From NCBI GenBank assembly GCA_903813345.2, contig CAIIXF020000002.1, positions 24,504,455 through 24,568,454 of the forward strand: a DNA stretch of 64,000 nt, read 5' to 3'. This DNA is from Owenia fusiformis (taxonomy: Eukaryota; Annelida; Polychaeta; Sabellida; Oweniidae). A program made the translations under genes and the position numbers. Below are positions 1-64,000 of this stretch, in pieces. Under the pieces are notes generated by a model that was not told the origin of the DNA, searched no databases, and was given only the letters and a program-made list of their open reading frames with translations. How positions within the stretch are numbered: the first letter of the stretch is position 1; the number at the start of each line of letters is the position of its first letter.

Positions 1-126
1 TACCACCTGTCATTTGTTACAGATGGCAAACACCAAACGTCAAACACTAACCATCAAACACAATCCACAAAAAAGTTGGTAACTATAACAATATGTCACC
101 ACTTGTGGTGGAGATATAATAAACTG
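1..126 (+). repeat. SINE-like repeat, copy 1 (cut by window edge)
   Basis: It shares with four other copies the string of short CAAAC/CACC words after a TTGTTACAG core and the 3' hairpin TCACCACTTGTGGTGGA (96-112). It lies in an ABCC1-like intron. Confidence 0.6.
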
Positions 127-279
127 AATTACTTCTGTAATTCTGATTTGGTAGCTGGATTTTGAATGACCAATTCTGATTGGGTGAGGCTACATCAAGA
201 GATTTATCCATTAATCAAAGAGCGTAGTTGAAGCTTTCTTCTTAATAAGCAAATCTAATGAAAAGGGTAAATGCCCTAC

Positions 280-457
280 CTTTTTGTAGACAGCAGAGAT
301 GATAGATGCTTTCACTCTCATGCCAAGGGTCATCCCAATGTGAAAGAGTTGATGGAAGAACATGGATTGCACCACGCCATTCACAAGGAATACTGCTGCG
401 TAGATGTACCCTTTCCAGATTTCTTCATTTGGGTCTTCAGTGTAGCCGATCAATAAA
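280..457 (-). CDS. ABCC1: ABCC1-like coding exon 10 (second TMD1 helix), last in window
   Basis: 178 bases, residues 365-423 plus one base. It encodes LLIGYTEDP, a helix, then FHQLFHIGMTLGMRVKAS and SAVYKK. This matches MRP1 HQYFHICFVSGMRIKTA and GAVYRK, the intracellular coupling segment. Donor is GTAGGG. The next exon lies left of base 1. Confidence 0.9.
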
Positions 458-3400
458 CTAAACAAAGCAAAAATTGTTTTATGTTCTATACACGTATAAA
501 GATCAATCAGAAAAAGGGGTCAAAATATCAATGACTCTTTCCACATGGACCAAGTAACATGTAGCCTTAGGTACGGTACCCCTCTCTACCCAAAATTTTA
601 ACCAAAAGCAACGATAGTCTCTGATCATTTTTAATGTTCATATTGTTGCTTGATACATAACATAATATGTTAAATCAAATATGATGTATATTTTGTTACA
701 GTACTAGATGGTCAAGGGTTAATGAGTCATTCAGTTAGTTTTGTTTACAAGATAGTATAACGCTGTGACATTGACCTCGATCTCAGTACTGTAACAATTT
801 CTAGAACTAATCTAGCACTATTGAGCTCAGGTATTGTTCACATAATGGTAATATCGCACCAAAATAATATTTCTAAAAACATTTTCAAAATTTAAACATA
901 ATTCATTCATTTATACTTCTTGATAAAATCTGAAACAAATTTCTCCTGTGATTTCGGGATCAACAGTTTGTTTAACTTTTAAATCTTTGAGCAAACCTCT
1001 AATGATCGTACCTCTGTAGGGTGGGGCCTACAAATTGCTGGAGATCATATATAACCTTGCACATCCATGCCTTCATCATAGTTGGGCCGTAACACTTTGT
1101 AAGCACCCAGAATAAGCTCGGCGTCTTCTTTTTATCTGCAAAACAGAAATGTTATAAGTTTATTTCATTTTTTTTTCATTTCATTACGTTTATTTTGACT
1201 TCATATGAATACAATCAATATACACAAGATACTGCCTGTTGCATTAAGCATTATAGTCTAGCAGTTAAGGTTATGGGTCTATTGTGGGCAGAAATCCCAA
1301 TTGGCTCTCTAGCTTGCTCACAACTTTCCACCAGCCATAACAGCTCATTTTATTTGGGTTTGCAATTATTGCTTTTACAACAAGCCATTAACATGCTAAA
1401 TGTCACCAGTTGCCATTTGTTACACCGACTGCCGAACACCAACTGTTGGATGCTGTCCACAAAAAAGCAATTTTTCACCACTTCTGGTGGTGACATAAAA
1501 CTGACCAGTGTTTCAGAGTGATATTTAAGTACATCAACATGGAAAATGTTTGAGTATGCGACTCATTTGCGCCAATCTTGGATACAAGTAATTGGGTAAA
1601 GCTCTCCTTTGAATATTATCAAAGTTTTTATCACCTTCTGGGAGGACAACTTCTGGCTCATTGGGCTCAGTGAATTTCTTCTTTGATCCAGATCCTGTTA
1701 AAAGAGGCGTGGTCTCGTTGGAATCTTTATTAAACCCGACATCAACATGGACAATTCTGGATTTTTGATGTTTGAGTTTACTTTCCAGTTTTTCATTTTT
1801 CCTAAAATAAGAGTTAAGAATTAATATGTTATATTCTGGTAAGCTCTTTTGTACGTTAATCCTCATTTGGCCAAGTCATACAGCAACATTGTAAAAGCAG
1901 ACACAATTAAAACTAATAACAAATATGCATTTTGAATTTTGATGCCAAAAAAGTATTGAGATATGTTAATAAATTTCTGATATGTAATATAAGATCCTTA
2001 ATTTACCAAACATTGACTCATACAAAAGCTATAAAACAAGGGAGGTTCTTGGAAATAAATTCCAAAGGCTGGAAAAAAATCTACAATTTTTTAAATGATT
2101 TTTTGAAATTTTCTAGTGGGTGCAACATGTCCCTTTGATTTCCTCAACCCTCTTATTTGCCATAACATTTTTTTACCTTTTTGTTTTTTCAAGTTCTTTG
2201 TTCCAGCTCTCTAAGAAATAAGGTGCATTGTTTTTTGTCACATCACGAGGGTTCATATCCCACAAATCACCCGATTCTAGCGTCTTCTTGTAACCAGTCA
2301 GGATAAGTCTAAAATTAAATAAAAACATGGCATTAACGAATCAACATGCCACCTGCTCTGGTAAGTTTTTGCAAATGGTTACAAAATGTATCACTACGTT
2401 ACAAATAATGAAAACCAACTTCTGAAACTTCAGTCACAAAAATTGTGGATTCAACAATATGTCACCACTTCTTGATGGTGTAACAATATTTGTTTTAAGG
2501 GTTCTTTATTTGTTTAAATTCTGAAAGATTTTTGCAACATGTATGGCTAGAAGCCAAATGGTTTCCTTGGCCTGCATTGAATGGAAATCAACATTTGGTT
2601 CAATTTGGCTCGTCTTCTTGTTTAGTTTTTCTACTTTTTACCATGAACAAACCTTTATTTACTTTCTGATAGTCCATACAGAATATCTTCGTTAATTTCT
2701 TATTTATAGAAATTATTAACTCTTTACTCACTTGTTCAACCACCAGAAGGTAAGATATGACAGGAATGATGCTTGGATCTCAGGACTTGGTCTCTAAAGG
2801 GTTAAAAAGAAAAATAAGGATGAATCGTGATTTGAAATTACAGTGTAAATAGTCAGAAATCTGAAAAGTCCTGTTTACTTTGAAAAACAATGAGTCGGCA
2901 CAAATTCACCTGAATACGAGGAAATTTATTATAGCATAAGAGATGTTTACACATAAGAAGTGGTTTAGTAAAGAATAAGGTGTAAAAATAAAGGAGGTAA
3001 TAATAAAGGAGTGTTAAAATACAAAATCATATAAAATGTTCACATATACAAGGTATTCATACGAGAAATGTTGACATACATGGCGAGTTCACAGACATAG
3101 GTCAAAGAATTACCTTCAATCAAGGTTACCCATTCATAAATATTTCAAAAAATAAATAAATAACTGAAGAGCATTCCATGGACTTTGGACAACCTGGCAC
3201 ATGACTTAATTTGTCTAATTACCAACTGTTTTTCACAGTGATATTAAAATTAGGTGTTCACACATAAGATGTTTCATTTGGGGGGAAAGAGAAAACCAAA
3301 GGTCAAATGTGCAATCACATGTCAAGAGGTTGTCAGATTTCAAATAAAATTTTTTTTTGAAAAGGTAAAAAATGTTCATGTGATCAATCGGTCCCTTTTT

Positions 3401-6400
3401 TCATTCATTCACCTTTTCGTGATATGAATCAATCACGTGAAACTTGATACACTTTTTTACTTAATTCATGATTCATTTAACGATCTGTTAAACCAATGGA
3501 AGTTGAGAAGCAATAAACAAGACATGTGACCCCTTCAAAAGAATTTTTGAGCCAATTAAATGTATAATAAAAGGGGGTGTCATTATAATTTCCCACAACA
3601 GGCAAATTGAATTTAAACAACAGATAAATTGAAAATTATACTTTTTTATAGTTTTAACATGGTTGTTTAAAGTTGCTCAGTACAATTTGAGATATTGGGC
3701 AAACAATCAGAGAAATTATCTGTAGACTTGATGGTTCAGGCCAGCCTGTAGCCAGCTTTTGCCAACTGGGGTTCACTTATCATAATATATCAGAATGGTG
3801 AAAAACTGCATGATTTTGAAAGAATTTTTAACTTGCACCCCCTGATAAACCAAATATCAAAAGTAGAATATGTATTTTACTCCCATAAAAGATGTGAATA
3901 AAGCATATCTAACCAGTTTAAGCATAGTTAAGATCAATGTAATCAAGTTATGAAACTACATCCCTATAAAAGTTATGTATGAGAAAAAAGGCTTGACAAA
4001 AGAGTAACAATGACATGTGCAAATATAGATTTTAAAACTGAGTCAAAGTTGTTTACTTTCTAGTTCTAGCTGATAAACGTTCTACTGAAAACCCCAGACA
4101 TTTATGCAAGTCAAGTCACAAACATTTTTTATGTTTCTATAGGATGAATTGCAACTTTGTACGTGCACATGTATTCTAAATTGTAATAATAGGTCAAGGG
4201 TAAGGAAGTATATCATTATGCGCTAAAAAGATTCTGAAAGTGGAGCATTTTTTCAATCTGATCATAGTTATTTAAGTGTTTTTTTTACTTAAACAAGTTG
4301 CCTGGAGGTCTACATGTAAAATGTCATGCATAAAAGGGATCTAAACTATAATATAACACAGCATTAGCATGGCAAAGTGTAAGCACCTTGTAAGTTATTG
4401 CAAATTGTTACAGACACCAAACACAAATTGTTACAAACACCAAACTTCGAACACCATCCAAAAAAGATGGAGACCATAAATGTTATTTACAATATGTCAC
4501 AATTTCTTATGGTGATTTAAACTTTTATGGATGACAGTTTTCGTTTGACATCTGAAAAGGGCTGACAGACAGATAGGCGGATAGACAGAATGAAGGACAG
4601 ATGGACGAGTGTGTGAATGCATATGCTTATAATGTGAGACAAAATCCGTTACAATATTAGATACCATTTTTAAGTTAGTATGTTACATGCACTTGTATAC
4701 ATATGTAACAGTGTCATGATAAGTTAACATGACATCCCATTGCTATCAATACTGATAACCTCTTTAAACACATAAACCATTAATATACATGTACAGTAAA
4801 ACCTGTATATCTGAACACCTCTCTAATCTGAACAAATTTCTAATCAGATCAACTCTCAAACTTGAACACCTTTTATTGAGAGCCCATGTCCATATTTTGT
4901 AATCTGCAAATAGACTTCCATATTAAAACCCATCAATATATGAGCACCTGCAAACCGTAGTACTTTTTGTCGGCCTTAGAAGCATTCGAATTAGACAGGT
5001 TTTAGTATTAGCATTATTTTTTGACTCCTTGGTTATGTAGGGCAGTTAAGATAGGAGACAATTTGAGGACAACGTTACTTGACAATTACAACATTAACAA
5101 TTACAACATTAACAATTACAACATTAACAATCATCTCATTTTCTTTGTTAATAGCTTTCTTTGTCACATTTTTAGCTCTCTAAAAATCCAATATACCTGG
5201 CTTCGATTTTAAAGCTATTTACCAGTAAATCTGAAAAGATGTGCTCTTTTTTCTTCCATATTTGGTCATGAATCCCAAACAGTTATTCAGTTATTATATT
5301 TATGGAGGCAAGCGACACACTGACACAATAAATGTACAAATCGCTTCATTCTCCATCCTTTTTATGCACTTTAAAGAGGAGAACATTCTAAAGGTTTAAA
5401 TAAAATCAAATTATTCAAAAAAACGTTGTAAGGTCAAAGTTGAACAAGGGGCAGTTCTATAGATATAAATTAAAATTGCACACTTTAAATGTCAGGTTAT
5501 GTTTAGTTTGTACATAAACTAGTTAAGTGCAGTAAATATCTAAGGTAGGATTCTGATTTAAAAAAAACGTTAACTTTTATTCTAGACTCTCTACATCCTT
5601 GGTATTGGTTTTGATATTAAAAAGTAAAGTGTTTAATATATTCACGTAGGCTCCTATGTTATGGCTTCTAACACAAAAAATCTTTGTTTAAATTTTCAAG
5701 GTTTTACAGGCTCAGTCTCCGTGCTATTTTCATATCTGAATACAATAGGACTAAATTTAAACAGGTTTCTAACTTTAAAATATACAAATTTGCATGTCAT
5801 ATCTATTCTATAAGGCCTAATTCTTGTGAAAATATGACCTGAAAATCGCAACTTTTAATTCATAGTGAAGTACAAGAGAACATGTTGTGAAATCAGTGCA
5901 CTAGGATCCCATCTTATCAGACATATCAGTGGCACATATTATCTATAGCCTCTCTGTCAACAAATCATCACAAACCAAACAAGAGATTTCAGCTATTAAA
6001 GATAGGGGTATCACGTACTGAACAATTAATAAAATTATGAAAATGATTCTGTAAAGAGCAGTGTGGTCATATAACTCCCTATATAGAAATGAGTTACAAA
6101 ACAGTGATACAAAACTCCTTTTGTAGTTAAAACGGGCTAGAAAGTTCAGAAATAAAAATCAATCTTTCTGTAGGACATTCCTATGATTCAGATTTTCTAA
6201 CTTGTATAAAAGGCTGTGAAAGCTACATTTAAGATTTTACAGATTCTGACAACATCAAAACTGTAATGGTCAGAGTAATGTGGATAGCCAGGCCCATCAG
6301 ATGGGGGTTGGGGGGTGGATGGGGTTGGGGTTGGGTCGCACCCCTAAGAAATCTTGAAAAACATCCATGGGAAATAAAGTCATCAAATTATCTTCCTAAC

Positions 6401-9400
6401 TTTACGCTGTGCTCAGACATTTACAGGAATGGATCTTAATAAGCTGTTTTTCTTTTATGCAGTGTACAAGGTTCGTCTATTACGGTGTTATTCAGTCATT
6501 TTCATGAAAACAGACAGCATTTAAAGCAAATTGTGAAACTACACCCCCCATTGAGAAAAGTATCTGACGGGCCTGCCAGCCAATGAGAATAGTTGTTACA
6601 TACCTCCATTGGATCATATTCTGGTCTTCTGGTGGTGTCACTCTTACATGAGAGAATAAGTTGTAATAACACCAATGCATAGTAGATGAAGAATGTAACG
6701 AATCGGAACTCATCGTCAATCCTCCCCTGGAACGGGTTAATTTACATTAATTCAAGCGATTTTTTCGAGGTCTCCTCTGCCGAAAGCAGCGCAAAGTAGG
6801 AGCGTAGCGACTACTTTGCGGGAGACCTCGAACCATTGATCACGTTTGCTCCTGTAATTATTCACTTCTTCACCTCTTTAAAATGTGATTTCAATCAGTT
6901 GATCAAATTTTCGAACTTTGACCTCAAATTCAAATATTAATATTTATTAAAAAAAATACTGACTCATTATTATATTTTTAAAAGTATTTCAAATAAAGTG
7001 AAATGAAGCCAAAATCAGCTTAAATTATGCAATGTCGTAAAATGGCGTGACTGGAATATGATGCAATCACCTGTGACGTCAGACACGTATTGCCGCATCA
7101 ACAACTAAACAAACAATTTACATAGACTTCACTGATTGGTTTAACGATTCTTCGCATCATTTGTGACGTCATAAACATGTTACCCAACCAACAACTAAAC
7201 AAATAACAAATTGGCATATAGGTTCGTTCAGTGCAACGATCTTGAATCAGTTATAATTTGACACAGATGATATCAGAACAATGAAATGATCTGGATATCA
7301 GTTGAGTGACTTTGATTTAATGATTATAAATTTTCCTAAGTGATGGTCATGATGGACTATGAATTTTTTCCACAAGAAAATATGATATTGACCTCAGATA
7401 ATATCATATTGACACTCAGGCAATATATGGTCAATATGACATTTTCATTGGCCAATATAATATTTTCCCTCGGAATAAAATTCATATTGCATCCCTCCCA
7501 TTAAATAACCTCTATTCATGCAGAAACATAATTACAGAACATCAGATTTCGAAAACAAAAGGATTCACGCTGCAAAATTCAGATAATCGCTCATATATGT
7601 ACTTACATCATTGACTGCATGTTTGACTTTATAGTGAAACTTTGGTATCCCAGCAACAGTCAGGAAGAACCAGAATATAAACAAAGGACCACTGGTGACG
7701 CATCCTTTCACTCGATCTACTTGGATTAATATGGTTGTAAGAATCTGAAAACATGGAGTTTAGGAACTAGAGTTTGTCCTAATGTTGTGGTCTCATTTGC
7801 TCTGATTTTCAGTACTGGTGCCTCGTCAATGAGCATTTTTTTCAAAATTGCATTCAGTTTTGAACAAAATGCTCATTGGCTGGGCACCGGTGTTGAAGAT
7901 CGGAGCAAGCGTGACCACCCCTTTAGTGCCAACCAAAAGGATTGGAGCAAGTTAGAGCTTAGTTTATTTTTGATCATTAAGTCATCCTTATGTCACAACC
8001 TGTTTGTAACAGTACTGACTATTTATGAATAATTCGCAAGACAGGCCATTAGTACCCAGGACAAAAACTCGAAAATATATATCTCTGGCTATCGTTCCTC
8101 AAATTTTGATATAATATTCCCAAGTGCGGACTACTATGTTATGTTTTAAGCAGGCCCATAGCAAGCTTCCAAGAGGGGTTCACATTTAATCATTTTGGCT
8201 CAAGATCACTTGAAAGTGCCCAGAATTGTGAAATTTTTTTTTCCAGGGCCATTTAACCCCACCCCTGGCTATGGGCCTTAGTTTAATTCAACGCTGATAC
8301 TTACAAATGTGACTGTAAGCACGGCTGGAGTGACGAGTAGTATATGTGCTGGAGGAGGGTCAGTTCCAAGGTCACTGACACCTTTAAACAGATCTATGAG
8401 TGTGACAAACACCAGGAATAAACTTAATAGCTGGAAAAAACACAACACAACATGGTTTTATTCTTTTTTAGTAGTACTAGTGAATACATGAGAATTACTT
8501 GTACTTTCCAGTATAGATTGTATTACTTCTAAAAACAATTACACATTTTTCTAGTTCTTTGATGAACTTTTTTTCCTCATTTTATTCATATTGATAAAAC
8601 ATGAAAAATAATCTTAGAACAATATAATATAATATAAAAACATAATAAAGTTACTTACTGTTTTGATAGTGTTTAATTTGTTGACTGCAATGGGCACCAA
8701 TTTTGAGTCCCGTATATAACATGTGTAAAATGGAAGTAGCACCCATAATAAGCCACAGGGGGCCCATGCTAGTAAACTGTCCTGGATGCATTCACTAAAC
8801 TCAGGGTCATTTGTATACCAAGTTTGATTCAGGTCCTGAAAATATATCAAAGTGACACATATATCAAAGTGACACATATATCAATCAAAGTGACACAATT
8901 ACTGACATTGATGACACAGAAAGTATGGGGCTCATTGAGAGAGAATAAAAAAATAACTATACATGTACTATGGTTCTAATAAAGTGAATATTGATTCTTT
9001 CAAGCCTCTTTCAAGCCTCAGAATTGATAAGCTGATAAACAAACTTGTTTTACATCAAATAACACAAAAAAAATCAGGGGGTTACTCTAATTGTGTTTTT
9101 AGGAGACCCGATCTCTTTAATGAATCAGCTCAACTCTGATTTTGTATCTGATAAGACTGATATGCAAGTGTACTCCATCAAAAATGTTTATATTTCTGCC
9201 ATCTAGTTACTTTGATGGATGACATTGCTAATATTAGCTGATGACAACATGTAAATAGGTCAACACTCAATACACTTAAAGAAACTTACTTATTCATTCT
9301 ATCAGCCATCTACATGTATAATATCTTAAGTATGAGTTAAGATCTACTTAGTACTTATGGGTCAATAATTGGGTAACTATATGTTATATAGAATTTTGAC

Positions 9401-12400
9401 CACCGAGTAGCTCTGGGTATATATCATAATACCATTAAATTCATATGGAAAGAAGTGAAATGCCCTTGGATCAAGGATGTTAAAATACACTTTTAAGTAG
9501 TTTATTAAATACACATAGTTCAAGGTCTTTACCGTCTGGTATCAAAAATGACTTGCAAAAATTCTAGTTGTAAATAAACCAATAAATATGATAATGAAGT
9601 ACAGTAGAATGATATTTCATTTCTGAATGAAAACAGTACATTTCAGAATTTTGCTGATTTCACCATAAATTGACGCATCTAATTGGCTGATAGAGGTGAA
9701 GACTCGTAAACTGAAAAAGCCTTGTGTTTTTTTTAATTTTCTAGTTTACGCAAAAATGCATTTTATTGATTGTAAGTGAAGCTGTGAACCTGAACAAGTA
9801 AAGAATATCGAAAGTAGATCCGCATGTTGAGGATTTTTATGCAATTTTCATAATTATAAATAAAGAAATCTAGGTAATGTTTTTCACATTTTTGTATGGA
9901 TATTTCACACCCGGGAATTTCGCGTCATAATTATTCCTCCGCTAGAGGCGCTGCAAGCGCGCGGCCATTTTGCCAGTCAATTCGGGTCAAATATTGTCCA
10001 ACTTTACACACGATTTTCTAGTAGTTGATGATGCCCTTTAACGTATGTAATGATTTGAATATAAAGCTTACATGTATCTGGATTAATATAATTTTATCCT
10101 GTGCAGTTTAAACAATTCGTTTTCTTCCAACTCTATAGGAATTACATCATATTTTTTTCGAAAATCAGCAGTAAAACTTGACACAGGTTAGCTATTTTTT
10201 CTCTAATTGTAATTTGAATTTTAAAATTCCGCCTCGGACAAGACACAATTTGTATATTTAGCTCAAACGTGTTTAAAATTTGATAAAGATTCATCCATAA
10301 ATGAAGAAATGCCACCGGCGCAAAAATGTTGTGTTTTCGTCAAATCTTTGCTGAAGATGCGGTTTTTTACGAAGAAATTGCCCCTCCATAGTGAAGCCGT
10401 AACTTTACTAATATTGAACCTATCAACTTGAAATAAACAGGATTAAAATAAGCAATTCTTTAGAAACACGATGATATGTATCATGCCTATTTAACAATAT
10501 ATATTATGAAAGAAAATCAAATTTTAAAACACTTATCTGAATAGAAAATTTCATTGCAAACATGAAAAATGACGGGTTGTACTTATACGTCCGCGCGATG
10601 TTTATACACGTTGCATAGGACGTTGCTATGCACAACAGCGCACCAAGCGGAGGAATAATTATGACGCGAAATTCCTGTGTGTGTTAGACAATATTGTCAA
10701 ATAAAATGGTAATACATGTACATGTATTTAGATTTTTTGATATGACGTGATTTCCTTAAATTATTTTTTCAAACTTTATTAAGAAAGTGCAGAACCTTTT
10801 ATACTTTTAATTCACATTTAGGAACAATCAAGAAAAAATCTTTCATTTTTATATGGATATTTAGACAATATTGTCAAATAAAATGGTTATATATTTAGAT
10901 TAAATTTTAATATGACGTGATTTCCTTGAATTATTTTTCAAATTTTTATTAAGTGCAGAACCCTTTACTTTTAATTACCATTTTAGAACAATCAAGAAAA
11001 AAGTCTTTCATTGGTAAGAACAACAAGAAATCTCCCTCAAGAATGTCTAGACTTTGAAATATATATTAATTGTAACTTATATTTACAAAATTACATTGTA
11101 TTCTTTATTTGTATAAGAGAACTTAGAGCTGCAATAAAATGAAAAATTATATGGTTCTTACAATTAGTCATGATACAGAAATATATAACCCAAATGGAAT
11201 GACTGCAATTCAAGATCTGTTAACCCATTATTGGCCTATTTTACCCTTATACATTGAAAAGTGAAATGAATAGCATTTTGTAATACTTATTCTAAACAAA
11301 CTGCTCTTATAAGGGTATTGAATTAAGAAGGTGAATGAAATTTTATCAGTGATAAAGTGACCCTAAGTTTTAGGTTTAAAGGTTGCTTCATACCTTCTTA
11401 ATAGTACATATGACATTGTATATATGGTATCTATAATGACTAAGTTGAGTGTCAGTTTATCAGTTATCATATGTTTCAGTGTTGATACAGGAAATCATCC
11501 ACGAAAGTAAACATTTTTACATAAGTGGAAGATTTTCCATATCACATAAGCTGAAACGTTTGATGAAGATTTTATCACAGAGTTCTCACGAAGAAATTTT
11601 TAGACCCTGGATTTTTAGCGGTAGCGCGACTACCCCTCCCCATTTGAGATCAGAGATATCCTATTGAGTATCCTTTTCAAAATACTACTTAAGATTATCT
11701 TCCTATTTTAATCACTTTATACATTTCTAAGAGGTTTCTGATTTCCTATTCCTTGTTTGTATCCAGCTTTATGTATTTTCTCAAGAGTTTTACCACAAAT
11801 AATGTTGCAAAAATGTAGAATTAGACTCTGGACAAAACATTTTGGGCCACGGAAAGCTATTAGACTCTGAAACAAGAGGGTTTAACGACCTTACACTCCA
11901 AAAATTCTCCTGTATGTAAAATTCTAGTAACTTGATTGGGCATTAGGTTGTGTGGCTACTTCTCATTACATGAAAAACACCATTCCATTACACTATTACG
12001 TCATGAGGCCATTTATTCCATGATACCCGTTCAATTTAGTAATGACATCATCAACAGTATCTAAGGCAAAAATATGAAACGTCATCAATGGTTGCCTCTA
12101 GTAATGTGTGAGACAGCCGTGTGAGACGGGAAAACTCACATGGTAACTAACCAATCAGATTACTGGAATTTACATGATAAATGATGTTTTTGGGTGTTCA
12201 ATACATTATCTCCATAGAACCCCCCCACATCCCCACTAATGTTGCGCTGTAAAACTTAGGGAGTAATTCCACAATATTTCATAATGTCTAATTATTGTTA
12301 GTTTTTTCCATAAGTTTAGTATACATTGTATATTATGATAATTAATTAATGTAATATTAACAGTTATACATCTACAGTGTAAATTAGGGTTATAGACATT

Positions 12401-14718
12401 GCAAAGTAAAACTTTAAAGCAAAATTAGCTTTAAATGTTGAATGAGCTGTATTACATACAGTAGTATTAACAAATAATCTAATTAATACACAATTGTTAT
12501 AAAGGTGTTACACAATCAATTTCCACTGTTCTAAACACAAGCCTACTTAGTTCTTTATTGTATCCGATCTAATGCTGCAATAAGCAGTGCTATGGTGAGG
12601 AGATAGAACCTTAATGTAATTTTGTTTCATTTTGTAGTAACTTCTAGATAACTTTGACAACTTGTTGTTTATCATAAAGCTCTAATTTCTGATCGGGAAA
12701 CCTTTTTTTGAATGAACAGAGACTCGCCTTATATTTTTACCATTATCAAATTTGGTGTAAAATGAAGTTCTCATTTCTAACAAGTTATATCATTTATCAT
12801 GCCAAAGTTACATGCTTCGATATCCCCTTTTCCTGATAAACTAAAGTTCCAGAAGAAAACGACAGCATTACAATAATAAAATAACATTTCTTTGTATGTC
12901 CCTCTCAGTTATTAAGTGCCAAGACCATCTCTGCATTTTGGTCTTGCACGCATTCAATAGAACCACAAGTTATATTTGAAAAGTCAAAATATATTGGCGC
13001 TAGCTATGCACATATTCTTTACCTCAATTGATTCTTAATACCAGCATTTTCTCGGAGCCCAAAAAATTGTGGCTGTATCAAATTGCCGAGGTATACACGT
13101 CAATCTTTAAATCATCATGTATTTCAAAATGTTCGCCATCAACTTCGGGTATCATTTCTGAATATATTATGAGCATTCTGAGTGAGTTTACATCCGGTAT
13201 AATCGTATTGAAGAAATTGGATGTAATCTCATTTCACTAACTGCTAGTAATGTACTCGGCTACCGCAGAAACTGAATGTAACCTCACTTCGGTACTGCTT
13301 GTACTTTTAATGGCAAACATTTTGAAATACTGACCAAGTTTAAAATTGAAGTATATACCTCTGCAATTTGAGACAGTCGCAATTTTTTGCCCTCTAATTG
13401 GGAGAACTGGTGTTAAAAATTGATTGAGGTAAGAATCATGCCCATGGCTAGCACCGATATTTTCCACTTTGAAATATAACATGTGGTTCTATTGTATGCA
13501 CACACAAGATTATGATGTTCCTTTCTCAAGTCACTAGACAAGAAACTTGGCTGGCTCTTTTCATAAATAGCAAGCAACTAAGCATACAATCATACCAAGG
13601 AGGATTGGCTCCCAGAGTGCAACATCGATATTCTGTCCCATATATGGGCATGTCGTGCTACAAAATTTGAATTCCAACAGCCGCCATTTTGTTCACTTCA
13701 ACATTTGAAACGTGAATTTTGGTCTTATTTCCTAACGAAAAATTCCAAAACTCACAAGAAAATGAAGAAATGATCGAGATATTGGTTCGAATATTTTGAA
13801 CTGTTTATTTTGAATTTATAATCGGTTATAACTTCAGAAAATAACGACATTTCGGCGTTTTCATTGTTGGAAAATATTGACTTCGATTCTGGGAGCCAAT
13901 CCTCCTTGCAATCATACATAATGATAATGATTAACTTATGAAACATTAATGACTTCATAACTGATGCATGGCTCGAATACAGAGAGAGCCCCCTGGAGAG
14001 CCTTGGTCCTTATCAAATTGATTTGACGAATTTATTGATCTAGATCTTATTTCAGAAATAAGTTTTTGCACATAAATTAGATTACAGTATTCATGTTATA
14101 TCGGTATGGTTTCATACGTTTTATTATAGCATGTTCTCAACTAACCAGGATAATGCACATCGAATGTTTTAAGGTTCAGCTGGAAAGTAACATTTTGGTA
14201 AAAAATTGCTATACCTGCACATGTTATTTTCTGGTACAAAATTAAGTATGATGAAGGCATGTGTATATTTCCTTGCTTTTTTCAGGAAAGTATCATTACA
14301 CTGTTTACTTTTAGTAAACCTGGCAACAGGTCAATGGTACCCCTGTTGTCTGGAAACTTTGAAAGAAAATTTGGAAAAATAGAAAGTGTGAAATATCAGA
14401 ATTTCCTGGAGTTTCCATTGAACTCCTACCAGATATACTAAAAGAGTCTTCTTTTAATAATAATAAAAACAATAATAAATAAAAATATATTTCATAACTT
14501 GGTAAAAATCCATTGAAAAATCAGAAAAAATTGTTCAATTTTATTTGAACTTCGATTATGAGCAATTTGCAGGATCAACTAGGAACGACTCGACATCAAA
14601 ATACTTAAATAATGTTGTAAGGAAATTGCTGTTATTCAAATACATACTTTTAAGAGTTTTTATGCACAATACTTACGAAAAAAGTCCCTCCACAGAAATT
14701 TTCAAAACTTGAAGCCAT
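280..14718 (-). CDS. ABCC1: ABCC1/MRP1-like ABC transporter, 5' ten coding exons (gene runs off left edge)
   Basis: This is the N-terminal 423 residues or so of a long-form ABC subfamily C exporter; the family pumps organic anions and glutathione conjugates across membranes. Coding exons in transcription order are 14718-14677, 8835-8659, 8430-8305, 7744-7607, 6726-6604, 2793-2732, 2308-2177, 1801-1635, 1135-1012 and 457-280. All introns are GT-AG and the phases join without error. The order of parts matches human MRP1: a short N-terminal tail, TMD0 (residues about 15-190, five hydrophobic segments), the L0 linker (about 200-325, with the FWW and SGDLW motifs), then the first two helices of TMD1. 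Both ATP-binding domains should lie left of base 1. Human MRP1 is about 1530 residues, so roughly 28 percent is present. TMD0 excludes the short ABCC4/5 type; ABCC1, ABCC2, ABCC3 and ABCC6 cannot be separated here. Several introns hold transposon remnants. Confidence 0.9.
1012..1135 (-). CDS. ABCC1: ABCC1-like coding exon 9 (elbow and first TMD1 helix)
   Basis: 124 bases, residues 324-363 plus shared codons. It encodes TPSLFWVLTKCYGP and the helix ending DLQQFVGPTLQ, aligning with MRP1 NPSLFKVLYKTFGP and DLMMFSGPQIL. Donor GTACGA is unusual but phase-correct. Confidence 0.82.
1228..1505 (+). repeat. SINE-like repeat, copy 2 (longest)
   Basis: The 3' part repeats the family core and ends in a hairpin (TCACCACTTCTGGTGGTGA, 1475-1493) plus ACATAAAA. 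The 5' part holds a loosely tRNA-like stretch (TAGTCTAGCAGTTAAGG, then GGGCAGAAATCCC), hinting at a tRNA-derived pol III promoter. That reading is tentative. Confidence 0.5.
1635..1801 (-). CDS. ABCC1: ABCC1-like coding exon 8 (variable L0 linker)
   Basis: 167 bases, residues 268-322 plus shared codons. It encodes a charged Lys/Glu-rich linker ending EPEVVLPE. The donor (AAG then GTGATA) was chosen because only it keeps phase with exon 9 and creates DKKKTPSLF, which matches the family. The open frame continues past the donor into the intron but loses similarity there. Confidence 0.75.
2177..2308 (-). CDS. ABCC1: ABCC1-like coding exon 7 (L0 linker)
   Basis: 132 bases, residues 224-266 plus shared codons on both sides. 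It encodes TGYKKTLESGDLWDMNPRD, the conserved L0 segment (G-Y-x-x-x-L-E-x-x-D-L-W). The donor GTAAAA is weaker than its neighbours. Confidence 0.85.
2341..2485 (+). repeat. SINE-like repeat, copy 3 (degenerate)
   Basis: A diverged copy with TTGCAAATGGTTACA and a decayed 3' hairpin (ATGTCACCACTTCTTGATGGTG), directly upstream (minus-strand sense) of the acceptor of ABCC1-like exon 7. Confidence 0.45.
2732..2793 (-). CDS. ABCC1: ABCC1-like coding exon 6 (L0 start)
   Basis: 62 bases, residues 203-222 plus two bases of codon 223. It encodes PEIQASFLSYLTFWW, matching MRP1 PESSASFLSRITFWW at the start of the L0 linker. Acceptor CCTTTAG, donor GTGAGT. Too short for ORF-based detection. Confidence 0.85.
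2800..4375. other. Intron 5 of the ABCC1-like gene, left part
   Basis: Non-coding intron sequence. A partial copy of the CAGGCCCGTAGCCAGG poly-G repeat family lies near 3733-3845. Nothing else was recognised. Confidence 0.4.
4376..4522 (+). repeat. SINE-like repeat, copy 4
   Basis: It contains TTGCAAATTGTTACAGACACC, a short internal duplication of that core, a GGAGACCATAA word shared with copy 5, and a weakened 3' hairpin. Confidence 0.55.
4794..5005. mobile_element. 212-bp pogo/Tc1-type MITE
   Basis: Ends are CAGTAAAACCTG and its inverse CAGGTTTTAG, each flanked by a TA dinucleotide (4792-4793 and 5006-5007). A TA target duplication with ends of this kind is characteristic of the Tc1/mariner/pogo group. 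No coding capacity. Confidence 0.65.
5083..5130. repeat. 15-bp tandem repeat, three units
   Basis: Three near-perfect units of ACAATTACAACATTA just downstream of the pogo-type element. Confidence 0.7.
5210..6280. other. Intron 5 of the ABCC1-like gene, right part
   Basis: AT-rich non-coding sequence without recognisable repeats or exons. Confidence 0.4.
6287..6581. repeat. Inverted-repeat remnant with poly-G tract
   Basis: The left end GCCAGGCCCATCAGAT is inverted at the right (ATCTGACGGGCCTGCCAGC). The G-rich run after the left end and the terminal motif place it near the CAGGCCCGTAGCCAGG family. It abuts ABCC1-like exon 5. Confidence 0.5.
6604..6726 (-). CDS. ABCC1: ABCC1-like coding exon 5 (TMD0 helix 5)
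   Basis: 123 bases, phase 0 to 0, residues 162-202. It encodes the last TMD0 helix (YYALVLLQLILSC) and the first L0 residues. Acceptor TTCCAG, donor GTATGT. A repeat remnant (6287-6581) ends only about 20 bases past the donor. Confidence 0.87.
6764..6832. repeat. Imperfect 69-bp palindrome
   Basis: The outer arms TTCGAGGTCTCC (6764-6775) and GGAGACCTCGAA (6821-6832) are perfect inverses. An inner pair GCAAAGTAG and CTACTTTGC encloses a short loop. Probably a MITE remnant. Confidence 0.7.
7064..7203. repeat. Two-unit tandem duplication with paired CRE motifs
   Basis: Both units contain TGTGACGTCA or TGTGACGTCAT, followed about 25 bases later by CAACAACTAAACAAA. The cAMP-response-element core TGACGTCA is therefore present twice in intron 4 of the ABCC1-like gene. 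Confidence 0.6.
7358..7486. repeat. Short inverted-repeat element
   Basis: Ends TATGAATTTTTTCC and GGAATAAAATTCATA are inverted. The interior is rich in inverted CATATTGAC/GTCAATATG words, as in a foldback MITE. Confidence 0.5.
7607..7744 (-). CDS. ABCC1: ABCC1-like coding exon 4 (TMD0 helices 3-4)
   Basis: 138 bases, phase 0 to 0, residues 116-161. It carries LIQVDRVKGCVTSGPL, aligning with LIQLERRKGVQSSGIM of MRP1 between TMD0 helices 3 and 4, followed by a hydrophobic helix. Confidence 0.88.
8151..8279. repeat. Degenerate CAGGCCCGTAGCCAGG-family repeat
   Basis: Begins CAGGCCCATAGCAAG and ends CCTGGCTATGGGCC, the decayed inverted ends of the family whose best copy is at 15720-15929. Confidence 0.55.
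8305..8430 (-). CDS. ABCC1: ABCC1-like coding exon 3 (TMD0 helices 2-3)
   Basis: 126 bases, phase 0 to 0, residues 74-115. A long acceptor tract ends CCAG and the donor is GTAAGT. It encodes a hydrophobic helix ending DLFKG, a hydrophilic loop, then the LLVTPAVL start of the next helix, matching the second and third TMD0 helices. Confidence 0.87.
8659..8835 (-). CDS. ABCC1: ABCC1-like coding exon 2 (TMD0 helix 1)
   Basis: 177 bases, phase 0 to 0, residues 15-73. The acceptor is TTTTCAG and the donor GTAAGT. It encodes the DLNQTWYTNDPEF stretch and first TMD0 helix, aligning with human MRP1 WDWNVTWNTSNPDF through LNKTKT. The sequon NQT is a possible extracellular glycosylation site. Confidence 0.88.
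9906..10684. mobile_element. Non-autonomous DNA transposon, about 780 bp
   Basis: Perfect 30-bp terminal inverted repeats at 9914-9943 and 10646-10675 (key words GGAATTTCGCGTCAT and CCTCCGCT), extended outward by CACAC/GTGTG. No transposase frame was seen inside. It sits in intron 1 of the ABCC1-like gene. A related empty site (10845-10880) shows the sequence without the insert. Confidence 0.75.
10685..11011. repeat. Tandem duplication, period about 177 bp
   Basis: TAGACAATATTGTCAAATAA starts at 10685 and again at 10862, and the two units match to their ends (AACAATCAAGAAAAAA, then CTTTCATT). A fragment of another unit lies left of the transposon at 9906. Confidence 0.75.
11012..12934. other. 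Intron 1 of the ABCC1-like gene, middle part
   Basis: AT-rich non-coding sequence. No exon or clear repeat was recognised. Confidence 0.4.
12935..13510. repeat. Long foldback (two arms of about 285 bp, almost no loop)
   Basis: CAATAGAACCAC at 12954 is inverted at 13483-13494, and arm similarity continues inward through GTATACACG/GTATATAC and TTTCAAAATGTT words to a centre near 13224. The transcript would form one long imperfect hairpin. Confidence 0.65.
13596..13908. mobile_element. 313-bp MITE with perfect 9-bp target duplication
   Basis: Inverted ends are CAAGGAGGATTGGCTCCCAG and its complement. The flanks are an exact duplication of CAATCATAC (13587-13595 and 13909-13917). Related copies lie at 36947-37262 and about 60640-60905. 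Confidence 0.8.
14677..14718 (-). CDS. ABCC1: ABCC1-like coding exon 1 (start codon)
   Basis: Forty-two bases encode 14 residues, beginning MASSFENFCGG, and end at GTAAGT in phase 0. The ATG sits in a strong context (gccatcATGG). The tail resembles the MRP1 extracellular N-terminus, including its FC pair. The 5' UTR and promoter should lie between here and the inverted-repeat element at 14841-15235. Confidence 0.8.
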
Positions 14719-14840
14719 GATGGCTTCTTACTTTTCCGCCGACCGTCGAGTATTTAAAGTCTAAATAAAGGAATCGATAATTAAACGAAAGTACTCTTGT
14801 GCAAAAAAGTTGGAGGCGGGAAATTTGAAATAATGGAATA

Positions 14841-15235
14841 ACGCCTAACCATCGACAATGTACAGTTTTTGACAAAATATACGGTTGTACAGTTTAGCTG
14901 TACGATGTCATGTTTGAAGAAAAAATGTTGATGTAGGTTTTAAAAGATTTTTTTGGCAATTCCACCCACATAATTGACCGGCTGGAAATTTTTCAGATGG
15001 ACAGTGGGTGGAGTTACCTAAAAAACTCGTGCTCTGTTTGAGAATCTGTGAACGAAAGTAAAAAGTTAAAAGTCTTGCCAAGAGCATGCACATGAAAGAA
15101 ACATGAAATACTTCATCACATTGCTTAAATAAAAACTTTTAAAACCTACATCACAATTTTTGCTTCAAACAGCTTATAAATGTGCACATCAGTAGGCCTA
15201 TATATTTTCATTGTACGTTGTCGATGGTTAGGCGT
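14841..15235. mobile_element. 395-bp inverted-repeat element upstream of the ABCC1-like start
   Basis: ACGCCTAACCATCGACAATG is inverted at the right end (GTTGTCGATGGTTAGGCGT). A second inverted pair inside (GATGTAGGTTTTAAAAG and CTTTTAAAACCTACATC) extends the arms. It begins about 120 bp upstream of the ATG. Confidence 0.7.
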
Positions 15236-15296
15236 GGGACTGGTAACGATGAATGATGCTGGAATGATGATAGGCCTACATGAATGCAATTACCAG

Positions 15297-15504
15297 TCCT
15301 GTAGCCAGGATTTACTTGGTGGGGGGGGGGGTTTACCAAGGGAAAGCTTTTACCAAGGGGGGGGAGCTTATTGACAGTTTTTGGCAAAAAATCATGCGAA
15401 AAGTGATCGAAATGCTAATTGTGAAAAACTGCATGATTTTTAAAGAATTTCCGGTCGGGGGGGGGGGGGGCGGCCGCTCGATTCGCTCCACCTGGCTACG
15501 GGCC
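15297..15504. repeat. CAGGCCCGTAGCCAGG-family repeat, poly-G copy
   Basis: Ends CCTGTAGCCAGG and CCTGGCTACGGGC, two long G runs, and the shared interior word GAAAAACTGCATGATTTT. Confidence 0.65.
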
Positions 15505-15719
15505 TGAATTATATAACCTCTTGAATTGAGGTGATTGGATGGGAATTATTATCAATATAATGATTGCAGAAATATTTGTCACTATTTAAAGCAGAACCAT
15601 GTTACTATTGAGAAAAAAGTTGCATTACGATATTTTCTATTTTAACTCTACAGCTCTAGGATTCATCCTAGGGTTTACCATTGACTTAGTACCGTCAATT
15701 GACTCTCTATTACCATAGA

Positions 15720-15929
15720 CAGGCCCGTAGCCAGGATTTGCCAAGGGGGGGGGTTCAATTTTCAAAAATTTCCAGGGGGGGGTTCACATTTGACAATTTT
15801 GGCCCAAATATGGCTAAAATCACTTGAGAAGTGCTCAAAATGGTGAAAAACTGCATGATTTTGAAAGAATTTTTGGCCAGGGGGGGGGGTTCGTCCGAAC
15901 CCTGCGAACCCCCCCTGGCTACGGGCCTG
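15720..15929. mobile_element. 210-bp poly-G MITE with perfect 16-bp inverted ends
   Basis: CAGGCCCGTAGCCAGG (15720-15735) is exactly inverted at 15914-15929. The flanks are ATAGA on both sides, a 5-bp target duplication. G runs follow the left end and precede the right end. This is the best-preserved member of a family with at least four other copies here. Confidence 0.75.
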
Positions 15930-16196
15930 ATAGATATAGAGATCGATAAATTAATTCTACTGAAATCATTCGTGCATGATTACGATTAGCAATTGCATTG
16001 GCTTGACTTTATAATTATAAACATTTAACAAATCAGAGACATATAAAACAGTTTTATGTCTCTGAACAAATGTAGAGTAATAGTGTTTCAGACAGACAAG
16101 TACTGCCATCTTTCTTTCGTTCTAGCGAATATAAGCAACCATGGAGGTATAATGAAAAATGATATTTCCTAGTGTAATCTAATAATCTCTCCCCAT

Positions 16197-16260
16197 GGTC
16201 GGATCCGGGAAGCAACGGGGGGGGGGGGGGGGGCATATTTGAAGTATGAAAAAACATTTT
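16197..16260. repeat. Poly-G tract in a one-sided repeat
   Basis: GGATCCGGGAAGCAAC is followed by 17 consecutive G (16217-16233). It resembles the poly-G repeat interiors, but no second end was found. Confidence 0.45.
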
Positions 16261-16784
16261 CAAAGCCAAAAAGTGGGCCAAATTTTAAAAAGATTAAGGC
16301 TTTAGTTATGATAACGTTACAGTACTTAGCCCAAGGACTTAGCCTACAAGTATTTATTACAGGTCGTATAGACCATTGTTGCTTGATTTATAGCAAAACA
16401 TTGACTTGTCACATCTCAGAAGACCTAACATATTTCACCATACCTAGCCTTGCTCAAGTCAGTATTTTTTACTTATCTGATTTTGAATTATAGAAATTGG
16501 GAAAATAAGTAAAAGAGACCGACTTGGACAAGGCTAACCATACCGCCGTGCGCCTATCTATTCAACAATGAAATAGTAAACTTTTTCTCGAAAAAATAAA
16601 TCGTCGAGATTTGTTGAATTTTCTAGCAGAAATTGACTGCTCCCCATCCGTCCCATTTTTACAGTCGGCGGGCGTGCTGTATAACAATCGATTAGATTCA
16701 ATTTAGACTAGATTGTTGACTTTGGATTGATTAATTTTATTAAGATTCTTTATTAAAAGGTGGCAGTCTAGGCTAGTCAACTTT

Positions 16785-17885
16785 TTATACTGCTTTGGCC
16801 TTGCTTTTATAATTCTTCAAATGATGTTGTTGAAGAATTAACACTTGAATCAGACTTAAAATTACAAAAACAAAAAATAAGTTGCCTGCTATTTGCAGAT
16901 GATTTAGCCATAATTACTGCAAATAAAACTGATATGGACATAAAATTGAAAAAATTAAACAATTATTGTAAACAATGGAACTTAGATATCAATACGGATA
17001 AAACTAAAATTGAAATGTTTAATAAAAGTGGTAAACGATGTAATGATTTATTCTACATTTGGGACCAGGTAATTGAAAACGTATCAAAGTATGCTTACTT
17101 GGGTATGGAATTCCATGCCAACGGATCGATGAAACAAGCTGCAATCTTTATTAAAGAAAAGGCAGAAAAGGCGAAATTCAAATTGATAAGTATGCTTACA
17201 CCTAACTACCTACTAAACACCTAACTTTGTGCCTGAAATAATTTGATATATAAGTAAAACCAATTTTATTATATGGACGTGAAATCTGGGGTGCTGGTCT
17301 AATAACTAATAAAGATCTTCTGAAAAATAGAGATTTTGGCCTTGAAATGAAATGTGACAAGTCACTTCCACCGGAATTACTACATCTATATTTTTTGGAG
17401 TTTCTATTAGGGGTGCATAGAAAAACGAGTAATTTAGCTACGATGGGTGAGTTAGGTAGATTCCCTCTGTTTATCAATATATTTTACCAACAAGTTAAAT
17501 TCTTAAATCATTTAGAAAATGAAGGAACGAGTTCATTACTAATTAATACATATGCAGACAGTATTGAACTATCAAAAGTTCATAATCAACCATCATGGTA
17601 CTATGACATTGATAGAATAATGGCATATGTTCAATCACAAGATACAAATTACATTAATAGCAAACCGCTTGATATTAAGAAAATCCTTGAAAAAAGATAT
17701 ATAAAATATTGGGAGAAAACTGTCAATGATAATAAAGGGAAATTAGAATTTCTGAATAATATCAAACAACGATGGGGAAAAGAACCATATTTGAATTTAA
17801 TAAAGAACGCTGAACATAGGAAATCTATGACGCCATTGAAATAAGTGCACACAATTTAGAAATAGAGCGAGGAAGATATACAAGA
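16785..17885 (+). mobile_element. Non-LTR retrotransposon remnant: RT C-terminal part, 5'-truncated
   Basis: Reverse-transcriptase coding sequence with the catalytic block CLLFADDLAII (FADD form of the YxDD box) near 16886, then the NTDKTK and YLGMEF blocks. The frame breaks near 17224 and resumes as LLYGREIWGAG, LGVHRKTSNLATMGELGRFP and a Lys-rich tail to 17844. The order fits the C-terminal half of an endonuclease-reverse transcriptase ORF2. There is no 5' half, and frame changes show it is dead. It is interrupted by elements at 17889-18216 and resumes at 18222. Confidence 0.8.
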
Positions 17886-17888
17886 CCA

Positions 17889-18112
17889 ATTATTACCACC
17901 TTGCCGGGCCAGTTCTAGGGGTTTTAGTGCTAGTTTAGAAGGCGTTTATTTTACTATATCGACCTGAGAAATGTGTGACGTCATAGTGGTGGTCCATATG
18001 GACCGGTCTAGAATATATTCTGGACCGGCAATTTTCCCCGGGAAATTAGATATCGTTCAATGCGTAAGATTTTCTTGCTGTTTCAGTCCTGGTCGTTAAC
18101 GGTGGTAATAAT
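17889..18112. mobile_element. 224-bp inverted-end insertion inside the retrotransposon
   Basis: ATTATTACCACC (17889-17900) is inverted at 18101-18112 (GGTGGTAATAAT). It interrupts retrotransposon coding sequence that is contiguous on either side (RGRYTRP, then RDQRKCKLC). Confidence 0.55.
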
Positions 18113-18115
18113 ACT

Positions 18116-18216
18116 AATAACGTAATTTCTGCGAGCGATATAGTGAAATATTGGACCTTGGGCCTTCGGCCCTTGGTCCAATATTTCACTATATCGCCCT
18201 TAGAAATGACGTTATT
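18116..18216. mobile_element. 101-bp near-perfect hairpin element
   Basis: GCGATATAGTGAAATATTGG and three more bases (18135-18157) are exactly inverted at 18175-18197. The intervening 17 bases fold again (GGGCC TTC GGCCC). Arms extend outward with mismatches (AATAACGTAATTTCT and AGAAATGACGTTATT). Confidence 0.75.
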
Positions 18217-18221
18217 GTACT

Positions 18222-18690
18222 ATAATTCCGAGAGATCAAAGAAAATGCAAATTATGTAAAATCAACACTGGTACGGAAACTCATTTTATTTTTGAGTGTC
18301 AAAAATTGGAAAAAATGAGATATGAATACTTTGATACGTTTAACTCGATTTGCCCAAATCTAATGTATTGACTACCGAAGAAAAGGCTTATTATATGTTT
18401 AATGCTGAGGGTAACATGTGTATCACCTTTGCAAAATACCTTTATGAAATAATTGAAAAGAGATCAACTATATTATCAATATAAATATATACATGTAGGC
18501 TAACAGTAGTTGTTGGTATATAATGATCAGTCAATCACATTATATTGTCATTATATGCCATGTAAAATTTGCATTGTATGTTATTGTAATTGTATGTATA
18601 GTTTTAGTTTTATTTTATCATGTTTATTTGCTTTACACTCACCCGAAAGGGATTTTTACCAGTAGTACAATAAAGCATTGAATATATTAT
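18222..18690 (+). mobile_element. Non-LTR retrotransposon remnant: 3' end
   Basis: Continues the element at 16785. It encodes a CKLC then ETHFIFEC cysteine/histidine motif typical of ORF2 C-termini, then frame-shifted residues and an AT-rich 3' UTR ending near AATAAAGCATTGAA. Confidence 0.7.
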
Positions 18691-18833
18691 ATATACGTAT
18701 ATTATCTTTACCGCCATCTTTATATCGGCTTAAAACCTATATAATCTCTAGTGATGTATGACATGTATTGACATTAGAGGGGAGGACCCCGCAGTTCAAA
18801 GAAGACATGTGTAAATCTGTATTGAGAAGACAC

Positions 18834-18909
18834 TACCCTGCGCGCAGAGTCTAGTTTTAAACTATCTTTAAACATGTTTAATGAGTGAATCGAACGAATG
18901 CAAAAGGTA
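18834..18909. mobile_element. 76-bp mini-MITE, copy 1
   Basis: Begins TACCCTGCGCGCAGAG and ends GCAAAAGGTA. Flanks AGAAGACAC and AGAAGACAT match at 8 of 9 bases. Confidence 0.7.
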
Positions 18910-18993
18910 AGAAGACATCGTCGTTGATTGGTAAATTCGAATAATATTATGTTAATTTCCGACGTGTTAATTATATCATAGCTTGTTATTTTA

Positions 18994-19868
18994 CACTCCC
19001 CTCCATAAGTTTGGCAACCTTTTTCCCCCATTGAACTACGTGTTAAAGCCTCTTTACCTTTGAATTTTTATTTACTTAACCTGCGATGAAAATACTTATA
19101 CTATTGATGGAAATGTAATTTGACTTTAATTCCAATACCTCCAAATTTTCTCAATTTTTTTCCTCAATTACAATAGGTCGAAAATTGATTATGAATTTGA
19201 TGAATTTTTGAAAATCGACATTCCCATGTTAACCAATGGGAAATGGTAGGTTTGCCGCAAGTCATATGACAGAATATCCATCCATCCGAGTCCTTGCAAA
19301 AAATATGAGTTAGGCAGGTAATTGAATTTGCGAACTTTATTTAACAAAAAATTGATATCTTTCTTCAGGTTCAACAAAGTTATAGGGCTTTAAAGTCAAA
19401 ATTGTTTTTCAAAAAACCTCTCCCATTGAAATAACACAGGAGGCGAAAAATAATTTTCAAAAATGACTTTGAAGCACTGTAACTTTAATATTCATCAAAT
19501 AAACTAAACACTTAGTGTTCAAAAAAGTTAGACAATTTAATTTTCTATATGAAAATATTTTTTGCTGAATCTTTTACTGAAAAGATATCCTGATTTCTGA
19601 TTTGCTCTGAACCCTCCATTTCCCATTGGATTACATGAGAATGACGATTTTCAAAAATTCATCAAATTTATCATCAATTTTCGACCTATTGTAATTGAGG
19701 AAAAAAATTGAGAAAATTTGGAGGTATTGGAAATAAAGTCAAGTTACGTTTCCATTAATATCGTAAGTTATTTCATCGCCGGTTAAGTAAATAAAAATTC
19801 AAACGTAAAGAGGCTTTAACACGTAGTTCAATGGAGAAAAAAGGTTGCCAAACTTATGGAGGGGAGTG
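18994..19868. mobile_element. 875-bp foldback element with TA duplication, copy 1
   Basis: Ends CACTCCCCTCCATAAGTTTG and its complement, with arms of about 280 bp and TA on each side (18992-18993, 19869-19870). No transposase. Copy 2 is at 42235-43037. Confidence 0.8.
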
Positions 19869-20370
19869 TACATCAAGATAAAAAAGATGTAACGAATATA
19901 CTAACATAGATTAAAACACAACAACGTTGTATTCGTTAACTAGCCGGTGAAAATTCTGACAAACGAAGTTGGTAAGAAAGAGACCCGCGAGACGTAATTC
20001 TGTCATGATCGCTAATAAAGCTTTCCCTCCACTTTATTCAACACGAATGTTGTATGAGCACCGAATATCCAGATCTTTTTAAATAATGGTCCGCCTACCC
20101 AAAACACGAGTAACCATGGTAACCATATGGTTAATCAAACTAGGCGAGAGTCAATGAAATCTTGAATTCAAATATGTGTCATCATTTAAAATAATTCTGA
20201 AAATTTGAAATAAAAGGTCACTAATTGTCATACTAATTTCACTTGATCGACCTGCAGATATACTTGTAGATTCAGTTTGTGTTGAACGTCATTATATTCT
20301 GTGTTAGCCCATATGTTAGGAATATATGATTTCTCATTCAATCCACCTCTACAGTACATCCACCTCTAAG

Positions 20371-20440
20371 TACATTCGTTCAATTTCACTTTGAGAGAGC
20401 TTTGACTAGTTGTTCTTAACTAGACCCTGCGCGCAGGGTA
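20371..20440 (-). mobile_element. Mini-MITE, copy 4 (inverted, degenerate)
   Basis: On the minus strand it reads TACCCTGCGCGCAGGGTCTA through CGAACGAATG-like words. The far end has lost the GGGTA terminus and no flanking duplication was seen. Confidence 0.5.
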
Positions 20441-20459
20441 ACGTATGGGGTAAATTAAT

Positions 20460-22630
20460 ATAGAAAAAACGTTGCGTGGGTACGCATGAGACAACTTGCC
20501 CCATGACCATCTTTCAGTTACTGGGAGCCGTCTTCGCATATAAAATCGAAACGCCAACCTATACGTATGACAAATCGCCCATACAAATGCATCGCTTAAA
20601 TATTTTCCGTTCACGTTTAGGCTGTGAAAAACATTGCAAGCTTAAACTCCCTAATAAGAGATGGGTACGTTTAGTATTTACGTCATGTGCGCAAATTACA
20701 AACATATTGGTGCTTAAATTATTAAAATCAGCTAATTTGATGTGATTTTGGCGCAAATTTTGATTATTTTATTTGGCTTTTTGAATTGCAACTTTTGCAT
20801 AGCTCTGGTGATTCTTTTCTTCAGTGTCAGTGATCAACACGCTAAATTAAACCATATTTTATTATTTCTTTTACATTGCTAAACATCGAAATAAACCAAA
20901 GAAGCACATCGAAATCAAATAAATAATCGGAAAGGGTTAAATTAAACCAGAGAGACATACAATACATTTTAGAGCTCAGAGACACCATATTCTGACTTTT
21001 TAGAGTCTTTTAGAGTCTTTTACAGACTTCACAATTATTTCCATTCATACCAAAAGCTACAGCTATTCTAACACTATTGGACACTTATATTTGATTTATG
21101 CATACATGATAAGTTATAGGACCCTATTTCATATAGAGTTAGAGCAGTTGATAAAACCTAGAGGGTGACATGAATTTATTGCTCACGAGATAAGCTAGAA
21201 GAAATGATAAAGTGCGATATCTACATGTAAAGTCTTGATTATTCAATCCATAGAGACATACATAGGGAAGGTACCGATATTATTTCCCCATATACTTTCC
21301 CTCAAGTGTATCTCCGAGATTACGTGGCTTGTTATTTAGGGTAGGGGTATGGTATTATTTCCTCTTAGTTAAAGCGATGATTCGTATATAGATGGTCACG
21401 AATGAATCGTTTGGCATTTTCTGATAATCAAACTCATTACATGGCACTAGCCAAAGGGATTTTAGAAACACTACGACGGTAGGCCTACATATATATGAAG
21501 GATACCTTTATGGTTAACCCATGTTCAGATATCATTTTGATAAAGATAAGGAAAGAAACGTGTTCAGTAGTTTTACAAATGTCACAAATTTCGAAGTAAC
21601 AATATTTCATCATTATTAGTCATGTCCAGACATCATCGATCCCGTTCCTTCCTTATTATGATGTCCGGAGCCCTGCGTTTGAATGATTCAACATTCTGAT
21701 ACATTTTATAGCATCTTGCCCCCCCCTCTCTCTCTTCATGTCCCGACGGGGCAGAGATGGAGAACGTGCATCTTACACGGTGAAGATTTAAAATCTTTAC
21801 TCACTTTAATATTCCCTGTCACAAACCATTATTTCCTTTAAATTATTTTGTATTAAAAAACAACATACGACCATGACAACTCAATTGGGAGAAGGAACCA
21901 CAAATCATGTACACAAGCACCTATAAATTGTCGTCTGTCAGCCTCGTTATCAGTGTTGGTGTCATCCGGTTGATTTACGACTATATTGAACTGCACCTTG
22001 TATGTACACACTCTCGATTTCTTTAAATTCATGTGGCAATTTCCCATTACTGTCGTCAATTCGTGCAAACTATCATGGTTTCTATGACATATCAGACCAC
22101 GACTCTAATTAGTGCATTTTTGAACAAATTCTGACTGTATACTAAGTTGTGTTGATCTCACGATATTAAGTGGAATAACGTTTTGTCTCGGGATAAAACC
22201 CATATTCAGTTCCGAGTGTATAACAGGTATATCTTTGCTCTTATCTGTTTACGACTTTAATGAACCGATTCAAGTTTTTACTATTAAAAGTTACCCATAA
22301 TAAAGTAATTAATTTTATTTTAAAGCGATAGACCTCGTTTTACAACCTTAATACTAATGATAATATTATTGTAGGGGCATAAAATATTGTAAATTAAAAT
22401 GGTTATTAAAACTCTAATAAAACTTGATTTAAAACTAGGCTATAAAAGCAATGTAGAAAATTTATTCTTTGGAATCATAACGAAAATGTACTTCAGTCAG
22501 TTCATTTGGATTTCGACTAAGCCTATATTAATTATGATACTATGCTCGCGCAGGTTAGTCGATTTATTTCATTAAAAATAAGATAATGCGATCACAGACA
22601 GATCTAAAAGTCTATTTTTGCCGTTCGTTA
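20460..22630. other. Intergenic, nothing recognised
   Basis: Between the ABCC1-like gene and Cdx. No convincing exon or repeat was seen. Confidence 0.4.
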
Positions 22631-22637
22631 TTTAATT

Positions 22638-22672
<35 letters not shown>

Positions 22673-22675
22673 GGG
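22638..22675. repeat. (GA)n(G)n microsatellite
   Basis: About eleven GA dinucleotides run into a run of 14 or more G. Confidence 0.9.
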
Positions 22676-23396
22676 TAAAAATCAGCGTCGCACTGAAACA
22701 TTTGGTGAAATAAATCATTTCTTTTGAGCTCCACCTCAAATCCGGCCTATTTATCAATTCAGCAAACTTTTATTTAAAATGTTCGGTAGAACGAAGGACG
22801 CTGTTTTATTTTCAATATTTATCCTAAACTCGAGGAATTATCTAATTAAATTGTAATATTTGATGTCAAATATCTAAGTTGAATCGAGTAAACACGGAAC
22901 ATTTTGATGTGAAGGAATTGTCAGCGAATAAAGAATTTATTGCAGATTCAAGGAAGGTTTTGATGGATTTATTAATTAATACTGACGCTGAAAATAGCAT
23001 TTTAGAAAACACCACCTCTTTCCTCGTAAACGATGCAAATTATATTCGCTAATTGATTTTTGACTTAATTCGCTTCATGAACTTTGATATTTCAGGGGGT
23101 GACCAACCACTAACACCTTTTGCCAGACAATAACTTTGTGAAAAATATGAGACATGCCTGTTGAATTTATAGTGTTACTTTTATTTTTATCACTCCGATC
23201 GAATAGAAATTGTTTTTTCTGGTCAGCCATGTGTAGATTTTCGAGAAAATCCCTGAACAATATTTAAGTCCCCGAACAAGTTCAGGCCCCAATGTTATTA
23301 TCAGAATAAAGGCTCCGTGTAAGGCCCCAAAATATCATAACCCTGAAACACATCGGCTAACCATATAACTGCACTCTGAAAATGAAGGAAACAAAA

Positions 23397-23432
23397 CAAT
23401 ACAATAAAATACAATACAATACAATACAATAC
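23397..23432. repeat. (AATAC)n microsatellite
   Basis: At least six consecutive or near-consecutive pentamers of AATAC. Confidence 0.85.
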
Positions 23433-23968
23433 TCTACAGGTAAAAATGCAATGATCTGATAACAAATTCTAGTTTGGAAATCAGACTTTATCAACAATTT
23501 ATTTAATTAAATTAAAAACTAAGAGTGTTGTTAGTGTCAACTACAGGGATTAATAGATGGCTTCTAACCTATACAAGTGGGGAGGGGGTAGGCAACACAA
23601 TCGTTTTATACTAGCAGTCTAGCACTGTATATCTTTATTGCAAGAGTCGGGAAATAATTAATGGCTTCTGCAGAGAGAAGAATGTACGTTTCATGGCCGG
23701 AGGGCATACTGATAGGATATGTCACCAAATAGGCAAACTCATGATACATAAGCCTTTAAATGTCATTATGCAACCGGATTATCATTATGTATCAATATGA
23801 ATATTTTTACGCACATAATTGTGGGATTCACCAAGGATGTCCTTGGATTCACACAGCCTTTATCTATCCTTTAGAAATGGAATACACGGACTCTCCTTCT
23901 CATGCAATAGATAAAGGGGGGCTCTTAATGCTTATTTTACTTTTATATCGCGACATAACATAGGTAGT

Positions 23969-24175
23969 AGGCCCGTAGCCAGAATTTTCCAATCCGGTTC
24001 ACTTTTCCAAAACATTCTAGGGGGGGGGGGGGGGGGGGGGGGTTCACTTTGGCAAATTTGGCCAAAAATCACTCAAAAAATTGTCAGAATGGTGAAAAAC
24101 TACATGATTTTGAACGAAATTTTGCCCAGGAGGGGGGGGGGGTTCGCCCGAACTCCCCGAACCCCCCTGGCTACA
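23969..24175. repeat. CAGGCCCGTAGCCAGG-family repeat with 23-G run
   Basis: Left end GGCCCGTAGCCAG, right end CCTGGCTAC. A run of 23 G starts at 24020. The interior word GGTGAAAAACT is shared with the 15.8-kb copy. Confidence 0.6.
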
Positions 24176-24509
24176 AGCTTCTATCAGACCCCCTCTACTT
24201 GACTCAACACCTTCTCACACAGACACCAACACTTGTTGAACAAGGGCTTGTAGCCAGGCTAAGATATGGATCCCCGAATCCCATTTTCTTTATTCAAGCT
24301 TACGAGGGAGGTTCCCACAATGCGACAAAACCCACCATTCTGATTCTCAACACATCTTTCTATTTTTCTAGAAAGGAACTAAAAGAAGGCCTTTATCTCT
24401 CATAATGAAGACCCAGAGGCTATTGGTAGAGGTTCATTTAAACTGAGACTAACATAAAATATTTTATGATGGTCTCAGATTCAAAGATTTAGTGAAATCA
24501 ATTTTTTAA

Positions 24510-24724
24510 ATGGTCAGTGGGGGAAGGGGGAGGGGGGGGGGGGGGCGATCACCAATTCTTTTTGTTTTTAGTCGTGGGTGGGGGGGGGGGGTGCGATCGT
24601 GGCATAAGCAAGCAAAAAAATGATGTGTTTTGAATTTTACAAGAATTGATGCAACTTCCTTCAAAATTGAGCTGGAAACTTCAAACAATAAGACCCATTC
24701 ATTGTGCCCCTGGCTACGCCTATG
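24510..24724. repeat. Second poly-G repeat family (GGGGCGTAGCCAG type), copy 1
   Basis: G runs followed by GCGATC, then AATTTTACAAGAATTGATGCA and a right end CCCCTGGCTACGCCTAT. Shares its layout with 46054-46314. Confidence 0.55.
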
Positions 24725-24779
24725 GTAAAGTACGACCGCGATAAATCAAGGTGTCAAACTACATGTCCCCTGAATTATT

Positions 24780-26011
24780 TTCTCTACCCCAAAAAATATA
24801 TGTTTGGGGTTGGGAGGAAGGAGTTATAGACGGATTCGTTTTTGATTTAAGATTATGGTATTTTAAATGATTTTGCAAGCCCATTACAATAAAATATTTC
24901 CAAATCTAGCATTATTACTACATAAAGCCACTGCATATTCCTTCAATTGTGAACTATAAATATCAAGGTATTACAATTACAAGAAAAAATGCTCAGAAGA
25001 GAGTATTTTATCCTAATGAATAAATCAATAAAATGACAAAAATAAAATATACCATAGCTGAAAAGACTGAATATACATGGGTATCATATGATAAAGTTAG
25101 TTCATTGTACTTGATTATAGCTAGGATGAAGAATAAAACACTAACATATTTTTTTACCAGAAACACGCAGTTCTGTCGGTTGATATTGTTTAGTGGACAT
25201 TTTTATTTTTGTTGGTATCACTCGCCTTTCTCCGAGAAATATTATCACTTGAGACTACTTCGTAAATTCCTAAAACGCTTTCCAATAACTTCATTTTACT
25301 CCATTAAAAGAAAGTAAATAAGGGGGAGGGGGCATGGTCTTGAAGCAAGACTAGGTACCCATCTTTTGATCATATACTGACACGTTGTCACAATTCTCTC
25401 AGGTTACAAGTTAAACAAGCGTATGATGATATTATGCATTCTGGGCGGGCCTTTCCCACTGAGAAGAATAACAACTCAAGTGTGGGCATTATATTGTATG
25501 GACTTCATAATGACCCTCTAAAAGAGCGTATAATGACCGTACTAAGGTCAACCACAGACCCCCATTGTGTCTTGACAAAACAGTGCCATCACCTATTTGG
25601 TCATCAGCATATGAAATGCCCATTAGCCTCGGAAATCTTTGAAGATAAGGAATTACGTCAGGAGCATTATGGCCTCTGATTGGCCGAGTCGATCAGGTTT
25701 TGTTTATCAACTATTTGATATTGTTATAATTTGATCAGAGGCACCGCTCCTATGTCACCTAAGTCCAACTTGAGCCCAGTTATATTGACGATCCACGAAG
25801 ACAAGACACGTTGGAGAAAGTAAGGATATTTTGCAAAAATAAAGAAAAACATTAATTAAAAAGGAGACGGTGTTCATATTTGTAAAGTAGATCCTCTAGA
25901 AACGGACGTCCACGTGGTGACAGGTTCTCGACCAGGATTTAGCAAGAGCTGAAGAGTAAGAGTCGTGTCAAGTGGTTCATAGGGCGAGAGTCGGGCCATA
26001 AAGTTATAAAC
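24780..26011. other. Upstream region of Cdx
   Basis: No repeat was recognised. It holds an isolated 81-codon open frame (25434-25679) with no known similarity. It should contain the Cdx 5' UTR and promoter. An in-frame stop (25940-25942) precedes the chosen Cdx start. Confidence 0.4.
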
Positions 26012-26399
26012 ATGGTACAAGAGTTTGGGGAGACATTGCACTACACGGCGGGTACACGACAACCAACAACAATGTCGCTAAATCCCTTCCTTACAACGCA
26101 GCAACAGGGCGGCTACCCTCAAGACTTCGGACCAGCGTTTCAGATCTCCCCGATGGAGAGCCAAATGCAACAGCAGTGGGGTATGTACGCTGGGTCGAGA
26201 TCAGCCGCTGGGCTCGAGGAATGGCAACAAGCGTTCGCTGCCCAGGCGCAGAACGCCGGAGCATACGCTGCTCATTTTAACCAAACTGGACATCCCGCGC
26301 CGATGTCCGCATCCGTGAATACCACATCGCCAAGGCAACAGAACCGTGCTCCATTCGACTGGATGAAGCGTCAGACGTACGCAGCACAACCAGCGGCAG
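26012..26399 (+). CDS. Cdx: Cdx coding exon 1 (N-terminus, hexapeptide)
   Basis: 388 bases encoding residues 1-129 plus the first base of Gly130; donor GTATTA. The open frame reads on into the intron but becomes low-complexity. Markedly GC-richer than its surroundings. The start ATG has the context aaacATGG. Confidence 0.88.
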
Positions 26400-29300
26400 G
26401 TATTACCGTTTATAACCCTTATTGCTCATTTATTACCATTTATAACCCCCATTCTTGTTTATAAGCTTAAATACCATATACCCCTAAATACATTGGTTTA
26501 TTGCGTTTTTATTGTTTTATTGTGTATATAGAAAGAACAATAATGTGTAATAAGTTGTAGGATTTTATGTTTCTACGATGTAGTAAAGCACTTGGTTTTA
26601 TGATTGACTCAAAGGGGCTATAACTTTTTACAACAATTACCACTATAAAATAATAATTTTAAACGTATTGCTGGTTTCACCATAAAACACTTCGAAATTC
26701 TATAAAATAAAATATTTCCAAATTCAAGATTTATTCCCTGTTGTGGATGTGATGGATTGTCACGTCTGTGGATAAACGGATACTTATTTTATGTCGATTG
26801 TTTGGAAGTTAAAATATAATCATGGAGTTTTAGCACATGCTTCTTTGATTCGCGATCGGTCTGGGAAAGGATAATGAAAAACATTTACTTCATACTCTTA
26901 TGCTGGTAAGTTTTAGAAATAATATAAATGAGAAAAATATTTAATGAATTGAGAGAGTAAAATTTAATTAAAGAATCTAGAGGGATTTTTCAAAAGTGAT
27001 GTGAGTAGCAATATAATCCCAAAAGCAAATTACTTTGATTGAATTTAAAACAAACGGAGTTGACTGGACATTTGTGTCATTTCCTTCATGATTTTTATAT
27101 CATTCTTCCAAAAATATGAAGAATTTACAAATATTCATGAAAGACCAGTTAACCGTCTTATATGTTTCTTTATTTTCCTCCGTATAATAAGGATAGCATT
27201 TCTATTATTTTCATACATTCATATTACATTTGTATTAAAAAGGAAAGAAGCCGTGCCAATTCAGGACTGGCTATGCCCAATATCCATCGTAAATGTAAGT
27301 TAAAAATAGAGCAAATTGTAAATCTTTTAGACGACGTCAGAAACAGAACATGGCGGAGTAACGTTTATTCCCCTAAACCAAGTTTTACGTAAGAAATATA
27401 AATTAGAAATAATTATTTTGACGTACGATCCTCAAGTTTTCAGGAGTTATTCAAAACGCACCCTTTTAAAATACTGATTCAATACACACTTTAACCGTGA
27501 GATAAATTCAAATTTAATATCAACGAGGCTTAACAATGCCAAGTTGCAGAGAAATTATATGGATAATATACTATCATTTTTTTGATTTATTATAAGCATA
27601 AATGGAAACATATTTTGCCTTCTACAAAATATTACGATTAATAATACCGGTTTGGTTATACTCGGGAAGAATAGGGATGCTACTACAATGTACAATAAGT
27701 TTTGCTACATAATAATATTCACGTAAACTTGACTTATTGAACAACCCTACCATCATGATTAACCATGTATTTTTAAACTTAATCTGATTCATAGAAAATG
27801 TGAATTTTTTTTATAAATAAGCATAGCTCAATATACCATTTGCAATCGTTTGATTTATTTTCTTAAAATATAATTTCGTTAGTTAATAATTCTGCGCATA
27901 AAGTTAGCGGAATGCCAAGTAAGTTATGGACCCTTTCAAATAGTTTGATTTTGCCTTTTTAAAAGAGAACTTCATCTTCATTATAGGGTCTAATACTCAG
28001 TGTATATGTTATTTATTACGTTTTTGTTGTCTTTCGCTCATCATGCGATTTTGGATAACAACACTTAATGGACAGACGTCGAGATCAAATAACTACCGAG
28101 GGATAACAGGTCAAGAAAATGGACATAGGTGTCTTATGCGGCCCTACATTAGCGCATATCAATGTATATCTAATTGTCCTTAATTATGCAAAACAAAATG
28201 GAACGTCTCACATCAGAGCATTGACATGCATAATCTTTTTCAAGACCGCGATGAGACGTTTGATCATTAATAGGACATCGAAAAATAGAGATGAATTATT
28301 TATATTTCTTCTGTCTGAATATATACAAAACCGATTTAAATGTTGTCGGTGGTATTGCCATTATTAGAAATCATGGCCTTCTGTAATAGTTCCCATCTTT
28401 CTTCAAAGGAATCCATTTTCTCTAAATTCAGGAAAGAAGTGAAATATCCTTGGACCAAGGGTTTAAATTCTTATCTAGAAACATTTCTAGTTGGAATGTT
28501 TCAGAATACTTTTTGCTTGAAGCCAACGTTCCAATATAATGTTTTAACATTGGTATACCATATCATATCATATCTTGTTTAAACGACTGGTATGTTAGGT
28601 GATCATCCTAATTTTGCGCATAATTAACGTTATCTTTGTTCAAAGAGGAAACCATTTCCCGAATCTAACTATTTTTGATAACATTTTCAGTCGTATGCCA
28701 ACTTATCTATTCAGTTCCATTTGATCCAAACCCTTGTTGTACGCTATTAAACTCCTACCCTGCGTGCAGAGTCTAGTTAAACTACAGAAGCTCTCTTTTA
28801 AGAAGTGAAGTCAAACGAATGCAAAGGGTATTAAACTCCATAATACAATAAATATTAAACAGTTACCTAAAACTAAATCAGAGTATCTTCGAATTATAAC
28901 TGTTATGAATTGAGAGTAAAACCTTGTAAATCAGGCCTGATTTGACGGATAAAATAATAGTTCAACCTTCTCTACGATAACTTAATTTCGCTAACAAGTT
29001 TTTTAAATCATACCATGGGAATCTAGCTAAAATAACATCCTTTAAACTGCTTATAATACGTAAAAAGTTTAGAACTCGAAAACAGAGTAAACAATAAGTA
29101 TAGATCTCATATACTTGTATCTATTATTAAATCAAACCCTTTTTACCCTGAGTATCAAAACATAGCACAGGTAGACGAAGCTATCTATCGAAAACTATCT
29201 AAAGAAGCGAAATCAAACTTTTAAAAATGGTAACTTTCTGTTAGAACGCATTCTACTTGAGTTATACATATTATAGAAGCTTGGGAATTTACCTATTTTG

Positions 29301-32300
29301 ATATGAGTGGGGACATAACCAGTTTATTTTTAAAATCATATTCTCGACAACTGAATGGAACAGCAGGTATAAATTCCCATGGAGGATCATTCCAAGAATA
29401 TGAGATAAGTACTTATTGTTAATTACATGTCAACAAGATCAAAGGATTCCTAAATAGATTACGTAGCGGTACGAATATGTAGAGTATAGTCAGGTGTTTT
29501 CGTCTAGTGCATATTGGGAAGACTTCACTCCCCTTCTGTTGTTCACCGTCGTAAAGATAACGCTCTTATAACTTCGCCGTATCTAATTAGATTACGTTAA
29601 TTGCTGATAATGGACATTGATACATGGAGTATTATTGTTTTATTGGACACTGTATATGTGATAATATAAGATTATCTGCAAGTGACATGACATATGATAC
29701 ATTCGCAACATAGCGCGTTCTGAAAAGTAAACATTTTACCTGGTTGCAAGTTTCATGATCTCCAATCATAGGTCAATTTCTTTTATTCATTTGCAAGGAG
29801 AGTAAAAGAGAGAATCAATGTGCTTGGAGAATGTGAATTTTTGAACATTGATACAAGGGGTTTGTCTTAGAATTCCAATGTTTCAGGCTTTCACGGTGAA
29901 AATCTCACTGACATGCGCTACAAGTAGCCATTTTTAATACTTATGTCATACTTTTCCATTGAATCAGCGAGAGTATATTTTTTGCCAATTTTCAACTTAT
30001 CTTTTTTTCAATTTTGATATTTTTAGAAAGAAAGGTTTACCTCAGAGTATATTGAATTGATGTTTAAAGATCATATAAACATTTGCGAATGCTCAACAAA
30101 CAATTTTAATGTCACACAACTTTAGTTGTACAATATAATGTCTGGACAACAAGGAATAACTGGAATCTGACAGAAAGTACATTATTTGATTAACTATCCT
30201 ATAGAACTAAATGTAAATATACTATTACTTATTTTTTCACCCGTATATTTGATATATTCTACCTTAAATACACAATACTAAAAATAGAATATACAAACAT
30301 TCTTGAACGACAAAAATGATGAACGTTGGTGTTTTATCTCATTAAATAGTATACTATGTCACATAATTTTTATCCCTACGTAAACAGAACTCAAACTAAA
30401 AGGTGTGACACTGACAGAGCACTCCAATGGCGCAGATTAACTGCTCTTACTAAGACAAAGTATACGTAGACACCAAAATAAACTATAAGGTATAAACCAA
30501 TTCAAGATAACGAGCATATTCCTGCCCTAATTAAAATGATATTAATTTATATTAATTAGTTTCATATAAACGTTAAAAGTGCAATGATTTAAAAATAAGA
30601 TCGATCGAGTCACTTTCCCGTTGCAAAATGTCAATGTGGGAATTTAAAAGTTTTGAAACAATTTTCAAAATCATGTCAATGTTTCCTTTACAATTCTAAT
30701 TGTATTCCCTCTAAAAATGAATTCAGATATCTGGTAAAATATAGAAGTTATTGAAGACCTCAGATGTAGAAACGTCCAAATTCATAAGAGTTGAAAAGCG
30801 GACGTCGCCTTTTTCAAAGCTTTTGCCAGATGGAAATAGTCTTAGAAATAAGGAGTATCCTGATATAAAGCCAGAGCGGTTGGAGTTTTTGAAGATAGAC
30901 ATGGCATTGATATAACTGCAAAATAAGTACAAAAATAAAATAACTATTAAAAGCTAAAATAATACGGTATTCGTTTACCACTTTGACTTTCAATTATGAA
31001 CTTCATATCTTGGAAATTCCAAGATGAGCAAGAATACGGAAGATGTATTTTAATAATTAGTTAGATTCCACAAAAAGGAATTTGATGAATCCTTCGTTCG
31101 GCATTTACTTCATCGTTCGTTTTTTCATGTATTTGCAGGAAAAACCCGAACGAAAGACAAGTACAGAGTTGTGTACAGTGATCATCAGAGACTAGAGCTT
31201 GAGAAAGAGTTCCACTACAGTAGATATATCACTATACGTCGTAAAGCAGAACTAGCACAGGCGCTTAGTCTTTCCGAACGACAGGTAAGAGTCATTCTGA
31301 TACTCATAGCATCTTTTTGTTTCACCTTTTGTTTCAGGGCTGAGAAGAAATGAGATGACATGGTTTATCATGATGGGTAAGAGTCGTTTTAGCATCAAAA
31401 CATAGTTACAATTTTAATAAATAAACATTGATATTTTATAAAAAATTTATCGATGTGATGAGGGAAATCGGAATGAGGCATTGAATGGTGCATTCATCAA
31501 AACTGATTCACCTTTACTCTTCGTTTTAGAAATTTTCGGAGATTTTTTATTTTTTACTATTTAGTATTATTTAAAAACGGTGACTTATTTTGTGTAGTTG
31601 ATTGGTTGATTATTGTTATTGATATACATACCCAAATCAAGTCAAGGATGCGGAATGTGACTTCTTAACATTTTATTTGAAAATCGAAAAAAGAATACCC
31701 TGCGTGCAGAGTCTAGTTAGTTAAACTTTTAAGAAGTGAAGTCAAACGAATGCAAAGGGTAAAAAGAGAACCCATATTTCTTAATTCCAAGTTCCCCGAT
31801 TCAATGGATTTCTTTTACGCTTCAGCATTACACATGACCTAATAAAATCCAGCTTTTGGGATTGTACAGTACATTTTTATCAACCAATTAAAACATAATT
31901 ATATGATGATTGTTATGCAGTTGAAAGCAGGAATGATTTTTATGTATTTTACAAATATTTTGGTTGTGGTACCTATTTCTCTAGTGCCATTAATTAAAAT
32001 TAAGGCAAATGGTATAAGGCACACACTAGATCAGAATTAATTATCAAGTGTGTTTATATATTACTATATATTTCTTATAACTATGTTTAAGACCAAGTAG
32101 GGCTATTTGTTTATACAAATGTTTAAACAATGAAAAAAATCAAATATATAAAAAATAATACATGTTTGACAAAATTATATTATTTGACGAAAGATATAGG
32201 TTTATGTTGGCGTTTACCGAATATTCATTGACAAATTATTCAATATTTGATGTTCTATATTTTCAGGTAAAAATATGGTTCCAGAATCGCAGAGCCAAAG

Positions 32301-32434
32301 AACGTAAATGTAACAAAAAGAAGGATGAGCAAAATTCTATCTTGGGCAAAGAAGACTCAGAACTAATTGTCTCAGAACATTTAACGCAGGAACATGTGCA
32401 TCAGGCCCTAAGTGCCCAACAACACGTGGTATAA
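26012..32434 (+). CDS. Cdx: Cdx (caudal-type ParaHox homeobox protein), complete
   Basis: A homeodomain transcription factor that, across bilaterians, patterns the posterior body and hindgut. Three exons, 26012-26399, 31139-31284 and 32267-32434, join in phase to give 233 residues. Residues 113-120 (APFDWMKR) form the caudal-type hexapeptide that contacts PBC partners. The homeodomain spans about 135-194 and reads [34 protein letters not shown], then [14 protein letters not shown], diagnostic of Cdx, with Gln50 and Asn51. The second intron splits it between positions 44 and 45, a classic caudal-family site. The N-terminus is Gln/Ala-rich. Only about 39 residues follow the homeodomain, so the protein is short beside vertebrate Cdx (about 260-310). 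An upstream in-frame stop supports this start, though Met21 is an alternative. Confidence 0.96.
26400..28755 (+). other. Cdx intron 1, left part
   Basis: AT-rich intron sequence with no clear repeat or exon. Several short plus-strand open frames here lack family features or splice signals. Confidence 0.5.
28756..28830. mobile_element. 75-bp mini-MITE, copy 2, in Cdx intron 1
   Basis: Begins TACCCTGCGTGCAGAG and ends GCAAAGGGTA, with the exact 9-bp duplication TTAAACTCC on both sides (28747-28755, 28831-28839). This is the cleanest copy and defines the family boundaries. Confidence 0.8.
28840..30720 (+). other. Cdx intron 1, right part
   Basis: AT-rich intron sequence, nothing recognised until an antisense exon-like frame at 30723-30917. 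Confidence 0.4.
31139..31284 (+). CDS. Cdx: Cdx coding exon 2 (homeodomain helices 1-2)
   Basis: 146 bases between acceptor TATTTGCAG and donor GTAAGA, residues 131-178. It starts with the Cdx-specific [12 protein letters not shown] arm and ends at Gln44 of the homeodomain. Confidence 0.97.
31696..31761. mobile_element. 66-bp mini-MITE, copy 3, in Cdx intron 2
   Basis: TACCCTGCGTGCAGAGTCTA to GCAAAGGGTA. The flanks match at 8 of 9 bases, but they are A-rich, so that duplication is weaker evidence than for copy 2. Confidence 0.7.
32267..32434 (+). CDS. Cdx: Cdx coding exon 3 (homeodomain helix 3, C-terminus)
   Basis: 168 bases including the TAA, residues 179-233. Acceptor ATATTTTCAG. It carries the recognition helix [14 protein letters not shown], a basic KKK patch and an acidic, Gln/His-rich tail ending HVV. 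Confidence 0.97.
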   Translation, partial: VKIWFQNRRAKERKCNKKKDEQNSILGKEDSELIVSEHLTQEHVHQALSAQQHVV

Positions 32435-32911
32435 TTCGAGAGTACACGAGAAACTTCGAGAAAATTCGTTATTTGAAACTCAGGAAGGCGTTACAACTGA
32501 CAACGTGTGGATATGGCTTATTAACTGTACATACACACTGATATACCAGCTATAGTATTGTGGTAGTGATAATGAGAGACTAAAGTATTTATTATTTTGT
32601 ATATATTTTCAAAGTACGGAGATATTATATCGGTGATAGATGTGCCAAATGAAATTTATTAGCTAGAAACATTAGACGTGGGACCTGAATACTCGGTTTA
32701 GACCCCTAATGATAGATATACATAGATGGGGCTCCCCCGGGGTACAGTTGAACTCACATTGTCGGATGTATCCCATAAATCTCAATGTCTGTGATGGCCC
32801 TGGGTGAGACCCATGTAGTTTGATATATAAAATTACGTCTTCACATGATGATATTAGCAAGTCATTTGCACATCAAGGTCTCAACTTAAAAGAAATCAGA
32901 ATATGAATCTA

Positions 32912-33149
32912 AATAAATACATGTTCATATTTCTTTTCAAACTACAATTCAATTTACCATGTGACCTTGAATAAGCATTTTTTGAGACATTAGAATTACA
33001 TTGTGATATTAGACTCTAGAGTTTAGGCTATAGCAACTAACCATGTATTCATATGGTAACTTAGCAGTTATAAATACGACCAATCAGATGCCGATTTAAT
33101 CACCGCTAGATGGAGCTATACGTAAAGGTGGCGCTAAATGTGCAATAAA
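32912..33149 (+). terminator. Candidate Cdx polyadenylation signals
   Basis: AATAAA occurs at 32912-32917 and 33144-33149, about 480 and 710 bases past the Cdx stop. Which is used cannot be told from sequence. Confidence 0.4.
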
Positions 33150-35098
33150 ATAAAATGTAATTGAGTGACACTAGTCTAGGTTAATAAAAATGCATTCCAT
33201 GATATATTTATCCCAACATTATAGATGACAATGTGCGTTGTTAAGTCGCGGTTTGTGAATTGTGTCTCCAGCCCATCCCCCATATAAATTTTCCTATCCA
33301 GTGTATATGCATGTTAACAGAGGGAAGGAGTGTGTGTGGGTGGGGGGGGGGGGGGGGTACAAATTCACATTTTCGGACTGAGTAGTGCTCTTGTGGCGAA
33401 AACACACCTTTTGTCATTGTATAATAGTTTAAGAAGCTTGTAAATAATAGTTTAGCTGCAAGCCTTTGTGCCCCACACACCTCCCAACAAAATGAGAAGT
33501 TTTCATACCTGTCTAGTCAGGTAGTGGGAGTGGTCAGGGGGGGGGGGGGGGTCACAGGAGCTTGTAGCTAGACTAAATAATAAAGTATAGCAACTGTATA
33601 AAGTGATAACATTATGGATATGATAATACACCAGTACTTTTATTGATACTTCATTTTTCTGTTAAATATTAAAAGGTGATTCATTCCCACATCTTATCGG
33701 AATACAGACCGGTATGATAGGGGTAAATGTCCTCCGGGGTTAGCATTATTGTTGTCTTCTCCGAGGGTGAACAGTTGTGCATCTCAACAAGTATTCTCCG
33801 TAGTTAAAGCTATATTTAAAAGGATAATTTTGACCTTAAAGGAGAGCGACATTTATCCCCGGCGGATAGATATCCATGGTTGACACCCGAGGGTTGACAG
33901 TTATCCCTGGGGGACAACCAACTCTGTAACAGTACTCGTTCTATAGTGCAGTTCGGACTCAACCGGCACTTGATTCGAAACGTAATTATCATATGGTCTA
34001 TTTTAACTAAAATTATCAATGAAAGACTACCATCTGTACAGGACCTGTGACTTAGTAGGCTTTAAATCATGAAAGTTTGAGATGAGAAAGTAGTTTGAAT
34101 TAAGTCGATATCGACATACAGCAATAAAGTAATAAATCAGTAAGAGTGTTCGTAAGTTTCAAGCTGTAGCTTCTCAAGCATTTTGTCAACATACACGTTA
34201 CTCCCCTTGCTTTTACCGGTTGCCTAGACCCATATATAAAAACGTGATATCATCACCCCGCATGTGAAATGACACAGGGACATATGTTTGTAAACTCGAG
34301 GTTGATCCCACTTAAAGTAAGAAATTAGGTACATAATTTGTTTAATTATCCTTAGAATAATCTCCTGCGTTTTCATTGTGTTGCCCTTTGTGTTTTCTGA
34401 GTCGAATAAGAATTGGAAAGATATCGCCATAACATATTTATGTGGTCCTATCCCAAAATTCTCAACGAATTGTCCGTAAATCACATACTTTGATAGCGTC
34501 CGATAATTGAAATATACGAGAAATATTTTGAACTTATTTTTTGTATTTAATATTAGAAACGCGGGGTATACGATGTGTATACTATTTAATGTATAATATC
34601 TCATGTCAAGTTGCCAACTCTTACAAAATTAGAAACAATTTCGTTCGATGCAAGCAATGTACAATACGAATATCCAATACACAATACATTTTTATATTAT
34701 TCATATACTTTAGATATAACATACAATATATATATATCCAATATTAGTTGAATAAACTACTATGATCTATAGTTACAATAAAATTAATAATTGAGTATTA
34801 AACATTATTTATGGTAAAATAAAAATGTATTCTATTCTGACACAGAAACAACAAAAATATACAACGATTATATATAACTATTTACAACACAACCCCGTAT
34901 GTCTTAAATATACGAACTGTACAATAAGTATACTTGCATATATTCTAAATTCCGCAATAATATGAACTGATACTTTATGACAAGGAATATAGTCAACTAA
35001 TACCTCTGAAATAAAATTCCAAACACCTCTCCATATATTTTGCAACCGGTTGTTTGAATCTCACGGGCAAATTGGAGACTTCCGGTTTCCGAACTTTT
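33150..35098. other. Convergent intergenic region between Cdx and SLC5A7
   Basis: Two G-rich tracts (about 33343-33358 and 33538-33552) and AT-rich sequence. No exon was recognised. Confidence 0.4.
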
Positions 35099-35348
35099 GA
35101 AGAAGAGGGGGAGAAACCCCAGGGTTCAAAGATGACATACGCTTATAATGTAAATCTGTATTGAGATGACATCGTCGCTGATTTTAGTGAGTCGATCGTT
35201 GATTGGTTTAAAACTAGGTCAATTTGAAAACTTTGAAAACCAAGATGGAGGGAAGTATAAATATACGTACTTCCGGGAAAGGAGGTGCGTGAAAGAGGAA
35301 ATCGTATGTCATCAATTGAATCATGGGTTTTCCCTCCTCTTTTTGAAG
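35099..35348. mobile_element. 250-bp inverted-repeat element
   Basis: The left arm holds GGTTCAAAGATGACATACG and the right CGTATGTCATCAATTGAATC, inverted, with outer GAAGAAGAGGGGG/CCTCCTCTTT ends. The interior TAAATCTGTATTGAGATGAC is shared with repeats at 18.8 and 43.1 kb. Confidence 0.65.
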
Positions 35349-35623
35349 GAAAGAGTAGGTCCAATACTATGATCATGATATGGACCATAAACCATCTAGA
35401 ATGGACTAGGCCTAAAGCATAGCATAACAGCAATTCAAGTTCTGGGGTACATAGAAATTCATATTTCAAACGATCACTAACGCGGAGTTTGGAATTCCTT
35501 GACAATAAATTCATGATTTATGCGATTTACGAAATTCAATTATATTTCCGCTCGGTGAGTCGACATACATTGTATATTCCAAAACTAGCTACCCTATAAC
35601 TATAGTACACGATTATCTACCGT

Positions 35624-35629
35624 TTTATT
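35624..35629 (-). terminator. Candidate SLC5A7 polyadenylation signal
   Basis: AATAAA on the minus strand, about 340 bases beyond the SLC5A7 stop codon. Confidence 0.4.
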
Positions 35630-35967
35630 TACATAAAGATATCGTGTATATTTCATTTTACTAACTACACACTTTTATAGACTATATTATATATAATACA
35701 CCTGTATTTTAATTTGCGATTAGTCCATTACTCGTTCGTCCACCTCACGTAATAAATTCCAATGCGTGTCCAATTCCATGATTGCATTTAAAATATCATT
35801 GCATAAGGTATATTTCTTGAAACATTCAACTAATACGCAATTGATAAGCTCCTACAATATGACATGATTATCTGATAACAATCAATTGTTTCTAAAAATG
35901 ATTTTAGAAATCCCTGATCATGTTGCTTGATTACATTGATACAATATTTAAACCACCAGCGCCCTCT

Positions 35968-36576
35968 TTATAACCTGTTGGCATCAATTACGCCATTGTC
36001 GTCGTCAGTCATTGCGGCATTGCTATGCTCGCTGCCTGACTTAGCGATGCCATTGCCCTCAACGTGATTCATATTGTCTTTAGTGTCAAGAGGACTGAAT
36101 TCAAGACCAACAGCCTTGGTTTTTTCTTCCGTTGTAGGGGGTTTCGAGAAACAGCGAAAAATGTCATATTTCTTATTGACGTGCCACCTCGTGAATATTG
36201 CATTTGTGAGGTATGATACAGAGATTAAAGTTATAAGAGTCACTGCGGATGCAAACGTACGGAATGGGAATAATTGTAGTTGCTTTTCTTCATCATACCA
36301 GGGATATTTCAATATCACCGGTAGGTTGATGATGGATTCTCCGCCGAGGATCCTTAGAGTCGCCCCGACAATATACGATGCAGCCGAACCGTAGGTGTTC
36401 GCAAATCCAACGTAAACAGCGCATATCAACTGCGGTAGGACGATGACGAACACTAAATCGGCAGATACGACGAACAATCCATAGACTGTTGGAACGAAGA
36501 TTCCAATGATTGTTGCGAAGATCCCACATACTAGGATGCTGCAACGCAGGGCCCAAATTTGTTCCCTTTCTGAGGC
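35968..36576 (-). CDS. SLC5A7: SLC5A7 coding exon 9 (last helices and tail)
   Basis: 609 bases including TAA, residues 367-568. It encodes [40 protein letters not shown] and FPFRTFAS, then a cytoplasmic tail. The tail is polar and Asp/Asn-rich and diverges from human; the human tail motifs for endocytosis are not obvious. Confidence 0.95.
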   Translation of the reverse strand, partial: ASEREQIWALRCSILVCGIFATIIGIFVPTVYGLFVVSADLVFVIVLPQLICAVYVGFANTYGSAASYIVGATLRILGGESIINLPVILKYPWYDEEKQLQLFPFRTFASAVTLITLISVSYLTNAIFTRWHVNKKYDIFRCFSKPPTTEEKTKAVGLEFSPLDTKDNMNHVEGNGIAKSGSEHSNAAMTDDDNGVIDANRL

Positions 36577-39500
36577 CTAAAATGTAAGTTTGACATTTGA
36601 CAGATTGAAAGTTATAGCTGCTTCGGGGATCAGACTGCGGGGATTCGCACGCGAAACATGTGAAGTGATGGTCGATGGAAGTAAGGAACGATGGCTCGAT
36701 ATTTAACTATGAGACTAGCATATAACATAAAAAAATACTGACTGTGGTTTTGCCATACTTACTGTTCTTCGAATAACCGTTTTGTAAATATTCCGAGTGA
36801 ACATTGTGCTGGCGGAAAGAACCGAGGAGTCGGCCGACGACATCACTGCTGCGCTAACTGCCCCGAGTCCTGGAAAGAATAGGATTAATTACCGAAATTT
36901 ATTTCAAGTTTGACATTTAAAGGTTCAAAAAGTATATATTGATGATCAAGGAGGATATTTTTAATCTCCAAACAATTTTATAATGCTGATTTCTGTGGCA
37001 AAGAACGCACGAATGAACTGCAATGATATTTCTCACGATATCGACGACAACAGTGAAAATGTTGTAATCGTCTGACATTATAACTGACTATCAGTGGCTA
37101 ACAAATATTTTGATCGCTTCTTGTGTGTTCTGAAATTATTTCTTTCTAAAAAATTGAAATTCTGAATTGGATCATGGAAAAAATGGCGGCTATTTTGAAT
37201 TTTGTTATCACGACATGACTCCAGATATGGCAAAATATCGGTGGAGCCAATCATCCTCTTTGTTGCTGATGTCATTTCGAGTTTTTATACCCAGTATACA
37301 CAGTTTATAAAATCAGGTATTTTTTTATTCCTTATCTTATTATTTGATCGCGAAATGGTTCTGAAGGATCAATTTTTATTTATTGCTCTCGTCAACTATC
37401 ACAGTCTCCCTTGATTAATAAAGTAATTTAGTCATGTATAATAAGATTACCCTACAAGTTGACAGAAATACCTATGAAGGAGACCCAAGTAGGACAGAGA
37501 TACTGTAAAACAAGGGGAAGAACGTTCTTTTGATCATCAGCTGGTATAGGAACGGGACGCCCTTCTCTGAAGTACTTCGTGTCCGTCCAGTCTGAAATTA
37601 AACATTTCATGTAATCGTTTTTTAATTACAGCGTACGACAATTTTATAGGGCCTAGATGGATGTATTCATTCGATCTGTTATTCTGTACAAAATATGATA
37701 TGAGTTTTTTCATATTTTCATACAACATGCATAATTTGTAGTTGTTAAAGTACGGAAAGTGTACTGATTTTTTGGGTGAAATGCCAAATATTTGAGCAGT
37801 CGTGTATACCACCATGTACTATCATATATGCAGACGACTTAATTAAAGTAAATGATGAGAAATAATGAAAATAAACAAAAACTGACTCGCGGAATATGCC
37901 ACAGCCCCTATTAGTACAGCTGGGGTAGCAAGAACGAAGGCACATAATGAAGCCACGATCATAAAGAACTGGGCGGTTTTGGCAGTCCTTGCAGATAACA
38001 CCCTTTGGAACAGCACCTGGAAAACAAGTACTGTATTCAAACTACCAGGGTTGCTGAATAGCTTTGAAATCTCGTTGAAGTCTCGTTTTAATGAGATTTC
38101 AAGGCATCTTCATTTTTGACCATTTAAGACCAACAAAACATTTCTGATTGTTCAAATTGACAAGCAATTGTTTGGGTAACTTGAACATCGTTCAGCTAAA
38201 AAAATAGTCTTGGAACAGGAAGGGCCTCGGCGCATTAGTCGCAAAACTATAATCTGCAATCCCACTGTCTCCAGGCCCGTAGCCAGGAGTTCAATGTGTT
38301 CGAGCAAACCAAAAATTCTTTCAAAATCATGCAGTTTTTCACCATTCTGAGCACTTTTTAAGTGATTTTGGCCATTTTTGGACCAAAATTGTCAAAAGTG
38401 AACACCACCTGGAATTTTCCAAAAAGTGAACCCCCTTGGCAAATCCTGGCTACGGGCTTGGTCTCTTTCGGGTAACTATATCTCTTTCGGGAGACGAAAT
38501 CAGAACTTACTTGCCAAGGTACTCCACCAAGCATGGTAAGAAGGAAGACATCCAGCCAAGCCCCAGCTTCATATGGCTCTACTTTCCCAATCCAATCTGT
38601 GGCTGTCGTCCCTATCTCTTGTACAGCTTCATGATGGGCAGCGAATGGCACGGCCATGTACTACACGTATTTGGAAAATACATTTGTGATTCTTAATCAG
38701 GCCTTATTTGGAATATTTGGAGACGAAATACAAGGTAAACAAGTCAAGTTGCAAAGATAAGTGGGGTTGTAAATATATTTACGTATTCTCAGCAGTCAAA
38801 ACGCCGAATAAAATGTCAAAATTAAAAAAATCGCACATTGGTTATTAGTGTACACACACAAGGCTACATACCAAACCAATCAAAACACAGAAGAACTGGA
38901 GTACATCTGTATACGCAACAGAATATAGTCCACCGAACAAGGTGTACAATATAGCAATACAAGCTGACACTACAACTGAAACTTTACTGTCAAGGCCAAT
39001 TAACACAGACAAGGTTCCTCCTGAAATTGAACATAATGTAATTTGAATCATATACTATTGACGAAGATCTATACTTGTGCCATGTGTCATAAAATTGGTT
39101 CGAAATGTGGTTGTCCGGCTTAGTATTTAGTAATGCTTTGACCTTAAGTGATCCAAAAAAGAGCTATCATCGCAAAAGTTTGTTTAATATACTTTGAAAA
39201 CATCAGAATTTGAAATACATTGACAATATACAATGCGTATCAAAAAAACGCAACAGATTGTTATCTCGGAAAAGCACAAAACCAATGATAACAGCATTAA
39301 TTTCATTCAATGCACCATAAAGCCATGTGTCTCCTTTTTACAATGATATATCATTCATTGATATTTGGTCATGGTTGGGCGAGTAATCATTCCATTTGCA
39401 AAGTAGGCCAAAATTAGCTTTTGCCCAAGTTATAAACATCGCAAAAGTCAGTGTACGGAGCCTGATGCAATATTGGAAAAAAACATAAAACCAATGCTGA

Positions 39501-42500
39501 CTGCATCCTTTTAATTCAATGTTCCAAAAAGCCAAATTACTCCTCTTTGCAATGGAATATCATTCATTCACAGGGAGTCATGGCTGGCCGAATAATCATT
39601 AATTTTGCAAAGTGGGGCAAAATTCAGCTCGGACCCAAGTTTTAAAAATTGCAAAAGCCAGTACAAAGGGAATAAGGACTATTGGAAGAAGGTATGACAG
39701 GTGTGGCATAGACAGTAAAGTGTCCATACTCATACTCTTGCAAGAATACATCCTATACCTCTCCAAATTGCCACCACTTCCTTGCACATAAAGATGCGCT
39801 CATCTGCCCACGTCATGCATGGTTCAGCCCTGAGTCATCTGTGGGTTAAAGCAGAGAAAAGCAGCCCATGGGCAATTCTTTCTCGAGGTTTTGCAATATC
39901 TGGTGGAGGAATTGTGAGCACAGATGCTCCTGAGATAGCTCCAAAAGAAAAAGTCACAACAATTCAATTCAGAGGAACTTCCATTGGCACTTAGCCCTTG
40001 CACTGATTTTTGCAATATCTAAAACTTGGCCAAGAGCCGATTTTGACCCACTGTGTAAGCGGAAGGATTTCTCACCCAACCATTATCACATGTGAATGAT
40101 AGACATATCATCGGAAAGAGGAGAGATGTGGCTTTATGATACATTAAATGAAATTGATGTAGTCATCATTAGTTTTGTGATTTTACAAGATAACTACTTG
40201 TTGCGTTTTTTTGATACGCCCTGTATATATATTACGAACTACATTACATGTATTAGTATGAGAAGAACACTTGATGATTTCATCTAAGCCTCACAGACTT
40301 CGAAATCGGATTATGGAACATCGGAATTTGAATGTAGTTTGCCGATATTATGCCCAGATAACGTTCAATTATAAGATTAGCTCAGAATTGCGATGGATTT
40401 TCAAGTGCTTACAAAAGTAGGTGAATGCTCTTGATCTTAAATGAAGCAACGTTACCGACATTTACCGGAATTTCTGTAACACAAACCTAATGCTCCCAGA
40501 ATTCCCGCGCTCCAAGACACATCAGCAAGAATTGTGGGTATCGTGATGAAACCTCCCATCACGAGGCCGAATTTCTTTTGGATTGGATCCAGCATTGTAA
40601 CGTAACCTTCACTGCGCATCTTCTTTGCGAAAAACAAAGCCACTGAAAGTTGATTTAGCATTTTACCCACAGAATTTTTAGATATGTTTTCATCATATTA
40701 CAATCTCTTCAATATTTTTGGAGTTACCACGATCATCTTTCAACATTTTCGACAGCCTATCATACATGTGATTGTAACAATTACTGTATACTAAAATAAC
40801 ATTTAACTTTCTCAAATCATAATTTTGCTCTTCTGATATTTTGTCTATTGAAGTAAATGACGTGGAAAATTTTCAACGTAACATAACTTACCAACAAGCA
40901 AACTAAGTGCGAATCCGTACGTAGCTTGACACCACACTAACCCCCGTGAATACGTCATTTCCGCTGTTCCATTTAGAAAGGCCCCGCCTACTACAGTAGC
41001 TGAAATCCGATAATAGAGAGTTAAGGCTTAAACTGTTTTTCACAACCTAAACGTGAACGTGAACGGAAAGTACATGAATCAGTATAGGAATGTGTCGAGG
41101 CGCATACTTTTGAATGCGCTTCACGCGCTTTAATAGACTACTTCAGATGCCCATTCAGTTTCAGAGTTTCGTGTTTAAAACGGGAAATTTACAGTTTCAC
41201 GTTGGTGTGAACGGGAATCATTTAGACTCATGATTATTGAATACTATGCTTTCAATTTTGATTTCTAGGAAGATGATGTATGACATGCATGTTTTAGCTC
41301 AAATAAACGATTATTTAAGCCAGAAAGCTACATGCAATGTATATGAGCAATTTATACGAGGGGTGATCAATAAGTAATGGACGCTTTTTTACACGGATGC
41401 TTTTTATAGACCAATACCTTCGATTTTCTCACCAGTGATACATCATTCAATTATCCATCAACTCTGAAGATTTGAAAACAAAACATGTAATATATTATGA
41501 TATATCTTTATTTCCGTGAAGGATGTGTAGGTACCCCGGGACTGACATCGACGTCAAACATTCTGAAGCTATTTTAGCTTGTTTAGCATGCAACGCAGTT
41601 GAATGCAGGCTGAACAAAACAAACCATTATGGTCATGAATTATTCTATTTTATTATGCCATAGTTGATTTTGAATATTTTATCATCACTATGTGGTATTC
41701 ATGCCACATTCATTCTACAGGGCCCTCTACATAGGTTCCATCAAGTGCTACATGTACACAATTCCTCATCCTCTTAACTCAAAATTGTGAGACAAGGCTG
41801 AATCAATTCTCTGACATGGTAGCAAGATGCAGGTATGCAGGTATTTCAAACAACACAACACTTGTTGCACTTAAAAAAAAGTTTAAATCTAACTGAAATT
41901 TGCCATCATGGCTAAAAACTGAATATGTGACGTAAATGTCGGTCCCGGGGTACCTGTACTCCCTTCACAGAAATAAGGATATATCAACATGTATTATATA
42001 TTTTGTCTTCAAATCTTCAGAATTGATAGATAATTGAATGATGTATCACTGGTAAGAAAATCAAAGGGATTGGTCCATAAAAAGTATCTGTGTAAAAAAG
42101 CGTCCATTACTTATTGAACACCCCTCGTACGTACACGTTGTCAAAATCGAGATTTGTTCTGGACCAAATTTGACAGCTGAATGATTTTTACCACTTCCGA
42201 GACTCAATAAAGGCTCCGGTCTTTATAATACTTACACTCCCCTACATAAGTTTGGCAACCTTAGCTCCCCCATTGAACTACGTGTTAAAAAGCCTCTTTA
42301 CGTTTGAATTTTGATTCACTTATTCTGCGATGAAATAAAAAATTATAATATTGATGGAAACGTAACTTGACTTTCTTTCCAATACCTTCAAATTTTCCCA
42401 ATTTTTTCCTCGTTTACTATAGGTCGAAAATTGATGATGATGAATTTTTGAAAATCGTCATTCCCATGTAAACCAATGGGAAATTGTGGGTTCGGGGCAA

Positions 42501-45500
42501 ATCAGATATCAGGATATCTATTCAGTAAAAGATTCAGAAAAATATTTTTATATAGAAAATTGAATTGTCTAACTTTTTTGTACACTAAGTGTTTAGCTTA
42601 CTTGACGAATACTAACGCTACAGAGCTTCAAAGTCATTTTTGAAAATAATTTTTCGCCTCCTGTGTTATTTCAATGGGAAATTTTTTTTTAAAAATAATT
42701 TTGACTTTAAAGACCTATAACTGTACTGATCCTGAAGAAAGGTATTAATGTTTTGTTGAATAAAGTAAGCAAATTCAATTGCCTACCTAACTTATATTTT
42801 TCAAAAGCACTCGGAGTGATGGATATTCTGTCATATGACTTGCGGCAAACCTACCATTTTCCTCAATCAAAGAAAATTTGGAGGTATTGGAAATAAAGTC
42901 AAATTACGTTTCAATCAATTGTATAAGTATTTTCATCGCAGGTTAAGTAAATAAAAATTCAAAGGTAAAGAGGCTTTAACACGTAGTTCAATGGGGGGGG
43001 GGGGGGGCTTAGGTTGCCAAACTTATGGAGGGGAGTGTACATTGTTTGGATGTAAAATGGGTTGGGGATGGGTACAAGAGAGAAGTCCAAAATTGATAAA
43101 TCTGTGTTGATGTAGAGAAGAATCCCTTTATTGGTCTATGACTGACAATTGCAAAACCTACTACATCATCGTCGCTGATTGGTCAAATGATTAAATGTTA
43201 ATTCTTATAGATCGGGAAGTAACTGAAACGAAGTGGCAGATTTTTTAAGAATGCTTCTTATTTTATAGTGTTAATTTTTGGCTTATTTACCAATATTATA
43301 GTTTGTTATTTCACACCAAAATAAAGAAAGATGTAAGGAATCAGTTTATATCGATTACAACATCACATCAACGTATTGTGTCATGTTCTCAAAGTTTATG
43401 ACAAACGAAGAAGAGGTAGTTGCAAATTCAATTATGAACTATGGGGGTTCTCCTCCTCTTGACGCATTATTTTACGACAACGAACGATGCCTTTGATTTC
43501 CGGTTCAATTAGCCAAACACATAAGTGCAAATAACAACTGCGAATGAATAATTATCGATATAAGAAAAGGCACTAGTATTTTGTGTTAGTTAGAGACGAA
43601 TTAATTATCAATTTGCAGAAGAGTGACAAGAATCAATACAACAAATTTGCTCTGGAGTGTTAAAATGTACTACTTTATTATCACCGGGGTTTATCCCAGA
43701 TGTAATCATGGCTTGGGGGGCTACCCTTAGTAAAATTCCAAGCTAGCCACGTTTTATGACTGCAGATTAACGTTAAATGAAATAGATTTACAATTAATAA
43801 CGTTGACACACCACAGTCATGAGCCTCTATAAAAGTACATATAAAACTAGAAAAGTAGTTTATCCAAATTTTTAAAGGAACGTCGAATAAGAATTAAATC
43901 GCGATCGGATCTAGATTAAACGCAGTGTGCGTTTCTGATTTGCTTACTCGCTAGACATGCTACTTATGGAGTTACATATTCGTATATCGATATTTTTATT
44001 ACAAGGCACTTTGACACATCGTAAAAGAAAATCAAGAACTTCAAAAAAACGTCTAAACGTTTAACATTAGTCTTTACTATGTCCCGAAAATATCAGTCAT
44101 CATGAACTTGTATAAGCAAAATGAGCGACATTATGAGAAAAATGAAAATCAGTTGTAAACGGTGTTACGCGGTATATGGCATACATTCATGGTTGCGTGG
44201 TATTTGTGATACGGGTGAATATGCCATACTCACCTGCGGTATATGGCATATTCCGCAGGTGAGTATGCGATATTCCGCAGTGAATATGCGATACATTGAT
44301 TTCAGTGAATACCCGATACTCACCTGCGGAATATGTCATACTCACTTGCGGAATATGCCATATACCGCAGGTGAATATGACATATACCGCAGGTGAAAAC
44401 GTGATACAGAAAGCCTTGATTTGATTGGTTGCGAGAATCGACTCTAAATGTAAAACTACGCTGTATTACCATTATAGTTAGTGCGTCGAGTACTAATATA
44501 TGAATTCTGGATTGATTGAGTAAGTTTATTACGCGAGATTGGTGACTGATACTTCTGCTAAGTTAATATATTCGATACACAGTACTGTTGATTCAGTAAT
44601 CATTACAATAATTAATAACGTTTTACTATTTCATTAAATCGATGCAATTGACAATTGCGTACTTCCGTATCACATTTTTATTGGTTAGTTTGTATGCCAT
44701 TTACCGCAGGTGAATCTGTCATACACCGCAATTGAATATGCCATATTCGTTGCGGAATATGACATATTTTTGTATCGTGTTTACCGCGTAACAAACGGTT
44801 TTGGCGGTTTTAGGGGTTGTCGAGTACGTTGCGTAAATGGGGTTTGTAAAACACAGTATCTTAGACTGACCATCGTAACCCCGGGGATCGCGGTGTATAC
44901 ACTCACACCCCTCCTGGCGATGACAAGTCTAACAGACAAGCTATTTTAACCGACCACACACGCCTTGTTTTATTATTTCATCGGGAGATTGATCATGGAC
45001 ATTAAATGCACATTTTACTCTTTTTAAAAAACTCACCATTTTTTTTACCATATACCAGAACTTCAATCGTAAAGTCACTTGAACAGCAGATTTTTAAATC
45101 TTGATCTACTCATTAATTTATACTTAAATCCATGTTAACATTTTCAGTTTTACTTCACATTTCAAAGGTCCGAGATATCATACTGTCAAAGATAACGATA
45201 AATATATAAATAATAGTGTCCGCAGTTTATAAACATTTCTTCCAAAGTATCATTTTTTATTTACGGTATATGTTTCATTGACAGATTGATAGATACATTG
45301 AAAGCATCTTTATCATTAAGGACATTATTTATAGTTTAATCAGAAATGACGTTGACGGCTCACGCCAACATGTAGTTGTATTATCTGATTCTTCAAATAA
45401 TATAAAGAATTGCGACAGTGGAGTTTTCAACCAGAAGAGAATGACTGAAATAATTTCCAAATATTTCAAGGAATTCTCAGACATAAACCTGTTGGGGTTC

Positions 45501-46004
45501 AATTGAATGTTTTTCTTATACTTGACCCGCTTGCCTTCATAACAGGTGAAACTTAGCAAACGTATGCCAAAATTTCATATTTCAAAAAATCCAATGAGTG
45601 TGTGACTTGCACATGAAAATATGTGAGGCGATTCAAGTTAAGGGATTCCTGAGGTTCTTAATAATTGCAAAATAACACTTATCTTTGTATTTCTTTCAAT
45701 AACATAATATTAATAAACACAATTACATTTCGTGCAGACCACCTCCTCTAAAAGTTTGGCAACCCTAGTCTACCTCACATTTGATATTGCCATATAGGAT
45801 GAATGACATTTACGTACCTGCAGTGGAGAAGACCCCGACAACTGGACCGATGTTCCTTGACGCGAGCATTATGTTTTCCACCGTCGCATCATTCCCCCTC
45901 TGTTTGGTCTTCCGTCCTGCCCAAATGCCAATGGCGAGAATCAAGATATAGAACAGGCCTATAGAGACAAGGCCAGGAATGTTGGCCTCCACCATGGTAA
46001 ACTC
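35968..46004 (-). CDS. SLC5A7: High-affinity choline transporter CHT1, complete
   Basis: A sodium- and chloride-coupled choline symporter of the SLC5 sodium-solute family; in cholinergic terminals its uptake limits acetylcholine synthesis. Nine coding exons in transcription order: 45995-45818, 40999-40892, 40642-40487, 39020-38872, 38660-38511, 38016-37887, 37591-37472, 36869-36763, 36576-35968. All phases agree and give 568 residues (human 580). Recognisable blocks are [16 protein letters not shown] at the N-terminus, [68 protein letters not shown], and [20 protein letters not shown] cytoplasmic tail ends the protein. Human CHT1 is the closest family member throughout, well above other SLC5 types. 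Thirteen membrane helices are expected from the family. Several introns carry inverted-repeat transposons. Confidence 0.96.
36763..36869 (-). CDS. SLC5A7: SLC5A7 coding exon 8
   Basis: 107 bases ending in phase 0. It encodes [20 protein letters not shown], the family's sodium-site helix, and the following TMFTRNIY. Donor GTAAGT. Confidence 0.95.
36947..37262. mobile_element. CAAGGAGGAT-family MITE, copy 2, in SLC5A7 intron 7
   Basis: Ends CAAGGAGGAT and ATCATCCTCTTTG, with interior GTCTGACATTA and AAAATGGCGGC words shared with the other copies. Flanks TTGATGAT and TTGCTGAT match at 7 of 8. Confidence 0.65.
37472..37591 (-). CDS. SLC5A7: SLC5A7 coding exon 7
   Basis: 120 bases, phase 1 to 1. 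It encodes an extracellular loop beginning with an NWT glycosylation sequon, then [19 protein letters not shown], matching human MILPIVLQYLCPVYISFFG. Confidence 0.93.
   Translation of the reverse strand, partial: TGRTRSTSEKGVPFLYQLMIKRTFFPLFYSISVLLGSPS
37887..38016 (-). CDS. SLC5A7: SLC5A7 coding exon 6
   Basis: 130 bases, phase 0 to 1. It encodes [16 protein letters not shown] and the helix [15 protein letters not shown]. Acceptor TTTCCAG, donor GTCAGT. Confidence 0.92.
38272..38460. repeat. CAGGCCCGTAGCCAGG-family repeat in SLC5A7 intron 5
   Basis: Begins CAGGCCCGTAGCCAGG and ends CCTGGCTACGGGC. The interior is in the opposite orientation to the 15.8-kb copy (AAAATCATGCAGTTTTTC) and its G/C runs are short. 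Confidence 0.7.
38511..38660 (-). CDS. SLC5A7: SLC5A7 coding exon 5
   Basis: 150 bases, phase 0 to 0, residues 198-247. It encodes an extracellular loop and [16 protein letters not shown], matching human WLDSFLLLMLGGIPWQ. Donor GTAAGT. Confidence 0.94.
38872..39020 (-). CDS. SLC5A7: SLC5A7 coding exon 4
   Basis: 149 bases ending in phase 0. It encodes [20 protein letters not shown], the strongly conserved sodium-symporter signature block. Donor GTATGT. Confidence 0.94.
39231..40223. mobile_element. 993-bp TA-flanked inverted-repeat element, copy 1
   Basis: Ends CAATGCGTATCAAAAAAACG and its inverse, with TA on both sides. The interior holds two diverged tandem halves (TCATTCATT, TGCAAAGT, CCAAGTT words twice). 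No transposase. In SLC5A7 intron 3. Confidence 0.75.
40487..40642 (-). CDS. SLC5A7: SLC5A7 coding exon 3
   Basis: 156 bases, phase 1 to 1. It encodes [19 protein letters not shown], nearly identical to the human [17 protein letters not shown] block, then the helix ending ILGALG. Donor GTTTGT is non-consensus at position 3 but in phase. Confidence 0.92.
40892..40999 (-). CDS. SLC5A7: SLC5A7 coding exon 2
   Basis: 108 bases, phase 1 to 1, residues 60-95. It encodes [15 protein letters not shown] and the helix region around FALSLLV, matching human WVGGGYINGTAEAV. Acceptor ATTTCAG, donor GTAAGT. Confidence 0.93.
41357..42127. mobile_element. 771-bp mariner-type foldback element
   Basis: Ends CGAGGGGTGATCAATAAGTA, inverted at the right, with TA on each side. 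Arms of about 190 bp include GTACCCCGGGACTGACAT and its partner. Mariner-like ends, no transposase. In SLC5A7 intron 1. Confidence 0.8.
42235..43037. mobile_element. 803-bp foldback element with TA duplication, copy 2
   Basis: Same family as 18994-19868: ends CACTCCCCTACATAAGTTTG and its complement, TA on both sides (42233-42234, 43038-43039). A 16-G run lies in the right arm at 42993. Confidence 0.8.
43060..43470. repeat. Repeat related to the sequences flanking the 18994 element
   Basis: Shares TAAATCTGT, ATCGTCGCTGATTGGT, TTGTTATTT, AAAGATGTAA and GACAAACGAAG, in order, with 18780-19980, but lacks the insertion. At 43306-43340 it shows the uninterrupted site. Confidence 0.6.
44157..44802. 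mobile_element. Element with inverted ends and CCGCAGGTG subterminal repeats
   Basis: TGTTACGCGGTA near 44164 is inverted near 44782 (TACCGCGTAACA). Next to the ends are many short units of the form ATATGNCATATNCCGCAGGTGA in both orientations; CCGCAGGTG or its complement occurs exactly at 44231, 44253, 44321, 44365, 44387 and 44704. Confidence 0.65.
44803..45817. other. SLC5A7 intron 1, right part
   Basis: AT-rich sequence with a fragment (45738-45775, AAAGTTTGGCAACCCTAG) resembling one end of the 18994/42235 element family. No exon was recognised. Confidence 0.4.
45818..46004 (-). CDS. SLC5A7: SLC5A7 coding exon 1 (start codon)
   Basis: The coding part is 45995-45818, residues 1-59 plus one base; nine 5'-UTR bases follow a good acceptor (TTCATTGTAG). 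ATG in the context ttaccATGG. It encodes the first helix and [15 protein letters not shown]. Donor GTACGT. Confidence 0.92.
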
Positions 46005-46053
46005 CTACAATGAACACAAGTGGTTAGTTAACTATGCTGATACACCATGCCTG

Positions 46054-46314
46054 CAGGGGCGTAGCCAGCTTTCAGCCCGGGGGGGGGGGGGGTGCGATCG
46101 CCTAATTTTTTTAGGTTTTCAGTCAGGGACATAAGCAAGGCAAAAATGGTTTTGAATTTTACAAAAAATGATGCAATTTCATTCAAAATTGAGCTAGAAG
46201 CTTCAAATAAAAAGCATTTTAAAGCTCTTTCTTCTATCTACAGGTTTTATTTTTTATGGAGATTCTGCGAGGGGGGGGGTGCGATCGTACCCATCGCACC
46301 CCCTGGCTACGCCT
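46054..46314. repeat. Second poly-G repeat family, copy 2
   Basis: Ends CAGGGGCGTAGCCAG and CCCTGGCTACGCCTAT, with G runs next to GTGCGATCG at both ends. Interior shared with 24510-24724. It lies just upstream of SLC5A7 coding exon 1. Confidence 0.7.
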
Positions 46315-46319
46315 ATTTC

Positions 46320-47870
46320 ATGTTATTCCATGACTTGGTCATGGTTATGATGGGAGCTGGTCAAGCTGGAGGAAAACAAGACAGACTATCGTGATTCTCC
46401 AAAGGTAGGGCTCAAAAAGTAATACTACTCGATCACTCTTTGGCAGAAGGTAATGAAGGGATAATGAAAATTAATCCAATATAATCTCTAGTCCATGTTT
46501 AGAATATGAGAGACTTCGAAAAAGACTGAAACTTTGTGCTCCTTGCGATGTAAAAAATGATGTTTGGAATATATGCCAAACACGTTACTGATACAACTTA
46601 ATCTGGTATCTAATTGAAAGGGTGTGTTACTTTTGACTTGAATGATGAGGCCACTTGAAAGAATGAGCTTTAATAATTCTTAAATACATTCTTAAATCAA
46701 TAGAACCAGAAAAATGATCAGGGGTCAATATTATATTTGTTTATACTTTCACAGCCCTAAAATCAACGTACATGTACAAGTAGCGTAAACCTGGCAGACA
46801 CCACAATATTTTTTAGTGAGACCTTTTCTATGAGAACAGAGAACTGCACTGTTTGCGACATAATGCGATTAAGAAATCAAACAGACAGACAGGGATTATC
46901 AAAGCCTAATCCTCCAGTTTTATGACTTCGTGGTTCATGTTTGTAAAACTTAATCAAACTGACGTATAATTTCTTCGATCCATTCTTACACGTCAATTAC
47001 ATACAACATTCAAAACCAAATGGTATCTTGAATGAATACTCAATAGTACTCACTGCTTACTAAATAAATTGTTTCGAGGGCACTCAAAAGGTGGCGTAAA
47101 ATCAAGTAGAAATATTCGTTCATCATTTTTAATTATAATTCCCAGAACTTGTGCTCTAACCTTAGTTAACCAGTTTAATTCGCGTAGTCCGAATTAAAAG
47201 TGTTTCATCGCCAACGATGATTTATCAAATAAGTTTGTATATTGTTGCTCTGGATAGTGTTCCCCTTATAGCTAAAACTAAAGAAGGAAATAATACAAGG
47301 ATTCATTAGCCTATAGCCTCATCTCCCTCAAATCAAATTTTGTATGTTTCCTATTAGATTATCTGTACAGAGTGCCGCATAGTTTTACAAGTAACCAATC
47401 CAACACAATCAGAGGTTAATTGATTACTATGTGTATCAATTCATAAAGTAATCTAACTTTATATGGTGAATTTATAAAGTCGAGTTTGGATGTCAAGTTT
47501 ACGTTAATTTTCCATCTAACATATTTTTCGGTAACGTGGCGTCATGATTTAAAATATACAAACAAGCTTGCGCAATTTTCTAGACTAAATCATCAATTGC
47601 CAAAATCAGATATTCTTTGCATTTAGTGTTGTTTTCAATTTTATCAGGCTGTTATGGCTCTTCGAATGCAATGTCGCTTACACGTGCAAACAAGGCAATG
47701 TTGACATGAATATCTTTTTGTACACCATTAGTTTTTAACTGTCTGTTTACATCATTACAATTTATTTATCTATTTGAATGGTCTCCTGAAAACGATCAAT
47801 TTCTATCGAGATCGAACAATTGACAGAACAAAAAAATGTACAAAATATAATTCGTACAAAAATATTTCAG
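46320..47870. other. Probable 5' intron of SLC5A7
   Basis: AT-rich, no repeat or exon recognised. If the noncoding exon at 47878 is real, this is its intron. Confidence 0.35.
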
Positions 47871-47877
47871 CACTTAC

Positions 47878-48015
47878 CTGGATTCATATGCAGTAAGACA
47901 TATATAAGACATATAGCACATAAAAAGTGATTATACCTGTCTAAGTTTACGCTATTTTCAAGTACGAACGTCTTTGATATCTGATTCTGATTCCATTGAT
48001 CTGAAGTATCGGGGC
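47878..48015 (-). other. Candidate 5' noncoding exon of SLC5A7
   Basis: On the minus strand a strong donor (CCAG then GTAAGTGC) lies at 47877-47872, and a TATA-like box lies about 30 bases before a possible start near 48015. Coding exon 1 starts after an acceptor at 46005, so an upstream noncoding exon is expected. The link is inferred from signals alone. Confidence 0.35.
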
Positions 48016-48041
48016 AGTAAATGGAATTGCCTCAAGCCAAA

Positions 48042-48054
48042 TAAATATATAAAG
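48042..48054 (-). promoter_or_regulatory. TATA-like box, candidate SLC5A7 promoter
   Basis: TTTATATATTTAT on the minus strand, upstream of the candidate noncoding exon. Confidence 0.3.
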
Positions 48055-48639
48055 GAGACCAAAAAATAACATCGACGAATTCATTTTTTTTATTGTTGGT
48101 GATTCAACACATATTTCATTGAAGAAATATCATTGAATGCCATGTGAATTGTATGTTTATTTAGGTCTAACAAATAGAGAGTTTTATGATAAAGTTGCAT
48201 ATCGAAATTTCAAATATGTAAGAAATACATATATATTTTAAATTAATGAATACAAAAATAATTCTTTGAACAACCTCAAGCATTCTTTGTTTGAAAATGT
48301 TGAAAAACTTGTTTTATAAAGTAAAAAAAATGATCTGAAAACATTTGAGAAAAGCGAAGAATTAACCCATTTTAGTTCTCATTGAAACCAATAGTATCCT
48401 CAAGGACTTGGCGACGTGAACTCCCCTGGCCTATACCACGACTTGATTCAACATTCTTTTTCAATCCACTCTTGAAAGATATCTAAATCAACTTGTTTTG
48501 TCATAAGAAATCATGCTTGAATGATACACCTTTTCATTTTTTCAGGTTTGCATCTGGGCTTTAAGGATTCACAAATAAACATCGATGCTCACTTCGTTAG
48601 TGAACGACAAAGATAACAAGGCATTAACATGACAAAATG

Positions 48640-49740
48640 TCACCACCTAAAACAATTTGGTCAATTTAAAGCAAGTTGGAAAATACCTTTTGACCTTAAG
48701 AAGGTTTTCGAAGATTTGAGCTTTTGGGATCTTGTAGATGAAGCAAGTTGAAAACAGACCTTTTTGACCTTTTTTGACATTGAGAAGGTCATTAAAGGTC
48801 AAATGTCAAATCTAAAGTCAAATTTGAATTTCTGAGAACATGTAGATGATTTTGAAAAAATAAATTAGTCAATTTGAAGCAAGTTGAAAAAAGACCTTTT
48901 TTGACCTTGAGAAGGTCATTGAAGGTCAAATGTCAAATCTAAAGTCAAATCTAAAGTCATATTTGAATTTCTGAGAACATGTAGATGATTTTGAAAAAAA
49001 AATTTTAGTCAATTTGAAGCAAGATGAAAAAATACCTTTTTGAACTTTTTTGACATTGAGAAGGTCATTGAAGGTCAAATGTCAAATCTAAAGTCAGATT
49101 TGAATTTCTGAGAAAATGTAGATGATTTTGAAAAAAAATTTAGTCAATTTGAAGCAAGTTGAAAAAAGACCTTTTTGACCTTTTTTGACTTTGAGAAGGT
49201 CATTGAAGGTCAAATGTCAAGTCTTAAGTCAAATCTAAAGTCAGATTTGAATGTCTGAGAACACGTAGATGATTTTGAAAATTTTTTTTAGTCAATTTGA
49301 AGCAAGTTGAATACAGACCTTTTTGACCTTTTTTGACCTTGAGAAGGTCATTGAAGGTCAAATGTTCAATCTTAAGTCAAATCTTAAGTCAGATTTGAAT
49401 TTCTGAGAACACGTAGATGATTTTGAAATTTTTTTTTAGTCAATTTGAAGCAAGTTGAAAACAGACCTTTTTGACCTCTTTTGACCTTGAGAAGGTCATT
49501 GAAGGTCAAATGTCAAATCAAAAGTCAGATTTGAAGGTCAAATGTCAAATCTAAAGTCAGATTTGAATTTCTGAGAACATGTAGATGATTTTGAAAAAAA
49601 AATTAGTCAATGTGAAGCAAGTTGAAAAAAGACCTTTTTGACCTTGAGAAGGTCATTGAAGGTCAAATGTCAAATCTAAAGTCAGATTTGAACTTCTGAG
49701 AACATGTAGATGATTTAGAAAAAAATGAAGTCAGTCTAAA
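48640..49740. repeat. Tandem array of about 135-165 bp units rich in AGGTCA half-sites
   Basis: Seven to eight units, marked by GTCAATTTGAAGCAAGTTGA at about 48867, 49006, 49140, 49289, 49437 and 49603 and by diverged starts near 48659 and 48735. Each full unit holds TGACCT-TTTT-TGACCT, then TGAGA, then AGGTCA-TTGA-AGGTCA (for example 49324-49360), followed by AATGTCAAATCTAAAGTCA and GAATTTCTGAGAACATGTAG. Spacing varies by small indels. Confidence 0.9.
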
Positions 49741-49868
49741 CAGTATTTGTTAAGTTATAGGAAGTTGTAAGAAATTGTTACAGACGCCGGACGCCAACCT
49801 CCAACCGCCGTCGCAAAAAAACGGAGACCATAACAATATGTCACCACTTTTGGTGGTGACATAAAAAT
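49740..49868 (+). repeat. SINE-like repeat, copy 5, abutting the tandem array
   Basis: GAAATTGTTACAGACGCC through the perfect 3' hairpin TCACCACTTTTGGTGGTGA (49841-49859) and CATAAAA. The best-preserved 3' end of the family. Confidence 0.65.
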
Positions 49869-50300
49869 GTAGAATTGTGGAATTATTTACCGAATATGAA
49901 ACACATATTGACTTATAATTCTTATAACATCCAAACGTCCCAGACCATCATATTTTCGAGGGACTGATATAAACTTATCAATTTCAACGTTCTGGTCATG
50001 CAAAGGATAAGTATCGCTATGGTGAACTGAATTCAACAATGTTTTTCTCTTAAATCAATTTTTAAAGATATAATCGAACTATTTTTTGGAAGAACTAGCT
50101 TTTATTGACTCAAAATCATGTCATATAATGACATATCAGTCACATTACTCTTCCCCTCTAAATTGTTCTTTAAGGACATTTCAATTTCTTTTAAATCGTA
50201 TAACTTTACCTCCCTACTTGAGCGTGTATTGTTAGATGCTTTAGGCGCGATTTAAACTGGATCCAAAAATTATCTCTAATAAAAAGGGTGTAGAACAAAC

Positions 50301-50403
50301 CTTTATGGAGGGTAACGAATTCTTATGGAGAGTAACAAACTCTTATGGACAGTAACAATCTACTCTTATGGAGGGTAACAAACTCTTATGGAGGGTAACA
50401 AAT
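50301..50403. repeat. 20-bp minisatellite, five units
   Basis: Units of TCTTATGGAGGGTAACAAAC with one to three changes each; three extra bases interrupt between units 3 and 4. Confidence 0.85.
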
Positions 50404-50409
50404 AGAGAC

Positions 50410-51865
50410 CATCGACATACTTCCGTCAATATCAATTAGATCTTATAAGATCGGATCGAAAAGTGAAAGCAATAACGTCAAAACTAATATACACATCGGC
50501 TTTGCAGATTTCGAGCGGATTAAAGGTTAACTAATTAGGGCCATCTACTCTTACAACGTTTACTTAATACTAATACCAGAAGTTCAGTTTCAGGTATTTG
50601 TGTCTTGGAGACGGTGGTAGTGTGTTTATAAGGAACACAATACTCCTGTAAACGTTGCTTTGTCGAGACACAACGACTATACGAATCAGCTGGGCAGGTC
50701 AAATTAGCCGGAAGAGAGATCTTCTAATTGGGAATCAAGTATTATCATCTTAATTGAAAAGTTTGATGCTTTTATCATACTTGACATGACTTAAGAAATA
50801 AATACATTAAGCTTTTCAAATAAAGATAAACTAAACAGATTCTCTACTAAATCGACATTACCGTACATTAATCTAAAATATTTCCCCATTCCAAGTAATT
50901 CTCTCATAGAACGCAGCAATTAGTTACATAATATGTATAAACAGGTACACAACATTTGTGATTATTTCTCAATTCGCGTGGGATCAACTTTCTTAACATG
51001 GTTGACTGGGTGCATGAAGGTGAACATCGCTTACTCATGGCCAAGTAATATGAAACACAGAGATCGGAAAAATAAACAAAAATATGTATTAATTGGCACT
51101 TTCGGTTTCAGACATCACGTGATACACTAACTAGCGAACATTGAAAACACTCCATGCTTGAGGGACGTTCAATAAATATCAATGTCATTAGTCAATACAT
51201 ATGTGGTCCGATTTCCCAAAATGTTTTATCTATTATATATATCAACTGTAAAACTGTTTAAAACACCATTCCGACTTTATTGTTGTATAGTAAGAACGTT
51301 TTGCACCACGCTAACATAACTTACATAATACAAGTGCTGGTAATGCTGAAAAAGCATAACTTTTGAATCAACCCTCGTATATCTAAAATAGCCAGAATGT
51401 AAAATGTAAATGGATTTAAACATTGCCAAAGTAAGTACCCATTTGGTGAGAAATTTTGCGAAATTTCGCTCTTGATATCCAAGAGTTTAAACCAATGAAC
51501 CCAACACAATAGATGGCCAAGGTTAGGATGATGCTTAGGAAGTTTGAGATAAGTCAATGACCTCACACACGGTCAAGGTTGTTCGATATTAAACTCTCGA
51601 ATAACTTATGATTGTATGCAAAAGAGCAAAAATTTGCAAGTTACTCAATGCAAATACATTAAGTAGATTTCTAAGAAAGCTAAAATGTTCTTATAAAAGT
51701 ATTGATTTGACTTCGACGAGTTTTTGTTATAACATAATAGGTGATGTTTGTTCGCGTAAAGAAACATGTGTAAGTAAGACGTTTAAAAAGTAAAGGCTTT
51801 AAAATATGTAACACTCATTGTCAGCTCAAAACAATTATTTTTTGAAAGTGTGATACGTTATTAGA
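50410..51865. other. Intergenic, nothing convincing
   Basis: AT-rich. GAGGGACGTTCAATAAATAT near 51160 resembles a mariner end, but no partner was found. No exon was recognised. Confidence 0.35.
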
Positions 51866-51868
51866 CTT

Positions 51869-52068
51869 AGCTTGTATTCATGAATGCAACTTTCGGCTGT
51901 CGGCTACCGGATTAAGCTATTTTATGACCAACTCTATTTTATGATCAACTCATTTAAATATGAATGGAATAGTGGCAGGTACTATTCATATTTAAATGAG
52001 TTGCCCAAAAAATAGTAGGTTAATCCATTAGCCGACAGTCGAAAGTTGAATTCGCGAATACAAACTTA
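51869..52068. mobile_element. 200-bp hairpin MITE
   Basis: CAACTTTCGGCTGTCGGCTA is inverted near 52025-52048 (TAGCCGACAGTCGAAAGTTG), with further inner pairs such as ATTTAAATATGAATGGAATAG and CTATTCATATTTAAATGAG. Confidence 0.75.
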
Positions 52069-52069
52069 G

Positions 52070-54000
52070 TCCCATATATTATATAGCTATTGGTAAAAAT
52101 TCCAATAATTATGGCAAATAATCGTTATCGTAATATTCTCATTTATTATACAATTCTTAAACAATACTGACCTGTGCAATTAAATGTTATTTATTTGTCA
52201 TCAATCCGACTTTTAACCTTCCTCTTCGTCTCGTGTCTTTTAGTAATCCGGTCGTTACTGTACCTCAGTAAATCGTTTACTTTTATAATATGATACTGTA
52301 TAAATATCTTTTTTAAACTGTTATGTTGTGTCAAAACATCATTCCATTGACATGTTTGGTTTCAAGTTTTCAATACAATATTAATCGTAAAATTGAAATG
52401 ATATGTACATTGTGCGAACCCATTTATCCAAAATATTCGATCAACGATCAAACGTCCGAACAAGAAGTGCTCTTTAAGTTGCTTATTCACACTAGTAAGG
52501 GCACAAAGATGTATTTTAAACGAAACACGCTAATTATGAATAGATGATGATCCAAACATCCCACACACTTGTATTTAGTAGTAGATAACATTAAAACAAG
52601 CTTCTAATGGATGAATTTTCTCCAGGCCAAAGTGAAACGAGCTGGTTGATTCGAAAGTTTACGATCCTCCCAGATATTTTATCACTAGACCACTTTAGAA
52701 GTTCTAAACAAAGCCAACATTAACAAATTGTTTAACACAAAGGATAAATTCGCTAAATAAATGTTGATCTAAACAAAACATAACTTATAATTAGAGTAAC
52801 TGATATAACGCTGGCGCTAGAAGAAAAGTGATGTATATCAGGCTTACCTTTTGTTTGCTTGAGGTTAGGGATACTTCTATGTGGTCTTTGTATCGTTTCT
52901 GAGACCCACTTTTCAGTGACAATCCTTTACTCCTCTACTAGAGTGAACGCTAGCGTTGGGCATACTCTCTGGAGTTGGTATCGTAACAGTTTTATCAAAT
53001 GCCTTATGTTCGGGGACGTTCTCAAATGCTACCATAGTAACAGCCAATCATAATGTATCCGAAAAACCGAAACTATATTGATTGATAATCATGCCTTGGT
53101 ACGGGTAATGTGATGTTCCCAAAATGATTGCATCTAATAATGGCAAATGCCCTTTAGAAATGAATGAACGCTATACGTTTTTTTGCAAGAACTGGTGTAT
53201 AGTACTCAATTTATACACCACTAGTAGCCCACACTCGCATCCGGTTTGACAACCGAAAGTGCCCATTGAGAACCATGTACGAATTCAAGCCAATTTTTGG
53301 TGGCGATTAAACATAAAACCTGAATAGTTTTGACTTGTTATTGAAGAACAGAACTGAGATGTCAAAAGGCTTAAAATGCTATCCTATGCAGGTGCCAAAT
53401 TGAAGGGGATGTAATATTAAAAAAAATTGTTGGAAAATCAAGTCTTCCAAAGAATGACCTCCTCTTGGACAAGAATGTCAATCGTAAACAACGAGACTCA
53501 TCGCTACACTACGTCACATCACATAAAACCAGGGACTTTAAGCTCAATCGATCAGGCAAAGACTTCAGTATGATTGAACAAGGAAAGCTGAACTCAAGAC
53601 AGATTTCTTAATTTTGACATCGACCCTTAGTAGATTCAATTAATCCAAACAAATAGAGGAGTACTGTTTAACTAGAGGGTCGTATTGCGTCTCCCCTTAC
53701 CCTGCTTCATTAAGGTTTTGATTGGCCCGACTAATTCGGTGTAATTGCGCACTATCACTAGTGAGAAACGGACGGATGTAGAAACAGTAACAAACTATGA
53801 ATTGAGTTGAAACTTGTAGCTGCAACAATTTGCAACATAGTCGAACGTAATTGTAAATACTACTCTAAGACTCTTCAGTGGGAGGGGGAGGGGTCATCAG
53901 CTGAAAGGGCATAACAACGTAGTGAAACGTATTTGTAAACATTACTTTAGAGTTCATCAGATGGAGGGAAGACAATATAGTGAAACGTGTTTGTAAATAT
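52070..54000. other. Intergenic, nothing recognised
   Basis: No family similarity, repeat pair or spliced frame was identified. Confidence 0.35.
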
Positions 54001-54007
54001 AACTATA

Positions 54008-54730
54008 CAGTGCGTATAAAAAAAACTCAACTGATTGTTATCTCGGAAAAGTACAAAACCAGTGTTAACAGCATTGATTTCATTCAATGCACCGTAAAGC
54101 CACGTGTCTCCTTTTTACAATGATATATCATTCATTGATATTTGGTCATGGTTGGGCGAGTAATCATTCCATTTGCAAAGTGCGCCAAAATTAGCTTTTG
54201 GCCAAGTTATAAAAATCGCAAAAGTCAGTGTACGGAGCCTGATGCAATATTGGAAGAAAACATAAAACCAATGCTGATTGCATCCTTTTCATTCAATGTA
54301 CCAAAAAGCCGGATTACTCCTCTTTGCAATGGAATATCATTCATTCACAGGGAATCATGGCTGGCCGAATAATCATTGATTTTGCAAAGTGGGGCAAAAT
54401 TCAGGTCGGACCCAAGTTTTAAACATTGCAAAAGTCAGTACAACGGGCAAAGGGGCTATTGGAAGAAGGTGTCAAGTCACAAGAATTCAAGTCAAGGGAA
54501 CTTCCATTGGCACTTAGCCCTTGCACTGATTTTTTCAATATCTAAAACTTAGCCAAGCGCCGATTTTGACCCACTGTGCAAATGGAAGGATTTCTCACCC
54601 AACCATCAGCAGTATATCATTGCAAAGAGGAGAGACGTGGCTTTGTGGTACATTGAATGAAATTGATGTAGTCATCACTAGTTTTGTGATTTTACGAGAT
54701 AACTACTTGTTGCGTTTTTTATACGCCCTA
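54008..54730. mobile_element. TA-flanked inverted-repeat element, copy 2
   Basis: Same family as 39231-40223 (CAGTGCGTAT end, shared interior words GGTCATGGTTGGGCGAGTAA and CACTTAGCCCTTGCACTGA), shorter by about 270 bp. TA on both sides. Confidence 0.7.
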
Positions 54731-54739
54731 TAGGGGTGC

Positions 54740-56685
54740 GTACCCCTGTATGTAGTTTATAGCGATTCACTAGTTTATGGCAATTGAAGAGATGTTTTGA
54801 CAATAATACAGTATAATCACTTACTTTATGAAATAATAAAATATTTGTAATGTTGAATATGCTATTTTAACTACTATATGTTTATCTATGTTATATTCTT
54901 CAAATGTTTTGTGGACATACGGTATTTGGCAGTTGATGTTCGGCAGTCGGCGTCTACAGAAGAATACATCAATGTCACACAGTCTGCACAGGATTATCAT
55001 TCGCTCGAAAAGTGTGTCATTTTGCCATTCACAAACAACCCGACTCCGAGGGCGCTAAAAGGGACGGCGACGGGGGCTAGTAGAGGCCTATCACCCGCCG
55101 TAGGTAAAGCCCCGTTCTGAAAGACTCGGAGACCCGTACGCCGTAATTCTGATTGATTCCCTAGCTATGCACCATCATTCAAATACAAATAGTGTGCTCC
55201 TTTTTCTTTTTGTGATATATTAATGAGTTTTTAATGAAAATTTGTGAAAATATGAAGTGCAAAAGCAAAATAATGAAATGTAGAAATAAAATGTATTATA
55301 ACACTTTCACATAAACCATCACAGTTGGTCCATAGATATATTTAAGGAATAAATGACGATAGGCCATTCAATATGGTGAAATTCGGCACGAGTCGTACAA
55401 AGCACGAACCGAAGGTGGATGCATTTGTACAGAAATTCTGTCCAACTTGTGCATTTGGTCAGAGAGTTTATTACTTGAATCAGAGTAAATCAGAGACAAT
55501 AATGTTGTTGCAATCCTGGTATAGTAGTACAGTGCGTAGTCGTACCCATGCCTTAGCAGTTTGTCCAATGCACCTAATAACTACGAACGTTTAGATGATG
55601 ATTTAGTAAGAGAACAAGGACTGCACAGAGTTGAAGAAGGGCGCAGAGAAGGAACTCACTCAATTGAAGGCCCAAATAAATATTAGGACTTGTATTCACA
55701 AAATGAAAAGGGCCGTGGAAGGTATCACTTCTTTCCAAAGGAAAATCTATTTTTGTTTTATAGTTTATTGTTTTTTTCATAATTTCAATGTATAATGATA
55801 ATTAGTGTTAAAAACAGTAAAATGATTTTGATGTCAAATTTTAACTGTTTACCTGATGAAGTTTTAGCAATAAAACGAAAATTTGTATTTCAAAATCACC
55901 ATAATCTTAATCATAAAAATTATTACAATGTGATGTAGTGTTTGATCAGTGTTCGTTTTAGTGTATTTGGCGTTAATGCTAGAATTATGGATACCCTTTT
56001 CTATGAAATGTATGGTCTCAATGTTAAGCTATCTATAAGCGTAAAGTGGATGAGTCTGCTGCAGTCAACAAGAGACTTAACGTAAGACATGTGATTCAGC
56101 AAAAAAAACTTTCCCCGTATGACAAAATTCGAAATTGTTGTTTTTTAATTCACTTGGCTTTGTCTTAATCAACATCTTCATTTACTCTCTCTGCACTTAA
56201 TGAAATAAACGTTGTTCTTCCACAACGGTGTTGGTAATGGACACAATTCTTAATAGAGTAGAATCAGTGTGTGGCGAATTAGGGATTCCAGGCTCACCAT
56301 GTGAGTCAAAACCACACTTCTGGTTCAAATGTTTTTGTTTCGTTTGTATCTTATTCTTTGTATTTCACAATGAAAATATTTGCCAATGTGAGCTCCCACA
56401 TAGATAGATAGAACGTGACTGTTTGTCTAACCCTGAATTTTTCCATCCCTTGCTGTGCTATATTCCCGAGGGTATATTACATTCATGTATTCAGGGCAGT
56501 TAAAGCTTCCAATGATCGTCTACATTTGAAGCCATTTCTCATCAAAAGAAAATGCTACTTCCTCACTGCAATTTATGTTAAGCAGTTCTAAAAAGTTGTT
56601 AAATATCGTGGAGTCATACTATGATATTGAAAAAGAATGACCTTCTCTTTTCAATAGTAGTTAAGCATTTTCATGTCAACATTCT
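54740..56685. other. Intergenic with a GC-rich patch
   Basis: A GC-rich stretch (55030-55140) and an exact AATTCGGCACGAG (55380-55392) stand out from the AT-rich background. No gene could be supported. Confidence 0.35.
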
Positions 56686-56689
56686 TAAA

Positions 56690-57000
56690 AATGTTAACCT
56701 TCGCAGCACCAACAATTTGGAATCAATTACCAAACAAGATTCAATCTTCTCAAAGTGTTCCCATCATGAAAAGAGAGCTGAAAAAGTACTTTGTTAATAA
56801 TTGAATACCTCTATGACACACCTTTGAGCTACCACCCATTATAAGCATTTGCACACAAAACAGATCCCCCTCTGTTTCTATGTAGGCAACTTACTACCCT
56901 GTCGGAAATATACACAATACGTGTCATCCGCTCATTGTCTGTATTTTAATACATAGCTTACTGAATAAATAAATAAAAATAAAATAAAACTAATTGTTTG
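56690..57000 (+). mobile_element. 3' end of a non-LTR retrotransposon, 5'-truncated
   Basis: A frame reading FAAPTIWNQLPNKI then MKRELKKYFVNN and a stop matches the conserved last residues (W-N-x-L-P) of CR1/L2/jockey-type reverse transcriptase ORFs. An AT-rich 3' UTR and an AATAAATAAAAATAAAATAA tail follow. The rest of the element is absent. Confidence 0.7.
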
Positions 57001-57358
57001 GAACTATTTCGTCCGTTTTGATTCGAGGTACTAAGGGATGTTTAACCATTTTAACTGACATCTATTTTTTGATGACATTTCTAAAATACTTGCCATGCCT
57101 TTCGATTAAAAGTTACTGAACTGGGTAAAAGGGGATTTACAAAGGAAAAATATATCTAGACTATTGGGCACTTCTCACTTTCGTACTTTAACAATCGAAG
57201 TATGTAAAACTTTTGCCCTAAAATATCAACTAAGGAAAGTATCCAAAAAAGATTTAGTCTCAAGAATACGCTCTTTTATCAGAATCTTCAATCAAAATTT
57301 CGGATTCAGATGGACGAGGTCTATCTTTTGAAATGAAAAAATGTTATTTATTAAAAAG

Positions 57359-57571
57359 CACTGGCGGATAGAGGAAGACATGGGGTCCACCCCCTTTTGA
57401 GGGCCTAGAAATAAATTTAGGGCCCAAAAATTGTTTGGTCATAATTTTGCCTTTAGAATTATCAAAAATGGGCCTTAAATGTTCAAATTTTGAGCCCAAT
57501 TTTGGTTTAAGGGCCCAAACTTTAGTCACGGAAAATATTTTGCCCATTCGATATTTGGGCACCCGCCAGCG
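57359..57571. repeat. 213-bp inverted-end repeat rich in GGGCC words
   Basis: Begins CACTGGCGGAT and ends ACCCGCCAGC. The interior repeats GGGCCTAGAAAT, GGGCCCAAA and GGGCCTTAAAT words at near-regular spacing. Confidence 0.5.
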
Positions 57572-57579
57572 AAAAACGT

Positions 57580-58320
57580 TTAGTCTCAAACAGATCTTTG
57601 ATTATACATGGTATGTAGATGAGACAGTGATCAACATAAAATGTAAAATATTTAAAAAACACAAAAACAACATAAAATATGATATTTCCAAAAGTAGTCA
57701 ACGTTCTTCAAAATAACATTTTACTGTCAACACATGCATACATCCGGCATCTAAAATATTCAATCCACGCATAAATCCAGACAGCATGACGGTCTAATGC
57801 TTGCCTATGTCTAATACATCAAGCATCTAATAGAAAATGTTCAGTTTTAAAGAGAGATTTAATATGAAAGTGTACTCATCTAAAAACACCCCGTATTCTC
57901 TCTAGATTTTCCCTTTAAAAAGCATTTAATTAATTCCACAGGGAATTCTAGTGGAGCAAGGCAAGTGGACGTGTGATAGGGGACATAGCCTGCCTTCCTA
58001 GAAAGGTAATAGAATTATGTCCACCCATGCATTGTTGAAGAGATTGTATCAAATACATTTGCTATACAAGTCATGTAGTTTTAATCTTTTAAAGTAATAA
58101 CATAACTAAACTGGCCTACACCCGAATGGTTATTTTACAAAACCAATTTGCCTTTGTTTTTGACATACAAAACGACCAATATAAAAAATATAATAAATAT
58201 AATAGATGATGTTTTACCTCTAACATAAATCGACCTTATTTTAAATATCCTGTATCATTATTTGACAACAGCTTGTTCTAGCCAGTATTAAATGCTTAGA
58301 ACCCATTATTCAAATATAAT
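57580..58320. other. Intergenic, upstream of the cysteine-rich peptide gene
   Basis: AT-rich. One exon-like stretch near 57943-58003 has splice-like ends but only an 18-19 codon frame; not called. Confidence 0.35.
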
Positions 58321-58323
58321 TTG

Positions 58324-58334
58324 TATAATAAATA
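58324..58334 (+). promoter_or_regulatory. TATA-like box of the cysteine-rich peptide gene
   Basis: TATAATAAATA lies about 85-95 bases before the proposed ATG, leaving room for a short 5' UTR. Motif only. Confidence 0.35.
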
Positions 58335-58418
58335 CCTCGAATACGTACGTGGTGTCATTTCACCGACCGTATTTTGAATACTTCACAGTATACATCGACA
58401 AGGACACGACACTCTAAG

Positions 58419-58426
58419 ATGAATAT
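58419..58426 (+). CDS. Cysteine-rich peptide, coding exon 1 (proposed)
   Basis: Eight coding bases (ATGAATAT) directly before GTAAGTAC. Two leftover bases join the C at 61290 to make Ile3 and open the signal peptide. No in-frame ATG exists at the 5' side of exon 2, so an upstream start exon is required. Confidence 0.45.
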
Positions 58427-61400
58427 GTAAGTACTATTAGTCAATTTTAAAATTGTAGTCCTTACGTTTCTTTATTGAAACAGCGTCAGTTTATCATTGA
58501 TATTGCTATGATATTATTTTTATCATTAGAATTCTCGACACTGAGACATTATTTGGGAGAATTAAAAATAATTTTCATCCATTTCTGCATCCGTTATATG
58601 TTTGAATCCGTAATAACGTCCCCATTTTTGCTTTTGCTACAGCGTTGTTGATATTACAGACAAATGTATAAATCATATATCATTGGAAAGACAAATAAAT
58701 TTCCAACAAAATGATATTCAATTTAATCAATATAAATGAGTATTTGTCTTAAAATATCATTTTGATGACCATAGGGTCAACGTCATGATTTGCCAATTGT
58801 TGAATACATAATGCTAAGAACTGACCGACAAATATAATCCGCCCTATGTCAGCTTTGGGGATATACTGTAATTCTAATTATAGAAGGTCAAAATTGCTGA
58901 TTTATGTATCAAATGAAAGAAAATATATTTAAAAATGCAATATGGTTGGAAGTAATGCCTATATAAGGCTAAAATCATCATGAAATGGGTAAAAACGATG
59001 TTGTACTTCTATAACTAATATCTGACATTTAAAATCGCAGATTTCAATGCATCTAACAATTTAACTTTATAACGAATAGCAATTCATGAAAATAGGTTCC
59101 ACGATTATTTTAAAACTATAAAATGACTTTCAAACAATAAAACTCAACTCCAATACCTTTTCTTTGTAAAAGCCTAAAAGTGTTGATTAAGCTTACTCGA
59201 GTCTCTAGCCATTTCTTGGCTAGAAGTAATTTCATCTGAAACACCGTGAACCATTTGAAGAAAGTTGGCCGTCGTGTTATAAAGGAGCACATAGGTTATC
59301 GCAAACAATTTCAAACAATTCTAACTTGAATTATGAATACTTTCTGATTATGAACATGGGTGTATCTTTTAGAAAAGTATATATACAGTGCTGATATATA
59401 ATAATAAAAGGTGCGTTTTCAAACTAAACAGAGTGCTCCTACCAAAATGAATTTGTCTGAATTTGTCATGAGACTCTTATCTAATAGATAGAATGCACAA
59501 ATAGAACAAAAGTTTTGCTATTATAGGTGAAAAGTTCTCTTAAAAATTCGAAGTGATCTTACCTGTTAATTCTGTACTTGGTCCGCCATGTTGGAGGAAG
59601 TTACACCGAAATGCAAACTCCATTAAACGAAACGAAATCATTAGAAAAAGCCATGGCACACATTGTAAAAATGTGCAGCAAAGTTTAACCCAATCAGATT
59701 ATTTGATTATTTTGCGCACATGAATTATTTGCTTCTGAGCACTTACAAGCTAACCACAATAAACAAACCTGGCAGAGACTACCCTTAGCCTACTTCATTT
59801 TATGAAGCCTTGGAGACACTCATTTTGGTAAATATGATTTACTGTGTATACTTTTCTGCAGTTTGTGGGAGTTTGGGACATTAAATGTTAAAATTCAAGA
59901 AAATATGCCAATTATTCGACTTATCAATTATTTTGTATCAGCACTATAATGATAATTTAGTTAATCAGACCCTAAGTGATATTGAAGAGGCAATGGACCA
60001 ATCAACCTACTTTTTCAAAATGTTGACCTAATTTTCACCAAAAATGCAACCTTTTATTATATTGTTGAATGCATGATTAGAATTTGCTTTGAGACATGTT
60101 CTATTTCCTAAGAGGAAAAGTTGATTGTTCCAGGGACTTTAAAGATATTGAATTTGGATGACCAAAATGAACTGAAACCAATGGATAGCATGAGATTTCT
60201 CAATGGAAAAATAACATGGGGAACATTTATCTTAAAGCAATCAAGTTTTTCTTTCAAGAAATATTTGATACACTAAAATAAAAATAGTAATGCATTAAAC
60301 AATGTAAAAAATGATTGCATTTTCAGTGAAAATGAGGTTAAACATCTTTGAAAAGTGTGTTGATGGGTTGATTGCTAGTTAAATATCTCCGAATTTGTTT
60401 GACTTTATTATTACTGTATATAATTTTCTTTGAGATAATGAATGGCTAAAAGATAAACCTGTCTTCATTGTCAGAAAATAGTCACAAACCAAGATATAAC
60501 CGTCTGAAATTGTTTGCGATAACCTACGTGCTCCTTTATTAAATATTTTAAAAATCGCCAGACAAATAAATCATGAATAAAATGGAACTGGCTGGGCTCC
60601 TTGATGAGATATTGCATGATTTCGTCTTAAATTAAAATAAACGGCTCCAAGAAGAATTCGAAAACTGGACGAAATGTCGTTATTGTCTGACATTAGGAAC
60701 TGGCTGTAAATTCTAAGTAAGCGATCCAGAAGATGTGAACTAATACATTGATCACTTCATGTGTGTTTTGGAATTTTTGGTGAGGTAATAAGACCAAAAC
60801 TCGCAATTCAAATTGTCATGTGGAAAAATGGCGAACATTTGATTTCAAATTTTCTGATTACGACATGACCCGTATACAGCAGTAAAAACATGCAGGGATT
60901 ATCTTTGGACGAAGGCCACGATAAAGTGGCCTTAGAAGAGGGTAAGATTAAGCAATCCCAATATTATGCAATAAGCACAAAACATAGAGAAGATTCTTGT
61001 TTTCGACTGTTACTACCTCATGATACGGAAAATACCATAGAGTCACCAATAGACATTCATATTTTGTGAATCATACATAATTTTGTTGGAAATAGAATGA
61101 TCTTTCCAATGATATATATAATTTATAGATATTTCCAACATATCAGCAAAATATTACAAAAATAAAAATGTGGACGTTTTTAGGCCCAACCTGTATATTA
61201 TAGATTTTTTTAATAAATTATATTGGAGCTATATATCAACTTCAATTTCTAATAAATGATATTCATATTATATTATATCTGATCTGCAGCTGCCATATCG
61301 TGATTGTGATAGCCTTACTGCTCACCGCGGCCATGGAAACACGTGGATTTGATCGCAGCAATAAAAAAGAACAGGTACATACATGCACGTTTTGCTAATG

Positions 61401-62098
61401 TTGTTGGGAAAATGAACGATTGTGTAACACGCATAAAAAAGGAACCGCTCAAACATGTACGAATTCTTTTGGACATGATGTGTAATTTTCAAACTTTCGG
61501 ACGTTCAGTGACAGACTTTTAAGGATTTAGATATATGGTCAGGGAAAACAGACTTTATAGGTGTCAAGGGTTTAGAATCATGGTTAGAATAGATAATTTA
61601 AAGTTATTGTTAAGAATGTACAGATTTTAATACACCGTTTAGACAAATACATGAATATCTGCCAGATGGTATTGAAAACATTGGTCGCCATGTGTACTAT
61701 TAAATCAACATAAACTTAAATTATACATGATTATATACTGGCAATTGTAGAAGGACATGCGTTCTACTGAAGCATCAGTTAAAAACTGAGGTATGCATGT
61801 AGAAATGTCCAACTTTTCTCAGCTCGTGATTTCAAAAGCCAACCACACGCGAAATAAATGGCCACCACACTTACTAGTATTGTTGATTTTCTATTGTTGA
61901 TTTTTATTTTAAAAGTGTAAAGGGAAATCTTGCTGTCAACTGAAGGAGGGTGATTTGTGTAGTGTAAATAATGGTGACACAATTCGTGATTATGGCTGTT
62001 GCAAAGAGGAAGGAATCGAGTGCGCGTTCCGCAAACAGGATGGAAATATTATTTATAATCGCTGTCTTGCAGTGGGCGAAGTATTTACTCAGAACTAA
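58419..62098 (+). CDS. Secreted eight-cysteine peptide precursor, 91 residues, family not recognised
   Basis: Three exons, 58419-58426, 61290-61374 and 61916-62098, join in phase. Residues 1-17 form a signal peptide (MNICH, a hydrophobic run, TAA). A short polar segment follows (about 18-29) and ends in Lys-Lys, a possible processing site. The cysteine domain occupies 32-91, with Cys at 32, 37, 38, 46, 59, 60, 67 and 81: C-x4-CC-x7-C-x12-CC-x6-C-x13-C. This fits four disulfides and a small extracellular ligand, inhibitor or defence peptide. The spacing of the last cysteines and the LKEGDLC and GIEC words faintly recall colipase, Dickkopf and prokineticin C-terminal halves, but this is inference. 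AATAAA follows the stop by 20 bases, then a GT-rich stretch, supporting a real gene end. Exon 1 is the least certain: it was chosen for its ATG, strong donor and matching phase. Confidence 0.65.
59280..60540. mobile_element. About 1.26-kb inverted-repeat element inside intron 1 of the peptide gene
   Basis: AGGTTATCGCAAACAATTTC near 59293 is inverted near 60506. Arms extend at least 130 bp (AAAGGAGCAC outermost, GTATCTTTTAG inward). No transposase was recognised. Confidence 0.7.
60640..60905. mobile_element. CAAGGAGGAT-family MITE, copy 3 (diverged ends)
   Basis: Interior words AAATGTCGTTATT, GTCTGACATTA, TGTGTTTTGGAATTTTT, AAAATGGCG and ACGACATGACC follow the order of the copies at 13596 and 36947. 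Its terminal repeats are decayed. Confidence 0.6.
61290..61374 (+). CDS. Cysteine-rich peptide, coding exon 2 (signal peptide)
   Basis: 85 bases between acceptor TGATCTGCAG and donor GTACAT, ending in phase 0. It encodes IVIVIALLLTAA followed by METRG and a Lys-rich end. Confidence 0.65.
61916..62098 (+). CDS. Cysteine-rich peptide, coding exon 3 (all domain cysteines)
   Basis: 183 bases including TAA, acceptor TTTTAAAAG. All eight domain cysteines are here. The frame is open exactly from the acceptor to the stop, and the exon is more GC-rich than its flanks. Confidence 0.75.
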   Translation, partial: CKGKSCCQLKEGDLCSVNNGDTIRDYGCCKEEGIECAFRKQDGNIIYNRCLAVGEVFTQN

Positions 62099-62117
62099 TA
62101 TGTTCAAAAAGTTTATC

Positions 62118-62123
62118 AATAAA
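62118..62123 (+). terminator. Polyadenylation signal of the cysteine-rich peptide gene
   Basis: AATAAA 20 bases after the stop codon, followed at about 62139 by TGGTGGTGTTT, a typical GT-rich downstream element. The predicted cleavage site is near 62140. Confidence 0.65.
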
Positions 62124-62159
62124 GTATCATACTGATTTTATGGTGGTGTTTAATTTTTT

Positions 62160-64000
62160 AGTATTTAAAAGTCTGTAACCTTAGTATGAAATATTTGAGT
62201 GAACAATTTACAAGTGAGCCAATCGGCTAAAAAATATGTCAATCGTATCTTTTTTGGTATATTCAACAAAACAAATTAATACAAAATCAAAATTTATTTC
62301 TGAATATTCCTCGCACAAAACTTTCTTTATCCTAATACGAAACAAGTTCAATGCTAGCTGTCCTAGATTCCTGTCGGGAATATTCAATTAATCTGCTACA
62401 ACAGACATTTATTGATGTAGCACAAACTGCAAACTCTAAAAGGTAGTGGTATTTTCACTCGGGCCATTATATGAACACACATACATGTTATTAATCAATA
62501 AAACACACGCCCGTTGTTTTCATTTAGAATAATGACAAATAAAAAGCAGTTGACAATGTACCATATAAAATAATATATTACATACAATATAAAATGATAT
62601 TACAAATATACAATGGTCACTCGTCGCTGAAGTTTTATATACATGTTTTTAAATTGTAATTATATTTTATACTTATTAAAGATATCATATACAGTGTTGA
62701 CCAGTTGACGGTGACACATTTATTAAATTATTCACTGTCTATTTTTGAAAGGTATTGTAGCGTATGACAATGAGTCTAGTTCCAAAAAGCACCATACGCA
62801 ATTTACGCATATATATATGTACTCATGACTCAATGAGTGATATTACCCCCATGCTTGAATTGTACGGACCATTTGAGACCCAACTTATGTCAAACGATTA
62901 ACCAATCTATTTACAGATTTACAGAAAGCTAGGTCATATCGCATTACGCAATAGTTTTATCAAAACGTCAATCAATTTAAATGGATACATTTTAACCAGC
63001 GGCATAAAGGCGTCTCATTGCACGTGTTTGCCTCATCATTTCACGCATGATTATTTGCAATGGTTGCGCGTACATAATATAGTAACCTCATATGCATACA
63101 AAGGACCAAAAATGTGTGTGTATCCTCTTTTATAATACTGTCCTTTCTCACTTAGACTACACTATTTACAAATATAAGAGTAATATATCAATACCCTAAT
63201 ATCACTTAACAGATACTTCTACCACGGCAGGTTTTCAGTGTTTTAAAGCATCAGCTCAGATTTCTATGTTATTTACATCTTTACATCCGCAGTGTTTCAT
63301 TTGACGCCTTTAACCCCTTGACTACCAGAGAATTGTGAATACTTTGCATAACGTCATAAAAATCAGATCTATAGGCAGTGACAAAATTGCAACAACATGC
63401 ACAGTTGTTTTACAAATATATTCCTTACAATCTCAAATATAATACCTCGAAAAGATCTTTGATATGTCATGAATTGGTGAAGTTATTAAGGATCCAAATG
63501 TCAAAATGGGGAAAAATGTGTAAATTCTCCAAAATAATACATATGGTAACCATCTCCATAAATGCATTATTGAAAAAATCGTTAGTTTTCTTCAGATACA
63601 GTATTCACAATTTTCGGAAAATGACATGACAAGGAATGATATGAGCCCAAACTATTCTTTGTTGAGACAATCATTGTCAGGAGTACTCGATCTTGGTATT
63701 CAATAGGTTAAACTCAGTGAAGGCAACACTGAACATTTACACGTTTCAAAACTGTCCACTTATAAAGTGAAATATGTTCCATTCTCTTTGACAAACTGCA
63801 TATTTGTCATACTTTAGCCTTTTAACGTCTTCGTATCACTATATATTCTATACAACGCTATAATAACTATCTACAGTCACGCTATCTATTTACAGATATA
63901 TTTACAAGAGTCAAGATTGCCAGATTTGCAATTTTTACTTCAATATGCCCTATAGGCTACTATGTCATCCGTATTTGTCGGAATAATGAATATGCTACAT
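62160..64000. other. Intergenic, nothing recognised
   Basis: AT-rich sequence to the right edge. No exon, repeat pair or RNA gene could be supported. Confidence 0.4.

What the first reader, a model, noticed from the sequence alone, without database searches (positions are those of the whole stretch)
58419..62140. Possible undescribed secreted eight-cysteine peptide gene
Three short exons join in phase into a 91-residue precursor. It has a clear signal peptide, a Lys-Lys site before the mature domain, and the framework C-x4-CC-x7-C-x12-CC-x6-C-x13-C. A polyadenylation signal and GT-rich element follow within 45 bases of the stop. I cannot assign a family. The layout fits a hormone-like ligand, protease inhibitor or defence peptide. 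The exons are too small for standard ORF calls.
Basis: partly seen in the sequence, partly recalled or inferred. Interest (0 to 1): 0.8.

Follow-up and report, generated by a model that had tools for sequence, protein, structure and literature searches.

The report
Probable orphan secreted cysteine-rich peptide gene
A small three-exon animal gene very probably makes a secreted peptide held together by eight cysteines, perhaps a knotted mini-protein, that matched no family in the collections searched; it looks real, but its function and relatives are unknown.

Summary
Exons 58419-58426, 61290-61374 and 61916-62098 join in phase into a 91-residue precursor with a signal-like hydrophobic start and exactly the stated framework, C-x4-CC-x7-C-x12-CC-x6-C-x13-C; AATAAA starts 20 bases after the stop. 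A relaxed form of the framework occurs once in the window and in 0 of 300 and 0 of 150 simulated windows. With thresholds set after seeing the gene, exon 2 is the only signal-like internal exon on either strand. Codon preference favours the proposed frame. The 8-base first exon is the least certain part. The window is animal DNA. Pfam, NCBIfam, PDB sequences, viral contigs and prokaryote contigs gave no credible relative, but they are poor collections for invertebrates. Colipase/Dickkopf/prokineticin and mussel CRP-I fail on cysteine number, spacing or architecture. The last six cysteines have inhibitor-cystine-knot order and a predicted C-terminal hairpin, but no fold match is significant. 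Best reading: an endogenous, knottin-like secreted peptide without known relatives. Probably real and uncharacterised, but of a common kind.

The parts
58324..58334 (+). TATA-like stretch upstream of exon 1, possible promoter element
   Evidence: seen by eye only; not tested
58419..58426 (+). proposed coding exon 1 (ATGAATAT), phase 2, donor GTAAGT
   Evidence: best of 6 candidate first exons; least certain part
58427..61289 (+). intron 1, 2863 nt, largely occupied by nested inverted-repeat elements
61290..61374 (+). exon 2: signal-like hydrophobic segment and short spacer ending in SNKKEQ
   Evidence: only exon of this type on either strand under the thresholds
61375..61915 (+). intron 2, 541 nt
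61916..62098 (+). exon 3: eight-cysteine domain, TAA stop included; upstream in-frame stop at 61910 requires splicing
61934..62065 (+). candidate cystine-knot core: six cysteines at precursor residues 38, 46, 59, 60, 67 and 81 (C37 could replace C38)
   Evidence: cysteine positions; fold inferred from order and from the hairpin predicted
62118..62123 (+). polyadenylation signal AATAAA
62140..62151 (+). GT-rich downstream element
   Evidence: seen directly

Best explanation
It is a functional, probably single-copy-in-this-region gene of an invertebrate animal for a small secreted disulfide-rich peptide. Shown by the sequence: an intact spliced frame, a hydrophobic N-terminus, one cysteine-rich exon, a polyadenylation signal. 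Inferred: the signal peptide is removed near residue 22 and the chain is exported; the last six cysteines (38 or 37, 46, 59, 60, 67, 81) form an inhibitor-cystine-knot core with the C-terminal hairpin IECAFRKQDGNIIYNRCLA, and C32 forms an extra bridge with C37 or C38; the stable, slightly acidic peptide (pI 4.9-6.4, net charge about -0.3 to -2.2) acts outside the cell by binding a protein target such as a channel, receptor or protease, rather than by cationic membrane lysis. Odds: real gene about 0.88; knottin-like fold given a real gene about 0.5; protein-binding regulator or inhibitor rather than direct antimicrobial, about 0.6. The confidence below is for a real gene of a secreted peptide with a knottin-like core.
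For: Framework intact and not reproduced in 450 simulated windows (300, 150). Exon 2 is the only signal-like internal exon on both strands, 541 nt upstream and in phase. Codon log-likelihood 0.6 in the proposed frame against -16.5 and -38.6 in the other two; 1.25% of 20000 random segments score as high. Last six cysteines in the order C-C-CC-C-C, as in knottin-like CRP-I peptides (PMC10138031, passages). AlphaFold2 without an alignment gives strands 34-42 and 45-52 in exon 3 (pLDDT 68.4) and 29-36 and 39-47 in the trimmed core (pLDDT 76.7), i.e. a hairpin carrying the fifth and sixth core cysteines. Among the 50 rows shown of 57 weak PDB matches of the trimmed core, 2h1z (a spider toxin, E 5.6) has the highest TM-scores (0.43 and 0.50) and 6xyh (sea anemone Ms11a-2, E 3.3) is rank 4. 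Net charge and pI.
Against: No fold match reaches E 0.001 in any of three searches, and none of the 50 rows shown of 308 for the full cysteine exon looks like a knottin to me. The model pLDDT is moderate and no alignment was possible. Disulfide pairing was not obtained. No homologue, so purifying selection is untested; no RNA. Loops 2 (12) and 5 (13) are longer than those of CRP-I. Two of the chance tests use criteria written after seeing the gene. Exon GC is only mildly raised (0.471 and 0.41; 6.2% and 13.7% of same-length segments reach it).
Confidence: 0.45

Rival explanations
1. A real secreted eight-cysteine peptide gene with a different, possibly new, disulfide fold (not a knottin), acting as hormone-like ligand, inhibitor or defence peptide.
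For: Same gene-level evidence. No significant fold match. The exact order C-CC-C-CC-C-C turned up once in the passages I opened, as a footnoted entry in the M-superfamily row of a Profundiconus table (PMC6891753), so it has no well-known class.
Against: Order and hairpin of the last six cysteines are what a knottin needs.
Confidence: 0.43
2. A decaying or never-expressed gene: the frame is open by chance or only recently lost.
For: No homologue or RNA to prove constraint; intron 1 is filled with mobile-element-like inverted repeats; the first exon rests on 8 bases.
Against: Splice sites, frame, cysteines and polyadenylation signal are all intact; exon-3 frame bias. Recent decay cannot be told apart from function in one genome.
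Confidence: 0.07
3. Chance: the three pieces are not a gene.
For: Cysteine-rich segments with at least 8 Cys and two CC appear in 11 of 150 simulated windows; 29 tandem-repeat rows and other repeats show that the window is repeat-rich.
Against: Framework absent from 450 simulated windows; signal-like exon in phase just upstream.
Confidence: 0.05

Closest known systems
Mussel CRP-I family (knottin-like, Mytilus; PMC10138031, passages seen)
   Same: Small secreted precursor, mature domain wholly in the last exon, cysteine order C-C-CC-C-C among its last six cysteines.
   Different: CRP-I spacing is C(X3-6)C(X1-7)CC(X3-4)C(X3-5)C; here it is C-x7-C-x12-CC-x6-C-x13-C plus two further cysteines. 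CRP-I uses KR or RR; here KK. CRP-I has a non-coding exon 1 and three coding exons; here three exons, all coding.
Inhibitor cystine knot peptides of venoms and body tissues (general class)
   Same: Order of six cysteines with a central CC; predicted C-terminal hairpin.
   Different: No significant sequence or fold match; two extra N-terminal cysteines; pairing unknown.
Prokineticin / colipase / Dickkopf (PMC6425005, passages seen)
   Same: Secreted and cysteine-rich. Protostome Dickkopf CRD-1 also has eight cysteines.
   Different: Colipase-type CRD-2 has ten conserved cysteines and Dickkopf has two cysteine-rich domains; here one domain with eight cysteines in 91 residues.
Cone-snail framework XX, C-CC-C-CC-C-C-C-C (PMC6471084, passages seen)
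   Same: Its first eight cysteines have the same order.
   Different: Ten cysteines; no sequence comparison was made.
Mytimycins (PMC8004829, passages seen)
   Same: Mussel secreted cysteine-rich peptides.
   Different: 10 to 14 cysteines in other arrays, and a C-terminal EF-hand extension; none here.

Membership tests
Inhibitor cystine knot (knottin) | six cysteines in order C-C-CC-C-C | tested here: met
   residues 38 (or 37), 46, 59, 60, 67, 81
Inhibitor cystine knot (knottin) | disulfides I-IV, II-V, III-VI with III-VI through the ring | not testable with these tools
   AlphaFold2 output gave no coordinates or pairing
Inhibitor cystine knot (knottin) | structural match to solved knottins | tested here: inconclusive
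   0 matches at E 0.001 or better; weak matches 2h1z and 6xyh for the trimmed core, none noticed in the 50 of 308 rows shown for the full exon
Mussel CRP-I | spacing C(X3-6)C(X1-7)CC(X3-4)C(X3-5)C | tested here: not met
   loops 7, 12, 6, 13
Mussel CRP-I | KR or RR cleavage site before the mature peptide | tested here: not met
   KK at residues 28-29
Colipase / prokineticin / Dickkopf CRD-2 | ten conserved cysteines | tested here: not met
   eight in the domain
Dickkopf | two cysteine-rich domains | tested here: not met
   one domain in a 91-residue precursor
Mytimycin | at least ten backbone cysteines and EF-hand extension | tested here: not met
   eight cysteines, stop nine residues after the last... 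see exon 3, ten residues follow C81,
Any Pfam-A family | score above the curated cut-off | tested here: not met
   only DUF3045, 13.1-14.8 bits against a cut-off of 27

The most novel reading that the evidence does not exclude
The gene founds an undescribed family of animal secreted peptides with its own eight-cysteine framework (C-x4-CC-x7-C-x12-CC-x6-C-x13-C), an elaborated cystine knot or a new disulfide fold, working as an endogenous signalling ligand or inhibitor rather than a venom or antimicrobial.
Probability: 0.3. Interest if true: 0.5.

Novelty: new variant of a known kind. Interest (0 to 1): 0.33.

Why it matters
Very short exons make such genes easy to miss in annotation, and each new disulfide framework is a candidate for an unknown ligand, inhibitor or defence molecule. 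If the gene is conserved, it would give a testable new peptide family. If it is restricted to one lineage, it is one more member of a large class of orphan cysteine-rich peptides.

Tried and rejected
Paralogues inside the window: tblastn found no second copy of exon 3 or exon 2; the best other hits had E 0.53 and 0.50. PDB by sequence: polyubiquitin at E down to 3.3e-11 is an artefact of many summed weak repeats (no single stretch passes); VEGF-A at E 0.56 and 0.37 is not credible. Pfam DUF3045 at E 0.032-0.11 is below its cut-off. Viral and prokaryote contigs: 13 and 30 pattern matches, none confirmed. Internal duplication: the two CC halves align, but 24.6% of 5000 shuffles do as well, so rejected. 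Fold searches: no significant match in PDB or the viral library. Rfam on 56000-64000: nothing. No tRNA in the window. Papers: listings only; passages in six papers. For the term C-CC-C-CC-C-C, 13 papers were listed; I opened passages in 4 of them and 9 were not opened. Two of the ten paper searches were not used. The species was not identified.

Full report
Observation. Joining 58419-58426, 61290-61374 and 61916-62098 gives a 91-residue precursor with cysteines at 4, 32, 37, 38, 46, 59, 60, 67 and 81; the last eight make the stated framework. Exon 3 cannot be read from its own start: an in-frame stop lies at 61910. Exon 2 upstream is open to 61201 but has no in-frame ATG, so a further 5' exon is needed if this frame is right. 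Of 6 candidate first exons (4 donor sites) between 56001 and 61200 with coding length 5 to 74 bases and a donor score above 1.0, the proposed one scores best, 1.78. It stays the weakest part because it is only 8 bases long.

Is it chance? A relaxed version of the framework occurs once in six frames of the window and not in 300 order-2 or 150 order-3 simulated windows. A looser property, at least 8 cysteines with two CC within 60 residues, occurs in 11 of 150 simulated windows, so the cysteine exon alone would be about a 7% event per window. The exon with a hydrophobic stretch followed by a polar tail, bounded by acceptor and strong donor and ending in phase, was found once on the two strands of the window, and it is exon 2. 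These criteria were written with the gene in view, so the numbers are guides, not probabilities. Codon preference trained on 481 codons of the window's own coding exons gives 0.6 for the proposed frame and -16.5 and -38.6 for the others; 1.25% of 20000 random segments reach 0.6. One training piece (32264-32434) held one stop, so a little non-coding sequence entered the training set. GC is only mildly raised in exons 2 and 3.

Surroundings. The window is animal DNA: caudal-type activation region and split homeodomain on the + strand at 26-32 kb, a high-affinity choline transporter exon at 35968-36576 on the - strand (E 1.8e-29 to solved CHT1; a sodium:solute symporter piece at 36742-36879), an MRP1-like ABC transporter exon at 211-519 on the - strand, and a reverse transcriptase fragment at 16772-17224. 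The species was not identified; a mollusc is my guess and comes from no call. Intron 1 of the peptide gene is mostly made of nested inverted repeats, outer arms 58611-58747 and 61045-61182, inner arms 59279-59372 and 60446-60539, which explains its length and shows that mobile elements landed there without touching the exons. A stretch similar to 60756-60876 lies at 13641-13760 (78%).

What it is. No Pfam family, no NCBIfam model, no credible PDB sequence, and no relative in viral or prokaryote contigs. No second copy of exon 2 or 3 in the window. These collections hold little invertebrate sequence, so 'no relative' is a weak statement about nature. AlphaFold2 without an alignment gave moderate models: exon 3 pLDDT 68.4 with strands 14-19, 34-42 and 45-52, trimmed core pLDDT 76.7 with strands 29-36 and 39-47. 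Foldseek found no significant PDB match for either (308 and 57 matches up to E 10, none at 0.001; 50 rows shown each). For the trimmed core the best TM-scores in the rows shown are to 2h1z, described there as a dual-target spider toxin, and rank 4 is 6xyh, a sea anemone peptide; a paper in the listing (PMC9866706, listing only) names Metridium senile peptides with a modified inhibitor cystine knot. The full-exon search showed nothing of the kind in its 50 rows. The viral library gave nothing significant. So the knottin reading rests on cysteine order plus a hairpin, and is inferred.

How it most likely works. Signal-directed export (hydropathy only), possible removal of a short spacer, oxidative folding into a compact disulfide-rich domain, extracellular binding to a protein target. 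The mature peptide is near neutral or acidic (pI 6.39 from residue 23, 4.93 from residue 30), which argues mildly against a cationic membrane-active antimicrobial and for a ligand or inhibitor. Lys-Lys at 28-29 may or may not be cleaved.

Comparison. Mussel CRP-I peptides are the closest described bivalve knottin-like family that I saw, but spacing, dibasic site and exon layout differ. Colipase-type domains have ten conserved cysteines, and Dickkopf has two domains. Mytimycins have 10-14 cysteines and an EF-hand. The cysteine order C-CC-C-CC-C-C was searched in papers: 13 listed; in the 4 opened, it was part of longer arrays in three and an exact eight-cysteine entry, footnoted, in the M-superfamily row of one table. 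Nine were not opened.

Verdict. A probable real gene for a secreted eight-cysteine peptide without a known family in what I could search. That is a sound finding but a common kind of finding in invertebrate genomes; its interest depends on conservation and expression, which could not be tested here.

Noticed in passing
window 58611-61182: Nested inverted repeats fill intron 1: outer arms about 75% and inner arms (59279-59372 / 60446-60539) 82% complementary, like one terminal-inverted-repeat element inserted in another.
   Followed up: partly
window 25943-32434 (+): Caudal/Cdx-type homeobox gene, homeodomain split between exons near 31311 and 32264.
   Followed up: partly
window 35968-36879 (-): High-affinity choline transporter (SLC5A7-like) exons close to the caudal gene.
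   Followed up: partly
window 39270-39687 and 54078-54467: Two 209-base-period tandem pairs with similar consensus, 15 kb apart.
   Followed up: no
window 48893-49527: 148-base tandem repeat, 4.4 copies, 87% matches.
   Followed up: no
window 56204-56404 (+): A second open stretch with 8 cysteines within 60 residues but no CC pair; simulated windows hold 0.37 such stretches on average, so probably chance.
   Followed up: no
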